Assembly: GCA_001430745.1 (NCBI GenBank)
Contig: KQ482057.1
Coordinates: 611,224-675,223 of the forward strand
DNA: 64,000 nt
Reading direction: 5' to 3'
Source: Auxenochlorella pyrenoidosa
Lineage: Eukaryota > Chlorophyta > Trebouxiophyceae > Chlorellales > Chlorellaceae
Shown: positions 1-64,000 of the stretch, one piece after another
Layout of the letters: each line of letters begins with the position of its first letter
Numbering within the stretch: position 1 is the stretch's first letter
Program-made: the position numbers and the translations under genes
The notes under the pieces: model-generated
What the model was told of the DNA's origin: nothing
What the model saw: only the letters and a program-made list of their open reading frames with translations
Database searches by the model: none

Positions 1-3000
1 TTAGGGCAGAGAGGGGTTGGCGAACACTTGGGGGCGCCAGGTGCAACAGCTGAGCAATAGCGTCGCTTGGATGGCGCAGAAGCTATGACACGCCAACACG
101 CCCGGTTGCCACTTCGTTGGCCGGCTGCGGTCGGCAGCTGCTTGCTAGAACGGCGGCGCCCACCTGCACGCCCAGGCCGATGGGGCGGTGGCGCATGTTG
201 GAGCGGCGCGCCGTCTCCACGGGGTAGTAGTTGACGTCAATGATCTTGTTCAGGTTGCGGGTCACCACGGTGGTCACCTCGGCCAGCTTGTCAAAGTCAA
301 AGAAGCTGCGGGGCAGGGCAGGAGGGAGGGGAGGGCAGTGCTGGGCGCCAGGCGAGGCGCGCCCACACAAGCCAGCCCCTGCTTGCAAGCAGAATTCTCT
401 GTAAAGCAGTGCACATGCATCCAGGAGCTGTGATGCTGCCACTGCAAGCGCATTCATGCAAGCACACGCAGCTCAGACAAGGGTGACTGGAGGCTCACCG
501 GCCCATGGCGTCCAGGCTGCCCACCAGCTTCTTGTTGGTGGGGCCGCTGGGCTCCTTCTCGCGCACAAAGCGCGGCAGCGCGATGGAGGCCAGGTTGCAC
601 ACCGCGGTCTCCTCAGGGGAGGAGTACTCGATGATCTCTGCAGGGAATAAGGGAAGAAGGGTGGGGAGGCAGGGCAGATGAGGTGAGAATGTGTCCCTGG
701 CAGCAGATGAGATGGGTGTGCAGGCCTGGCGGCAGCTGCCGCCGATGGACTGCCAAGCTTGGGGCTGTCCAGCCAGCAGAAGAGGCGGTGCACCACCCAC
801 CCGTGCACAGGTTGGACGACTTGATGGTGCCCAGGTTCTGCTGGTTGGACTTGCGGTTGGCGTGGTCCTTGTACAGCATGAAGGGGTTGCCAGTCTCCAC
901 CTGGTGGGAAACAGGGGCATGTGGGGCCCACAAGCAGTGGACACATATGCTTCACAGCTGCTGAATAGGGGGGATTGTCACCGGTGCTGGCGTCAACGCC
1001 TCCCCTCCAGCGTCTCCCTGCAGGCCCCCACCTGTGCCTCCAGGATAGCAAACCACAGCTGCTGCGCCTTGATGGTCTTGCGGGGGCGGCCCTCGCGCTC
1101 ATACCTGCAGGTTAACAGAAGGTCGAGCGATGGGAAGAAGTGAGGCACGCAGGGGAGCACTAGCAACCTGGTGGATGCCACGCAACAGGCTTCAGGCAGC
1201 AGGAGCCGGCCAGGACAACAGGCAGCCAAGCGTGGGCAGAGGCACCAACAACGAGATGAAAGCGCGAGTAAAACGTTGAACTCTGGCCCCTCCCACACCC
1301 TCACTTGTTGTACAGCGCCTCAAACTCCTCGCCCCAGCAGTCTGCCAGGCCGGGCGCCTCGTTCGGGCAGAACAAGCTCCACTCAGCGTTGGCCTGCGTG
1401 GCAGGGAGAGGGGCAGGATGGAGCGCGACCATGCCTGTCTGAGCAAACCTGCACAAATGAGGCAACAGGAGCAGCTTGCGGCAGGCTGGGACGTTGCGTG
1501 AGCATGGCGGGAATGCAAATGCATCACCACCTGTAGCTCTCACCTCCACCCGCTGCATGAACAAGTCGGGGATCCACAGGGCATAGAAGAGATCGCGGGC
1601 GCGAGCCTCCTCCTTGCCGTGGTTCTTGCGCAGGTCCCTATTGGGAGCCAGGCAGGGGGAAGAGAGGAGCATGTAGGACACAAGCAGGCGACAGGCAGGC
1701 GGCAGTCGGGCGGAGCTCGCCAGACATGCGCAGTGCACGGCAGGCAGAGCTCCAGAAGGTGGAGCCAGGCAGGCAGGTGGGTAAGCAGGCAGGCGCACTC
1801 ACAGCCAGTCAAAGATGTCGGCGTGCCAGGGCTCGCAGTACATGGCAAATGCGCCCTTGCGCTTGCCGCCGCCCTGGTCCACGTAGCGGGCTGCAGTGGA
1901 CGGGAGGGAAGGCACAGGCCAAGGTGAGATTGGGGCGGGTTCCGTGCAGTCTGGCTCCGCCTTGGCATGCAGAGTCGCAGGCACAGAAGCAGGACGCCCG
2001 GCTGCTTGCCACCTGCTCCTGCAACCCGAGCCCCCCTCCTCACCGGTGTCGTTGAAGACGCGCAGCATGGGGACAATGCCGTTGGAGGTGCCGTTGGTGC
2101 CACGGATGTAGGAGCCGGTGGCGCGGATGTTGTGCATGGAGAGGCCGATGCCGCCGGCTGACTTGGAGATGCAGGCGCACTCCTTGAGGGTGTCGTAGAT
2201 GCCTGCAGAGTGAGGCGGGAAAAGGCAGGAACGCGGGCGCTCTTCAGCAGGCAGGCATGCCAGCGGGAGCAACACAGGCAGGCAAGAAGCGCGAGTGCAT
2301 GCTGCTGCCACCTGCTGGCACAGCCAGTGCAGCCAGCGGGTTGCCAGCGTGGCAACAGGGCTCAGGTAGCAGCGAGGGGGAGGAGCAGCAGCAGGCCCTC
2401 ACCCTCGATCGAGTCGTTCTTCATGCAGACCAGGAAGCAGGAGGAGAGCTGCGGGCGTGGCGTGCCGGCGTTGAACAGCGTGGGCGAAGCATGGGTGAAC
2501 CATCGCTGCGACAGCAGGTGGTACGTCTCCACAGCTGCGGGCAAGGGGCAGCAGCAGGCGGCGGACTGAGTGCCTAGCAACGATGATCAGCAGGCTCCCT
2601 GCTCGGTTCGTGCCACGGGCAGCCGCATCGAGAGATTTGGCGGTGCTGCCTCCTCAAGCACCTCGACATCATCGCACACGACTTGTTCACTCCATTGGCG
2701 GCCCCTGCTGTTGGCCCCACCTGCATCGATGTCCTCCATGTGGATGCCCACCGCCACGCGCATCAGCATGTGCTGCGGCCGCTCCACCACCTTGCCGTTG
2801 ACGCGCAGCAGGTACGACCGCTCCAGGGTCTGTGCCCGGGCGGGGAAGGGTAGGGCCAGTGTTGTGAGCAGGCATCGCAGGTTTGGGAACTCGCTGCAGT
2901 GCTCAGGAGCAGGCGCACCGCGAGGCAGCAGGCGCCAGACGGGCGCGTCTTCCTCCCCCACCCTCTTTGATCTGTCCTTCCTCCCCACCTTGAAGCCAAA

Positions 3001-4231
3001 GTAGTCGTAGTCAAAGTCGCGATCGTACACGATCTCGCTGTCCAGGCGCTCGGCGTGCTGCAAGGCAGGGCGGCTATGTGCATGACATATTGGCAGGGAC
3101 AGCCATGAAGGGCAGTTGCAGCGGTGCACCATGTGGGGCAATAGTGAATTGCTGCGTTGGGCAGCAGAACCATATCCCCAAGGGATGTCTTGTGACAAGA
3201 GACCGAGGTAGCGCGTGTGGCTTGCTTGCCTGCATGATGACCTCGTACACCTTATCATCTATCAGCGGCGCCTTCTCGCCATTCTTGGGGTTAACGTGGT
3301 TGTACATCACCTTGACGCTGCAGAAGGAGCAGCGGCCCGTGGGAGCAGCAACAGGCAGGGCACACATGCTGAGAGGGAACAACAGGGCCGCAGCTTGCCC
3401 CTGCCCTGTGTCCCCGACCATTCAGGCAGCGCCAGCTCACGTCTCGCTGAAGCTCTTCAGCGTGTTCTTGTGCAGGTTGGACACCGCGATGCGAGCCGCC
3501 AGCTGTAAAACAGCGACGTGGGAGCATTGTAGAGCAGAAAGCACGAGGCTAGGGCAGGATGACGATCATCTGGGGCGGGCGGGAGGCGGTGGGGGCCTGC
3601 TGCCCACCCGCCTTGCACAGCAATGCACACAGCACCCCAGCCCCTCAGCTGGTTTCCAGCCCTCCCTGCCGCGCCTCACCAGCGCATAGTCGGGGTGCGT
3701 GGCTGTCATGGAGGCTGCTGTCTCTGCTGCGAGCTCATCCAGCTCCGAGGTTGTGACGCCCTTGTACACGCCGGTGGTCACCTTCTGGGCGACCAGCACC
3801 TGTGCAAAGCAGCCGAGCGGCGCAGGTCCCCGCTAAGCCAGCAGATGCTGGAGCTGATGCTGGACCCAAGCAGCGAAGCAGGGGCGACTCCCGCTCGCCC
3901 GCCCGGTTTTGAACTGCGGGCCATGTGGCGCCACCATGCAGGGTTGCGGCGCCCAAGTGCGCGCCCTCAGCGCCCCCGCAACTGATGGTGAATCATTGAC
4001 ATGTGCCCACGGCCCCCGGAGAGGCTCCAGCGCGCGCACCGGATCGCAAAAGTCGGTGTTGAGGCCATAGCTGAGCTTGGTGATGCGGGCTGTGATTTTG
4101 TCAAAGTGCACGGGCTCCGTGCGTCCATCCCGCTTCACGACAAACCTGCAGGGCAGCGATGGGTGGCGGCGGTGAGCTGCGGCCTGTCAGCCCTGCTCAC
4201 GGCCCCATCTGACAGCCCAGCACACTCACAT
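1..4231 (-). CDS. RNR1: Ribonucleotide reductase large subunit (class I R1), 3' part missing
   Basis: Reduces ribonucleoside diphosphates to deoxyribonucleotides with the small (R2) subunit in the cytosol. The N-terminus reads [18 protein letters not shown], the ATP-cone start of eukaryotic R1. Further exons give the substrate-site cysteine in [11 protein letters not shown] (about 2430), the Asn-x-Cys-Thr-Glu catalytic group in NLCTEIIEY (its Glu codon split by an intron, about 805 to 640) and the second redox cysteine in [10 protein letters not shown] (about 575). The last exon seen ends with [10 protein letters not shown] near 170, so roughly the C-terminal 40 percent lies beyond the left edge. 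The start codon itself is split: AT at 4231-4230, intron 4229-4146 (GTGAGT...CAG), G at 4145. At least 14 exons are visible. One intron, after EVIMQ (exon end 3230), begins with GC. The identification is secure; individual exon ends are by eye. Confidence 0.95.
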
Positions 4232-4983
4232 GGTGCCAAGGGAAGCGTCGACTGGGTGAGCTGGAGAAGCAGAGGCGGACAGGCGGCCTCCAAACTTGAA
4301 CTACTGCTGTCCCTGCTGCCCCGCATGGCCCCCCATGGCCTGCGCCACCCGTCGTGCGCATTTGTTCTCAACAAGCGATTCATAGCATGGCTGGGCGGGG
4401 GAGGTCCGCAAGCCCTGGCTGGGCATGGCCCCCTGTCGCTGCCTGCCGCCGCCTGCCCGCTGCTGCCCATTGGGCATGGGCCTCCTTCTCAGCGAAGATC
4501 TGAGCTCACACGCCAGGCTGATGCAGGGTCTTTGATGACGCCAGAAACGGCGTCAACGGCGGAGCACGATGCGGAGCGGGAGCGGAAGCTGGCTTGGTGG
4601 TAACCCTGCACCGCCGCCGGGTAACCGCTATTTAGCATTTCATCTCATCCTTAGGGTTGCACACAGTTCAACAGTGAATGTGGGAATCACCCGTTATGGG
4701 GGCAATCTCAGGGTAAATAACCGATCAATCTGGCCTCAGGCGGTGCGGGGCTGCCGCCCTGCGTGCTGCTGCTGGCCGCTGGCGTTCTTTACCCGGAAAG
4801 GGACAGCGAAACGAATGTGGGACATGCACGTGGCACCCTCCTCCTTTCCGTCCTCATCGTACTTCAACATCTAGACGCATCAAAGTGAAGTTTCAAGCTC
4901 ACCCCTGCCACCAATCCCCCACGGCTGCAGGGCCAGCGCGGCAGGAGGACGGGCAGCGCATCCTGCAGGACGACCTGCAGAAG
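4232..4983. other. Intergenic region between divergent RNR1 and BTB/BACK genes
   Basis: It holds the upstream region of RNR1 (to the left) and of the BTB/BACK gene (to the right). I see no convincing coding exon, although an unrecognised first exon of the right-hand gene could lie near 4815-4880. A perfect 7-base inverted repeat is listed separately. Confidence 0.5.
4536..4555. promoter_or_regulatory. Inverted repeat TGACGCC-N6-GGCGTCA upstream of RNR1
   Basis: Perfect 7-base arms at 4536-4542 and 4549-4555 around a 6-base spacer, about 305 bases upstream of the RNR1 start codon. TGACG cores are bound by plant bZIP factors and RNR genes are usually cell-cycle regulated, so a role as an operator is plausible but inferred. 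Confidence 0.3.
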
Positions 4984-6054
4984 ATGCAGCAGGAGCTGAA
5001 GGCGGAGAAGGATTGCTCGGCGGCGCTCCGGGATGAGGTGGCGCAGCTGCGTAGCCAGGCGGGCGCAGGTGGGCGTGTGTGCCGAGGGCCGGTGCAGGAG
5101 GGCCATATGGAATTGCGTGCGCGCCCAGCGTGCTGGTTCTCCCTGTGGACGTGTATGCTGTAGTACGACGGGCGCCAGTGGGATGCCAGTGTATCCTCCC
5201 TCTGGGTGCTTCAGACTTCTTCGTCACTCTGGACGGCTGCCGGCTGCCCCTGCAGAGCGCCGTGCTGGGAGCTGGCTGTCGCGCCCTTTGCCAGGCGCTG
5301 GCCACCGCCGGCAGCGCAGCCTCGGCCAAGGAAGCCGCGGTGCAAGGGGTCTTCAATGGGCAGCCCCTCACGCATTTGCAGCTGTTCCTGCGGCTGCTGT
5401 ACGGCGGCTCTGCCGGTGCCGCTCAGGGCGAGGACGACCCCTGGTCGCTGGCAGCGATTGCGCACGAGCTGGACGCGCCTTGTGTGCTGCAGGCAAGTGC
5501 GCTGCTCAAGGTCTGCTGGCAACGGGCTGCTCCCCACATCCCCGCATTGACCTGCCTGTCTTGACGGCTCGCTGCAGCGCGCATGCGGCAAGGCACTCCC
5601 AACCCTGGGTCTTGTTTCCTGCATCGGGCAATCCTGCTTCAAGGTGCACTCAAGTCCCTGGAGCGAGCAGGTCCTGACAGACAGCTCCAGTGCACCCGCT
5701 GGCCCTACCCCGCTGTGCCTGCAGGCCTGCGACAAACGGCTGGTGACCCTGCTCAGCCCACGGGACCCCAGCGGTGTCTGGGCCTCCTGGCTCGCCCTAG
5801 CCGACCGCTACAGCCTGTGGAGGCTGAAGCCCCTGGCCGCGCAGCGGGCGCTGGCCCATGTGCTGGAGTGCTACGCACAGCATGCTGACCTGGGCAAGCT
5901 CAGTGGGCTCAGCGCCGGCAGTTACCAGCTGCTGCTCGAGGCGGCGGTGGTCACGGCACGAAACGCGCAGCATGCGCTGCCTGCCGAGCGCAGCGTGAGC
6001 GACCTCATGCCGCCAGTCTTTGCTCGCTGGTCCAAGCTGGGGGACTTCCTGTGA
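4984..6054 (+). CDS. Short coiled-coil / BTB / BACK-like protein
   Basis: Three exons joined in phase (4984-5068, 5215-5492, 5725-6054) give 230 residues. The first part (MQQELKAEKDCSAALRDEV) is a short coiled coil. A BTB domain follows: DFFVTLDGCRLPLQSAVLG, then LFLRLLYGG and LAAIAHELDAPCVLQ. A BACK-like helical region (WLALADRYSLWRLKPLA, LSGLSAGSYQLLLEA) ends the protein. The second intron starts with GC (GCAAGT) at 5493 and sits exactly where the four DUF262-BTB genes downstream have theirs, so this is a family member without the DUF262 part. It is probably an adaptor for a CUL3 ubiquitin ligase, by family analogy only. Start uncertain: the frame stays open upstream to about 4885, and an exon starting after TGCAG near 4931 is possible. 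Confidence 0.7.
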
Positions 6055-6792
6055 TTTCTCGCTGGGCATTACTCAACCCGCGTACTTGAAGCCCGGGGGA
6101 GTGAAGCGTCCCCTGGCTCGCACATCCCTCGCCCGCTACCGCTGGCGCTTCGCGCCGGCGGCTGCAGGTTGCTCATTGATGTTAATAGAATAAAAGATAT
6201 TTTCTCCTCGACATCTCCACATGGAATGTTGTGCTGTCCGACTAATTCTTATCATCCAGTTCGATGGATCATTGGGCCTGCTGTGGACAGCCATTCCTGC
6301 CTAATTTTCATACTTTGGCACTGAGGGTTTCATGGACTCTGTCACTAATTGTTGCTTGATGTGTAACTCTTGTTGTGATGTTTATGATGTGACAATATAA
6401 GATACACGCGGATGAGGCAGCAACCGCTCACCACCGCACACTGAGATGGAGCAGTGCTGCTCGCGTAAGCCCAGCCCTAGTGCTTGTCATGCAAACAGAG
6501 GGATGCGGGCAGTGTCACGTTTTGATGGGGGAGAAGCAATGGTCTGAGACATCAAGACGCATCAAAGGGAATTTGAAAGCTTGGGATGTGAAGAAGCACT
6601 GTGCACAGACCCCTGAGGAGGCGCCAGGCCTGCGCCAGGCGGTGCAGCAGCACGATATGCCTGCTGCACGCTGCCAGTGTCTCAGAGGATTCCTCTCGCT
6701 GCCTTGAAGCCTTCTGCTCGCTCTGTTACTATAAGGTCGCGGGTCTTCTCGATTTTCCGCGCAGCGCCATACTCACAAGCACGCCTCCGACG
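6055..6792. other. Intergenic, AT-richer stretch after the BTB/BACK gene
   Basis: Bases 6170-6410 are clearly richer in A and T than their surroundings, as expected for a 3' untranslated and intergenic stretch. A TGTAA, the usual green-algal polyadenylation signal, lies at 6362-6366. I see nothing coding. Confidence 0.5.
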
Positions 6793-7462
6793 ATGTCCGT
6801 CTCGACCTCGGTGCTTGCGCTGCAATGGTGGCCCGAGGTCTTTACGCACCCTACACTTGACGCCCAGATGCTGGAGCTGGAACCTCTCGAGGTGGACGCT
6901 GCCGCCAGCACCGCCGACTTCCCGCCTCGACGACTCCGCTGGAGCACCGCTGTCGCCAACCGCTTCCAGGGTGGCAGAAGCTTCTGGCGCCTGCCGCGAC
7001 GCTGGCTGGGCAGTTGCGGTGAGCGGGAGGGGTGCATTTTCTTTTTAGTGTTGTCTGTATTATCTCAGCCCTGCCCATGCAGTGCAGCAAGGGTGCGGGG
7101 GCGCCAGTTTGCCGGCATGTTTCTGGCCGTGCAAGATTGAAGTTTGCGCTGATCATTAGCCCTGAGCTCAGGACTCAAGTCCTAAAACTCTCTGTCTCCC
7201 ACCTTCTGCAGGCGACCCTGAGCCCCAAGAATGCAGCAGCGTTGTGCACCTACCGGCATGGAATGAGTCCTTCTGGGATAGTGCTGCCGGCTTGGCAGCA
7301 CTTGCCACCCTGACAGGCCTTGTTGTGGCCGCAGGAGCCTGGGCAGCCCACAGGCGCTTGACATGCTGCTACCTTCGAAGGGCGCAGCCGCTCTCTGCCG
7401 CGAAGCTAAGGCTTCATGCCCCCTGCGCTTTCGCACTCTCCTCAAACCATGTCCAGACGTGA
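6793..7462 (+). CDS. Hypothetical small single-pass membrane protein
   Basis: Two exons (6793-7018 and 7212-7462, GTGAGC...CAG intron, in phase) give about 158 residues. The N-terminal half has no recognisable domain; it is acidic in the middle (MLELEPLEVDAAAST), then rich in Arg and Trp. Exon 2 has one hydrophobic helix (LAALATLTGLVVAAGAWAA) followed by basic residues (HRRLTCCYLRRAQ), which suggests a single membrane span with a cytosolic or stromal C-terminus. No family is recognised. The case for a real gene rests on the in-phase intron, the ATG and the membrane helix. Its end is 465 bases before the OMA1-like gene on the same strand. Confidence 0.45.
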
Positions 7463-7926
7463 CAGAGCGTCTGCTGAGTGTGTGCGAGTTGGTTTTACCG
7501 GCGTAGGTAGGCTGCCCCCTCCTTGCTGCCAGGGTCATTGTAATCACGAAACAGTACAAATAAGGTATGAAGGTCAGCTCTTTACCGTGCACCGGCGTGC
7601 GGACAACTGCTGAGCCCAGCCAAACCACTGCAGCTGCCAGCACTGCCGACATTGCCACCACTCGAGGGAAGCAAAATGCAGCCTTCAAAAGGAATTCAAG
7701 ATAAGAAGTACCTTATTGCTCAGAACAGGCCGACGTTCAAGAGGAAGCGCAGAACTGCGATAATGATCCCTGGGCACCGCGCCAGCAGCGCTGTGCCTGC
7801 TGCACTTCCTGCTCTTCAACACATGGTGCTAGCCTTGCTGCCAGACATCTGCTACTGCCTTGCTCGCGCCTCTGTCGCTTTTCCGACAATCTTCCGACAA
7901 TCAAGGGCTGTAAGGGCGGCAGAGCC
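7463..7926. other. Intergenic
   Basis: Upstream region of the OMA1-like gene. No exon in frame with that gene and no other feature seen. Confidence 0.45.
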
Positions 7927-10056
7927 ATGCTACGCCGGGCTGCAGGCATCGGGCGCCGCCTTGCCTCGGGGACCTCAGGGAGCTCCCCGGTGGAGCTGCT
8001 CGGCAGGCTGGCAGGATGGAGCTTGCTGCCTGTTGGCTGCGCCGCCGCAATCGCCAATGTGGAGCACGTGCCGTATGGAGACGAGGTGCAGGTGTTTGGC
8101 GGCTCTGCAGGCCGTTGGCGCTTCATGCAGCGGGAGTGGATGCAGCCCCAGCCTGACGGGTCGATGCAGGAGGTGCTCCACAACTACCCCCAGCACCTTG
8201 AGCAGGTGGGAAGCGAGCTGGCATGAAGAAGCTGAAGAGACCACATCTCTGCCTGTAATTAGCTCTTCAATTCCCATTGAGCTGTCCCCTGCCATCCCCC
8301 TCCCTCTGTGCCCAGGCTGGGGAGGCAAAGCTGGTGCCGGCGCAGCCCGGCGAGGTGCATTTCACCTGGCTGCAGCCTGTGGAGGCAGATGAGGTGGTGC
8401 TGAGCCCAGCTTACCAGCGCGCTGTCGAGGCAGCTGTCAGGGAGGTGGCGGCAGCGGCAGCCAAGGAGGTGGAGTTCACCGGCTTTGGCACCCACACGCT
8501 GGCAAGTGTGCGGGGGGCAGCAGCTGCCCGCAGGGCGTACATGTGCTGTTCAACACAAAGCGCAGTCTGGAGAGAGCGAAACCGGCGCTTTTGAAGGGCC
8601 AAGCATTTGCCAAGGTGTCCCTGCCAGGGTCCTGAGCTGGCAGGAGATGTTGCTCCACCAAGCTAACGTGAACAAAAGCCCTGGGTATCCCATCCCACAC
8701 CCTTTGCCCAGGAGTGGGGCTGGAATGTGATGGTCATCCCGACTGACAGGTATGTCTGCGAAATCACCAAGGGCGGCGTGGTGGTGCTTTCCAGCGGTCT
8801 GGTGCACAAGACAATGCAGCACTCCTCCCAGTCAGCTGCGGCCCTGATGTTCAACGTTGCGCACGAGATGGGGCACCACGTGGCGCGGCACCTGGTGAGC
8901 TGGTCATGACTGCACCATGCTCTTGGAGGCATCGGGATCAACTTAGCACTGGCTCCTTCCAACATGACCTGCCCCTGATTACCAGTGTCTCTGGCTTCGC
9001 CACTGCTGTGGGTGTCTGCTTGATGCCAGCCGATTACCTGGCCCCTGCCACCCTGCACAGCATGAGCCAACACTGGATCCAAGTGCGCTCTACGCCCTCA
9101 GCGCTCTGCCTTCTGCCATCTGGGCCGACCTATCTTCTGGAGGCAGCATTCCGGCCGTCGTCAGGCGTGTGTATGAGGCGTTGGCTGAGACTGCAGCCAT
9201 TTGCCAGCGCTTGAGCTGGTGAGGCGCGAGTGGTGCATCGTACAGACACCTAGCTTACTGGATGTCAAACTGCCCTCCTCAGCTTCATGCTTAGCTGTCG
9301 GCCATTTTCAGTCAGACATGCAGTGTGCCGCAAAAAGAGCAGCCACTGTTCTTCAGCATGTCCGTTTGCTACCCCTGTTGCAGGCAGCATGAGCTGGAGG
9401 CCGACCACTTTGCAGCTGCGGTGTTGCTGCGTGCCCGCGTGGCCCCTGGCGCCCTGGACGAGGGCATGCGCACCATTGCACGCATGACCGTCCATGACCG
9501 CTCTGCTGATCTGTCCAAACTGCTTCGGCTGGCTCGCCAGGTGGATGCAGTGGATGCGGCGGCTGGCAGACAGGCAGATGGGCCCAGCGAGGAGCAGCGC
9601 CTGCTCCAGGCCCTTGCATCGCAGGACCCGGATCGGCTGAATGACCTTCCGATCCTCATTGTTGGGCTGATGGCCCTTGAGGAAGCTCTCGCCCGCGTGG
9701 AGGAGCGCGAGTTTTTCGGGGACGACACCCCTGCGGACCAGAAGATTTGGGCAGTGGCGCCGGCAATGTCAGCTGCGATAGCGTTCCACCACACACATCC
9801 GCCCACCCAGGCACGCATTCACCGCCTGCGCCAGCTGGGGACCCGCACCGACATGCTGCTGCGCAGCACCGCACCGCTGCTGAGAATGGATAAGCGTGGC
9901 CGCTCCCCTGCCGATCGGGTGGCTGGCCTGCTGGCACAGGCGGAGGCAGCACCGTCTGAGGGGAGTGCGGCAAATGCGGGCCTCCCCACCTTTCTGGCTT
10001 TTGTCTGTGGGGCTGCTGCCGTGGCAGCGGCGGGCCTGGTGACGGATAGGGCTTGA
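7927..10056 (+). CDS. OMA1: OMA1-like mitochondrial M48 zinc metalloendopeptidase
   Basis: OMA1 peptidases are stress-activated inner-membrane proteases that process dynamin-like and other mitochondrial proteins. Five exons join in phase (7927-8205, 8316-8501, 8712-8894, 9061-9218, 9384-10056) to give 492 residues. The N-terminus MLRRAAGIGRRLASG is Arg/Ser-rich without acidic residues, fitting a mitochondrial presequence. IANVEHVPYGDE resembles the conserved segment before the catalytic domain. The zinc site is HEMGHH (8862-8879), with the third ligand in the ELEAD motif at the start of exon 5; the C-terminal HTHPPTQARIHRL is the usual M48 His-Pro/Arg element. The segment after HEMGHH lacks the hydrophobic helix often found in OMA1, but the last 20 residues are hydrophobic (FLAFVCGAAAVAAAGLV). 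The second intron starts with GC (8502). The M48 assignment is firm; OMA1 rather than another M48C member is likely. Confidence 0.85.
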
Positions 10057-10603
10057 TGCAATCCCACAATGTGATGCCCAGCTGGCACTTGCATGGTCAG
10101 TTCATTCGCATTCTCAATCACTGGCTTCCCACCTTCTCAATCCGAACTCGTGCTATTTTTCGGAGCTTCATTAAACGCCACACCCCAAGCCTTCACCTCT
10201 GGCACCAACCGTTATCAACACCACATGTTTACGGGCAAGCATCGATATTGGATATCCCATGCAAATGGCAATCCTCCAAACATGCATCACTTCAAGAAAA
10301 GCGTTGATGAGCAAGCTTTTGACGATTGCACATGAGACAAAAGCATGGCTTGTGCAGGAGCTGCTCTGCTAGTGCCAGGCTGGCAGCCTTCCGGAGGGGC
10401 GCAGCATGCGCTGCGCCGAGATACTTGTCCCTGGGGAATCTGCGGGCAGCCTTTCACCGGCTGCCCCGCCGGATTGCCAGTGCTTTTGACTTCAGGCCGA
10501 AGCCTATCACGTGCCGTCAGGTGCGTGAGCGGTCCCCCCCTCCCCCACGTCTGGGCCGCCGCTCTCCGGGCGGCGCGCCTGTGTGGCCCTAAGTGGTTAA
10601 GTT

Positions 10604-10626
10604 ACCCTCCGGCTGTGGCGGAGGGT
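10604..10626. repeat. Perfect 8-base hairpin
   Basis: ACCCTCCG at 10604-10611 and CGGAGGGT at 10619-10626 with a 7-base loop. Function unknown. Confidence 0.35.
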
Positions 10627-11115
10627 CGACAGTAGATGCCTGGCAGTCAGCAGCTGCTGGCGCTGCCTATGCCACGGGGCGTTGTGCAGGCTGCGCAGGC
10701 TGCAGAGGCAGCAGCAGCAGGGAGGGAGGACCGTCCGTCGCTTGCGGCCGCCGCCTGAATGCATGGCTCTGTTCTTGACAGCAGGAAGCTGCCCTGAGAC
10801 AGCTGTGGACTGGACAGCGGGGTAACCGCTGCCGGTTGGTGAGGCTGGGCTACCGTAACGCTGGTGGCGGCAGGGGAGGGCGGTTGCGCCCCGCGAGGAA
10901 GCACTACTGCCGGCAGACTACTCCCGGCTGGGCGCCAGCGTTCCCGCTTCGGGCGAGCGGGGGTTGGGTTCGCAGTAGGGGGGGCAGCGGGCAGCGGGAC
11001 GTGGAGAGCTTGGGTGGCGGCGGCGAGAGCGGCAGTGCGGCAAGAGCATTCGGCTGTACTGCGGCTGACCGTCAGCCATATTCCTTCGAGTGCACCACCC
11101 GAGTGTCATTTGCAA

Positions 11116-11151
11116 AACACCCGAAACCCTTCACCTAACACCCGAAACCCT
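11116..11151. repeat. Two-copy repeat AACACCCGAAACCCT with telobox core
   Basis: Identical 15-mers at 11116-11130 and 11137-11151, period 21. The second runs into AAACCCTAA (11145-11153), the plant telobox. Teloboxes occur in plant promoters; here the pair is about 400 bases upstream of gene A. Confidence 0.5.
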
Positions 11152-11543
11152 AATCCTTCACAGGACCAATGCTCTCAGCTGGAGTAAGGCTCCATGCACA
11201 GCTGGCCGCCAGCCCCAGCCTATGCAAGACTCTTGTATGCGCGGCCAGAGGCAGCAGCGGAGGAGGAGGAATTGGACGGACACCCCTGCCTCAGACTTAC
11301 TTCCTCCACCTCCCTTCCCAGGATCTGCCTCCCACAAGAGCTACATGCAACTATTCTAATTACAGCAGAGAGCAGTCTGTCCTTCGCACGTAAGTTGCAT
11401 GGCCTTGGCGGCCTGTGGGCCTCCGGCGGCAGCGCAGCCTCAGCGTGGCGGGCCCATTCAAGCTCGAGGGAGTTACGGCCGATCGGCCCGCTTGTCGTGT
11501 CACTGAACACTTTGCGGAACTGGTCGAGCCACTCAGGCCCAAC

Positions 11544-14434
11544 ATGGCTGCGGCAGCCCTCAGCTGGGCGAGCGCCGCGGTACCCACACGCCGCAGCGCA
11601 ACCTTGAGGCCTCCCGGACGCCTTACGCAGCGATCGTTGATGGCCAGCAAAGAGCTGTGTGCGCGGCGCCCAGCCAAGGTCCCGCCTCCGCTGACTGTGG
11701 CGTCAGCAGCCGCTGCCGGGGGTGCGCCGGTTGGACCTGCCGGCGCTGGTGCACAGGCTGGCGAGCCTGGCAGCACCAAGGTGCGAGTGTACCATCCACG
11801 TGGTACTCTGATCCACTAGCACCAGCTAACATGTTCGGCTGGCAATGTTGTGTCACTGTGCCATGCTGCCTCCTCCTCAGCACCTGCCTGCACCCCAAAT
11901 AATCTGCCACCGCTTCACTCTCCATCGGCCGCTTTTCAGAAGTCCATTGAAGAACTGTTTACAGAGCATGTGTTTGACATCTCGCCCCGGCACAGGTACG
12001 CACGCATTTGGCTGTCATTCCACGCTTTGACACCAGCCACCAGCATGCTTATTCCTGTCCCCCGCCTTCCCAAATCCACACCCCTTGCTCTTCCCTTTTT
12101 TCAGCAATGAGCATACCTGGGAAGAGGAGGAGGCAGTAAGGCTGCTGGAGGACCTCCTGGAGTCTGTGCCCGCTGGGTCGACCAAGGCAGAGTGGGTACA
12201 CAGCCTGGCTAGGTCAGCAGAACCACCCCCCAGCCAGCCAGACTGTGACCTGCTCGCGCCTGCCGGCCCCCGCCTGCTGTGCTTTAAATATGAGCAGTGC
12301 TCCTGTGGCTGCTGCAGTCAGTTACCAGGAGCCGATGGCCAGTTGTAGGCAACCGCAAGCGCGTTCACCCTCCATCCCGCTGCAGGGCGCTGCCGACTGT
12401 GAGCCTAGGCCCCCTGGTTCTGGCTGAAGGGCCCAGTGCAGCAGACCAGCTGCAGCAGAGGCGCGTCATCCGCGGGGAGCAGCGCATCCTCGCGCTGTGC
12501 CTTCTACTGGCCGCCGCGCGCGCCCGCCTTTTGGACAGCAGCAGCGCCGCAGCATTTGAGGCCGCCAAGCAGATCAGGTGCCTGCTGGTGAAGGTGAGGT
12601 GCGGGGAGGGCTGGCGGAAAGGTGGCAGGCACCCCGCCCCGACCTCACGCTGCAGTGGGGCAGCAAAGGGTCGAGGGGACTCACAGAGGCGCGCATGTTG
12701 AAGCCATCAACACGCCTCGTGGGCACACAGTATTTGCCGACCTCTCATCATTTCCCACCCTCCCCCTGTTACCACCCCACCTCGCTGTGACGCGTTCTAC
12801 CCCCTGCAGAGCGGCGATCTCCTGGAGGGCCTGCCAGACCAGCTGCGGGTGCGGCTGGACAGCGAGCAGGACACGGCCTTCCTGCACCGCCTGCTGCTGG
12901 AGCCCGGCTTCCAGCCTGGCAGCGCTGAGCTGGCGGGCGAGACGCAGCGCAAGCTGTGGGCCTGCCTGCAGGTGAGAGTGGCTTTCATACATGTTTGTCT
13001 TCCTTTTGCATGGTGAGTCAGAGGAGGGCAGGAAGAAGGGCACATAGCGGCATGCAATTTAGGGCCTGCCCCCGAGGCTGCCCTGCTGTCAGCATGCCTC
13101 TGAGCTGGCTGTTGGCTGTGGTGCCTTCCTGCCCCACAACCGGCTCCTTCTCCCTTGACCTCTCTGCAGCTGTACCGCAGGCGGCTGGCCAGGCTGGGCC
13201 TGCCGCGCCTGCAGCTGCTGGTGCGCTTCATCCTGGCCCAGGCGTATGTGACAGTGACCATGCTGCCCACCTCTGCCGAGGCACTCAGGTTTCTTCTGGT
13301 GAGCCGGGCGGTACATCTCCAGCCAGCACCTTTGCCCAGCTGGGGCCTGGGTTCCAGACAAAAACTTCCTTCCTGGCAGCTCAGTATTACAAGCAGCGCC
13401 TGCAGGCGTGCACGCTGCATGCAAACTGGAGCCTGGCATGAGAAAGGCCCCGCACAGCACTGCCCTGCGCTATTGCAATCTGAGTACCACGCGACCCCCT
13501 GCCTCACCCTCCCCCGCCGGCAGGCCTGCGCCTCGCTGCCAGACCTGCTGAAGCGTGGCTGGCTGCCGGAGACTGGTCACCTGCCTGACGGCCGAGACAA
13601 GCTGGCTGCCACGGCCGACATTGTCATCAACCTGCACGGCCGCATGCTGCCCCTGCACAGTGCCGTACTGGCTGCCGGCTCCGGCGTGCTGCGCCAGCAG
13701 CTGCCAGCTGGCGTCAGCGCCGCCAGCGGGGCGGCGGCGGTGCAGGGGGCGCTGGAGGGGCACCCCCTGCCAGGCGTGCTGCTGTTTCTGGGCTGCCTGT
13801 ACAGAGGCACTGCCGCTGCAGTCGAGGGTGTGGAGGACTCCTGGACTCTGGCCAGCGTTGCCGCACTCGCACATGCGCTGGATGCGCCAGAGGTGCTGCA
13901 GGCAAGCGTTGCTCTGTGGACGCAGTGAATGCTGAATGGGTGCAGCAAGGAATTTGTGGTCTGGACCAGTGTGTGTGCCTGCGCCATCCTCTGTGTGCAT
14001 TGCATGCATGAACCTTGCTGCCCAACCACAGATTTGAGGAGCAATGTCTCTGATTTGAACACTCAACAACTCCTTGCCTAACTCGGGACACGATGCGGCT
14101 CCCTGATCGCACTCATTTCCTTTTGTAGGTCTGCGATGCGCGGCTGTGCAGCATGCTGGGCCCCACCGCCGACTGGCCCGCCTGGCTGGCGCTGGCTGAC
14201 CGCTACAGCCTGCGCCAGCTGAAGTGGGCTGCGGCCGAGCGCGTGCTCACCGACCTCATCAAGCACTGCAGCAAGGAGGAGAGGCGGCAGGCGCTGCAGA
14301 AGATGGGCGGGCTCAGCGCCGGCACCTACCGCCTGCTGTTTGAGACGACGCTGGAGACGGCGGCCAGCTACCGCTCCGAGCTCTCTGGCAGGAAGGAGAA
14401 AGGAGCGTCAGTCAGCAAAGGGCGAACTTTCTAA
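11544..14434 (+). CDS. DUF262-BTB-BACK fusion protein, copy A
   Basis: Eight exons (11544-11780, 11940-11995, 12105-12212, 12386-12593, 12810-12971, 13170-13298, 13524-13901, 14129-14434) give 527 residues. Residues 1-79 are Ala/Arg/Ser-rich, like a transit peptide. DUF262 (GmrSD N-terminal, ParB-like fold) follows: KSIEELFTEHVFDISPRH, W in SNEHTWEEEEAVRLLEDLL, LPTVSLGPLVLAEG, then VIRGEQRILALCLLLAAA, LRVRLDSEQDTAFLHRLLL and the closing strand FILAQAYVTVTMLP. The hallmark Asp-Gly-Gln-x-Arg is changed to Arg-Gly-Glu-Gln-Arg (12471-12485). A BTB domain (ADIVINLHGRMLPLHSAVLA) and a BACK-like region (LALADRYSLRQLKWAAAERV) end the protein. The last intron begins with GC at 13902. First of four tandem paralogues, 489 bases before copy B. 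Function unknown. Confidence 0.75.
14147..14386 (+). repeat. Near-identical last-exon segment shared with copy B
   Basis: These 240 bases match 17374-17613 with no gap and about five differences by eye, although the rest of the two genes has diverged widely. Confidence 0.85.
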
Positions 14435-14923
14435 AAGGCTGAAAGCAAGGGCCACAGGCCGGGCTTTTGCACACTACATGAATTACTCTTTGCTCCCAGG
14501 ACCCTGATCCGTGATCCAATCGCACTGTTCACTGCTGCAAACACTATTTGAAAACCCTCTAGCGTTGCTTTCTTTGCCCTTGTCATTCTCCACAGCTTAT
14601 CTAGCCGCGCAGCAGAGGTTGGACGCTCCTGCATGCCAGGACTGGCCCTCTGTGCTGCTTCGATCTTTCAAGTGTTCTGTGCTCTCCGCTCTTGCCATGC
14701 ACAGCGTTGCTCTTGCAAATCAGTGGGTATCGACTGTACTGAGAGCATGCAAACGCTGCTGAGCCGGGGATGTGGCCTCCTGTGCGCTGGCTCCGCCGGC
14801 CTGGCGCTTGTCGAGTGCCCACTCATCTCACTGCCATCAGGCAAACCAGGCACCAACCTGACGCAGCCCTGCCAACTCCTGCTTGTTCTTCCCCTTTCCA
14901 CCTGCTTGGAGAGGTTCCAAGGC
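14435..14923. other. Spacer between copies A and B
   Basis: 3' end of A and upstream region of B. No other gene seen. Confidence 0.4.
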
Positions 14924-17637
14924 ATGTCGACAGTGGGGCTCCGTGTGCCCTGCCCTGCTCTGCTCAGGGACTGCGTGCTGCCCAGAGCGCTGCCCTTGGC
15001 AGCCCTACCATCGTCTATCGGAGCCGGCAGGCAGAGCCCCCAGGGTGGGAGTTGGCCGCAGCGGCAGCCGACAACAGCACGGGCTGGCCGCCTCCAACGC
15101 TGCCACCGCCGCTGCCGGGGGGAGCCCTATGAAGGCTTGGCGTCAGACCTGAACGCAACTGCACCCCTGCCACGTGTCCCCTCTGGTTCTGCTGACATTC
15201 AGGTAATCACTGCTGGCACCGCCACTAGTCACGGTGCTTACTGGCAATTACCTGTGGCGCTTTACAGCCTGCCTTTGAAGTTGCCTGCCACCAACCAGCC
15301 GGCATTCCTGGCTGGTGGCGAGGAAACAAAACGTTCCAGATCGTTGTGCCTGCAGGTTTGCACGCAGGAGCTGTTCAGCAGCTTCCGGTTCTCCATCAAG
15401 CCCCGATCTTCTGCTCTTGCCAGGTAGGCTGCCCAGCAGTCACCGCATTGTGCCAGCGGAGTGCACTGCGCGCGCTGTGACAGACAGACAGAAGTCTTGT
15501 GCTCCCCTTGGCCAACCTCCCGGGGTGCAGAGAAGGCAGTGATTGGACCGAGATGCACAGAGACTTCTGGACTCTCTGGGAGGCGGCCTCCCCTGATGCT
15601 GATGCTGAAGACGCATGGTGGGTGACCAGCAATAAAAATCGCAATTAGACGCAGCTGCGCACTAACTGAACACCCACGGCACTCTGGCGCGTGGGCCCAC
15701 AGCTTGAGGCTCCTACGGAGGTTGCTGCGCTCAAACCCCTGCTGTGCTCCCTGCCACATGGGTCTCCTGCATGCATGTTCTGCAGGCAGCTGCCGCCGTA
15801 CTACCTTGGGCAACTGACCCTGGGGTCAGCAAGCCCAGGGCCCCCCAGCAGTGATCTGACCAGGCACCAGGTTGTGGACGGCAGGCAGCGCATCCTCATG
15901 CTCTGCCTGCTGCTGGGCGCCGCGCGCCGGTGCCTCCTCAGGGAGACAGCAGGCATGCAGAGCGCCAGCAGTGGGCAGCGCCGCACTGCCGCCGAGCAGA
16001 TCAGCCAGCTGCTGGTGAGGCCAGGACTGCTCATCAGGAGGGGTGGGGACAGCAGGCAGCTGCGGCAATTGAGGAGCTGTGCAGTCAATGCGTCTACCTC
16101 CAACTGCACTCCTTGATCACCCTTGCTGCCGCGTCCCTGCTTGCTGTTCCCTGCCTGGTAGAGCGGCGACCTGTTGGAGGGCCTGGCGGAGCAGGACACG
16201 GCGCTTCTGCACCGCCTGCTTTTGGAGCCTGAGTTTGACTATCACAAGCATGCGGCAGGGGAGACACAGCTCAAGCTGTGCAAGTGCTTCGAGGTTGTGG
16301 TGGTTTGGGTTTGATGGTTTGATCGGTGTAATGCGGGGATCGAAGGAACTGCTCAGTGCAGGTTCTTGACTGCGGCCTTCTAGAATAGTGCTGCCAACAC
16401 GGTCTGCTTCAGCACCCCTCATCCCCTTGCCTTCTTCCTCTGCTGCCACCCGCATGTGCAGCACCTCTACTTGGACTTGGTTGTTGAGCCGCTGTCGCGC
16501 CTGCTGCTGCTGGTACAGTTTATCCTGACCCGCGTCACCGCCACTGTCACCATTCTGCCAGGCGAAGAGGAACCGTCTCTGCAAGCTGACATAGAGGCAA
16601 GTGTTCACCGGATGCTCTGCATTCATCATTTCTTAATTCCGTGTTCCTGAATCTACAGCTCGTTTGAGTGCAAACCCACTCCTGACAGTGATATGTGCCT
16701 GTCCTGCAATGCGCACGCCTGCAGGGCCAGCAGCAGGCACACGGCAAGCAGCAGGCACAGCAGAAGGGGCATGGGCAGGGGCCAGGCTCCTCCCTGCCTG
16801 CAAGCCCTACACTGTGCCTGGATCACCTGCCCGACGGCTCGGAGCAGCTGGCCGGCTGTGCTGACATCACCGTCACCATGGAGGGCCGCCAGCTGCCCCT
16901 GCACAGCGCCATGCTCGCTGTGGGCTGTCGCGCCCTGCGCCATGCACTGTGCAGTGGCGGCGCATGCGATGCCGCCAGGAACAGCTCTGCCAGCGGGGCA
17001 GCAGCGGTGCAGGCGGTGCTGGAGGGGCAACCCCTGCCAGGCGTGCTGCTGTTCCTCAGGTGCTTGTACAGCGGCTGTGCCATCGCTGCCGAGGACGATT
17101 CAGACCCCATGGCTGTGGCAAGCGCGGCGGCACTGGCACACGCGCTGGACGCTCCTCATGTGCTGCAGGCAAGCGCTGCTCTGTGGGCCTGCGAACAGAT
17201 GGGCATGCCATCTTCTCAATTCTGGCCCCGTCGGAAGTCTTGGCCCTACATTGGCAGGCACGGCAGCCACCTCTCGTTGCCTTGGCAGCTTCTGCCAAGT
17301 TGCCGGGCCCGGTGCCGGCAGCTCAAGCGCACCGTACTCGGGCCCTGTTCTGCAGGCCTGCGACGCCCAGCTTTGCAGCATGCTGGGCCCCACCGCCGAC
17401 TGGCCCGCCTGGCTGGCGCTGGCCGACCGCTACAGCCTGCGCCAGCTGAAGTGGGCTGCGGCCGAGCGCGTGCTCACCGACCTCATCAAGCACTGCAGCA
17501 AGGAGGAGAGGCGGCAGGCGCTGCAGAAGATGGGCAAGCTCAGTGCCAGCACCTACCGCCTGCTGTTTGAGACGACGCTGGAGACGGCGGCCAGCTACCG
17601 CTCCGAGCTCTCTTCATACAAGACCACTAACACCTGA
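14924..17637 (+). CDS. DUF262-BTB-BACK fusion protein, copy B
   Basis: Eight exons (14924-15202, 15356-15423, 15540-15617, 15786-16014, 16162-16293, 16462-16596, 16725-17168, 17356-17637) give 548 residues, with the same phase pattern as copy A. DUF262 part: VCTQELFSSFRFSIKPR, SDWTEMHRDFW, QLPPYYLGQLTLG, and an intact-looking VVDGRQRILMLCLLLGAA (motif at 15877-15891), ending in FILTRVTATVTILPG. A Gln-rich linker (GQQQAHGKQQAQQKGHGQG) replaces the short linker of A. Then come CLDHLPDGSEQLAG, the BTB strand ADITVTMEGRQLPLHSAML and the BACK-like LALADRYSLRQLKWAAAERV. Two introns start with GC (16597 and 17169). The last exon is almost identical to that of A (probable gene conversion). The N-terminal 93 residues are Arg/Ser/Ala-rich and start MSTVGLRVPCPALL; start chosen as the first in-frame ATG of that exon. 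Confidence 0.75.
17374..17613 (+). repeat. Near-identical last-exon segment shared with copy A
   Basis: Partner of 14147-14386; see that entry. Confidence 0.85.
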
Positions 17638-18117
17638 TGCTCTTGCCTGTTCTCGAAGCAGTGCAGCAACAGAGGCTTCAACTGCAAGGCCAGCCTCAGC
17701 TCCCAGTCTTTCTTTTCAAGCTGCTTGCACAGCCCTGAGCTCCAGTGGCCTCGCTAGCATCTCCATAGTGTTGCATCCTCCCTGTGCCACAGTGTGCAGC
17801 GTGTGTCCCCCACTGCGCTTGCCCACTGTAAATATGGAGGAGGGCTGCCCCCACAAACGCAACATGCTCTCCAGTGCTCTGCGCTCTTGCATTTTGGCAA
17901 TGCCTGTTTCACTTGTCATCGCGAACCTTAACTACTCACAGTCCCCAGCCTGCCACTGCAAAGCAGTGGCGTGCAAATCTGTTTGCTCTGCACAGCACGC
18001 ATGCATGACCGTCAGTCTCCCTTGCCTTGGACACAGCAGGCAGCCCGCTGGCGCCGCCATGCTGATCAAGCTATGTCACGTAGTTCCACATGATTTAGAA
18101 CCTCCCAGAACGTGAGG
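17638..18117. other. Spacer between copies B and C
   Basis: A TGTAA at about 17826 could be the poly(A) signal of copy B. Nothing else seen. Confidence 0.4.
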
Positions 18118-20711
18118 ATGAGCGCAGCCGTGCTCAATCTGGCCGTCTCCTGGCCGCCAATTCACCGCCAGCCGGTGCCAAGGTCGCTTTCTGGGGCCGC
18201 ACAGCCCATGAGCGTTAAAGCACAGGGGCAGATGAGCGCGCCAGGCAGAGGCTGGCCTCTGCGGGCACCCTCTGCGCCAGCCCGCCGCCTCAGCAGAAGC
18301 CGACGGTCTGGTCGATCTGCTGGGGCCGCGCCGGGCATCGTGGGCGCCTCACGCCTGCCTGAACCAGGGAATTCCGATGTGCAGGTGAGGCATTCTCTTG
18401 CGGAGCTGCGGTGGGCAGCACACCATGGCCTGCTAGACTGTCCCCACCAAGATTCTGCCCTGCATCAGCAAGTGTCACGCGGGCCCCCTGCGAGTGGGCG
18501 GCCATGTCCAAAACTCCCTTTCTCCTCGCCCTTCCTGGCTCTCGCAGGTCTCCGTCAGGGACCTGTTTGCCGACTACATGATAGTGACATCGTCGCCTGC
18601 CGGGTAGGGTGCATGGCTGTCCTGGCAGCGTCCAGCCTGCTGCATGCAGCAATCACACCCATGCGCACTGCCGCCATGATCAACAGCTTGCGATGGGTTC
18701 TGCCCTGCCGTTGTGCAGAGAGAGCTTTGAGCAGGCGGGCGACCTGCTGCAGGACCTCCTGGGCGCTGTCCCAACCGGCACGCAAGATGCTCGGTGGGCG
18801 AGCAACGACCCCCACATGAGTTTGTGTGCACATGTTTGGAACTCCACGTGGCTCCCCTGCCTGTCATGCATGCCTTTTAACTGCCAGCGCTCAGTGCTAG
18901 CTCAAGCTGAGTGCTGCACATGCCTCTGTTGACAGCCGATGCACACTCCGTGGGCCTTCCCGCCTCCCTCCCCCCTGCTGCAGAAAGCTGCCGCCCTACT
19001 TCGTGGGCCCAGTCACCCTGGCGCCGGCGGGCCGCCCAGCCGCTGGCAGCGGGCTGCCCAGGCGGTACGTCGTGGACGGCCAGCACCGCGTGGTAACGCT
19101 CTTGCTGCTGCTGGCGGCGCTGCGCGACGGCATGTTCCTGGCAGAGGACGCCTTTTACCGCTCCAGCTGGGCAAAGCCAGGCTATGATCCGGGTCTCGAG
19201 GAGTCCCTTGAGGGCATTGCTCGAGCGGTGTTCTACAGTGATGTGAGGCTCGCAGCGAGGGCAGGGAGGGACTGGGAGTGACGACAGTGCACCTGGGCAG
19301 GCAGGAGGGCCTGGCAGCCTGGGCTTGGGAGCGCCTCCATGTGGCACGCTGTCCCCGCCAGCAGTGCTTGCCCCATACACATCTTGGGCTTCTGCTGTGC
19401 CTCCGGCGCAGGGCTACAACGCCCTGCAGGGCCTGCTGCTGAAACCGCGGGTGCAGCTGGCCAGCGAGGAGGAGACTGCCTTCCTGCGCCGCCTGCTTGA
19501 TTTTGAATTCCAGGCGAGGGAGGAGGAGCTGGCGGGGGAGATGCAGCGACGGCTGTGGCTGTGCCTCAAGGCAAGTGGGGGGCGGCGCACGGGGCGTGGG
19601 TGTTGGGAAGGGCAGCAGCTGGCTCCCTCATTTGTTGGTTCGCTGGCTGCGGAGCACAGGGTCTGCCCTTCTGCCTCCAAGAGTCCACCCCTCCCTCTCC
19701 TTTATGGATCCCTCTTCCATCCCTCGTCCATCATTCTTCCACCAATGCGCCTTCCATACCTCCCTGTTCCGCTGGGTGCTGGCTGGCATGGAGTTTCAGC
19801 GGGTGGTGCAGCTGGTGCAGTTTGTTCTGGATGGCGTCATTGCCTCCGTCACTGTCTTGCCCGTCGGCGAGGCCTCGCAGCAGACCGATTTTAGGTCAAA
19901 GGTGAGTAGATGCGCACTTGCGGCCCTGAAAAGGAAAGCACTTGGTTGTGCTGGCTGCCAGGTTGCAGGCTTGAGGCTGAATGGCCAGGTGGTACGCATT
20001 GCACTCGACCCAGTGCAGCCTTTCACGACTGCCTTGACTGCTCCTGCATTGTTGGCAGGAGGATAAGCAGGGGCAGAAGCTGGAGCAGGAGTTTGAGCAG
20101 GTTGCTTCAGCGTTCCGGTCCCCTGTGGACGGCATGTGCCTGGACCACCTGCCCAACCACTCGGAACCGCTCGCTGTGGGCGCAGACATCGTCCTCACCC
20201 TGGACGGCTGCCAGCTGCCCCTGCACAGCCAGGTGCTGGCCGCCGGGTGCACGCACCTGCAGCGGGTGCTGAGCCGCCCGAGCAGCGCTGCCCCCAAGGT
20301 GGGGGCAGTGTACCTGGCATTTGAGGGGCAGCGCCTGGAGGACGTGCAGCTGTTCCTGCGGCTGCTGTACAGCGGCGGCACCGCTGCACAGGATGTGACC
20401 GAGCCTGGATCTTTCAGGCAGGTGGTGCAGCTGGCGCATGCGCTTGAGGCCCCCTTTGTGCTGCAGGCAAGGCGGGGACAGGGGCTGCATGTGTGCTCTA
20501 CTGTTGGGTCGTGCCGTCACAAACCCTCTGCTGCGAGACTCGCAAGCCGCCATGCCGCAGTTCGCCCGCAACTGTGGGCCTGCCTGCTCCCCTGCAGGCC
20601 TGCGAGGCGCGCCTGCTGGAGCTGCTGCCCAGCAACGAGGGCTCCCGGGCCGAGTGGTTGGAGCTAGCTGATGAGTACGACCTGCACAGGCTGAAGGAAG
20701 CAGGGCAATGA
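18118..20711 (+). CDS. DUF262-BTB fusion protein with truncated BACK, copy C
   Basis: Proposed exons 18118-18384, 18548-18603, 18719-18793, 18984-19242, 19412-19570, 19800-19901, 20059-20466 and 20598-20711 give 479 residues. This copy has the most recognisable DUF262: VSVRDLFADYMIV, KLPPYFVGPVTLAP, then YVVDGQHRVVTLLLLLAAL (motif 19075-19089), LASEEETAFLRRLLDFEF and FVLDGVIASVTVLPVG. The BTB part is ADIVLTLDGCQLPLHSQVLA with LFLRLLYSGGT. Oddities: the BACK-like region stops after LADEYDLHRLKEAGQ, about 60-70 residues short of A, B and D. The acceptor expected before LFRWVLAG (about 19774) lacks an AG, so the exon is drawn from the next AG (19799), losing about nine residues. Introns 5 and 7 start with GC (19571, 20467). 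It could be a gene in decay, but no frameshift is seen. Confidence 0.68.
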
Positions 20712-21228
20712 CTGGTCTTCTTAGGGCTTAAGGCCTGCTGTCCCCTCCAGGCAGCACAGAGCCCAGGGCGCTGCTGCGCAAAATCCGCAAAATTCTCAGC
20801 GCCGGCCGGCGCCATTCCAAGCAGTAGCAGTGGTGTTCCAATTCGATCTTGGATGTGATTGACACTTTGTGGATCATGCCTGCTCATTCGTCTGATGCAC
20901 CTGCCAGTGCAGACCCGCGCTGCCAACGGCAGGCAAGCCTTGTTATGTTCATGTGAACACCATCTGCCCTGCCAGTCGCACTTCAGCGTGAATATTCCTC
21001 AAGACATGTCCTCTATATAGAGGCCAGGAACTCTGTATCAGCAGCTCTGAGTTGCCTGCCATGCAGGTTAGTCTGCCTGCCTGGAAAGGTCGCCGGTGCC
21101 TCGCCAGCACAGCGGCCTGCACAGCGGCCAGCGCGGCAAGTGAAAGCAGTATTGGGCGCAAACCGCCCACAGATCGCTTCCGTCGCAACCTAGAAAGCCG
21201 CAAGGAAGACGGCTCAGAGCCTTCCGTC
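20712..21228. other. Spacer between copies C and D
   Basis: The first bases continue the homology region after the C stop codon poorly. The frame of copy D is already open from an ATG at 21061, so its right part may be coding. A short TATATA stretch lies near 21013. Confidence 0.4.
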
Positions 21229-24171
21229 ATGGCTGCAAGCGTGCCTCTTGGTCTCCCCCTGGGAGCGTGCGCTTCCTTGCCAAGGCGGGCCTGCATGCAT
21301 CCGAGGTTGCTCGCTAGAACCAGGCGGCCCTCTAGTATCACTGGGCAGCAACAACGAGCAGGCGGAGGCTGGCTGGAGCAGGCGCCGCAAACGGCGGCGT
21401 CCCGCCAGCGGGCAACGCCACCTGCGAGCCAGGAGCCAGAGCCCCCAGGCGCAGAAGCGCCACTGCCGCCCTCAGAGGGCCCCTGCCTGCAGGTGCATGT
21501 ACTGCAGTGTGCTCAACCAGCCAAATCGGAGTTGGAACAGAAGCAGCACCATTCTCTAGCCTTACCGCCAAACAGCTCGCTTCTACGCTCCTGCCTGCAC
21601 CGTGATCTGCCATTCGCCCTGGCCTGAGCCCTGCCCTTGCCGGATGCGTGTAGGTGTGCATGGAAGACCTGTTCAGCAAATTCTTGCTGGCAGCAGGCCC
21701 ATCAGACGGGTGAGCTGGGCACTTGGTACTGTGGTCAGGGATGAACCATCCGGAAGCAGCAGCACCGGTACCGTCCAGCTGATGTGCGGCCGGGCGCTTC
21801 TCCTGGCGGAATGCAGGGAGGGCTACGGCCTGACAGCACAGCAGGCAGACAAGCTGCTTCATGGCCTCTGGAGGGCGATCCCCGCCGGGGCAACCAATGC
21901 ACAGTGAGCTGAGCCTGCTCTGCAAGCTGTTTCCCTGTAGTTCACTCTTACTTCGCTGCTGCTGTGCATCGCTCTCTCACACAGGCACCATCTCCCCCAG
22001 AACAGCTGTCAGCTATGATACCCTCGTTCCTTCCTTGTGCAGAGAGCTGCCACCCTTCTTCCTGGGGGGCATCACCCTCGCGCCCGACAGCCCCGCTGCC
22101 CCCGCGGCCAGTGGCGAGCCGCTCAGGCATGTGATTGTGGACGGGCAGGAGCGCATCTTTGCGCTCTTGCTGCTGCTGGCCGCCGCGCGCGAGCACCTCG
22201 CGACTGACCTGCACCTGCTGGGCGCGCTCTCTGGCAGCAGCATTCTCCCACGCGACCTGATGCAGCAGGCAGGCGCGCTGCTGTCGCCGGTGAGGAGCCG
22301 GAGTTGACAAAGCTGGGGAGGTACTTGGAGCTTTGTTTTGAGCGGCACGTAGGATGCCAAATTTGGGTGGCTTGCGGCCCTCGTGCGACAGCTCCATACC
22401 TACACAGAGGGGCCTTATGTAGCAGGCCCTGGCCAAACCACACTCCCTGTCCTCGCTTCTTTGCTTGCATCAAGTCCCTCCTTCCATGGACTCCTTCTTT
22501 GACTTTCCTTGGAAATCTGTCCCTTGTGCAGGAGGAGGGCTGGCCGCTGGTGCGGCTGGCCAGCGAGGAGGACACCTGCTTCCTGCAGAGTTACCTGCAT
22601 GACCCTGCTCGCAAGCCTGGCATTGCCGAGCTGTCAGTGGCGGCACGCAGCCGGCTGTGGGCTTGCCTCAAGGTGCCCTGGTTTGCACAAGGGCTGGGCA
22701 GGGGGGGGGGGGGGCGTGGAGGGGCGGCCAGCCCCATGGAAGGAGGTTTGGAAGGCCAATGCCTCACCTGCCCAGTCGGTATGCACAGCGTCCTGCCTAT
22801 CCTGCGCTTCAAACAGCATGGCCTCTGCGCCGCTTGCCCCTGCAGCTCTTCCGCTGGCGACTGGAGGATTCGGACATCCTCCGCCTGACCTTGCTGGTGC
22901 ACTTCATTCTGACGCGCGTGATTGCCAGCATCACCATCCTGCCTGGCGTGCTTGACACCTCGCAGCCGACCGAGACCGAGCCTGAGGTGCGTTGATGCAC
23001 AGCTTGAGGGCTCGGACACACAGCTTGTGGGATTGTCATGACCTCAAGCACAAACGGTTTGCTCTTGGCAGCGCAGGCTGGCAACGACAGGGAAGCATCC
23101 AAGCATCCAGCAGCGCCTGCCTGCCCGCTCAAATCGCGCCTGCAGGTGCCATGCCTACAGAGGGAAGAGGACGAGCCCGAGGCAATGCAGCAGCACACAC
23201 CATGGCCCAAGTTCTGGACGGAGCTAGAGGCACTGGTGCAGCGAAATCCAGAGCCAGAGCCTCAGCCAGAGCCTCAGCCGGTGCAGGCACAGGAGCGGCC
23301 TGCTGCAGCCCCGCAGCCCCTGGGTGGCCACTTGTGCCTGGACCACCTTCCAGGGGGCTCAGAGGTGCTGGCTGCCTCAGCCGACATTCACATCACTGTG
23401 GAGGGCTGCATGCTGCCGCTGCACAGCGCGGTGCTGGCTGCCGGCTGCCACACCCTGTGCCAGGTTCTTTGCAGTGCTGGTGCAGGCAAGGCTGCTGGCA
23501 GCAGTGCCTCTGGGCAGGACGCAGTGCAGCAGGCATTCCAGGGGCAGCCCCTGGTGGTTGTGCAGCTCTTTTTGAAGCTGCTCTACACTGGCGGCACCGC
23601 TTCCGAGAGCGTGGCTGAGTCCACATCTTTCCAGCGGGTGGTGCCGCTGGCTCATGCGCTGGATGCCCCCTTCGTGCTCCAGGCAAGGCAGGGACATGGG
23701 CCTCTTCCACTCTGTGCAAGCTTTTGCTGCTCATGCTGCATACACGACGTCTGCGTTGCTGGAGTCGCAATGCTTCTATATGCTTCCAGATGCCAGCGAG
23801 CAGTGCAGCCCTCACCTCCTGTTCCGCTTGCTCCCCTGCAGGCCTGTGAGGCGCGCCTGTTGCAGCTGCTACCCTGCGAAAAGTACCGCTGGGCCGAGTG
23901 GCTTGTGCTAGCCGATTGCTGTGGCCTGCGCCAGCTGAAGCCAGTGGCGGCAGAGCAGGCGCTCGCAGACCTGCTGTCTCTGCCAGACAGCGCAGAGCGC
24001 GGTGCGATGCTGCGCAGGATGCGCGGGCTCAGCGCTGCCACGTACCAGGAACTCTTTGAGGCAATTGTGGAGGGTTTGGCACAGGCCGGTCCAGGCAAGG
24101 AGAAGAGTGTTCAGTGGCAACTCGCCATGCAGCGGGTGCTAGGGACGGGCGGCGCTGATCTCAGCACCTGA
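21229..24171 (+). CDS. DUF262-BTB-BACK fusion protein, copy D
   Basis: Eight exons (21229-21492, 21654-21709, 21817-21903, 22043-22289, 22532-22672, 22846-22986, 23146-23682, 23842-24171) give 600 residues. DUF262 part: VCMEDLFSKFLLAAGP, LTAQQADKLLHGLW, ELPPFFLGGITLAPDSP, HVIVDGQERIFALLLLLAAA (motif 22140-22154), LVRLASEEDTCFLQSYL and FILTRVIASITILPG. An acidic Pro-rich linker (PEPEPQPEPQPVQAQ) precedes CLDHLPGGSEVLA and the BTB strand ADIHITVEGCMLPLHSAVL. A full-length BACK-like region follows (LVLADCCGLRQLKPVAAEQA, MRGLSAATYQELFEAI). The last intron starts with GC (23683). Start uncertain: ATG 21229 gives MAASVPLGLPLGAC, like copy A; ATG 21061 in the same frame would add 56 residues. The acceptor of exon 7 is also a choice among nearby AGs. 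Confidence 0.75.
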
Positions 24172-24869
24172 TTCCCCTCTCCAGAGCTGTCCTGCTGCAA
24201 GCAGCTCTTTGCACCGCAGTGCCTTGCTCACACCCCTTCACACATACATTTTTCATTCTCTGCTGCACACTTGCTTTCGTGCCGTCCTTCATCGTGCCTC
24301 CTTCAAGCGCTTCTTCTTCGTGGCTGTCTCGTCTAACCAACCTTCTCTCAGCCAGGCTGTCTGCCTGCTCTGCCTCTCACTCTCCGGTGCTCTTGGCTCA
24401 ACATGCCGGCTGGGAGCCACAGATTTCTTCAGAATCAATCCATTGAGCCGTTCTCCATGTTTCCTCCAAGTTATCAAGCCATTCTCCACCCCATCGTATC
24501 AGTTGTCCAATGAATCCGTTGTCCTGCTCAGGCATTGGCAGTTGCCTTCCCGCCGTCCTCACCTATCCTGAGCTTACATTGTTTCTGCTGCATTGCATAG
24601 ATAATTTCCTCTCTATGGCCAAAGCAAATACTGGACGCACGCTTCCACAACTCATGTTCCCCTGATGCCCTTCCTGCTGTGCCGCCGCTCGGCGGAGACC
24701 CGCGCTCCTGACCCTCTCTGTTTATTCATATTTCCTCTCCAGCCTTCTTGCCAAGATAACCCTGTGGCAGTGGGCTTGAGTCCAGCACGCGGCAGCTTTG
24801 GGCAAAAAGCAGCTTTCAGCAGGTCGCGCCTCTCCAGACTGCGCTTGATTCGGGAGCTCCGCGATCGCA
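24172..24869. other. Intergenic, pyrimidine-rich
   Basis: Bases 24220-24600 are notably rich in C and T on this strand. There is no sign of the beta-propeller part of NUP133 and no other gene. Confidence 0.5.
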
Positions 24870-27800
24870 ATGGAGGTCGCAAGCCTGCAGCAGGCGCTGC
24901 AGGCTGCCATCAGCGGCGAGCTGCCAGCCTCCAGACTTCAGCACCAGCTCGACGAGTGAGTGGAGTGCAGGGATGCGTTTGGCAGCGGTCCTAAGGGGGG
25001 TCCTTAGGGTGATGCGCGCACCGGGGTCCTTAGGGTGATGCGCAACGCAAACACTGTCGCCCAGATGGGGCAGGAGCGGTGCCGGGCAGCGGTGACTGGT
25101 CCAAGAGCATTGTGTCACCATTTTCTTCCCCCATGATCCTCAAGATGTGTTGTTATATGCATGGTTGTTGAACTCTACCCCTGTGCACCGTGCAGCCTGG
25201 GCGCGTTCCGCGGTACGGGCCGTGCCAACGGCATCGCCCGCTGCTCGGCCATGCTCTGCGAGGCGCTGCCCAAGATTGGCTCCCCCTCTGTGGGCGAGCA
25301 GCTACACGAGAAGCTGGCCACCCACCAGCTTTTGCTGCAGTGCCTGGGCGACGCTGGCGCGCTGGCACACCTGCATCCAACCTGCCTCCGGCTGCTGTTT
25401 GAGGATGGCCAGCGCCTGGCTGCAGCCATCGAGCTGCGGCAGCTGCTGTCCAAGCAGACGCCCGATGCGGCAGCAAGCGGTCCGATACATGACGCGGCGG
25501 TGGCAGCAGGGCGTGCCGCAGCAGCAGCCGTCGCGGGGGCTGGCGACCGCTCGGCCCTGGACCTCTTCTTCGCCTGCCCCCTGACCACCGTGCCCCAGTT
25601 CCTGCGGCAGGTGGCTGCTGCAGCTGCCGGGCTGGGCACACAGCCAGGGCGGGCAGCAGCAGACGAGGACGTGGTGGCGCAGCTCAGCAAGGCAGTCCAG
25701 GCGAGCCACGAGGGGTGTAGAGGCTGTGGGCGTGGCAGAGAGTCGACGCGCGGTGCAACGGTTTCAACAGCATGCACCGATTCAAGACGGGCTCGCCTTC
25801 TGCAAGCTGCGGGCAGCAGCACGATGCGGGATGCCCGTTGCATGTATATATCAGCGCGAGCGCTCACCTCAAAGCCTCGCGTTCCGCTCCTGCCGCCGCT
25901 CCTGCAGGCAGCTCTGGGCGGCGCCATGCAGCAGCGCGCACAGCAGCAGCAGTGGTTTGGCCCAGCGCTGAATGCAGCAATCGGCGGGCTGAGCGATCCT
26001 GAATGGACGGCCGGGGAGGATGCGCGTGGCGCGCTGGAGGCGCTGGCCGATGCTGCCTGCAGGTATGATGCCGCATCTGCCCGTGGTCCCTTATTGTGCT
26101 GCTGCACTTCGCACGCCATCAAGCCTTCCCTTCTGGACGGCCTGGTCCTGCGCCGAAAGTCTGCTGGGTGAATGTTGCTGTTGTATGCCATAGATCACTG
26201 CTCCATCAGGCCTGCCCTGACCTCGCCTTGTGTCCATGCAGGCTGTTCCCGCTGCTGGGCCGGGAGGCAAGCCCCCATGTGCAGCAAGAGGATGCGCTGC
26301 TGGCGCTCGAGCTCACAGACCGTCTGCTCAATGCCTGGGCTGCTGCGGTGGCGGCTGCAGCGCCCGGCCAGCAGCGGCGGCAGCTGCACAAGGCATACAG
26401 TGCAGCAAAGGGCCGGCTGCTTGCGGCCCTGCTGGAGCAAGCACAGGCGCTGGGGCTGGGACAGCCAGGTGGGGCGGGTTCTGTGCTTGGTGCAGAGTGC
26501 CGCCAGCGCCTGCCAGTGCTGCGCATCGCTTTTTCTCTGTCTGTTTGTCTGCCTGCTGATGCACCGCCTCGGGTTGCCGCTCCTGTGCCTGCAGAGGGTG
26601 AGGCGCAGCTACGGCGGGTGGAGGGCCTTGCGGAGGCGCACGCTGCGTATGCCCAGCTGCTGGACATCTCGCGCCTGACGGGCGACACGTGAGCGCTGCA
26701 CTCTCTCCCCTGCTTGCTGTGCTGGTGCAGTGCGCCCTGGCAAGAATCAAGGCATGCAACCACGACAGCCTCCAACCTGCCAGGGCTGCATGTGGTCGCC
26801 CCTCGCGTCTGGCGAGTGGCGCATGAGCCCCCTGCTGTGCCGATTTCCAAACCTGCTTCTCCTTTGTGCAACTCCTTCTTTGTGCAGGGAGCAGCTGTAC
26901 CGTCAGATGGAGCAGCTGGTGGGCGACGGCCTGGACCCGCCCTTTGCCACCTTCATCTTCTCCAGGTGTGCAGTACAGGGGGGGCAAGTACAGGCGGTAT
27001 GGTTTGTCCGCTGGTTGAGCACAGGCAGGTGTTTGCAGCAGCACGGTAGCAGGCGCAGCGTTGCAGTGCGCGGTGGCGGCTGCCTGCGCCGACAGCTGGC
27101 TGGCCGATGCACGCCGGCCAGCGCTTGGCGCAACCGCCACCCCGCTTGCTGCGCAGGCTGCTGGGGGAGGGGCGCCGCGCCGAGCTGCTGGACCTGCCCT
27201 CCCAGGTGCGCCCCCTGGCTTGGCCTGCCGCCTTCTTTGCCTGGCCCGTGAGCATGGCCCACAGCTTCAATGCCTTGCCTAGCTGGTGGCCTATTTGAAC
27301 TCCGCCTGCTTGGGAGCTCCCAAGCTGGCCACGTGGCACGCATGCACGGCTGCCTCGTATGCATCTCCTGCCACCACCCGCCTCCTTCACCCAGCGTGTC
27401 CACTGATGTTGGAACCTCCCTGCTTGCCACCGCCGCAGTTCGACGCCCAGCTGCAGCAGTGGCTGAGCGACGAGTCAGGTGCCGACGGCCCTGCGCGCCT
27501 GCAGCTCAGGCGAGCGCCACACTGCTGCCACGCTGCCACTTTTGCTGTCTCTGCATCACAGGGAAAAATTTTGTTTTCCATTCAGATCAAGCACTGCAAT
27601 CAAAGTCTGTCGCTCCATGCTTATTGAGGCCTGCCTTGATCCTGAAATGCATGGCATGCCGAGAGCAGCCGCAGGCCTGCCGCTGCTTGAGGCCCTCCCG
27701 GCGCCCCTTCCTGCAGGTGGCTGCACGAGCTGCGCACCGCGTCCTACTCGGCGGCCTCTTCCAGCCTGGGCCGGCTGGTGCAGGCGCAACAGGAGGGCAT

Positions 27801-28048
27801 GCCAGAGGGAGAGGCTGAGCGACTGGTGGCACTGCAGGTGTGTTGGATCGTTTTTGTTGGACCATTTTTTGTGGATCCCTGTGTGTTGACACGGTGGCTT
27901 CTATACGTACCACAGATTCCATGCTGTCTACTTGCTCGCGCTGACACCTGGCGAGCTTGCCTGCTGCTGATATGCGGCTCCTGGCTTACTGCTGCAGAGG
28001 CTGTCTGCGCTGGTGGCAGCTGGTGGCGCTGAAGTTGGCACGGCTTAG
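24870..28048 (+). CDS. NUP133: Nucleoporin NUP133, C-terminal helical part
   Basis: NUP133 is the outer tip of the Y-shaped (NUP107-160) nuclear pore scaffold. The frame runs from MEVASLQQALQAAISGEL (exon 24870-24955) across many small exons to RLSALVAAGGAEVGTA. Family features in order are VGEQLHEKLATHQLLLQCLG and LFEDGQRLAAAIELRQLL (25290-25450), DLFFACPLTTVPQFLRQVA (about 25560), AHAAYAQLLDISRLTGDT (about 26640), EQLVGDGLDPPFATFIFSR (about 26910), WLHELRTASYSAASSSLG (about 27720) and EGEAERLVALQ. These match the alpha-solenoid half of plant and animal NUP133. The N-terminal beta-propeller half (about 500 residues in other species) is not found upstream. A possible GC-AG intron after LSKAVQ (about 25698) is uncertain because the frame stays open through it. 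Confidence 0.78.
24997..25043. repeat. Direct repeat GGGGTCCTTAGGGTGATGCGC in first intron of NUP133
   Basis: Two identical 21-mers at 24997-25017 and 25023-25043, within the intron that starts at 24956. Confidence 0.7.
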
Positions 28049-28513
28049 GTGCCGCTACAACACAAACTTATGCAGCTGCAGTGCTGGAGCTATGCCGCGG
28101 CATGTCACAAGGGTGATCAATTTGTTGTAATGCGAGGGCCATCCACAACGCCTCAGTACCGGTCTGCTGGAGCATGGAACTGTCGTCAGACGACCTCGTC
28201 TCACTGGGCAGCGGGGGGGGGCCCGGGGTGCCGCCTTGTGCAGGGGACAAGCTTGTGCTGAACAGAATAGAATGGCCAATGTGTGCGTGAGTCCCAATGC
28301 CAAGTGTACTTCCCTGCGGCATGCTTGCCTGTCCAGGCGCTGCTGTAGCCTCGCCGCGGCATGCCGCAGGCATTCAATTTCGGCCTGCCCGGGCGGTCGG
28401 CCTGAAGTTCTTTTCGGGCTCTAGATCTCCCGCAGCCCTGTCTTGAGCTCTATCTCCTGCCGAAGCGCGCCTGAGACGGAGCGTCGACCCTTTGGGCGCG
28501 TTGCAGCTGCCAA
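28049..28513. other. Intergenic
   Basis: Spacer between NUP133 and the KOBITO1-like gene on the same strand. Nothing recognised. Confidence 0.4.
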
Positions 28514-31500
28514 ATGCGGCCATCGCGGGGCCCCTCCAACGGCAAAATGGGGCCCGGCTCTCGCATGTTGCGGCCTAGCAACGGAGCGGTGGCCCTCTCC
28601 CTTGCGCTGTCGGCCTTCGCGCTGTTCTGCAGTCAAATCAGCTCCCGCTCGTCTGTAGAAAGCGTGGAGCTGGTCATGACGGGCGGAGCGTGAGTTTGGA
28701 AGGGGGGAGGCCAAGCTTGTTGCCAACCGCTGTTGCTCACTGCCGCCACCTGTGGCGGCTGCCGCCTGCCTACTGCCATACCAGCTGCCATCGCACCATG
28801 CCGGTTCTTCTGCCCTGGCTGTGCCCGCAGTGAGCGCGACCTTATGGCGATGCAGCAGCCCAAGCTGGAGGTCAGTGCAGAAAAGAAGGCGACGGCAGCC
28901 GCTACAGCGACGGTCAGCGCAACCGCCGTTGCAGGCGGCGGGGTCGCTGTCACAGCCCGGCGGCAGATACCGCAGGGCATGGGCGGCCAGGCGTGGGTGG
29001 GGCAGGAGCCACGGGCAGATGGGCCACGGATCGCCTTCATTGTGACTACCAGCGACTCGCTGCAGCAGATCCGCGTGTGGATCAACTACCACAGGTCGAT
29101 TGGAGTCGGCACCTTTTACATCTTTGCCGACGGCCAGGTGAGTGCTGGCGCCGGCAGACTTGCAAGTCATCAGTCAAGAGCTGGCGTCGGCAGCGTAACA
29201 CCACAGATGTTTCTACACTGCTGCTCAGACCTGCACGAAACTCGTTCAAGGGTTACTCCATACCTTGGCCGACCTGCATATTGCCTGCCCTGTCACCCCC
29301 GGTGCCGTGCTGCAGGCGGCACGCCCAGACAACGTCGCCGCCCTGCGTGCTACCCCTGGCGTCACCGTGGTGCTGCGTGACGCGGAGCTGCGCAAGCGCC
29401 ACGAGAACAGCAGGCGCGTAGTAGGAGAGGGAGGAGCGATGCAGCAGCCAGCTTGTGTGCCCTCCAGCCAATATGCGGGTGCAGGAAGTGACACTGGATG
29501 GACGTGTGCATTCATTTCTTTCTCATGCATTGCAATTTAGGCCTGCCTCCATGTCTTGCTGCAGGATCTGGAAGGAGTCGTGGCTCTCCGCCTTCTTCCA
29601 CAAGCCCTGCAACCACGAGCTGTTTGTGCTGCAAAGCCTCAATATGGAGGGTGGGTGCTGCAGGCACTGCTTGGGCTGCCCACCTGTGTTGCGTCCGTCT
29701 TCTTTCGACGTGGCCAAACCATGCTCTGCGCATCCATGGACGCATCAGGCTGAGCCCCTTGCTCAGGTCAGCTCTGCATGCTGCAGGCAATTCGCTGCGC
29801 AAGCAGAGCATGTGGGCACTCACTTGCAGCACCGCCTGTGCGCTGCAGTGGGCATTGAGATGGCGCAGCATGACGGAATAGACTGGCTGCTGCACGTCGA
29901 CACGGACGAGCTCATCTACCCCTCAGGCTCGCCAGCCTTCTCGCTCCAGGTGCACACAAGGGAGTTGGGCTACTGAATGCATCGGCCATGGTTTTTTCAG
30001 GTTTCCAGGTTTCCAGGCAGACCAGCGTGCTGCTTGGCCCTGGCTGGGTCTTGAGTCAGCAGCAGGTGCTCGGTGCAGCAGCGCAAGATGTAGACGACCG
30101 GCATTGCACCGCCGTCAAATGATCCCATAAAGCGTCCTTCCCTCCCGCCCGCCCGCCCGCGCTCTGGCATCCTGCAGGAGGTGCTGGGCTCAGTGCCGCA
30201 CGACGTTGACACCCTGGTGTTCCCTAACTACGAGAGCCTGCCGGAGCGTGAGGACGTGGCCGACCCCTTCCTGGAGGTGTCGCTCTTCAAGAAGAACTAC
30301 GCGCACGTGGTGTCGGGTGAGGCGGGGCCGCGTGTGCCTGGTAAGCACTGGGCGCGGGGGAGCGCATGCAGCCCCAAAAGGACACACGTGGGCTGGCGTG
30401 TGTGACGGGCCGTTGGATATTCTAACCCACGCATGCATTCAACTGTGGCTCTGCCTCTGCAGACCTGTACTTCAAGTCGTATGGCGCCGTGGCCCGCGGC
30501 AACCCCAACTACTTCATCACCTACGGCAACGGGAAGTCTGGTGAGCTGCGGGTGCTGGCAGCAGCAGCCACACGCTCACACCTTGCGCTCGCTGCTTAAA
30601 CTAGGACCAGAGAGAGCGCATGCGTGTTGTGCTGCCGGTTTTATCCTGGGCCTTATCGCGCTGCTGCATTCCTACCCCACGTGCGCAGCTGCGCGTGTGC
30701 AGCAGGGCATGCGGCCCAACGGAGCACACCGCTGGCACTCGTATGTGAAGACGCCCAAGTGAGGGGCCAACGGGTGGTGTCACAGCAGGCGCAAGTTGCA
30801 AGTTGTGTGCTGCAGCGCCAAGCTGCGTGCACTGGATTTGCTGCCCAACACCACCAAATCACACGGCCAGTTTGCCTAGTGCCAAGGTTGTGCGTTTCCC
30901 CTCAACCCAGCCTTAGTAGCAACAGCACTGTGTATGAAGCACACCTGGTCATCACCTGCAGGGAGTGGAGCAGCGACCAAGCAGCTGTCCTTCACTACAC
31001 CTACAACCGGTTCAGGTGCGCGCCAAGCGAAGCTTGTGGGGCACCTCTGAAGCAGATCTGTGTGCCCATGCCAAACACCTGGAGCATCCTGCGCAGGTGT
31101 GCCTGCCTTGCTGCCTGCCCACCCTGCTCTCCGCATCTTGTCGACCTTTGCCTGCCGCGCTCCCTTTGCGTGCAGCGACCTGAAGTCGCGCCGCGACCGC
31201 TGCGACTGCGCACCCACCGAGGAGGATGCCAAGCGCTGCTTCATCCTGCCTTTTGACAGGTGTGGCTGCTGCTGGCTTTATTGCGCACTGCTGCTCGTAA
31301 GCCCAGTTAACAGCCGTTCGATGTGCTGCCTGCATGCCTCCAGGAATCGTCTTGGCGCTTCGGCATTCTTGCTGAGAATGCTTTTGACTGAGGTCTCCCG
31401 CAGGATGGCCTTCCTGGAGGCCTCTCTGAAGAATGACAAGGAGCTCATGGAGTGGTTCAAGTGAGTGGCAGGCACCCAGCAAGAGGCTGCCTGTCAGGCC

Positions 31501-32557
31501 TGCACAGCCCCGCTGATGGATAAACTGTGTGCCCACCCAGAGCTGATGTTTCCCATGGCTGCTTCTTGTCATCTTCTCCATCCTGCAGGCAGCGCCTGGT
31601 GTGGGACGACCCCGCAGTTGTGAATGACCTTCTCAAGAAGGGCCTGTTCATGCGCATCTACGAGCCCCAGGTGCGCACTGCTCGGCTTGTGCGCTCCTGG
31701 AATGCATGTCGCACATGCCTCACGCCGCGCGCCCTCTGGGTGCAGGCAGGCAACCTGGCGTGCATGTTTTGCAATTTTGGTTGAGGTTGTGATCCCTTGA
31801 ATATCTTTCTGTGCAGCTGATGATCCGCGGCTTCTTGGAGGCCGACAAGGCGGCAGCAGAGGCAGAGGCTCGCAGCAAGAAGGCTGTGGAGGATGCAGCT
31901 GCCGCTGCTAGGGCTGCTGCTTTGCAAGAGGCAGCAGCGGCAGCCAATGCCACTGCTCAGGCGGCAGCCGCTGCTCAGGCACAAGCAGCCCAGCAGGCAG
32001 CGGCGCAGGCGGCGCAGGCGCAGGCGGCCCAGCAGCAGGTGGCCCAGCAGCAGCAGGCAGCTCAAGTCGGCCAGGCGCAAGCCGCCCAGGAGCAGCAAGC
32101 AGCGGCAGACCAGGCTGCCATCGCTGCTGCTACCCAGGCACAGGCTGCACAACAGCAGCAGGTGGCTGCTACAGCTGCTGCTGCCCAGCAGCAGCAGGCT
32201 GATGCTGCCCAGCAGGCTGCCCAGGCCCAGCAGGCTGCCGCCCAGCAGCAGGCGGCTGCGGTTCTGCAACAGCAGCAGGCAGCGGGCCAGGCTGATGCTG
32301 CCGCTCAGCAGCAGGCAGCAGACCAGCAGCAGCAGGCAGCAGCCGCCCAGCAGCAGCAGCAAGCACTGGCTGCTGCTGCTCAGGCGCAGGCAGCTCAGGC
32401 ACAGGCAGCTGTCCAGGCCCAGGTCGCTGCCCAGGCGCAGGCAGCTGGCACGGCAGCAGGCACAGCCGATTCTGGCGCAGCTGGCACGCAGGCTGCGGTG
32501 CAGGCGGCTGGGTCTGGGGGTGCTGAGAGTGGGGCCGCCGCCCTGGCCCAGCAGTAA
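28514..32557 (+). CDS. KOB1: KOBITO1-like glycosyltransferase with Ala/Gln-rich C-terminal tail
   Basis: Arabidopsis KOBITO1 (ELD1, ABI8) is a type II membrane glycosyltransferase-like protein needed for cellulose deposition and cell elongation. Exon 1 (from ATG 28514) encodes a basic N-terminus and one hydrophobic helix ([19 protein letters not shown]), a Golgi-type signal anchor. Conserved blocks follow in order: [67 protein letters not shown] (the DxD metal site, about 29880), [69 protein letters not shown] and [18 protein letters not shown]. The match to land-plant KOB1 is strong along the whole catalytic part. The last exon (from about 31817) adds some 235 residues of Ala/Gln repeats absent from the plant proteins. 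An intron after HENSR appears to start with GC. Confidence 0.9.
31861..32550 (+). repeat. Ala/Gln-coding low-complexity tract
   Basis: Imperfect GCN/CAG-type repeats coding AAQQQ- and AQAA-like units in the last exon of the KOBITO1-like gene, in frame to the TAA at 32555-32557. The start ([20 protein letters not shown]) looks helical and charged; the rest is nearly only Ala and Gln. Confidence 0.9.
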
Positions 32558-33122
32558 CTGGTTGGCCGCTCTTTTACAGTAGAAGCTTACGACCGCACTC
32601 TGTTGCTGCCGGTTGTACCTGCCGTCCTGTGCTCTTCCTTCGCTGAGCAGTTGTGTTCAAACTACAAACTTCGTCCAATAATCACGTGGGCCTACAGGCT
32701 CTCGAGGAACGCAGATTCAAAGGCTACTGGCTAGCCGATCAGTGGAGGACAGCAAAACGAGAGAGCAAACCTGGTGCTACGGCCTGCGCTGAGGGGGGGC
32801 GCGGCAGCAGTGCTGGCTGCCATGCATAAGCGCGATCCATTTGGCGAGCGATTGTTGTCCTGCATGCCTCTGATCGGTCACTTGGATTGACAAAGAAGTT
32901 GCTAGCCAGGCTTTTCAGCGTCACAAGCAAGACCATCGCTCACATCCTTGGCACAGTGCTGTAAGCTTGCCGAGGCTAGCGCCAGCAAACATGAGGCTTG
33001 TTCTCGCATCTACATCCACACCGCTGCAGCTCGCGAGGGCCAGTCGCAGGTAAGCCGCAAGGCAACTTTTCTCCACCGAGCTTGTCTGCGCCCCGCGCAC
33101 GAATTGGGTTCCTGCAAACAAA
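32558..33122. other. Intergenic
   Basis: Spacer between the KOBITO1-like and GatA genes. No domain-bearing exon seen. Confidence 0.4.
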
Positions 33123-36100
33123 ATGCGCTTCGATGGCAGCCGCGATTGCCGGCTACATGGCCCATCACTCGGTGCTGCCGCTGCCCTGGCAACCTCCGCC
33201 GCTGCTGCTCCGCCCGGCCGCCCTTGCGAGTGCAGCCGCAGTGCAGTTGAGATTACGCAGACCTATCTGCGCGGTCTCAAGTCTGTTGAGGGCCGGCTGG
33301 GCAGCTTCCTGGCTGTGGACGAGGAGGGAGCGCTGGCGCAGGCGGCCGCCATTGATGCTCGCATTGCTGCAGGCGAGGATGTTGGGCCTCTTGCCGGCGT
33401 GCCCATTGGCATCAAGGACAACCTGTGCACTCAGGTGGGGGCATATACATTGCTGGTTACTTTCCTTCGGCGAGTTCGTAAGGTGGAATACCGTATCGTA
33501 CTTGCCTCTGCCCAGCGCCACACGAGGCTCCCTGTCCCAGCACTAAATGGGCAGCTAAGCCGGCAACAGGCAGCAGGTTGTATTCAATTCTCTCAGAACT
33601 CACACACAATGTTTCGAAGATTGACGCTGTCTGGGTTCCCTTGCGCTCGCTGCCACGCACTCCAGGGCCTGGCCACCACAGCTGGCAGCAAGCAGCTGGA
33701 CGGGTACGTCCCCCCCTACGATGCTACTGCGGTGGCGAGGCTGCGCGCCGCGGGCGCCGTGCTGCTGGGCAAGACCAACATGGACGAGTTCGGCATGGGC
33801 AGCAGCTGCGAGAACTCCGGTTTCCAGGTGGGTCTTGTGCAGCTTTGTGATGTGTTGCTGTCGGTCAGTCGGGCGCTGCTGCTTGGCGAGTTGAACGGTG
33901 CATGGCATGGGCAGCGGCTGCAAGAGCCTGGCTCGCACTCGTTTTTACTCGCTCCTCCAAGCCCCTGGTTGCTCCCATCGAGTACCACAACTATTGTTTT
34001 GAAAGCAACGCCATGGGAGCAGCCACGAGCTTGGAGGATCAAACCGTCAGACCTGGCGACAGGCACCAAGGCTCCTGCGCATGAGCCAATGCCGCGCCAG
34101 CTTGCACCGCCTGTTCCGATGTGCGCGACGACGCTTGACACGCGTCTGCCTGCCCCGCCCTCCCCCTGCCCGGCCACGCCCTGGTGCAGCCCACCCACAA
34201 CCCGTGGGACCCCGAGCGCGTCCCCGGCGGCAGCAGCGGCGGCTCCGCCTCGGCGGTGGCGGCCAACCAGGTGGTGGCTGCGCTGGGCTCCGACACCGGC
34301 GGCAGCATCCGGCAGCCCGCCTCCTTCTGCGGCGTGGTGGGCGTGAAGCCCACGTACGGCCGCGTGTCGCGCAACGGCCTGGTGGCGTACGCCTCCTCCC
34401 TGGACTGCGTGGGGCCAATGGCACAGAGCGTGGCCGACGCCGCAGCACTGCTGTCGGTCGTTGCGGGTGCGGCCCGTGCCGCTGCTTGCTGCAAGCTTGC
34501 TGCCAGCATGCGGGACTGCGGCTGAAGTGCGGGCTTGGGGAACTGTTTGCTGAGCATTCTGTTCTGTTTGCCCAGTCCAGGCCAAGTTCAGCTTTCTTAC
34601 AGCCTTGCCCTACCCCCGTGCTTCTGTGTGCAGGCCCGGATGCAGCCGACTCCACCTGCAGCCAGCGGCCAGTCGAGGACTTTGCCGCGGGGCTGCTGCC
34701 GGCAGAGCAGCTGGGCAGCCAGCCGCTGGCGGGGCGGCGACTGGCGGTCATCAAGGAGACGACGGGAGAGGGGGTGGATGCAGGCAAGCTGGGAGGACGC
34801 TTTGTGCAGCGCCCTGCTGCAGGCATCTGGGCGCGCCCTCCACCACCCAAAAACTGGCACCGCCCTTCCTTTCGTGCTGCCCATTTGCGCTGCAGGCGTG
34901 TCGGGCGCGCTGTCGTCTGCCATCCGCCACCTGGAGAGCCTGGGCGCCGTGGTCGAGGAGGTGTCCCTGCCCTCCTTTGCGGTGGGCCTGCCCGCCTACT
35001 ACGTCATCGCGCTGTCAGAGGCCTCGTCCAACCTGTCGCGCTACGACGGCGTGCGGTATGGACACCGCGCCGAGGCAGACGGTGAGCAGCCGGCCCAGGG
35101 TGCCGAGAGGACGCTGCAGTGGTGCTGGGTTGGCGGCAGCGCCCTGGTGGTGCCTAATTGGTGAGGCAGGGCCCCTGCTTGCCTGGCATTGATTGATCAA
35201 AAGCGGCCATGCTGCCTGCTCTTTTCCCAACATGCAGAACTACGCGAGATGTATGGCAAGACGCGGCACACCGGCCTGGGCAGCGAGGCAAGCGGCGGCA
35301 TCATGATGGGGGACAGCTTGCGTTGCACAGCGCCCCGCCACCGCGTACCAATTATAGATGCTGCCAGCTGTCTGGCATGCATGCCTGAATGACGAGCACC
35401 CTTTCATCTGCTGCAGGTGGCGCGGCGCATCCTCATGGGCACGTATGCCTTGTCGGCAGGCTACTATGATGCATACTACAAGCGGGCACAGCAGGCAAGT
35501 CTGTTTCAGCCGTGTCACCGACACAGGAATGCGTGGCCGCCTGGGCGGCCACCCACAGCAGAGCAGCAGCACCCGACGCTGCCCACGAAGACGGTCATTT
35601 CCCGCCGCCGGCCAAGTGGCCGACTCTCTGCGCCGCCTCCCCCGCTCCCTGTGCAGGTGCGCACCCTCATCCAGCGCGAGATGGGCGCGGCGCTGCAGAG
35701 CTACGACGCGCTGCTGTGCCCTGCGGCGCCCACCCCCGCGTACAAGCTTGGCGAGAAGACCTCGGACCCGCTGGCCATGTACAAGGGTGAGGAGGTGTGA
35801 CATCGGGAGGTGCAGCGGCACAGAGACTGCTGGCAAGCCGTCGTGGTGGCCATTCGGGGCAAGCGCCAAGCATTGCTGCGCACTGGGAGTCCGCACACAA
35901 GCCGCATCCCATGACCTGGCTGGTGATTTCTCTCTGTGCCCTGCAGGCGACCTGATGACTGTGAATCTGAACCTGGCAGGCCTGCCGGCAGTGTGCCTGC
36001 CCTGCGGCCTTGCTGAGCAGCCCGGCGGCGCGAAGCTGCCCGTGGGCATGCAGGTGGGCAGTGAATGTTGCATCTCCCTAACTCATACCACGTCATAGGG

Positions 36101-36358
36101 TGGGGCACAAGCAGGGTGCCAGTCGCTCAGATGCGACCTGGGTGCTAGGCCACTCACAACGATGCGCCTGTCGCGCCCCTTCAACCATCCTTCTGCTGAC
36201 CCTCGTCACCTTGCCATGGCCTTTCCTGCTGTGACACCCTGCAGATGATTGGCCGCGCCTTTGGGGAGGCGGAGCTGCTGCAGCTGGCGCACGTGTTTGA
36301 GCAGACAGCGGGGGTGATGGCAGGGGCGCGGCCCGCGGTGTACGCCGCCTTCGAGTGA
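33123..36358 (+). CDS. GATA: Glutamyl-tRNA(Gln) amidotransferase subunit A (organellar)
   Basis: GatA releases ammonia from glutamine so that GatB can convert Glu-tRNA(Gln) to Gln-tRNA(Gln); in plants and algae this serves plastids and mitochondria. The amidase-signature residues are present: Lys in [12 protein letters not shown] (about 33405), the Gly/Ser loop [16 protein letters not shown] (about 34225) and the cis-Ser/nucleophile region [16 protein letters not shown] (about 34290). Later blocks are [69 protein letters not shown] and the last exon [20 protein letters not shown]. About nine exons; the introns after HTGLGSE (about 35287) and KRAQQ (about 35494) both start with GC. The start is uncertain: ATG 33123 is in frame with the conserved part, but the overlapping frame from ATG 33133 codes a better-looking transit peptide. 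Confidence 0.9.
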
Positions 36359-36726
36359 CAGAAAAAACCCGCTCCTCTTGCTTCCGGCTGCTCCACCTGT
36401 TTGTGCTGGCCCCATATGCTGGATGCAGAACTCAGCCTTCCTCATTATTCGCCCGCTCGTGTTCAGCACACAACCCACATGTTTGCCCTGCTTTGCTTCC
36501 CAGTACTTCACGTCACAGCACTGCAATCCCTTTCTACCCCTGAGATCCAATAAACCCTGTTCATCTCAGCCCGAGCCCTATCAAGGGAGGGGCGTTGGTC
36601 GGTTACAGCAGCAAAGAAGAAGCAGAAGAGCGGGAACGGGGAGCGGGAACGGAAGGGGAGAGAGATGAGGGCAGGGGGCGGGCGCCAAGCAATGGCTCGC
36701 GCACTCCTCCCGACCTGGCGGGGCCC
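36359..36726. other. Convergent intergenic region
   Basis: 3' ends of GatA (from the left) and plastid L24 (from the right) meet here. No other feature seen apart from an AATAAA at about 36548. Confidence 0.45.
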
Positions 36727-38091
36727 TCACTCGGAGGACTCGGCCGCCTTGCGCTCGGGGGTCCGCTCAGGGAGGACCTCGCCGGTCTTCTTGAGGAAGC
36801 GCACCTTCTTGCCGTCAACCACCCTGCAGGCAGGGCAGAAGCGCGCACAGCAGAGACCGTCAGCGCGGGGAGTGGCAGGGACCGTGGACAGCGCCTGTGC
36901 GGCTGCAGGCCAGCCCCGCCACGTAGCAGGTTGCAAAAACAGTCCTATTGCCCGCGCCACAGCAGACCAGCGCGACAGCGCCGGCCTGCTGCCAGCTCGC
37001 ACAGCTGCAGGGCTCTGCATGCCGGAGGGCGCCGACCTCCGCACAGTGGCCCTCAGCCAAGCAAGACCAGCCGGAGCCACGATCAGGGCCCAGCCAGGAC
37101 TGCTCGACGACTCACTTGTAGCCCACGCGGCTGTGGACCTGCTGCGCGGTGCTGTACACGGCCACGTTGGAGTGGTGCACCGGGAACTCCTTCTTCACAA
37201 TCTGGCCGGCCTCCCCCTGCGCGCTCGGCTTCACGTGCTTGGTCTGCAATAGGAAGTGGGTGGGAGGGGGGCACGTTGGCGAGGCCCAGAGTGTGGGATG
37301 CTGCACAGAGCCGCTGCCAAGCAGGCCCTCCCCGTGCACAACAGCACGTGGGGACGCGCGCTGCTGGACAGGGCTTCGGCCGGCAGCCCGCCCCTCCTCA
37401 CCTTGATGTTCACGCCCTCGACCACCACCATGCCGCGCTTGGTGTCCAGCGCCTGGATGGTGCCCACCTTGCCCTTGTCGCCGCCGGCAATCACCTGCAG
37501 CCACTAGCAGCATTCAAGGCCCCGTCGCACATGGTTCAAGCATGTTGTAGGCAGCAGGCCCCCACAGTACGTAATGCAGCAAAGCCCCGAAGGAGGGTGC
37601 GCGCCCAGCAGGAAAGCGGACGCGAGGCGCCCTGCCCTCGCAAGGTCTGTGCGGAGAGGCGCGCAGTAGGCCTGCTCCGCACCTTGACGGTGTCGCCCAG
37701 CCGCACGTGCATGGGCACCCGCTGCGGCTTGCCGTTGCTGTTCAGCTCCATGTGCTCCCACTTCTTGCCGGGGCCCTGCAGAGCAGAAGCAAGTGCGGCG
37801 GTGGTGGGCGGGCGGCCCTACCAGCGGCAGAAGCGGACTGGGCTGCCCAGCCTGCGCGGCGGCCTTCCGCCGTGCCCAATCAAGCGCATTCAAGCTTTCA
37901 ATGTGGTTTTCGGCGGCAGCCGTGGCCACAGCGCACTGCCAAGCCACCCCCGAGCAAGCGGCTTCACTTGCCACAATGGCTGCCTGCACGGGCGCTGCAT
38001 GTGCTGCCACTGCCTTCTTGGGAGCCGCCGCGAAGGGCCGCGTGCTGCCGAAGAAGGAGCGGCCCTGCTGCAGAGACATCGCGGCCGCCAT
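36727..38091 (-). CDS. PRPL24: Plastid large-subunit ribosomal protein L24 (uL24c)
   Basis: A nuclear-encoded protein that helps start assembly of the plastid 50S subunit. Five exons in phase give about 181 residues. Exon 1 (38091-37972) is a transit peptide, [20 protein letters not shown], then Ala/Lys-rich. Exon 2 (37775-37683) reads [20 protein letters not shown] and HVRLGDTVK. Exon 3 carries the KOW-motif core [19 protein letters not shown]. Exon 4 codes [20 protein letters not shown] and HHSNVAVY, a bacterial-type L24 signature. The last exon ends [20 protein letters not shown]. To keep frame, intron 1 must start with GC (GCAAGT, 37971-37966), the same donor form seen in other genes here. 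The next gene upstream on this strand (aldolase) ends about 1 kb away. Confidence 0.9.
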
Positions 38092-39104
38092 ACTGCCTGT
38101 GCCCTGCAACGAAGGTTGTGTCCTGCCCGGGGCTGGTGGAGGAGCGCAGAGAGGCATGAGCATGGAGGCGCCTGGCGTTTTGGTGGCTGACCGCATGCAC
38201 AGCATGGCGGGGTTTTCTGAGCGCCCGCATGGTTTCTGCGCGTTTGGAAATGCCCTGCACATCCTGTGAGCCCTCCGTAGCCCTCCAGCCACCAGTTGCG
38301 AGCACTTCTGAGCAGTTCGCGCTCCCAGCCTCCCGTATGCCCTCCAGTTACCCTGCAGCCAGCTCTGAGCCGCGAATCGCTGCACGCCTGTCGATGCAAC
38401 GGCCCGGATGCTCAAGCCGACACGCCCAGCGCCTTGCACAGCCTCGCAGCCGTGCCGCCGCCTGTTGCTTGCGTCACGCCTTTGCCTCACAGCCTGCTGC
38501 CTCGCACGGGCCGGTTCCTCAACTGCTGCTTGCTGCCAGGTTGGACATTTCAGTTGGAGTGTCGAGATAGTGGTACCGCAAAGAGTCGCTAAACGATGCA
38601 TGAGTGGGATCATTTGATTGACATGTACAGAGACGGTAGCCAGACAGTGGCCGGCATGCCAGCGCAGGCCTTCAGGTGCTTCAACTGCTAGGCACTTATG
38701 ACTTCACAACAGATGAACACACCATGCTTATCGCAGCTTCCATGGTTGAATCACAGGCAGGTGGCAGCGGACTGCTTCAGCTGAAACACCTCCCCCAAGA
38801 TGTGTCAAGCCAGGATGTCAGCACCCATGACTGTTGCTTGCATACTCGGGACTTGATCTTGTCTGTGAGCGTTGGAGTTGGCAGTTACAGAAGGAGCGGT
38901 GGAGAATGCCTACCAGCAAGCAAAACTGTGGTGTTTTTGCAAAAAATCAAATCCAGCTGCCAGAGAGGCGCGCAGACAAGTTAAGGAGACGGCTCGGGCG
39001 GAGAGAGGGGCGAAAGAATTGGGGTGCAAGGGTGGCGGCTGTGTTCAGTCCGGGCACTGGGGGCGCCCCGCCTCAATGCAGCGCGGGGCAGGCCAACCAG
39101 GTGC
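38092..39104. other. Intergenic, 1 kb
   Basis: Upstream region of L24 and 3' flank of the aldolase gene. No gene, RNA or repeat recognised. Confidence 0.4.
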
Positions 39105-41906
39105 TCAGTACACGTAGCCTGCAAAGGATGGGGTACAGGAAAATAGATGAGCAGGAGAACGGTGGAGTGGCTGGGTGAGGACCAATTTTCAATCACAACA
39201 CAGCCCCTGCTGATCGCATTCTAGACTCGGCAGCCACTTCGATATGCCCACGCCCGCAGCGGCACCCCCAGCCGTCTGTTCCCTGCGCTTACCCTTCTCG
39301 AACATGCCCTTGGCGGCGTCGGCGGACTCGCCAGCGGGGTCGTACTTGCCCAGCTGCGCGTCAGAGTTGGCCTTGGCGCGCTTCAGCAGCGCCTGCTGCG
39401 CCACCTCCACGTTGCCCTCCTCGCCCTTCCAGGTCTTCAGCACGGTGTTCTGCACGGGTGGGGCCATTCGCAGGCAAAAAGGCTTCAGTTTGAGAAACTG
39501 AGACCGTGCAGAAGGGCAGCGTGAGCCTGGCATCAGGCAGGCCGACAGGGAGGCACCGCTGGCGGACCAATGTCGGGACAGGGCAGACTCCAGCAAGCAG
39601 GCTGGCTCAGGCTGCAGGCCTGGCGCCTTTCCCGCCCAGGCCCAGCCCACCTGCAGCGCGCGCGCGTACGAGAAGGACACGTGCCACGGGTTGGGGCTCT
39701 GGTTCATGGCGTTCAGGTTCAGGGTGGACTCCAGCTCGGACTGGCCGCCGGACAGGAACATGATGCCGGGCACGGCAGGGGGCACGCGGCGGCGCAGCAT
39801 CTTCAGGGTGTAGGAGGCCACCTGCGGGAGGAGGTAAGAAGAGGGCAGGAAAAGCAAGCTGGATTAACATGCATGTCTAGATCGGGAGTCGGGAAGACCA
39901 GGGTGGGTGCCATGTCAAAGCTTTCATCACTGCGCCGCTCGACTCACCTCCTCGGGGGTGGACTTCTTGGCGTGCTCAGCGCCGGGGGTGACCATGGAGG
40001 GCTTCAGCAGGATGCCCTCGAACAGCACGTTGTTGTCGGCCAGGTACCTGCAGGTGAGAGGTGGGAGCGCGACTGCTGGTCAATACGCACTCGAATCTCA
40101 TCAGCAGTCGCTGCCCCTCTCACAGGTAGCTGCGGGCTGTGCAAGCACTCGCGGCCGCCAGAGACCTGGACCTGCTGCAGAGCAAGTACATTCGCAGCGT
40201 AGCAGCTCTCACTTGAAGGTCTCGGCCCAGGTCATCTCAGCCACCTCCAGGGTGCGGTCAATGTCGTGGTCACCGTCCAGCAGGATCTCGGGCTCCACAA
40301 TGGGCACCTGCGCGCGGCACGAGGGGTTGGGAGAAGGAGGAATCAGCCACCAAGCCGGAGTGGCTTACAAACCTTGCAAAGCGGGCTGCGCAGCCCCCCA
40401 CAAGCGAATACACTACCCCAGAAGCGCGGCCGACCCAACGCACCAGGCCGGCGTTCTGGGCGATGGCGGCGTAGCGGGCCAGGCCGTAGGCGCAGTCGCG
40501 CACGGCGATGGTGGAGGGGCCCGCGGGGATGGACACCACGGAGCGCCACTTGGCGAAGCGAGCGCCCTGCGGGGCGGGGGTGCGCGCGCCGGTGCCGGGT
40601 TGGGCGACGCGCTACACAATGCTACGGCTGCTTGGCCACCATGCACAGCTACAGCTGCTTGCACCAAAGGGTATGGCCAGAGGGGAGTGCCTGCATGCTT
40701 TGCCTGTGCAGGCAGCACCTGGCCAGCCCTCCCCACCTGCTTGTAGTAGTCGGCGCAGCGCTGGGCCAGGCCGTCCAGGCCAGAGCACCAGGACTCGCCG
40801 TTGGAGTTGGCCAGGGGGTGCAGGCCCTTGTCCACCTTGATGCCGGGAACAATGCCCTGCAAGGACAGGGGGGACACGGCGGTAAAGGTCGGCGTAAGAC
40901 CCAAGGAAGAAGATGACTGCCGATGGGCCACTGCTGCCTTATCGCTTCGTTGTGCTGCTGCTGAGCAGGCCGTGAGGCCTGTGGCAGCAGCCATTTGGCC
41001 AAGGGCGCCTTGCCGTTAAGCCCTGGGGCTTCGCGGCCGCCCTGCTGCTGTCTTCTGCCATCGGCACTCGTTGGCGGTTGCTGGCTGCTGGCTGCTGCCT
41101 GGCTGCCAAGCTGCACGGGCTGCTCACGTTCTTGTTCAGCTCATCCACCATGGAGGTGCCCTTGCGGGTGTCCTGGTACAGGGTCTCCTCGAACAGGATG
41201 GCGCCTGGCAGGGGGAAGGGGCAAGACCAGCACATTCAGCACGGGAAGCATGCTTTACGGCAGCACATGGCGCGCCTTGGCCGCACAATTCAGGCCAGCC
41301 CGCGCGCCCTGCTGCGGTGTGCGCCAGCACCCAGGTGCCAACTGCTCACCAGAGATGTACTGGCCCAGGCCGGGGGTGGTCACCAGCAGCTCGCGGTAGG
41401 CCTGGCGGTTCTCCACGGTGTTCTCCAGGCCGATGGACTCCAGGCGCTTGCCGCAGGTGGCGTTGGACTCGTCCATGGCTGCGGTCAGGCAAACGGGACG
41501 GCGGCGCATCAGCCTGCAACGCTCCCCCACCATTCTACGCCCCAAACACATGGCAGGCACTGCTGGGGGGAGGCTGACGCGGGCGGCGGCAGCGGCACCC
41601 GGCGGCGGAGGCGCTCACCCAGGATGCCCTTGCCGGGGCTGGCAATCTTGTTCTGCGGGCACGGGAGGGGGCCATCGGAGGGAAATGTGCTTAAGCAGCA
41701 GCGGCAGGGCGGTCGCTGCGTGCGCAGGCCCTCCCAGTGGATCGACGACTGGCACGGCCGCCCCTGCTCACCGCGGTGGCCACCAGCTCCTCGGCGTAGG
41801 CGCCGTTGTAGGCGGCAGCCTGCACCTTCAGGGCGCGGCGGCCCGAGCGGCTGGACACGGCGGGCTTGGCCGCGATGGCGGAGCCGGCGAACATGGTGGC
41901 GGCCAT
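39105..41906 (-). CDS. FBA: Class I fructose-bisphosphate aldolase, plastid
   Basis: Interconverts fructose 1,6-bisphosphate with dihydroxyacetone phosphate and glyceraldehyde 3-phosphate in the Calvin cycle and plastid glycolysis. It starts [20 protein letters not shown], a chloroplast transit peptide, followed by [17 protein letters not shown]. Later exons carry [98 protein letters not shown], and the Schiff-base lysine in [20 protein letters not shown] (about 40000). [18 protein letters not shown] and [11 protein letters not shown] follow, and the last exon codes only GYVY and the stop (39105-39119). The full class I sequence is present and ends with Tyr as in other class I aldolases. Alternative in-frame ATGs at 41927 and 41894 are less likely starts. 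Confidence 0.95.
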
Positions 41907-42835
41907 TCTGGCAAGGGGGCTCCTCACTGACTGGTCTCCGATCGGGGCAAGTGCAAGAGGGCGAACCAGGCAGTGGCGTGGTGGAAGAAGAGGGCTGAGC
42001 CAGGGTCATCCGTTCCCAGCATGGCGCAGCAGCCCTCTCGTTGGCGCAAGAATGCTGGCGCATTCGCGCTCCATGGCGCTGTGCAACTAGCCGGGTTTGC
42101 TCACAGCTGTATGGCGGAGGCAGTTGGCCAGGCACCAGCCCTGCAGGCGGCGGCGGGCGGCGCTGACGCAGGAGCTCCACCTCCCAGGCAATGAAGGATG
42201 TGCATGTGGGGGGCTCGATGGACATGAACTCTTGTAAGCAGCTTGGCAATAGCATCACATCCTGCTACCGCATGTCATTGCCCGAGAATGCAATTGCGGC
42301 GATGTCAGCGCTGCAGACAGTGCCAGGGTTTGGTAGGGTTTGCTGCCGTAAGGGCTATTGGCCTGCCCATCAGCCAGGTTCTTGGAGCTGTAGGGAAGCC
42401 TGCGCTAGCTTTCCTAGACTCTCTATTGGTTAATGGACGTCTAGCTTGGATTTTCGCATGTGTGATTCTTGATCTGCACTCCATCGAGCAGGTTCGGTGG
42501 GTAGGAGGACGGCGGGAAGAGAACATGCATGCTTGCTGTGTCAGGGCTTTACTGCTGGAAGTTGCTTATGTGCACACACATGGTAAGATCATTTTGCTTA
42601 TAGGAAGATGGCAGCAGGTCCACGCAAGGCAATGAAAGGGCGGTGCGTGTGTGCAAGGGTTGAAGCTGCATCGAAGCGGGCCTGCCCCCCAGGGCGCCAA
42701 ATGGGTAGTGAACTGGAGGCGTGTCAGATGGCAAGAATGAACAGCGGTGGTCAGGCGGCTGTCCCAGCTGCGCTAGCAAGGGCGTCGCAAAGCAGGGACC
42801 CCGCCATGGGAAAATGCATTTGATGGTCGGCATGC
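41907..42835. other. Intergenic, about 0.9 kb
   Basis: Upstream region of the aldolase gene and 3' flank of the expansin-like gene; the part at 42240-42620 is AT-richer. Nothing coding recognised. Confidence 0.4.
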
Positions 42836-45800
42836 TCATGAGTGCCCACCCCACCCTGCATCATCAGCCGCAGCTCTCGCAGCAGCTTGCGCTGCAGCCT
42901 GACGCAGGCCGCTAAATCGCAGCGGAGCAGTCTGGGTGCGTGGTGCGAGCGCCCACTGCTGCTGCTGCCAGGTGTGCGGAGTGCCGCCGGCCGCTGGCAC
43001 GTCCATGCTGTCACGCGTGAAGAGTGCAGGGTTTGCGACGGAGGTGAAGGAGTCGGCCGACAGTGTGAAGTCCTCAGCATGGTGCACCAGGGTGCCCCTA
43101 GGCCTGCCACCGGCAGCACGCAGGGAAGCCGCAAGCGGATGCGGCGCGGCGGGCTCTCCTACTGGTGGGGCGGGGTGGCGCACGTGGAAGGGCACAGCGC
43201 CATGCGGGGGCCCGGAGCCGGGCGAATGCCTGCAGGGCAGCAGCGGGTTTCTGACGTTCAAGCACAGACGGTCAAAACAACTGCAGGGCTTGACGCCTGC
43301 CGGCCTGAGCAGAGGCGCTGTCAAATGCAGGGCACACCCTCTGTTGGCTGCTGCGGCACCAGCTCATCCTCCAGGCAGGCATGATCCTCACCCCCTCACA
43401 CCTGTCCAGCTGGCTGTGGGCAGGATCGCTCCAAAAGGCTTGGGGGTCAGGGGGCAGGTGCGGCCGCCCGGTGCTGACCGCAGCGCCAGAGTGCATGGAG
43501 TCGAGACTCAGGGCCGGTGAGCGGAGGCCAGGCTGTCGCGCCCACATTTCATCCTCTTGCAGGGTGGCCATTAGGGAACGCTGCAGGGCAGCAAGGGCAC
43601 AGCAGTGGAAGATTCATGCCCCAGGTGTCCACATTCATTGGCTACGGCCTGCTCCGCTTCAACAAGGCGCATCGACCTTCAAGCCCTGTGAGAGCCCCCC
43701 CAACCCAACCCCAACCCCACCCTGGCCTCCCACCCCACCCACCTCTGCCTGCTCCCGCTGGCGAGTGTCCAGCCGGCCATACTCTGCGGTGCTGCGGACC
43801 ACGCCGCTGTTGCTGGCAGGGCGCACGGCTGCACCTGGGGTGGGGAACAGGCTATACGGAATGGCAGCCGCCTCGTGGGCGGCAAGCGGGCTGCTTCCTG
43901 GTGCCCCAAGTGACGCAGTGGGCATTGAAGCACGTGGTAGGGAGGCTGGCAGCAAGGGCTGAAGCGGCATGGAGCCGTACGAGCTCGGAATGTCTGGCAC
44001 GGCCGCAGGCAGGGGTGGTGCAGCCGCTGCCGGCGCCCCCGGCTCATAGCCATCGCCATACCAGGTGGAGGCCAGGGAGTCGAGCTGCGGTGCCAGGGGT
44101 AAGGTGATGGGCAGAAGCGCCAGGCAGTCAGTGTGCTGGAAAGGTGCTGGGGATAGCTGCAAGCTTTGGAGACAAGACCAGCTTTGCAGGAAGCTTGATG
44201 CCTGATTGCACCCATGCACTGTAGTCAGTGATGCCTGCCCATGTTCCAGCCCCTGGCCCTGCCTTGCCTGGCTTGGGCCCCTCTCCATGGCAAACACGCC
44301 ACCAAAGGTGGACAGCATGTCCCCCCCAAGGCCCGGGTCTGCCACGCTTGGCGCCGCTGAGTACAGCTGGCTCTGCTGCCAGGACGGCACGGCGCCGCTG
44401 CCGTGGTGACCAGGTACCGGCGGGGCTGGCTGGACTTGGAGGGTGGGACTGTGTGCAGGTGGCGGCAGGGCGGGCGGCAGGTGGACGGTTGGGAAGTCTG
44501 CGAGCACGTACTCTATTGCTTGGTGCTGCGGGTCGGGGGCCTGCAGGGGGGACGCAGGGAAGTGCAGGTGTGGTTTGACCGTGGTCTAGGACTGAAGCAG
44601 GATCCGCGCTGTGCCCGTCCCTGTGCTCCAGATTTTGGGGCTGGCCACAAACATCTACAAGGGATGCGGCGGTGAAGCCAGCACACTGATTGCAGGGCCT
44701 GGCTGTGCCTCGCCCTGAGCACCGTGGCGGCCAAACCAAAGTAGGCAGGCAGACAGGCAGCAAGCTTTCAAAAACAATAGGTCTCGTCAAAACCTCGCTG
44801 CAGCTCCTCCCATCCCAGCCAGACCTGGGGGCCCGTCCAGAAGGGGTAGACCCGAGGCGGAGGCGCCAGCCCCAGCTCAGCAGCAGTGCGCCCTCTGCTC
44901 ACGTCGCCACCCTTTGTTACCACACTCTGCGGCCCATGCCGCCGCTGCCTGCTGGCCAGCCTGTACCAAGTGAGGCCAGCAGCCAGCCCGAGGATCACAG
45001 CAGCGCTTGCAGCGCCGACAGCAATGCCCACAGTGGCTGCGGTGCCGCTACCACCAGACCCTCCAGCAGTGTCGCCGCCATCGCTTGCAGCTGGCTGGGC
45101 TGCTGTAATACTTGCATTGACGGGCTCTGGCGCAGGGCCGGGCAGTGCGGCAGCAGCAGCCGGCATCTCGGTGGCAGGTGGCTCAGCTGCAGCAGGGGCC
45201 AGCTCCGTTGCTGGTGGCCCTGCCGGCGCGGCTGCCGCCTGCTGTATGTGCAGCGGCGGAGGCCCAGAGAGGGCGACTGGCAGGGTCTTCAAGGCCGCAG
45301 ACACAGCAGCTGGCTGCGACTGCAGCTGGCCCTGCTTGCCGCTGCCTGCGGCCACCTGCTGGGCCACTCCAGCGGCAAGGGCAGGTGCCAGCACAGCTGC
45401 CACAAGTTCCTGCCGGCTGGCAGTTAGAGGCTGCAGCACCTCTGCAGCAGGTTCGCTGGCGGGCCCACCCGGACTGCTTGCGGGGTATGAGCCGCCGGCA
45501 GGCTCCTGCACGGCCTGCTGCAGCTGCTGCGTCAGCGCCTGCGCCAGCGCCGCCCAGATGGCAGCCTTCAGCTCTCCTGCGGGGCCGGCATGTGCCGCTT
45601 CCGCAACCGGCGCCGCTAGCACCCATGTCTCGCCGCTGTGCACAGGGCTGACAACCAGCAACGGGGCAGCCCCCGCACCAGTGGCCTCAGCAACAGGCAC
45701 GGCCTCTGCTGCAGGCAGGGCTGCTGATCCAGCAGCAGGCGGTGCCTCTGCTGCAGGTGGGGCTGCCTGTCCAGCAGCAGGGGCTGCCTCTGCCTCAGAT

Positions 45801-48059
45801 GGAGGTGCCTGCCTCGGAGGGGTGGCAGGGGGCGGTGTCGGTTCCACCTGGACTGACGTCTCAAAGTCCCCGGTGGACCCGCCATGGATGATTGCCCTCC
45901 TGCAGCCAGTGGCCCATCCAGCAATTGTCAACCCCCCTGGCTGATCACCAGAGCATGAACACATCGTGCAATCAGGACAGGCCTGCCCAGGGCCAGCAGC
46001 AACCAGGGCTTGTGCAGGAAGCCGGCAGCTGCCTGCCCTGCAGGGCAGGCCAGGACTTGGAGAGCGCAACAGAACACTCACGCTGCCAGCAACGGCGGCG
46101 CGCCAGCGGGATAGATAAGCAGGTCTAGAGGAGCAGGGGGAACGCCGCTGCAGGCCAAGGCAGGGAGATGGCTGGCAGCGTTCATTTCTCGGGACTTAAA
46201 GTGTCCTGAGCTGCGCTGCATAGCAAAATTCTGGCATGTGTGCTGGCAGCTCCTGCCAGGAGGTGTCGGGCCTCGCAGGCAGGAGCCAGAGGGCACTTTG
46301 GGCTGCCACACCTCAGCTCCCACTCTGCTGTGCCCTCGATGTTGCCCAGCTGGCGCCACTGTGGTGTGAGCCCAGCCTGCATGGAGGGCAGGCGCAGCGC
46401 TTCATGCCTAAGCGACCAACATGCGTGGTGCCAGGTGCATGTGGCAGCGAGGAATGCACTGCATGCTGTATGCTGCCCCCGCAATGTCGCTCACCTGCGC
46501 GGCATCACCGGCTGCGCTGGTGCGCGCCCAAATGGCCTTGATGCCCCCGCTGCCGCCCACCTGCGGGACAAAACAAGCCAGGAATGTATGCTGTGCTATG
46601 CTGTGCTTAAAGCGCTGGTGCCAGCGGCAGCAGCAAAGGTTAGCCTGTGGTGCTGGCCAGAACACTCAATGCCCATAGCCACGGCAACCAGGGTGCCTGC
46701 ATGAGTCTCGCCAAGCCCCCATTCATGGCAACATGTGGGTGCAGGCAACACGGGCGCAGTCAGAGGCTGCAGCCTGCGGGTGGTGGGCCAGTGTGAATCG
46801 CACCCTCTCCAGGTGCAGGCGCAAGTGTCCCTGGCCCTGTAGGCTGTAGTCGTCAACGACCACCAGGATGGGAGCGGGCGGCTGGCACAGCACCTGCGCA
46901 GGGTGCGGACGTGAGGGCAATAGCCCTTGCCGAGGGTCAAGCAGAAGGGGTCAAGAACGGGCTGATTGTCTGCGCAGCCAGTCCTTCGCAAACATGCCGG
47001 GGCGATTGTGTTGAGCAATGCAAGATACCATGCGCGCAATGCTCTGTCATAACAGGGCAATCAGGGAGCCGCGGGCCCGGCTGCGCTGGCTGACCTGGCG
47101 GTAGCGCACTGCGATGCCTGGCTGGGGCCCCAGGCGGCTTGCAGCCAGAGGGTGCAGGGCAAGGATATCACCTGCATGATTAGAACACAGTTCCAGAGGG
47201 AAATGGGCAGGGTGAAACGGGCAAGCAGGGGGGGGGGCCCACAGGCACCCGGCTCAGCCCAGGTGCCCGGCCGGCTCCCGGCACTAACCTGCGCAGCCCA
47301 GGCAGGCGTCCACAACGGTCACGATGACGCCGCCCGTCTGGTTGGTCTTGCTGCAGCTGGACTGTAGCGCAAAGAGCAGGGAGGCACACCAGGTTCGGCA
47401 AGACAAGCAGTGTGTTGGCAGGTGGCCGCGCTCAAGCCTGCTGGTTGCCAACTCTTGCACCCTCAAGCTGCGATGCACCAGGCCGCCTCCCACCTGTGCC
47501 GGCGCAGCGCTGCTTCTCTCAGCACACAGTGTCTGCACCTCCAAGCAGGCTCCGCAGCCTGCCATCGTCAGGCTCTGCTGCAGGGGGCTGCCGGGTGGCA
47601 GCGCGGCTGTCGCGCCCGCAAACGGCCACTGCTCCACACCAGTCTGGCCGCCATGAAAGCCGCACGCTCCCAGGTTTAATGTGGAGGGCTGCGAGGAGTT
47701 TTACGGAAAGAGTTCAGGGTTGCATACCCAGGAGTGAAGCTGCCTGCAAGGCGCGGCGACTTTCCCGCCAAAAAGCGGTGGCAGCGGGCGGCGGCAGCGG
47801 CGACAACGTTGATACAGGGCCGGGCCTGCACACTGGTACCCTTCCTAGCCCTCGAAATGTCTCAACCGGGGTCTGGGACCACTTTATGTGCGACCTTTCA
47901 AAGTTTCGCCCCCTCCGCACTCACTTCAAGGCTCGTGTAGCTGGCGGCCAGTGCAGGCAACCAGTCACTGAGGGGCTGGGGCCCCTGTGGCTGTGCTCTA
48001 GCAGCTGCCAGTAGCAGCAGACTCGTCGCCAGGAGGCAGAGCTCGATGGAAGCAGCCAT
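42836..48059 (-). CDS. Expansin-like secreted protein with Ala/Pro linker and C-terminal membrane anchor
   Basis: Expansins loosen cell walls without hydrolysis. Exon 1 (48059-47925) is a signal peptide, MAASIELCLLATSLLLLAAA. Exon 2, from 47688, starts the double-psi barrel: LGACGFHGGQTGVEQWPFAG and CGACLEVQTLC; a later exon gives TGGVIVTVVDACLGCAG. The second-domain exons read VGGSGGIKAIWARTS (about 46550), PQWRQLGNIEGTAEWEL and HGGSTGDFETSVQVEP (about 45860), like the second expansin domain (CBM63). A linker of about 250 Ala/Pro/Glu-rich residues follows in the same exon, then a transmembrane helix (TVGIAVGAASAAVILGLAAG, about 45030), basic residues and a Pro/Ser-rich tail across several exons that probably ends at 42836 (ARAAADDAGWGGHS). 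The expansin part is clear. The 3' exons after about 44780 are tentative, and the gene could end earlier. Confidence 0.72.
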
Positions 48060-48596
48060 GATCGCGTCACCAGGATGATCAAGAGTCCGCTGAGGCGTAC
48101 TGAAAGGGGCGCTGCACCATCAAAGGAAGCAAAGGGCAGCAGCCCTGCGCGGCATGCCTGCTGCGCCGCCCCGCTCGCCCGCCGCACCCGCTTTGTAGCG
48201 AGGGCCAGTTTCTTGCCGTGTTGTTGACAAGGGCCCCCCCTGAGGATGCCAGTGTGCGACAACGATGCTAATAGATTCGCCGCTGGCAGAAGCAACCCGA
48301 TTGCAGTAACCAGCCCTCGATGTTTGAACTTCTGCGTTCCCGAAAGCTGAAGCGAGAGTTGGCGGCAGAGGCGGTCGAGCGACTTGTGTCAACAAAGTAC
48401 ACACGTTTCCTCCAGAAAGCTCTTGAATGGGAATTTCCTTCGAGAAATAGCGCCCCAGCATACCAGTCTCCTCCCAGGCAGCTGCGGCAGGCTGGCTCCT
48501 AGGAGCTCCTCCTGGCGCCGCCTGGCGGGATGGCCCAGCCAACTCTTCCTGCAGCTCGCCCTTGTCGGCTGTCGATCCGATGACATTTCGATCGGA
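48060..48596. promoter_or_regulatory. Shared upstream region of divergent expansin-like and GT92-like genes
   Basis: Two genes with secretion signals start on opposite strands 537 bases apart, so this stretch must hold both promoters. No clear TATA box or repeat is seen. Co-regulation is possible but inferred from position only. Confidence 0.45.
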
Positions 48597-50757
48597 ATGC
48601 GTAGTGTTCTGGTGGCGCTTGTAGCGCTGCTGGCCGCTGCAGCGGCGAAGGGGGAGACCCCTCTGCCGTCTGTGGCTATCTGCGTGGCCATCAAAGATCA
48701 AGCACCGGATGTACGGGAATGGATCTACTACCACCGCGCAATAGGTAGGGCGCCGCGACGCGCGGCTGCGACTTGAAGACCGCCGCTTCCTCTGAGCCGC
48801 CCCTGCTCCGTTTTGGCCTGCAGGGGTGGACAAATTCTATATTTGGGACACGGGAAGCAAGCCGCCTCTGCTGGTGAGCACACTGGGCTGCAGCGGCAGC
48901 GGGTGGCGGCGGTTGCGGTTGGCAGCCCTGAGCATACATGAGCTGCGACTCTCTGTGGTTGCCCCCTGCAGAATGCTGTTAAAGACTTTGTGCATGAGGG
49001 ACTTGTACACTACGAATTCGACGACAAGGGTGCGTGGACAACTGCTTCCGCTTCTTCCCCCCAGCTGCCCTGCCACAAGTTTTTGCATCGCCTGCAACCT
49101 GTGCCGCACACTGCTGCCCATTCCTGACCTGTCGGCAGCGGTTGCACACCGTTGCCCCACTCCGGCGGCCACCTGCGCATCACGCATTCTGCCACCGCCG
49201 CCTCGCAACCTGCAGTGCGGCCAAAAGCGGGCACGCACGGGCCGCAGGTAGCGCTCTACGACCGCTGCCTGCGCCGCTGGGGCAAGGCCCACACATTCAT
49301 GGCTTTCATCGACACCGATGAGTTCCTGCTGCTGCGGGATGGCACGTCCACGCTACCGGCGTTGGTGAGCCGCACGGCGCATCGCACCCTTGCACCTGTG
49401 GCATAACATCCGAGTTCCCGCCGTTGTGGGGCGGCCAGCGCGGGCTGCCAGCGGTGGTGGGTGAGTGGGCAAGCTGCACCGCCCGCTGGCTACGCATCTA
49501 CGAAGCCCCTTCTCTCCTCCCCTGCAGCTCAAGGACTATGTGGGCCATGGCGGCCTCGTCGTGAATTGGGAGGTGTTTGGAAGCGGCGGGCTGGTGGTGA
49601 GCTGGGGCAGGCGGGTGTGGGTGGCACGCCTGAATGCAGGCACATGCGCACGCTGTCGGTGCTGCAGGGCCCTGCGGTATGGCCCGGACCTGATAGCACA
49701 TCATCAAATTCCTGGGTGGCGCGCCATGTGCGCCTCGCTGTGCTGCGCCTTCAGCTGAGCACGCGCGCCCTGCCGGCCTGCCAACCCTGTCCTCCTGCAG
49801 CTGCGGCCCAAGGGCAACTCGCTGATGTCCTACTGGCGCTGCTCCCCGCCCAACCACCCAGGTCTGGCTGCCTGGGCCGTGCTTACAGGCCCGCTCTGGT
49901 GGGCCGTACCGCCCCTTGTGGCATTCCTTGCTCACAAACCGAGCAGCTCGGCAGGCCAGGTCTGCGCCAGCCCAGACTGCACCACACCCGCCGCTCTGGG
50001 CCTGCATCCTCGCGACGCCTGCCTCTTCCTCCTGCGTTTGTCACCTCTGCAGAGAACACGCACGTCAAGAGCATCGTACGCTGCGCCTGCGCCGTCGAGT
50101 CGTCCACGGACCCCCACCACTTTCTGTACAAACCCAACCCTGAGTGCATGCCAGGTGCGGCAAGCCAGCTGCTTGGCCGTGTTCTCATCGAATCGTCGGT
50201 GCATATCCAGCACTCGCCCCGCCATGCTGCATCTCAATGGCGGCTGTACCCGTGAGCAGTGTCAACCTGCGCGCCATGTAGCCGCTGCCGTGTCTGCTCC
50301 CTGACCCCTGCCCTCCCCCACGCCCTGCGTGCCCCCTGCCTTTGCAGTCAACTCTCGCCATGAGCTGGTGTTGGGGCCCAAAAGCCCCGAGCCGGCCCTG
50401 GAGCGCATCGCGCTGTACCATTACGCAGGTGGGCAGGACTAGGCAGTTGGCTTAGCATGCATCCCACAGCAGCACAGATAGGGTCCGACGCCAGTTCGTG
50501 CGCCAGGCGTGTGCGCTGCACGCAATGCGAGCCCAGCCGCTTGCGTTTCTCACATTCGGTGCTGCGCACTCTCCCCCTGTGCAGTCAAATCGCTGGACGA
50601 CTTCAAACAGAAGATGGCGCGAGGGTCGGGCATGGGCAACCTCAAGACGATTGCCTTCCTCGAATACACAGACAACTTTACAGATGCCTACTGCCCCGAT
50701 GCGCTTGACTGGGGGCTGCAGCTGAACACCCTGATGGCGCTCCAGAGCGCGCTGTAA
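48597..50757 (+). CDS. GT92-like (DUF23) glycosyltransferase
   Basis: Family 92 enzymes transfer galactose or related sugars to glycans, in the secretory pathway. The N-terminus MRSVLVALVALLAAAAAKGE is a signal peptide or anchor. Exon 1 ends at 48744. Conserved blocks across about eight exons are VAICVAIKDQAPDVREWIYY, HRAIGVDKFYIWDTGSKPP, NAVKDFVHEGLVHYEFDD, ALYDRCLRRWGKAHTFMAFI and DTDEFLLLRDG (the DxD motif, about 49315), GGLVVNWEVFGSGG, SIVRCACAVESS, PHHFLYKPN, RIALYHYAVKSLDDFKQKMA and RGSGMG. The order and the DxD fit the family over its whole length. Its fold start resembles that of the KOBITO1-like gene 20 kb away, but the two are not close paralogues. Substrate unknown; a cell-wall or glycoprotein role is inferred. 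Confidence 0.85.
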
Positions 50758-51534
50758 ACAATAAGCGACTTGCATGCAGGGCTGCCTTTGAGTAGTGCCA
50801 CACATGATTCAGGGTTGCGGTTGGTCAGGTACGCAGGGGCTTCCGCGCAAGCACCTCGCGGTCTGTATGTCCCACCATGCCTTCCATCGCATCCCCACCA
50901 GTTCTGTGTGCTGTCACCGGAGCAAGCTTGTCTCCTGACCCGTCGATCACACTGCCCTTTGATGCGCTGCACGTCCAGCCTGCTGGGGCGGCGTGCCGCC
51001 GCCGGTGCCCCTTAGCGGCGGTCACCGCCCCGCTCTTTCCTCTCCTTTCGCTGGTTTGAAGGCAAGTCGCGGGGCCTGGGCGTGGGTGGGGGCTCGCCGC
51101 TCGCTGGGCGGCGCTGGAGCTGCATGCCGCGCAGACGCCGCGGTTCTTTCCGGCTGGAAGCAGCCAGCAGCATGCACTGTACATGGCCGTCGGGCTAGCG
51201 CCGGCCATGCAGCCTTGGCGGCTGATGGACGACCGCCTGCTGTTTCGCTGCGGCTTGACGCTTCTGCCGTGTCCCTTGCAATTTGCAGGGTCTCCCGCAG
51301 GCCCTGTGGTCAAAACTCAGCAACCCCGCTCCCTCCCGCCCCCTCCTCCCCTGAGTGAGCGTCTTGCCGCCCGCCCTCGCCCCAGAAAGAGTTTTGCGAT
51401 CGAGTGGAATTCAAGTGTTTCACTCGCGGTGCTGCAGAACGTGTGTTGGCAAGGCTGCACTGGCGCCGCCGCTGCCGCCGCTCACCCCTTGCCGACTGCC
51501 TGCTTGCGCCCGCAGCCTTGGTCAACCCGCCACC
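50758..51534. other. Intergenic
   Basis: 3' flank of the GT92-like gene and upstream region of S29; a 5' untranslated exon of S29 may lie in 51370-51530. No other gene seen. Confidence 0.4.
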
Positions 51535-51957
51535 ATGCCTTTCGAGACCGTGTGGAACCAGCACCCCAAGGAGTACGGCAAGGGCTCCCGCCGCTGCCGC
51601 GTGTGCTCCAACCAGGGCGGCCTGATCCGCAAGTACGGCATGAACATCTGCCGCCAGTGCTTCCGCGAGTGAGTGCCCCGCCCTGCTGCACTTGTTTTGC
51701 CTTGTCTGCCATGCTGGACGGCTAGTGCCGCAGTAGAGGGATGCACGGGTGCTGCGCCTGTAACCAAACAGTAGCAGGGATGCCCGGGCGCTGCGCATGT
51801 ATCCAGGGAGCAGGTACTGGGCTGCTACGTGTTGCTGCTGCAGGCACCTGCGCCGTCGACTCCTCTCGCCATGCTTTCTATGCCCACTGTTGCCTGCCTT
51901 GTCCTGGCCTTCGCCTGCAGGTACGCCAACGCGATCGGCTTCGTCAAGTACCGGTAA
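51535..51957 (+). CDS. RPS29: Cytosolic small-subunit ribosomal protein S29 (uS14)
   Basis: Part of the head of the 40S ribosomal subunit. Two exons (51535-51668 and 51921-51957, GTGAGT...CAG intron) give 56 residues, the usual length. The sequence starts [20 protein letters not shown] and holds two zinc-binding Cys-x-x-Cys pairs, CRVCSNQGG and NICRQCFRE, then ends [11 protein letters not shown]. The ATG has a strong CCACC context. Complete and typical. Confidence 0.98.
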
Positions 51958-52129
51958 TCAGCCTGGCTCTTCCTTGCTGAGGACGCAACGGTGCGTGGAC
52001 ATGCAGCGGCAGCTTCGCAGCAGGCGGCTGCCTGGACGTGCGCCAGCGTCTGCTGGCGCCTCTTGATGCGGCGTGACGCCAGCTTGCGCCTGCTCACTCA
52101 TTCATTTCAGAAGGATGGCAAGCGGTTGC

Positions 52130-52134
52130 TGTAA
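52130..52134 (+). terminator. Possible poly(A) signal TGTAA of S29
   Basis: TGTAA is the common polyadenylation signal of green algae. This one is 173 bases past the S29 stop codon, a normal distance. No other support. Confidence 0.35.
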
Positions 52135-52286
52135 CGTGCGCCTGCTCAGCCATGGCTTTGTGCAGAGGAAGCAATGTGCAGAGGAAGCGATGGGGGAAAG
52201 ACAGATTGTTGGCTGCTGACAGGGTAGCGCTCTTGCATGCCAGTTGCTGCGGGCTTGCCCTCACAGGGGTTATTGGTTCTGAGCCA

Positions 52287-52392
52287 TTTTATCTTTATCT
52301 ATCTGTATAGTCACCCAACGCAACGCTGGAACCAAACCGTTTTATCTTTATCTATCTGTATAGTCAGCCAACGCAACGCTGGACCCAAACCG
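52287..52392. repeat. 53-base tandem duplication
   Basis: Units 52287-52339 and 52340-52392 differ at two positions. The unit begins TTTTATCTTTATCTATCTG and is AT-richer than its surroundings. It lies between two convergent genes. Confidence 0.9.
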
Positions 52393-52735
52393 TGACAGTA
52401 TGCGCAGTGATTTGTCGGGAACTGTCCACGCCCATGTTCTGCCGTGATTTTGGAACTTGCATGCCGCCCCCACCGGGCAATGACACCAGCAAACGGCAGC
52501 CAAGCGGAAGAGCATCACGAGCCCGGAAATGCAAAATGTCAGCTGGAAATAGCATGCACGCAAGAATGAGAGAGAATGCCGGTTAGGTGCGCCTGGTGAG
52601 GGCGGCCAATCAGGGGGGTTAGGGCAGGGCCGAAACTTCGACAGCCGTGCCAGCGCTCTGCTGTGCTGCAAAGCGTGGTGGCAGGCTGCAGAGCACGCAT
52701 GCTCTACCGTGCTGCACTGGGTGCTGGCGAGGAGA

Positions 52736-55700
52736 CTACGCCTCCTGCTTGTAAATGGCGGCAGGGCTGCCCGGCGTGGCGCCTGCGATGCGGCTGTCCT
52801 CGGCTGCCTGCTGCTGCTCGTAGCTGACTGCATGCACCTCCAGCTCGCCGATCTGCAGCGCTCTGCAGGCAGGGGGGTGGAGGGCGCACGGCAGCGCTGA
52901 AGGTTTCCAGGGGCAGAGCTTCAACGGGCAGGCGCTGTCAGAGACGGGCGAGTGCACTCCCCCCGGGTTGCGGCGGCTGACGAGCCCGATGACGCAGGCT
53001 CTGGTACCATGCAGCCGGGTGTCCGTGCACGTGCCGGTGACCCAGGCCTCGAAACCAAAAATTAACCCCCAGGCCACGCAAGCCCCCCCCCCCCAGCCAC
53101 TGGCCTGAGCAGGAAGGCCTTGTTCTCCTGCAGCAGCGCCACCTCGTCAAAGGGCAGCCGGTCCTGCAGCGCCGCCGCGCCGCCCCTGACAGCCAGCTCT
53201 GTGCGGAACTTGGCAAACGGCATCACTGCAGCGCGAAGCGGGGGGAGAGGGGGCGGCACCGGGTGGTTAGGTGCTTTTTTCTCTTTTTCCCCTTGATCCT
53301 CGCAGACAGGCGGGGCCCGACGTCGAAGGAATAAGGGATTAAAGCGGCTGGCATGCGAGGGTGGGAGGGAGGGTACAGCGCGTGGCACCCAGTGCCCTCC
53401 CTCGGCTCAGGGGCCACCAAGCAGCAGAATTGAGCAGAGCCCGGCGCACGCTGCCCCGCCTTCTCCTTCAAAACATAAAGCAGGTCGGGCGGGAGCACGT
53501 ACACGCGCCGAGGTGGCCCGGCGTCAAGCTGCAGCAGGCGCGGCTCCCAGGCCCCCACCTGTCTGCTTGAGCGCCTTCTGGTTCATGGAGGAGAGATCCG
53601 GGTCAGTGCTGAGGGTGGCAAGTACCTGCAGCAAATAGAGCAGTGAACGTGCCACAGCATGGGCGAGTCAGCGCGGGGTGGGGGTGTGGGGGGGTTGCTG
53701 TCGTGCGCACCAAGTGCACAGCAAACGCAGCGGGCAAGGCAGGCGCGGCAAGCGACCGCCGTCAGCGGCAAAGCACTGCCGGCAAGCCCTGCCTTGGCAT
53801 GCACTCTCAGCACTGCCGCCAGCCGCAGCCCTTGCCTGCTGCATGGCATCCGCCGGGAAGCTGTTGGTCGCCGCGTCAAACATGCCCGCCAGGCATGCCA
53901 GCACCTTGGCGTGCCAGCCGCCAAAGCGGTCGGCCACATACACGGCCACCCCGGTGACCTGCAGGGAGGGGGGGGGGAGGAAGTTGTCTGCCAACACCTG
54001 CGGTCACACAGGCCAGCAGGCTCTTGGGCAGCGCGCAGCTGGTCGGCAGCAGTGGGTAGCACGCCTGCCGGTGCCTTCAGTGCGCCGCGCACCTTCTTGG
54101 CCGGCTGCGGCGCCTCGCCCTTCTTGGGCTTGGCCGGGGTCTCGGCCTTGGCGATGCCCTTGCGCAGGTGCGCTATCGTGTCGTCCAGGTACCTGCAGGC
54201 GGGGCGGGCGCAGCGGGGCGGGGAAGCACGGTCTGTCAGCTGCGGGGCGCGGCTGGCAGGGTCATGTGCGGAAACGGGTTTGAGCGGGTTTGAGCGGGTT
54301 TGCCCAGGGGCCTGCGGGCAATGTTTACGCAGGCATGCAGGCAGCACAGAGAGGCAGCACAGAGCTCTCTGCGCAAGCAGTACTGGGCGGAAGAGCGGGG
54401 CCACTCACTTGGCGGCCTGCTGCAGCACATAGTCCGGCGTCTCTGCCGCAGGCCAGCCAGCTGCGCACACAGAGAGAGCACGCGGGAAGGGGGTGGTCAT
54501 GGCATCAGTTGACGCATTCTCGCTGCAGGCGCCTGGATACTTGCTGCCCCTGCCAGGTGCCCCCGAGGGTTGACGGCCGCTCACAAACTCCTTCCATCAA
54601 CCTCTGCAGTCCTTGGCGCTCGCCTGGACCAGCGCACGGCAGCACGCAAACATGAAGAGGCAAACCGGTACTGAGCAGGGGCACCGCGTGATCTCAGGCA
54701 GACAGACGCACCCGTGATGACCATGCCGGGCTTCTTCAGCAGGTTGCTCCAGATGTGCTCGCAGGTGTGCGGGCAGATGGGGGCCAGCAGCAGCGCGCAC
54801 AGCTGCGATGGGGCAGGGAGCAAGCTGGCGCGGCTGGGAACGGTTGCGCAAAGGGGGTGCCAGCAAGGGAGGGTGGGGCCCGACGGCAACGCGCACGGCT
54901 CAGGGCAGCGAAGCATGGGCCGCAAGCCCAGCGCGCGCTGGTTGACAAGCATCGAAAGGGCGGGAGAGCAGGGCACAGGCAGGCCTTTATGGGAGCAGAG
55001 GCAGCGCGCGAGGTGGGGGGAGAGGCGTGCTGGCGGGCGCGCCGCACCTCGATGTAACGCAGCAGCAGGCGGCGGTTGCCGCCCTCGGCGCCGCAGGCAA
55101 AGCGGTACACGTCGCGCGCGTTCTGCAGGTCGTACCTGCAGGCAGAGGAGGGTGCAAGCGGCGGAGGCGCTCTGTGCCAACCCTGCAAGATTAATCGCCC
55201 CCTAGACAGCCACACACACCCAAGCCTGGCCTGCAATACTGTGCAATGCTACAAACCTGGCACAGCAGTTGCCAAACCGACGAGCCTCGCGCAGCAGCCC
55301 GGCTGAGGGAACCATCAAGCCAGCGGGCGTGCTGCACGCAGGGGCTGCATGCCGGCACGCTGTACCCACCAGCCGGACTTGAGGGCCTCGCGGAACAGCA
55401 TGCGGTCGTAGGCGGCGCGGGTGCGGGCCACCGCGATGTTCATCTCGTTGTCAAACACGCGGTCCAGGAAGGAGGTGGGGGGCTCGTCGCGCAGGCTGTC
55501 CGCCGCCGCCAGGGTCTCCTCTGCAGTGCCGAGGGAGGAGAGGAGGCAGAGCAATGGGTGCATGCTCAGAGTTTGCTCAAAGACAGGCATTCCATGACCC
55601 TGGCGGTGCTGCCTTGGGACGCCCTAGCATGCACAGGCGGCGGCAGGCCTACTGGGGCTTTGACAGAGCCGGGGAGCACAGCCAGACAGCAGCGACACTG

Positions 55701-58700
55701 GCTCCAGGTCAGCCCATTGACAGGGCAAGGGGCGGCTGCAGGTCCTGGCAGATGCATGCTCGGATGGTTGACGAAGCAGCGGCAGCGGCAGGGCGCACCG
55801 ATCCAGGCCAGCTCCTTGGTGAGGCGCAGGATGGCGCCGTTTGCGGTGCCGTGCTCAAAGTTGGCATCGTCCATGGTGTCGCCTGGCAGGACGAAGGGGC
55901 AGGGCGGCATGGCAGCGCATTGTCAGCGCGCATGGGGGCGCACAGCGGGTGAATAACTGCCCTGCAAATGCAGGAATCATGCAGGCTACCCCTCCTCCCG
56001 CTGCGTGCAGTGACGCGAGCAGTTCCCCTGTGTTGTTGCGTGCCCACACGACTCCCCTCCCAGCGTGCCCCACGGCAGCACCTGCATCCGCCAGCGCGAT
56101 GCGCATTGCGTCGCTGCTGTACTCGCCAATCGCCTGCTGCAGCGTCTTGAAGTTGCCTGCAAAGGTGATGTGGGGGAAAGGGGTCTGAAGCGGCAAGCAG
56201 CCAATGTCGCACAGATGGGCTTCAATCGGCGGAGGCATCTTTGAAAAGCAGCCAGCACTTGCGCTCATTCGTGCCATGCATGGCAGCCATTCAATAGGAG
56301 TTTGGGGGCGGCTCGGCAACCCACCCGTGCTCTTGCTCATCTTCTCCGCATTGAGCAGCAGGTGGCCGTTGCAGCGCATGGACAGCGGCCAGTACTGCTG
56401 CTGCCCCGCCCAGATGGCGGTGTGGTTGTACAGGCAGAAGGTCAGGTGGTTCTGCGGGCAAAGGAGTGGGGTCGGGGCAAGTGGGTTGGGTCGTGGGGTG
56501 GCAGGGGCTGCCGCCCAATGACGGCAGTGTTGGCTGAACAGGGAGCCAGGCCCGTGCCCAAGACTGCGGCACAGACTCCACGCAATAGCTGCCCGAATTG
56601 ACAGGAAGGGCAAGGCAGGTGGCCAAGACAGCACGGACCAGAGCAACAGGAAAACTTTATCCACAGGTGACAAGGGCACCCAACCCAACCCACCTGGATC
56701 AGGTCCTTGCCCGACACCCGCAGGTCAAAGGGATACCAGTACTCGAACTCGCGCTTCATCTTCTGCAGCAGCGGGAGGGCGCGGCGTGGAGGGAGCGTGG
56801 TGAGGCATGGCCAAGGTGGGGTTCCCAGCGGTGCGTGCCGCTGCTGGGGACGGTCGGGCCAGATGCGGGTCAGAGACATTATCTGGCGCCCCTTGAAGCG
56901 GAGGTGGCCGCGCCTGCCGCCTTGCCCATGCCGTGCAAACAGCGTGCATGCCCAGCCCGGCCCCCAACTCGCCTGCAGCAGCTCGGTGGGGATGGGGCTG
57001 CTGGCGGGCAGGTCGGCGCCAAGGTAGATGTAATCCCAGACCTGGTGGGGTTTGGATCCGAGAAAATGGGTCAAACTCACGGGGAAGCACAGTGGAGCGC
57101 ACATGCGCGCTTGAACAACAGAGAACACCCCGTCCGGAGCTGCAGGGCAAGGAGATCCTTTCAGCTGGCTGCATGGTGAGGCTTCTGACCCTGCGCAGCA
57201 GCATCACATTCTCAAGCACCCTGGGCCCTGCCTCTCTGCCAGCACCCACCTCGCTCGTCATCTGCTCCGCCTTGATGGGCCCCTCGCCCTCGCCATACAT
57301 GTCGCCAGACTGCAGGATGTGCGCCACTGCAGCACGGGGGGAGGAGGGGGCAGACCAGCGGGGCTTGATTGCAAGCCCGGATAGGCCACAGAGACAGCCG
57401 GGCTCGGTATCCCCTCTGTCAGGGCGGCGGGCAAGCAGATGATGGCGGTGGCGGCCTTGCTGCCCCCTCGCTGCTCGCCGGCCCTGCTTTGATTGCACAG
57501 CTGCACTGGCCATTCATCGGAACAAGCGGCTCAGCGGGCGCATGACCCCCGCGCTTGCCTGCGTAGTATGCCATGTAGATGGTGCTGTCCGACAGCGACT
57601 CCACCAGGTACACCGGGTCCCAGGGCAGCCTGGGGGAAAGGGGGGGGGGAGGGGGGGGGGGTTCAAACAAAGGGATGAGAGGAAAGGGCTGAGAGACTGC
57701 TGTGGTTGCCGCGGCTGGACGGCAGCGGTGCATGGTCTGCAAGGGACACAGGGAAGCGAGCAGAAGGCGCGCCCAGCGGCGGGCGCAGCAGCGGCAGGGG
57801 GGCCGCCTCACCGGGTGCCCAGGCCAAAGGAGCGGGAGCAGGCCCACTGGTTGAGCCAGCCCAGGGTGTGCTCAAACTGGTGGCGGGCTGCGGGCGAGGG
57901 TCGACACATGGAACGGGGCGAGACTTAGAGCGTGAGGCGCGCTGTCAGGGCATGCGCATCGGCGTGGCGCTGCCGAGCCCGCTGGGCCGCCACTGCTTGA
58001 GGCAAATCCCAAGCCTGGCAGCATGAACCAACACACCACACACTGATCTGGCCTGCACAGGTCAGGCCAGGCTGGGCCCTGGCCGGTGAGAGACGGGGGC
58101 GGGGGCGCTCACTGTTGTCGTCGTACAGCTCCATGCGCTTCAGGCACGCCTCGGTGGCCTCGCGCCACTCCTGCTCGCCATAGGTGACGTACCTGCGGGG
58201 CGGGCGCGGCGCAGGAGCGTGCAAAGGAAGGTGAAGGCCGGCGCTGCGCAGCGTGGCAGGAACCCCCACCCCCGACCCCCCACGCACCCACAGCAAGAGG
58301 CATACCGACCACCCAGAATGGGCGGAGACATCCAGGATAGGGGCAGGCTTTGGCAGCCCCCAGGCCCAGGCCCCCTGATGCTCACCACTGGTCGGTGAGC
58401 GCCACCACGCACTCGTCGCCCGACCGCGACATGACCGGCTTCTCGGGCTCGCTGTACAGCATCGCCTCGCCCGCCGCAATCATCTCGTTCTTGATCAGCC
58501 CCTTGACCTCGTTGACCTGAGGGGCGGCGGGGGGCAGGGCACATGTCGGGGGCAACTGGTGTGGTGCGACAAGCGAGCCTGGGCGCAGGACGCGGGCAGC
58601 TGCATGGTGTGCAGGTGGACACAGCCCCTTAGCATCGCTGGCTCAATACTTGGATGGCAAATCACGTCCAGTTGTATCGAGGCAACCCCCTCGCGCCACC

Positions 58701-61700
58701 CTCACCTTCTTGCCGGCGTACTCGCCCACGATGAGCACGCCATCGGTGAAACCCTTGAGGTAGACCAGCTGCTTGGCCTCGGCCAGCTTCTTGGCGTCGT
58801 TCTGCGGGGCGGGTCGGTGGAAGAGTCGGTGGAGTCGGGGTGCATGAGGAGGGCCAGGCATGTGTGAGCAGGCTTGGCCGTGCGGTGCCGTTCCAGGTGG
58901 AGGCGTGCACAGACTCAGCAGCTTGAACCTGAACTGGCCCAGACGCCTCCCTCATCACGCAGAGACGGCACACACGCACGCAAGCATGCGTGCTGGAAAT
59001 ATGAAGGTGGCACCACGAGGCTGGCCCGCCCCGCCCCACCTGCGACTGGATCTTCATGTCGGTGCAGACCTTCTCCGCGGCGGCGGTGCCAAAGCCGGGG
59101 ATGTCGATGATGGGGATGACCTGCCCGGGGGTGAAGTATGGGTTGGTGGGTGTGGAAAATGTGTGAGTGTGTGCGTGGAGGGGTGGAGGGCATGATAAAC
59201 TGCATACAGTGATTAAAGTGCATTAGCAGCACATCCCCGCATGGCAAGGAGCGGCAGCGAGGCTTAACGCAGAGGGACAGGCCCCGAGGCGGCGCAGCTC
59301 CCTCAGGCAGGCTCAACAGCCCATCACCCCCGCGCGCGTGGCGCGGCGCCTGCAGGGCAGCCCACCTTGTAGGGCAGCACCCACTCGTCCAGGATGCCGT
59401 ACTTCTCCCGCAGCTTGGGCTTGTTCACTGGGGCATGTCAGGAGTTGGGGGTCGAGGCGGAAGGGCGGGCCATCTACTGAGTGGTTGATTGAGGCCCGAC
59501 CTTGGCAGGGGCGCAGGCGCACGATCCCTCCCCCTGTTTTGAGGCACGACCTGAAGCCCAGGCCAAAATCAAAGAGTGCAGTGCCATCCGATCCCCGGAA
59601 CGAGAGCAGCCCAGGCCACAGGGCTTCAAGTGCGGCTCACCCAGGTCCATGAGGGCGGCGTAGTCATCGGGGGCGTCAGAGGGCACGGAGGTGACGATGC
59701 CCGTGCCCTGCAGCAGGCGCCAGTCAAAACCAGGCAGCAGGGCATGGTGTGAGCGCCACTGTGATCTCAGGGCGGCAGGGATTTGGCCACGTTCAGTGGC
59801 GCTGTGCTGCGGCACGGGCGGCAACGCCCAGCGCTGTGCATGGCGTGGTGCGGGCAGAAGCAGCTGAGAATTCTGGCTTGCCTTGTTGGTCAGGATGGTC
59901 AGCAGGGGCAGCACGTAGATGTGGTCGTGAGGGGTGCGCGGCGACTGCGGCAGGGGGCGAGGGAGTAGGGCCAGGCAGGAGAGGATTTGTTCACGGATTT
60001 GCATCTCGCACATGCGCCGCCCCTATGCAGGCCTGCTGTCAGCTCCCCTGCAAAAACAGAGCCCTTCTCATATGCGCCGGCAAGGCAGACATCTGGAAAA
60101 TTGGCCACACCGACGGCCAGGCCCACACAGGCAAGTGCCTGAAGGCATGGCCAACCGGCATGTCTCCTCTGCACCCTTGCTGGTGCGAATCAGCATTTTC
60201 TCCTTCCCACTTGACCCCGCTGGCGCGCCCCACCTTGATGGGCAGGCCCAGCAGGTCTGTGCCCTTGAGGTCCAGCAGCTTCTCAGGCTTGCCGGTCACG
60301 GGCATGCGGTCCTGCAAGCAGGCAGAACAGGCTCACATGAGCAGCGCTTGGACAACCAGCAGGGGCAGGGGAGGCCACCAGTGCTGAGAGCCAACAGGCA
60401 GGGCAGGCTGATGCCCAGGCGGGGGCAGGCGTCTGCACGGTGCATGCTTGATGGGCAGGGGCAGCGGCGGGGCGCGCCTGGTACGACAGGTTGAGGGCGG
60501 AGCGCTCGGTCATCACGTACACCTCGCCGTTGAGGCCGCGGAAGGCGGCGTAGTCGCCGTCGGGCAGCGCCCAGCAGTTGGTCTGCCCGTACATGGTCTC
60601 GGGGCTGCGGCGGGGCAGGGGCAAGCAGGTGCATTTCGGTGGACGAGGAAGCCGCAACGGCGGTGGCAGCAGGCAGGCCCCAGCAGTTGGGCGTGGCCAG
60701 CACGCGCGTGCAGAAGGCAGGGCAGGAGGCGCATGCGCCTGCCCGCGCGGTACCGCAGCTGTCCCGTGCCAGCAACAGGCTGCACACGTGATCCGTGCCG
60801 CCCCGCAGGCAGGGCCCAGGCCTCACCGCAGGGTGGCAGCCATGAGGAACACCGGCCCCTGGCCTGCAGGGAAAAGAGGCAAGGCCGGGCAGGCAGGAGC
60901 ACTGGTCGAACAGTGTCTCGCTCCGGCTGTCATCCGGCACAGCAGCCAAGCACAATGCAACACGACCAGCGGCCGCGTGCCACCACATACAAGAAGGCCA
61001 AAGCGCACGGCATCCTGCGCAATGGCTGCACACGTGCCTGGTTAATACAGGCTTGAGCGCACGGCACACCCAGGCAGGCAGACAGACAGGCAGGCGGGCA
61101 GGGCTCACCCTCCAGCGCCGCCAGCTTGCCCTTGAGCTCCAGCACCCGCATCTTGATCAGAGTGTACTCCTGCAGGAAGCAATGGCAGGGCGACGGTGGT
61201 ACACTGGTTGACTTCCTGTTGATGAGCAATGCAGGGTTCAGGCAGTTGTGCACTGCGCCCACAGTACGCAGCCGGCAGGCCCCGCCAGCGCCAGCCCACC
61301 TGAGGGCCCACGCCCTCGCCACTGGCGCGGTCGTGGTCAGCACAGGGCTGCATGGGACCGGGGGCAATGGTGGCACTGCTATCAGGGGTCATGATGCACG
61401 ACTGGGGGGGCTGCCGTCGCGGGTAGGGCTGGCCACATCGCTGCCCAGGCCCTGCCCTCACAGCGCTGCCTGCAATGGCTGCCATGCTACGCTGTGCCAT
61501 GCTATGTCACGCTGTGCTAGCAACGCTGCGCCTGCTGTGTGCCCACCTGGCCGTCCAGGGGCGAGTACACGGCGTACCGCTTGTCCTTCACAATCTTGCC
61601 CTGCACGGGGGCAGGCCAGGGCAGGTAACCGCTAGATGCAGTTGCAGAGCTTTGCCGAGGCCACAGAGTGGCTGTCAAGGGGGCAGCGAGGTGTCGAGCC

Positions 61701-63998
61701 TCCTTGGCACCCAGCCCCGTCCAGCTCCCATGTCGCAGGGGTGACCAGGGCGGGGGGGAGGGGCGGTGGAGGGTGCGGGCAGCTGATTCAATGCAAGCCG
61801 GTTGCCGCCAATTGTTCCAGGCTGCTTCTACAGAGAAGGCAAGGAGCCCACCTGCTTGTGCAGCACCTCAAACTGCCAGCGCACAAAGGAGTCATAGTAG
61901 GGGTTGACGTCGGTGGTGATGAAGCTGAGGGGGTGGGGGGGGGGCGGGGGTGCAAGGTTAGAAGGCTGTGAAGGGAGCAAGGGGGAGTGAGGCTCGGACA
62001 GGGAAAATGTGCAGACGAGCATGCCTCAGATGCAGGAAGGAGGCGCGTTGGGGTCGAGCTGAACTGCAGTTGGGCCCAGGCTGAAGCCACACAAGGGACC
62101 ACGGAGCCTGCAGAGGTAGGGCCTGACCAAAACGGTACTTGCGATCGGCCGCAAGATGCACTGCCACTGGCCTGGGGCCCCACCTGCGGCGCCAGTCGAT
62201 GCCGCAGCCCATGGCCTTGAGGTCGCGTACCGCCAGCGGGGGGAAGTAGCGCAGCCAGTGCAGGGGGTCGGCAAACTGCGGGCAGGCGGGGAGAGCGCAT
62301 GCGTGGAGGCGGGGCGGCGAAGAGGTGCGGCGGGGGAGCTCCGCAGCTGTCCTTGAGGCCCCCAAGCGCGGCCACAGTGGCAGCAAGGGGGGCCCTCAAG
62401 GGACGGCTGTTGTTCGGCGCAGGCGCCCGCCCACCTGCGCAATCTCCTCCTCGGGGATGCCGCTCATCTTAAGGATGTCCCACTGCACAGGGCGGGCAGC
62501 CAGGAGGGGCGCTGTGGGCGCGGCGCAACCTGCGTGCCGGGCACCCGGTTCTCGGGCCGCAACTGCGCCGCAGCAGGCACGGCGGTTTGAGCACGCTACC
62601 GTGCAGCGACGACTGGGAGCCAGACAGGCACTCAGGAACACCCCCGCCCCCCCCTCCCCCACCTGGGTGTTGCCCACGCCCTTCTTGGCCGCCGCCTTGC
62701 TCTTCTTGGCCACAAACTTGGTTGGGTCCACCGAGGCGCCGTCCTCCTGCCAGCGGCGGGGGCAGGAAAGGCAGCACAGCATGGGACTAGATGGCGAAGG
62801 CTGGGACCGATTGACGAGCTTGCGGAAAGCTCTGCTGGGCTACATACTAGGCGGGTGCGACCGGGCCGTCGCCCTCTGGCAGGCCACACACAGGCGGCGC
62901 AGAGACAGCAGGACCAGTCCATCGGGCGCTGCGAGCAAGTGCTGGGATGCCCCCAGCAGCACGCTTGGCGGCAGCAGGCGGCAGCCACGGTGCAACGAGG
63001 GCGGACCGGACCTGGGCGGGCGCCGGTTCGGCGGCCGCGGCGGCCGCTGCCACCTCCTCCTCTGTGGGGAACTTTGGCGGGTTGCCATAGGTGGCAATCT
63101 CGCGCGCCAGCTTGTCAGCGCAGGCCTGAGGCAGGGGCACAAACGGGGCACAGAGAGCAGTTGCAGGGGCTGGGCAAGCGCTGAGACGAGCATGGCTGGG
63201 CACGGGCTGGTGGCACAACAAGCTCTGTCCGCCCGCTGTGGGCCCTGGACCTCTTCCCACAGCAACCAGGCACTCAGGAGCTGCCAAGCTCGGCCTTCAG
63301 CTCGACACAGCCGGCCCGCCAATTCACAAGCAACTCCTTGCCCTGGCAGCTATCGCTGCGCCCAAGTCGGCATACAGGCAGGCGGGCAGGCGAGCTAGAC
63401 AACCGCGTCCCGTAAAGGTCGCCAGCACCACAGCAGCAGGCTCGGCGGGCGGCCCAGCGGGCGCACCTTGATGGGCATGCCGGTGCAGTGGAAGCCCTGG
63501 GGGAAGAGCACGTTGTCGCCGCGCAGGCGGTGGTACGCCGCCGCAAACTCCAGCTTGGAGAGGGAGAATGCGTGGCCCAGGTGCAGCACGCCATTCATGT
63601 AGGGGTAGGGGAAGGTGCCGAAGAACTTGGGGGGGCGCCCCTCGGAGGGAGCGTCTGCCTCAAAGGCCTTGGCTGCCTCCCACTTGGCCTGCGCGGGCGG
63701 GCAGAGGGCAGGCAGGCACTCGGCGCTTGTCCAAAAGAACAGGTGGCGAGTTAGGCGCTACTGCTGGCAGCTTGCTGCATGCCCGGCTGCAGGGCGGAGC
63801 AGCAGGCACATGACCAGCGCCACCTGAATTTCTTGCCACCCTGGCGTGCTTGCACCTCTGCAACCCGACCCTGCGTGGTGAGCGCCAATGGCCAGCCATT
63901 GCGGCAAGCTCGGCCCTACCCACCTGCACATCCTTTTGGATGGACAGCAGCAGGTCGCGCCGCGCCGTGTTATGCTTCGCCTCCTCCTGCACACCCAT
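52736..63998 (-). CDS. LARS: Cytosolic leucyl-tRNA synthetase
   Basis: Charges tRNA(Leu) with leucine for cytosolic translation. The protein starts [20 protein letters not shown] with ATG at 63998-63996, only two bases from the right edge, and this fits the N-terminus of eukaryotic LeuRS. Landmarks: the HIGH motif as HLGH in [17 protein letters not shown] (63572-63583); the editing domain with [18 protein letters not shown] (about 60580) and [20 protein letters not shown] (about 59680); then [20 protein letters not shown], and KMSKS at 56343-56329 followed by [20 protein letters not shown]. Later come the anticodon-binding helices ([27 protein letters not shown]) and the eukaryotic C-terminal extension ending AIYKQEA at the TAG 52738-52736. 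More than 25 exons. It is of the archaeal/eukaryotic type, not the bacterial or plastid type. An upstream untranslated exon cannot be excluded. Confidence 0.96.
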
Positions 63999-64000
63999 GG

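Follow-up and report, generated by a model that had tools for sequence, protein, structure and literature searches.

Tandem DUF262-BTB-BACK fusion genes in Auxenochlorella pyrenoidosa and their likely sources on the same contig

Four consecutive genes of Auxenochlorella pyrenoidosa join an N-terminal DUF262 domain to a BTB domain and a BACK-like region, and sequence comparison places the likely sources of this fusion on the same contig. The genes (g1 to g4) lie in tandem on the + strand at positions 11544 to 24171 of the 64,000-nucleotide stretch of contig KQ482057.1 that was analyzed (the window), and their spliced chains are 520, 551, 479, and 600 amino acids long, respectively. Their anatomy, as read from the sequence, is very probably that of genuine fusion genes.

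Exon models were drawn by hand from the sequence. Each has eight exons with intron phases 0,2,2,0,0,0,0, a single terminal stop, and the frame kept throughout, reproducing in all four copies the structure given in a preliminary description of this DNA. The GC3 of the coding sequences is 0.75-0.80 versus an intron GC of 0.59-0.63. Exon 1 encodes a basic, acid-poor N-terminal segment (g1, 11544..11780; g2, 14924..15202; g3, 18118..18384; g4, 21229..21492); the starts of g2, g3, and g4 were chosen from several in-frame ATGs (others are at 14633 and 14747, at 18208 and 18232, and at 21061 and 21295, respectively). Exons 2 to 6 carry the DUF262 part (11940..13298, 15356..16596, 18548..19901, and 21654..22986), and exon 7 carries BTB (13524..13901 in g1), together with a linker in g2 (16725..17168) and g3 (20059..20466) and a long linker in g4 (23146..23682). 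The BACK-like region is exon 8 (14129..14434, 17356..17637, 20598..20711, and 23842..24171). In g3, the acceptor of intron 5 falls within the exon, leaving exon 6 short by ∼12 residues, and the gene ends early, with only a short BACK piece before the stop at 20709-20711. Of eight long open frames in the neighborhood that were scanned with Pfam, one gave a match.

Profile searches agree with the DUF262 assignment of the preliminary description. PF03235 was matched in all four chains (E values of 3e-5 with 24.7 bits, 5e-3, 1.4e-6 with 29 bits, and 0.012 for g1 to g4), in none of them above the Pfam cut-off of 33.2 bits. When the DUF262 parts of g1 to g4 were combined into one profile, it matched 27 bacterial DUF262 sequences over 186 columns with a probability of 99.4% and an E value of 6e-22, against 0.4% for the reversed control, and these searches exclude that no copy carries a DUF262 match. 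In a PDB search comparing sequence and not fold, the family profile matched the solved DUF262 protein 9jfl (E 2e-4); the relative P0009, used alone, gave three weak matches, all to DUF262 proteins (E 0.046-0.54), with no BTB chain among them. Motifs are decayed in most of the nine fusion members compared. The QR motif (..YQRPY.W), retained in P0009 as QRQYEW, is absent from all four window copies, and the exact DGQQR motif, present in P0009 and P0010, is replaced by RGEQR, DGRQR, DGQHR, and DGQER in g1 to g4; the homology of the fusions stops before the FxxxN motif, near their intron 6. Pfam gave no match to DUF1524/HNH (PF07510) in g1 to g4, and because the HNH half is missing, an identity of the window proteins as GmrSD enzymes was rejected.

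BTB (PF00651; cut-off, 20.5 bits) was matched in three of the four chains, above the cut-off in g1 (E 2.7e-5, 24.7 bits) and g3 (E 9.2e-6, 26.2 bits) and under it in g2 (E 3.5e-3); g4 gave no PF00651 match at an E value of ≤10, and its BTB was placed by alignment with g1 to g3. The BACK-like region is assigned by its place behind BTB and by an alignment of the family profile with KBTBD2 (8gq6, E 9e-4) that extends into BACK. No BACK family matched g1 to g4 in Pfam at an E value of ≤10, no Kelch match was obtained in these chains, and BACK_BPM_SPOP reached no better than an E value of 0.024, in P0001. Of the earlier BTB-BACK call, Pfam thus recovers BTB in three copies but not BACK, and of the two domains expected to be significant in the same chain, PF03235 was matched in four copies, short of its cut-off, and PF00651 in three.

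Relatives were found in Micractinium by protein searches that scored about 8000 candidates each. Two annotated single chains of M. tetrahymenae lie above both Pfam cut-offs, namely, P0002 (PF03235, 33.8 bits; PF00651, 24.1 bits) and P0009 (48.1 and 28.3 bits); these chains stand with the splice models as evidence for DUF262 and BTB in one protein. PF03235 was also above its cut-off in P0010, was below it in P0001 and P0003, and was not matched in P0011, while PF00651 was above its cut-off in P0001 and below it in P0003, P0010, and P0011. Consecutive M. tetrahymenae locus tags (ABPG75_000106-109) match the fusion family, and g1 and P0002 share 67% over 500 aligned residues. No paper was found that names DUF262 and BTB together, in keeping with the earlier statement that no described family of this architecture is known, nor was one found that combines BTB, Chlorella, and Micractinium.

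An intron-bearing GmrSD-type gene, with DUF262 (PF03235, 59.8 bits) and an HNH nuclease domain (PF07510, 85.6 bits), lies on the contig of the array about 170 kb off. Separate from the array, it is the single PF07510 match in the genome search; a six-frame PF03235 search recovered one of the four array copies, so other diverged DUF262 genes may be missed. An HMM of the DUF262 parts of the nine fusion members gave this gene 94 bits, whereas 500 shuffles reached at most 6.8. Two intron positions, at columns 152 and 225 and both in phase 0, are common to g1 and the GmrSD-type gene, with a chance probability of 8e-4 for exact position and phase and of 0.15 within ±2 codons in any phase. In a DUF262 tree whose 27 bacterial rows comprised 25 of 80 loci (the best 80 of 286 relatives) plus P0007 and P0008, the GmrSD-type gene and the nine fusions stood apart from the bacterial rows at 99/98 and in 100% of 200 bootstrap trees, and the nine fusion rows clustered at 100/98. 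At the FxxxN site, the GmrSD-type gene has a variant only (MYRSSMNKG), and no in-frame joining was found at its exon 11/12 junction.

BTB-BACK genes without a detected DUF262 also occur on this contig, with the last intron at the same position as in the fusions. One of them, upstream of the array on the + strand (5196..6054; exons to 5492 and 5725-6054; 5′ end not fixed), has a GC donor in that intron. The search also returned BTB matches on contigs C60, C23, C26, and C57, so a different BTB donor is possible. Taken as sequence evidence, these comparisons make it probable that the fusion derives from relatives of this GmrSD-type gene and of the BTB-BACK genes on the same contig. A single fusion origin was not recovered in the BTB-BACK tree, in which P0011 was counted as a fusion although Pfam gives it no DUF262: the fusion rows require two changes, and one origin was recovered in 0% of 200 bootstrap trees, but no starred branch contradicts one origin, and 8 of the 11 inner branches are open. 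Two clades in this tree, at 100/100 and 100/99, each contain copies from both the window and Micractinium. The earlier view that the copies arose by duplication of one fused gene is in line with the DUF262 tree but finds no single origin in the BTB-BACK tree.

Two alternatives bear on whether and from what the fusion arose. It is very improbable that separate DUF262-like and BTB-BACK genes have been read as one. Several donors are GC instead of GT (intron 7 in all four genes, intron 6 of g2, and intron 5 of g3), one acceptor is atypical, and TGTAA, an algal poly-A signal, lies inside intron 5 of g2 at 16327; however, TGTAA stands behind a stop in g2 only and so says little here, and it is absent from intron 6 in all four genes. 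The reading of two genes per copy was rejected because the joint is identical in the four copies and NCBI gene models of M. tetrahymenae likewise combine both domains; in addition, intron 6 of g1, if retained, is open and in frame. A DUF262 part acquired by independent bacterial gene transfer, instead of from the algal GmrSD-type gene, is also improbable, if less so. The long branch of the GmrSD-type gene (2.19) means that the algal grouping could be long-branch attraction, and the bacterial-type metagenome protein P0007 matches P0002 at 49 bits and P0010 at 48 bits, better than the algal gene matches P0010 (40 bits). Nevertheless, the algal rows fall on one side of the tree, two intron positions are shared with the algal gene, and the fusion HMM gives P0007 only 52 bits against the 94 of that gene.

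The best explanation of the whole, which we put forward tentatively, is an exon-shuffled fusion that places a sensor or regulatory DUF262 on BTB-BACK. A GmrSD-type gene with introns would have contributed its 5′ (DUF262) exons and a BTB-BACK gene of two exons the remainder, joined by exon shuffling in the algal nucleus at a point near the intron where DUF262 homology ends, with loss of the nuclease (DUF1524/HNH) half; tandem duplication of the fusion would have followed, and more than one Micractinium-type species would have retained it. For the mechanism, which we infer with greater doubt, the BTB-BACK half may make the protein dimeric and bind a partner, possibly CUL3, and the DUF262 half may act as a recognition or regulatory module. 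Where QR and DGQQR are kept, DUF262 would respond to nucleotides; where they have decayed, it would be a pseudo-enzyme that only binds, and a former "bind, hydrolyse, cut" switch would have become "bind, recruit."

CUL3 is encoded in the same genome (joined exon pieces of L043 match PDB Cullin-3 at 208 bits and the next cullin at 143 bits). The CUL3-contact motif in BTB is phi-x-E, and the LSE of KBTBD2 aligns with alanines in the fusion family, in which phi-x-E is thus missing at the expected place. A literal phi-x-E was present in 5 of the 13 BTB stretches scanned (P0012 was left out), in each case further on (g2, the second BTB of P0001, P0003, P0010, and the C56 109 kb gene), and in none of those of g1, g3, and g4. 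Membership among CUL3 adaptors was not accepted. The first 60 residues have 0 or 1 acidic and 8 or 9 basic residues in six of seven proteins compared (g1 to g4, P0002, and P0010; 1 and 9 in g1), and the seventh, the GmrSD-type protein, has 3 and 10; P0001, P0003, P0009, and P0011 were left out of this count. Such presequence-like N termini count against a CUL3 role, because a protein inside an organelle would be out of reach of CUL3 in the cytosol. The proposal of a nucleic acid- or nucleotide-sensing part linked to a ubiquitin adaptor was not borne out on either side, given the decayed DUF262 motifs of the window copies and, for the adaptor, the lack of phi-x-E at the expected place and the N termini.

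The N termini and the lack of phi-x-E at the expected place suit a protein imported by a presequence into the plastid or mitochondrion, with BTB-BACK as a dimerization scaffold only, no ubiquitin ligase, and a DUF262 whose role, still related to nucleotides or DNA, goes back to a GmrSD-type ancestor that was itself targeted to an organelle. We consider this unlikely, though the foremost of the alternatives: the composition rule, set after the values had been seen, is satisfied by 81 of 617 background ATG frames of the GC-rich window, and the P0009 and P0003 models begin without a basic, acid-poor segment, although their first exon may be missing. Somewhat less likely again is that the genes are mostly decaying lineage-specific duplicates, copies of a fusion with one or a few origins that drift with little function. 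Constraint among the window paralogs, to which the calculation was confined, is weak, with dN/dS values of 0.40-0.81 in all 12 DUF262 and BTB comparisons and 0.69-1.03 in the three that involve what is left of BACK in g3; this gene is truncated, and motifs are decayed in most copies. Decay is harder to reconcile with intact frames over eight exons in all four genes, with the similarity of g1 to P0002, and with the two well-supported clades of window and Micractinium copies. Divergence is also uneven along the genes, dS between g2 and g1 being 0.14 in exon 8 and 0.94 in the DUF262 part.

An exon-shuffled fusion can be set beside several known systems. In GmrSD type IV restriction endonucleases (GmrS PF03235/GmrD PF07510), the N-terminal DUF262 is homologous to that of the fusions over the kept length, but the fusions have BTB-BACK in place of the DUF1524/HNH half, and the window copies have lost QR and altered DGQQR in all four cases and lack the FxxxN region. 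MATH-BTB-BACK proteins (SPOP/BPM) likewise carry a recognition domain ahead of BTB-BACK, MATH standing where the fusions have DUF262. KBTBD2-type BTB-BACK-Kelch CUL3 adaptors align over BTB and the start of BACK but differ in having Kelch, for which g1 to g4 gave no Pfam match, in lacking an N-terminal DUF262, and in the place of phi-x-E. SspE is described as a phosphorothioate-sensing DUF262 GTPase with HNH, in which the DGQQR arginine is essential (PMC13251355). The fusions lack its nuclease, but a DGQQR-type motif occurs in some members, with the arginine kept in six of nine (not in P0001, P0002, and P0003), and PADLOC SspE models match P0009. Among the PADLOC Orf5 (PDLC02686) and HEC-06 defence proteins, P0007, P0009, P0002, and the algal GmrSD-type gene share their top model, although in P0009 and P0002 the match covers no more than its first 40%.

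DUF262 has been described chiefly in defence enzymes of prokaryotes. A 2015 survey of GmrSD homologs counted 613 fully sequenced organisms that have them, 3 of which are eukaryotes (PMC4619093). Finding a GmrSD-type gene in the nucleus of an alga is noteworthy in itself. Because this gene and its apparent BTB-BACK offspring lie on one contig with partly shared introns, the birth of the architecture by exon shuffling may be readable almost stepwise. It is conceivable, but quite unlikely, that a sensor of modified DNA or nucleotides from a type IV restriction enzyme has become a eukaryotic surveillance receptor, its nuclease half swapped for a BTB-BACK adaptor by exon shuffling within a single chromosome, so that recognizing foreign DNA (perhaps of chloroviruses, modified) would lead to ubiquitin tagging or complex assembly, with fast-diverging, recombining tandem copies as a sensor repertoire. 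If the BTB half does recruit a ligase, the family would offer a direct example of a prokaryotic immune sensor coupled to ubiquitin signaling of a eukaryote.

The window corresponds to C56:611224-675223 in a genome of 51.6 Mb and 65 contigs. Exon models of the four plus-strand fusion genes, g1 (11544-14434), g2 (14924-17637), g3 (18118-20711), and g4 (21229-24171), were spliced by hand. All four give one open chain with intron phases 0,2,2,0,0,0,0, as proposed in the preliminary description of four consecutive genes, and all have a GC donor at intron 7. In g3, the acceptor of exon 6 is atypical and the last exon is cut short; the BACK exon ends early and downstream sequence in another frame (within 20598-20830) looks by eye like the remaining BACK, and this copy may therefore be decaying. 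Neighboring genes include a minus-strand ribonucleotide reductase large-subunit gene (1800-4270; its exon pieces, once joined, score 132 bits with PF02867 and 33 bits with PF00317) and an M48 peptidase-like exon (9295-10053; PF01435, 22.5 bits against a cut-off of 20.3).

The identity of the N-terminal parts as DUF262 is settled at the level of sequence by a profile-profile match, relatives in Micractinium tetrahymenae above the Pfam cut-off, and a common PADLOC top model. The preliminary description had called DUF262 in these chains and had taken the lack of a profile match to any copy as refuting the call; PF03235 (DUF262) matched all four (E of 1.4e-6 to 0.012 in single-sequence Pfam searches, none at the curated cut-off), and the call is upheld. 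A profile of the four window parts matched 27 bacterial DUF262 sequences with a probability of 99.4% (E of 6e-22, 186 columns; reversed control, 0.4%), spanning exons 2 to 6 and thus extending beyond the DGQxR motif alone. Among the M. tetrahymenae proteins, P0002 (33.8 bits), P0010 (35.7 bits), and P0009 (48.1 bits) pass the cut-off of 33.2 bits, P0001 (26.5 bits) and P0003 (15.4 bits) lie below it, and the Pfam scan found no PF03235 in P0011. The PADLOC top model PDLC02686 “Orf5” is common to P0009, P0002, the bacterial-type DUF262-DUF1524 metagenome protein P0007, and an algal GmrSD-type gene.

The assignment of the C-terminal part as BTB plus a BACK-like region held for BTB, with BACK as a candidate assignment. 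PF00651 (BTB) matched three of the four window chains, two above the cut-off, and is above it in P0001, P0002, and P0009 and below it in P0003, P0010, and P0011. The family profile matched the CUL3 adaptor KBTBD2 (E of 9e-4) across BTB into the start of BACK, but no Pfam BACK model matched at its cut-off in the family chains scanned. The other half of the profile matched the solved DUF262 protein 9jfl (E of 2e-4); PDB matches of P0009 as a single sequence were all DUF262 proteins and weak (E of 0.046 to 0.54).

That both domains lie in a single chain is supported by a DUF262/BTB joint shared by all four window copies and two M. tetrahymenae models. The algal poly-A signal TGTAA was absent from intron 6 in the four copies scanned, and retention of g1 intron 6 would leave the reading frame open. 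TGTAA is nevertheless a weak guide to transcript ends here, because it occurs downstream of the stop in g2 only and once inside g2 intron 5. Identity between g1 and P0002 is 67% across 500 aligned residues. The locus tags ABPG75_000106 to ABPG75_000109 are consecutive and all have family matches, which suggests that the tandem array is conserved in M. tetrahymenae, adjacency being taken from the tags. P0001 (ABPG75_000098), annotated as BTB-BACK-DUF262-BTB-BACK with an extra BTB-BACK at the front, could be a genuine fusion of greater length or two neighboring genes joined in one model. For one published M. tetrahymenae genome, not necessarily the ABPG75 assembly, annotation used BRAKER2 with RNA-seq hints (PMC12516953). 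The DUF262-BTB-BACK architecture is real and also occurs in other Micractinium genomes. In agreement with the earlier statement that no described family was known to have it, the architecture was not found in the literature searched, in which no paper combined DUF262 with BTB, or BTB with Chlorella and Micractinium, and which covered few subscription papers. A GmrSD family survey, which defines the QR, DGQQR, FxxxN, and HNH motifs used here, found homologs in 613 fully sequenced organisms, three of them eukaryotes (PMC4619093).

Six-frame genome searches returned, outside the array, one PF07510 (DUF1524/HNH) match and one PF03235 match, counts that are lower bounds since the searches overlooked three of the four array copies. 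Both fall in one intron-bearing GmrSD-type gene of the algal nucleus, recognized by Pfam and motifs, on the minus strand of C56 near 805-810 kb (L003 5034..680), ∼170 kb from the array. It encodes QRPYLW, YDGQQR, and the HNH motifs EHVLPQ, LANLxLL, and NxDFxxKK and has a basic N-terminus; one exon junction of the model is uncertain. In M. tetrahymenae its counterparts are the incomplete models P0004 and P0005, each listed with PF07510 as the sole domain. The metagenome protein P0006 is identical at 440/441 residues to one L003 reading frame with introns read through, and this alga or a near relative was therefore present in that sample.

An HMM built from nine fusion DUF262 parts scored the GmrSD-type gene at 94 bits, versus 6.8 for the best of 500 shuffles, and a 37-row DUF262 tree separated this gene and nine fusion rows from 27 bacterial rows (support of 99/98), a split to be read with caution given its long branches. 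Introns 4 and 5 of g1 equal two introns of the gene in alignment column and phase. The position of intron 5 is also equal in g2 and g4 and is shifted by 12 in g3; intron 4 is off by 2 columns in g2 and g3 and by 21 columns in g4. A coincidence of this kind has a chance of 8e-4 when position and phase must both be exact, and of 0.15 within ±2 codons with phase ignored. DUF262 homology ends adjoining fusion intron 6, and the fusion break is therefore placed there; g1 intron 6 lies one column from an intron of the putative parent, with a different phase (0 versus 2). As the second putative parent, a BTB-BACK gene of two exons without detected DUF262 occurs at C56:109 kb (L041 4039..3209) and at 5196-6054 of the window, in both cases with the last intron positioned as in the fusions. 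The family members found in the genome, at least four fusions and at least two BTB-BACK genes, are all on C56; further BTB matches sit on other contigs. The likely sources of the fusion, the GmrSD-type gene and BTB-BACK genes, share its contig.

g2 looks like a mosaic produced by gene conversion or unequal exchange, because the BTB-BACK tree joins it to g1 (support of 100/97), whereas the DUF262 tree places it beside P0003 and g4 (89/79 and 82/63, within a 96/93 clade), and because dS between g1 and g2 is 0.94 in DUF262 but drops to 0.48 in BTB and to 0.14 in BACK. Identity of g2 (14924-17637) to g1 is 84% in the last exon and 35% in intron 7. Judged from these comparisons, the copies have recombined. 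Values of dN/dS among window copies are 0.40 to 0.81 (12 DUF262 and BTB comparisons) and 0.49 to 1.03 (six BACK comparisons), and the copies diverge fast, through either relaxed constraint or conflict.

The BTB half may be compared with KBTBD2, to which BTB and the start of BACK can be aligned. CUL3 is encoded in the genome, and CUL3 adaptors carry phi-x-E as a contact motif, but in the family profile alignment this motif is not at the position aligned with LSE of KBTBD2; literal phi-x-E strings occur further along in five of 13 BTB stretches scanned, including that of g2. Import of the fusion proteins into an organelle is a serious rival to a role as adaptors: the N-termini are basic and acid-poor in six of the seven proteins counted, although 13% of background frames (81/617) have the same composition.

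In SspE, the DUF262 part is a GTPase that licenses an HNH nuclease, with an essential arginine in DGQQR (PMC13251355); the fusions, in contrast, have no nuclease half. All four window copies have lost QR and have an altered DGQQR that keeps the arginine; P0009 retains QR and DGQQR, P0010 retains DGQQR, and P0001, P0002, and P0003 lack the DGQQR arginine. With the nuclease half gone and the motifs decayed in most members and kept in P0009, the DUF262 half would likely be a recognition module, enzymatic in some members at most, and the BTB half suggests dimerization and perhaps CUL3 recruitment.
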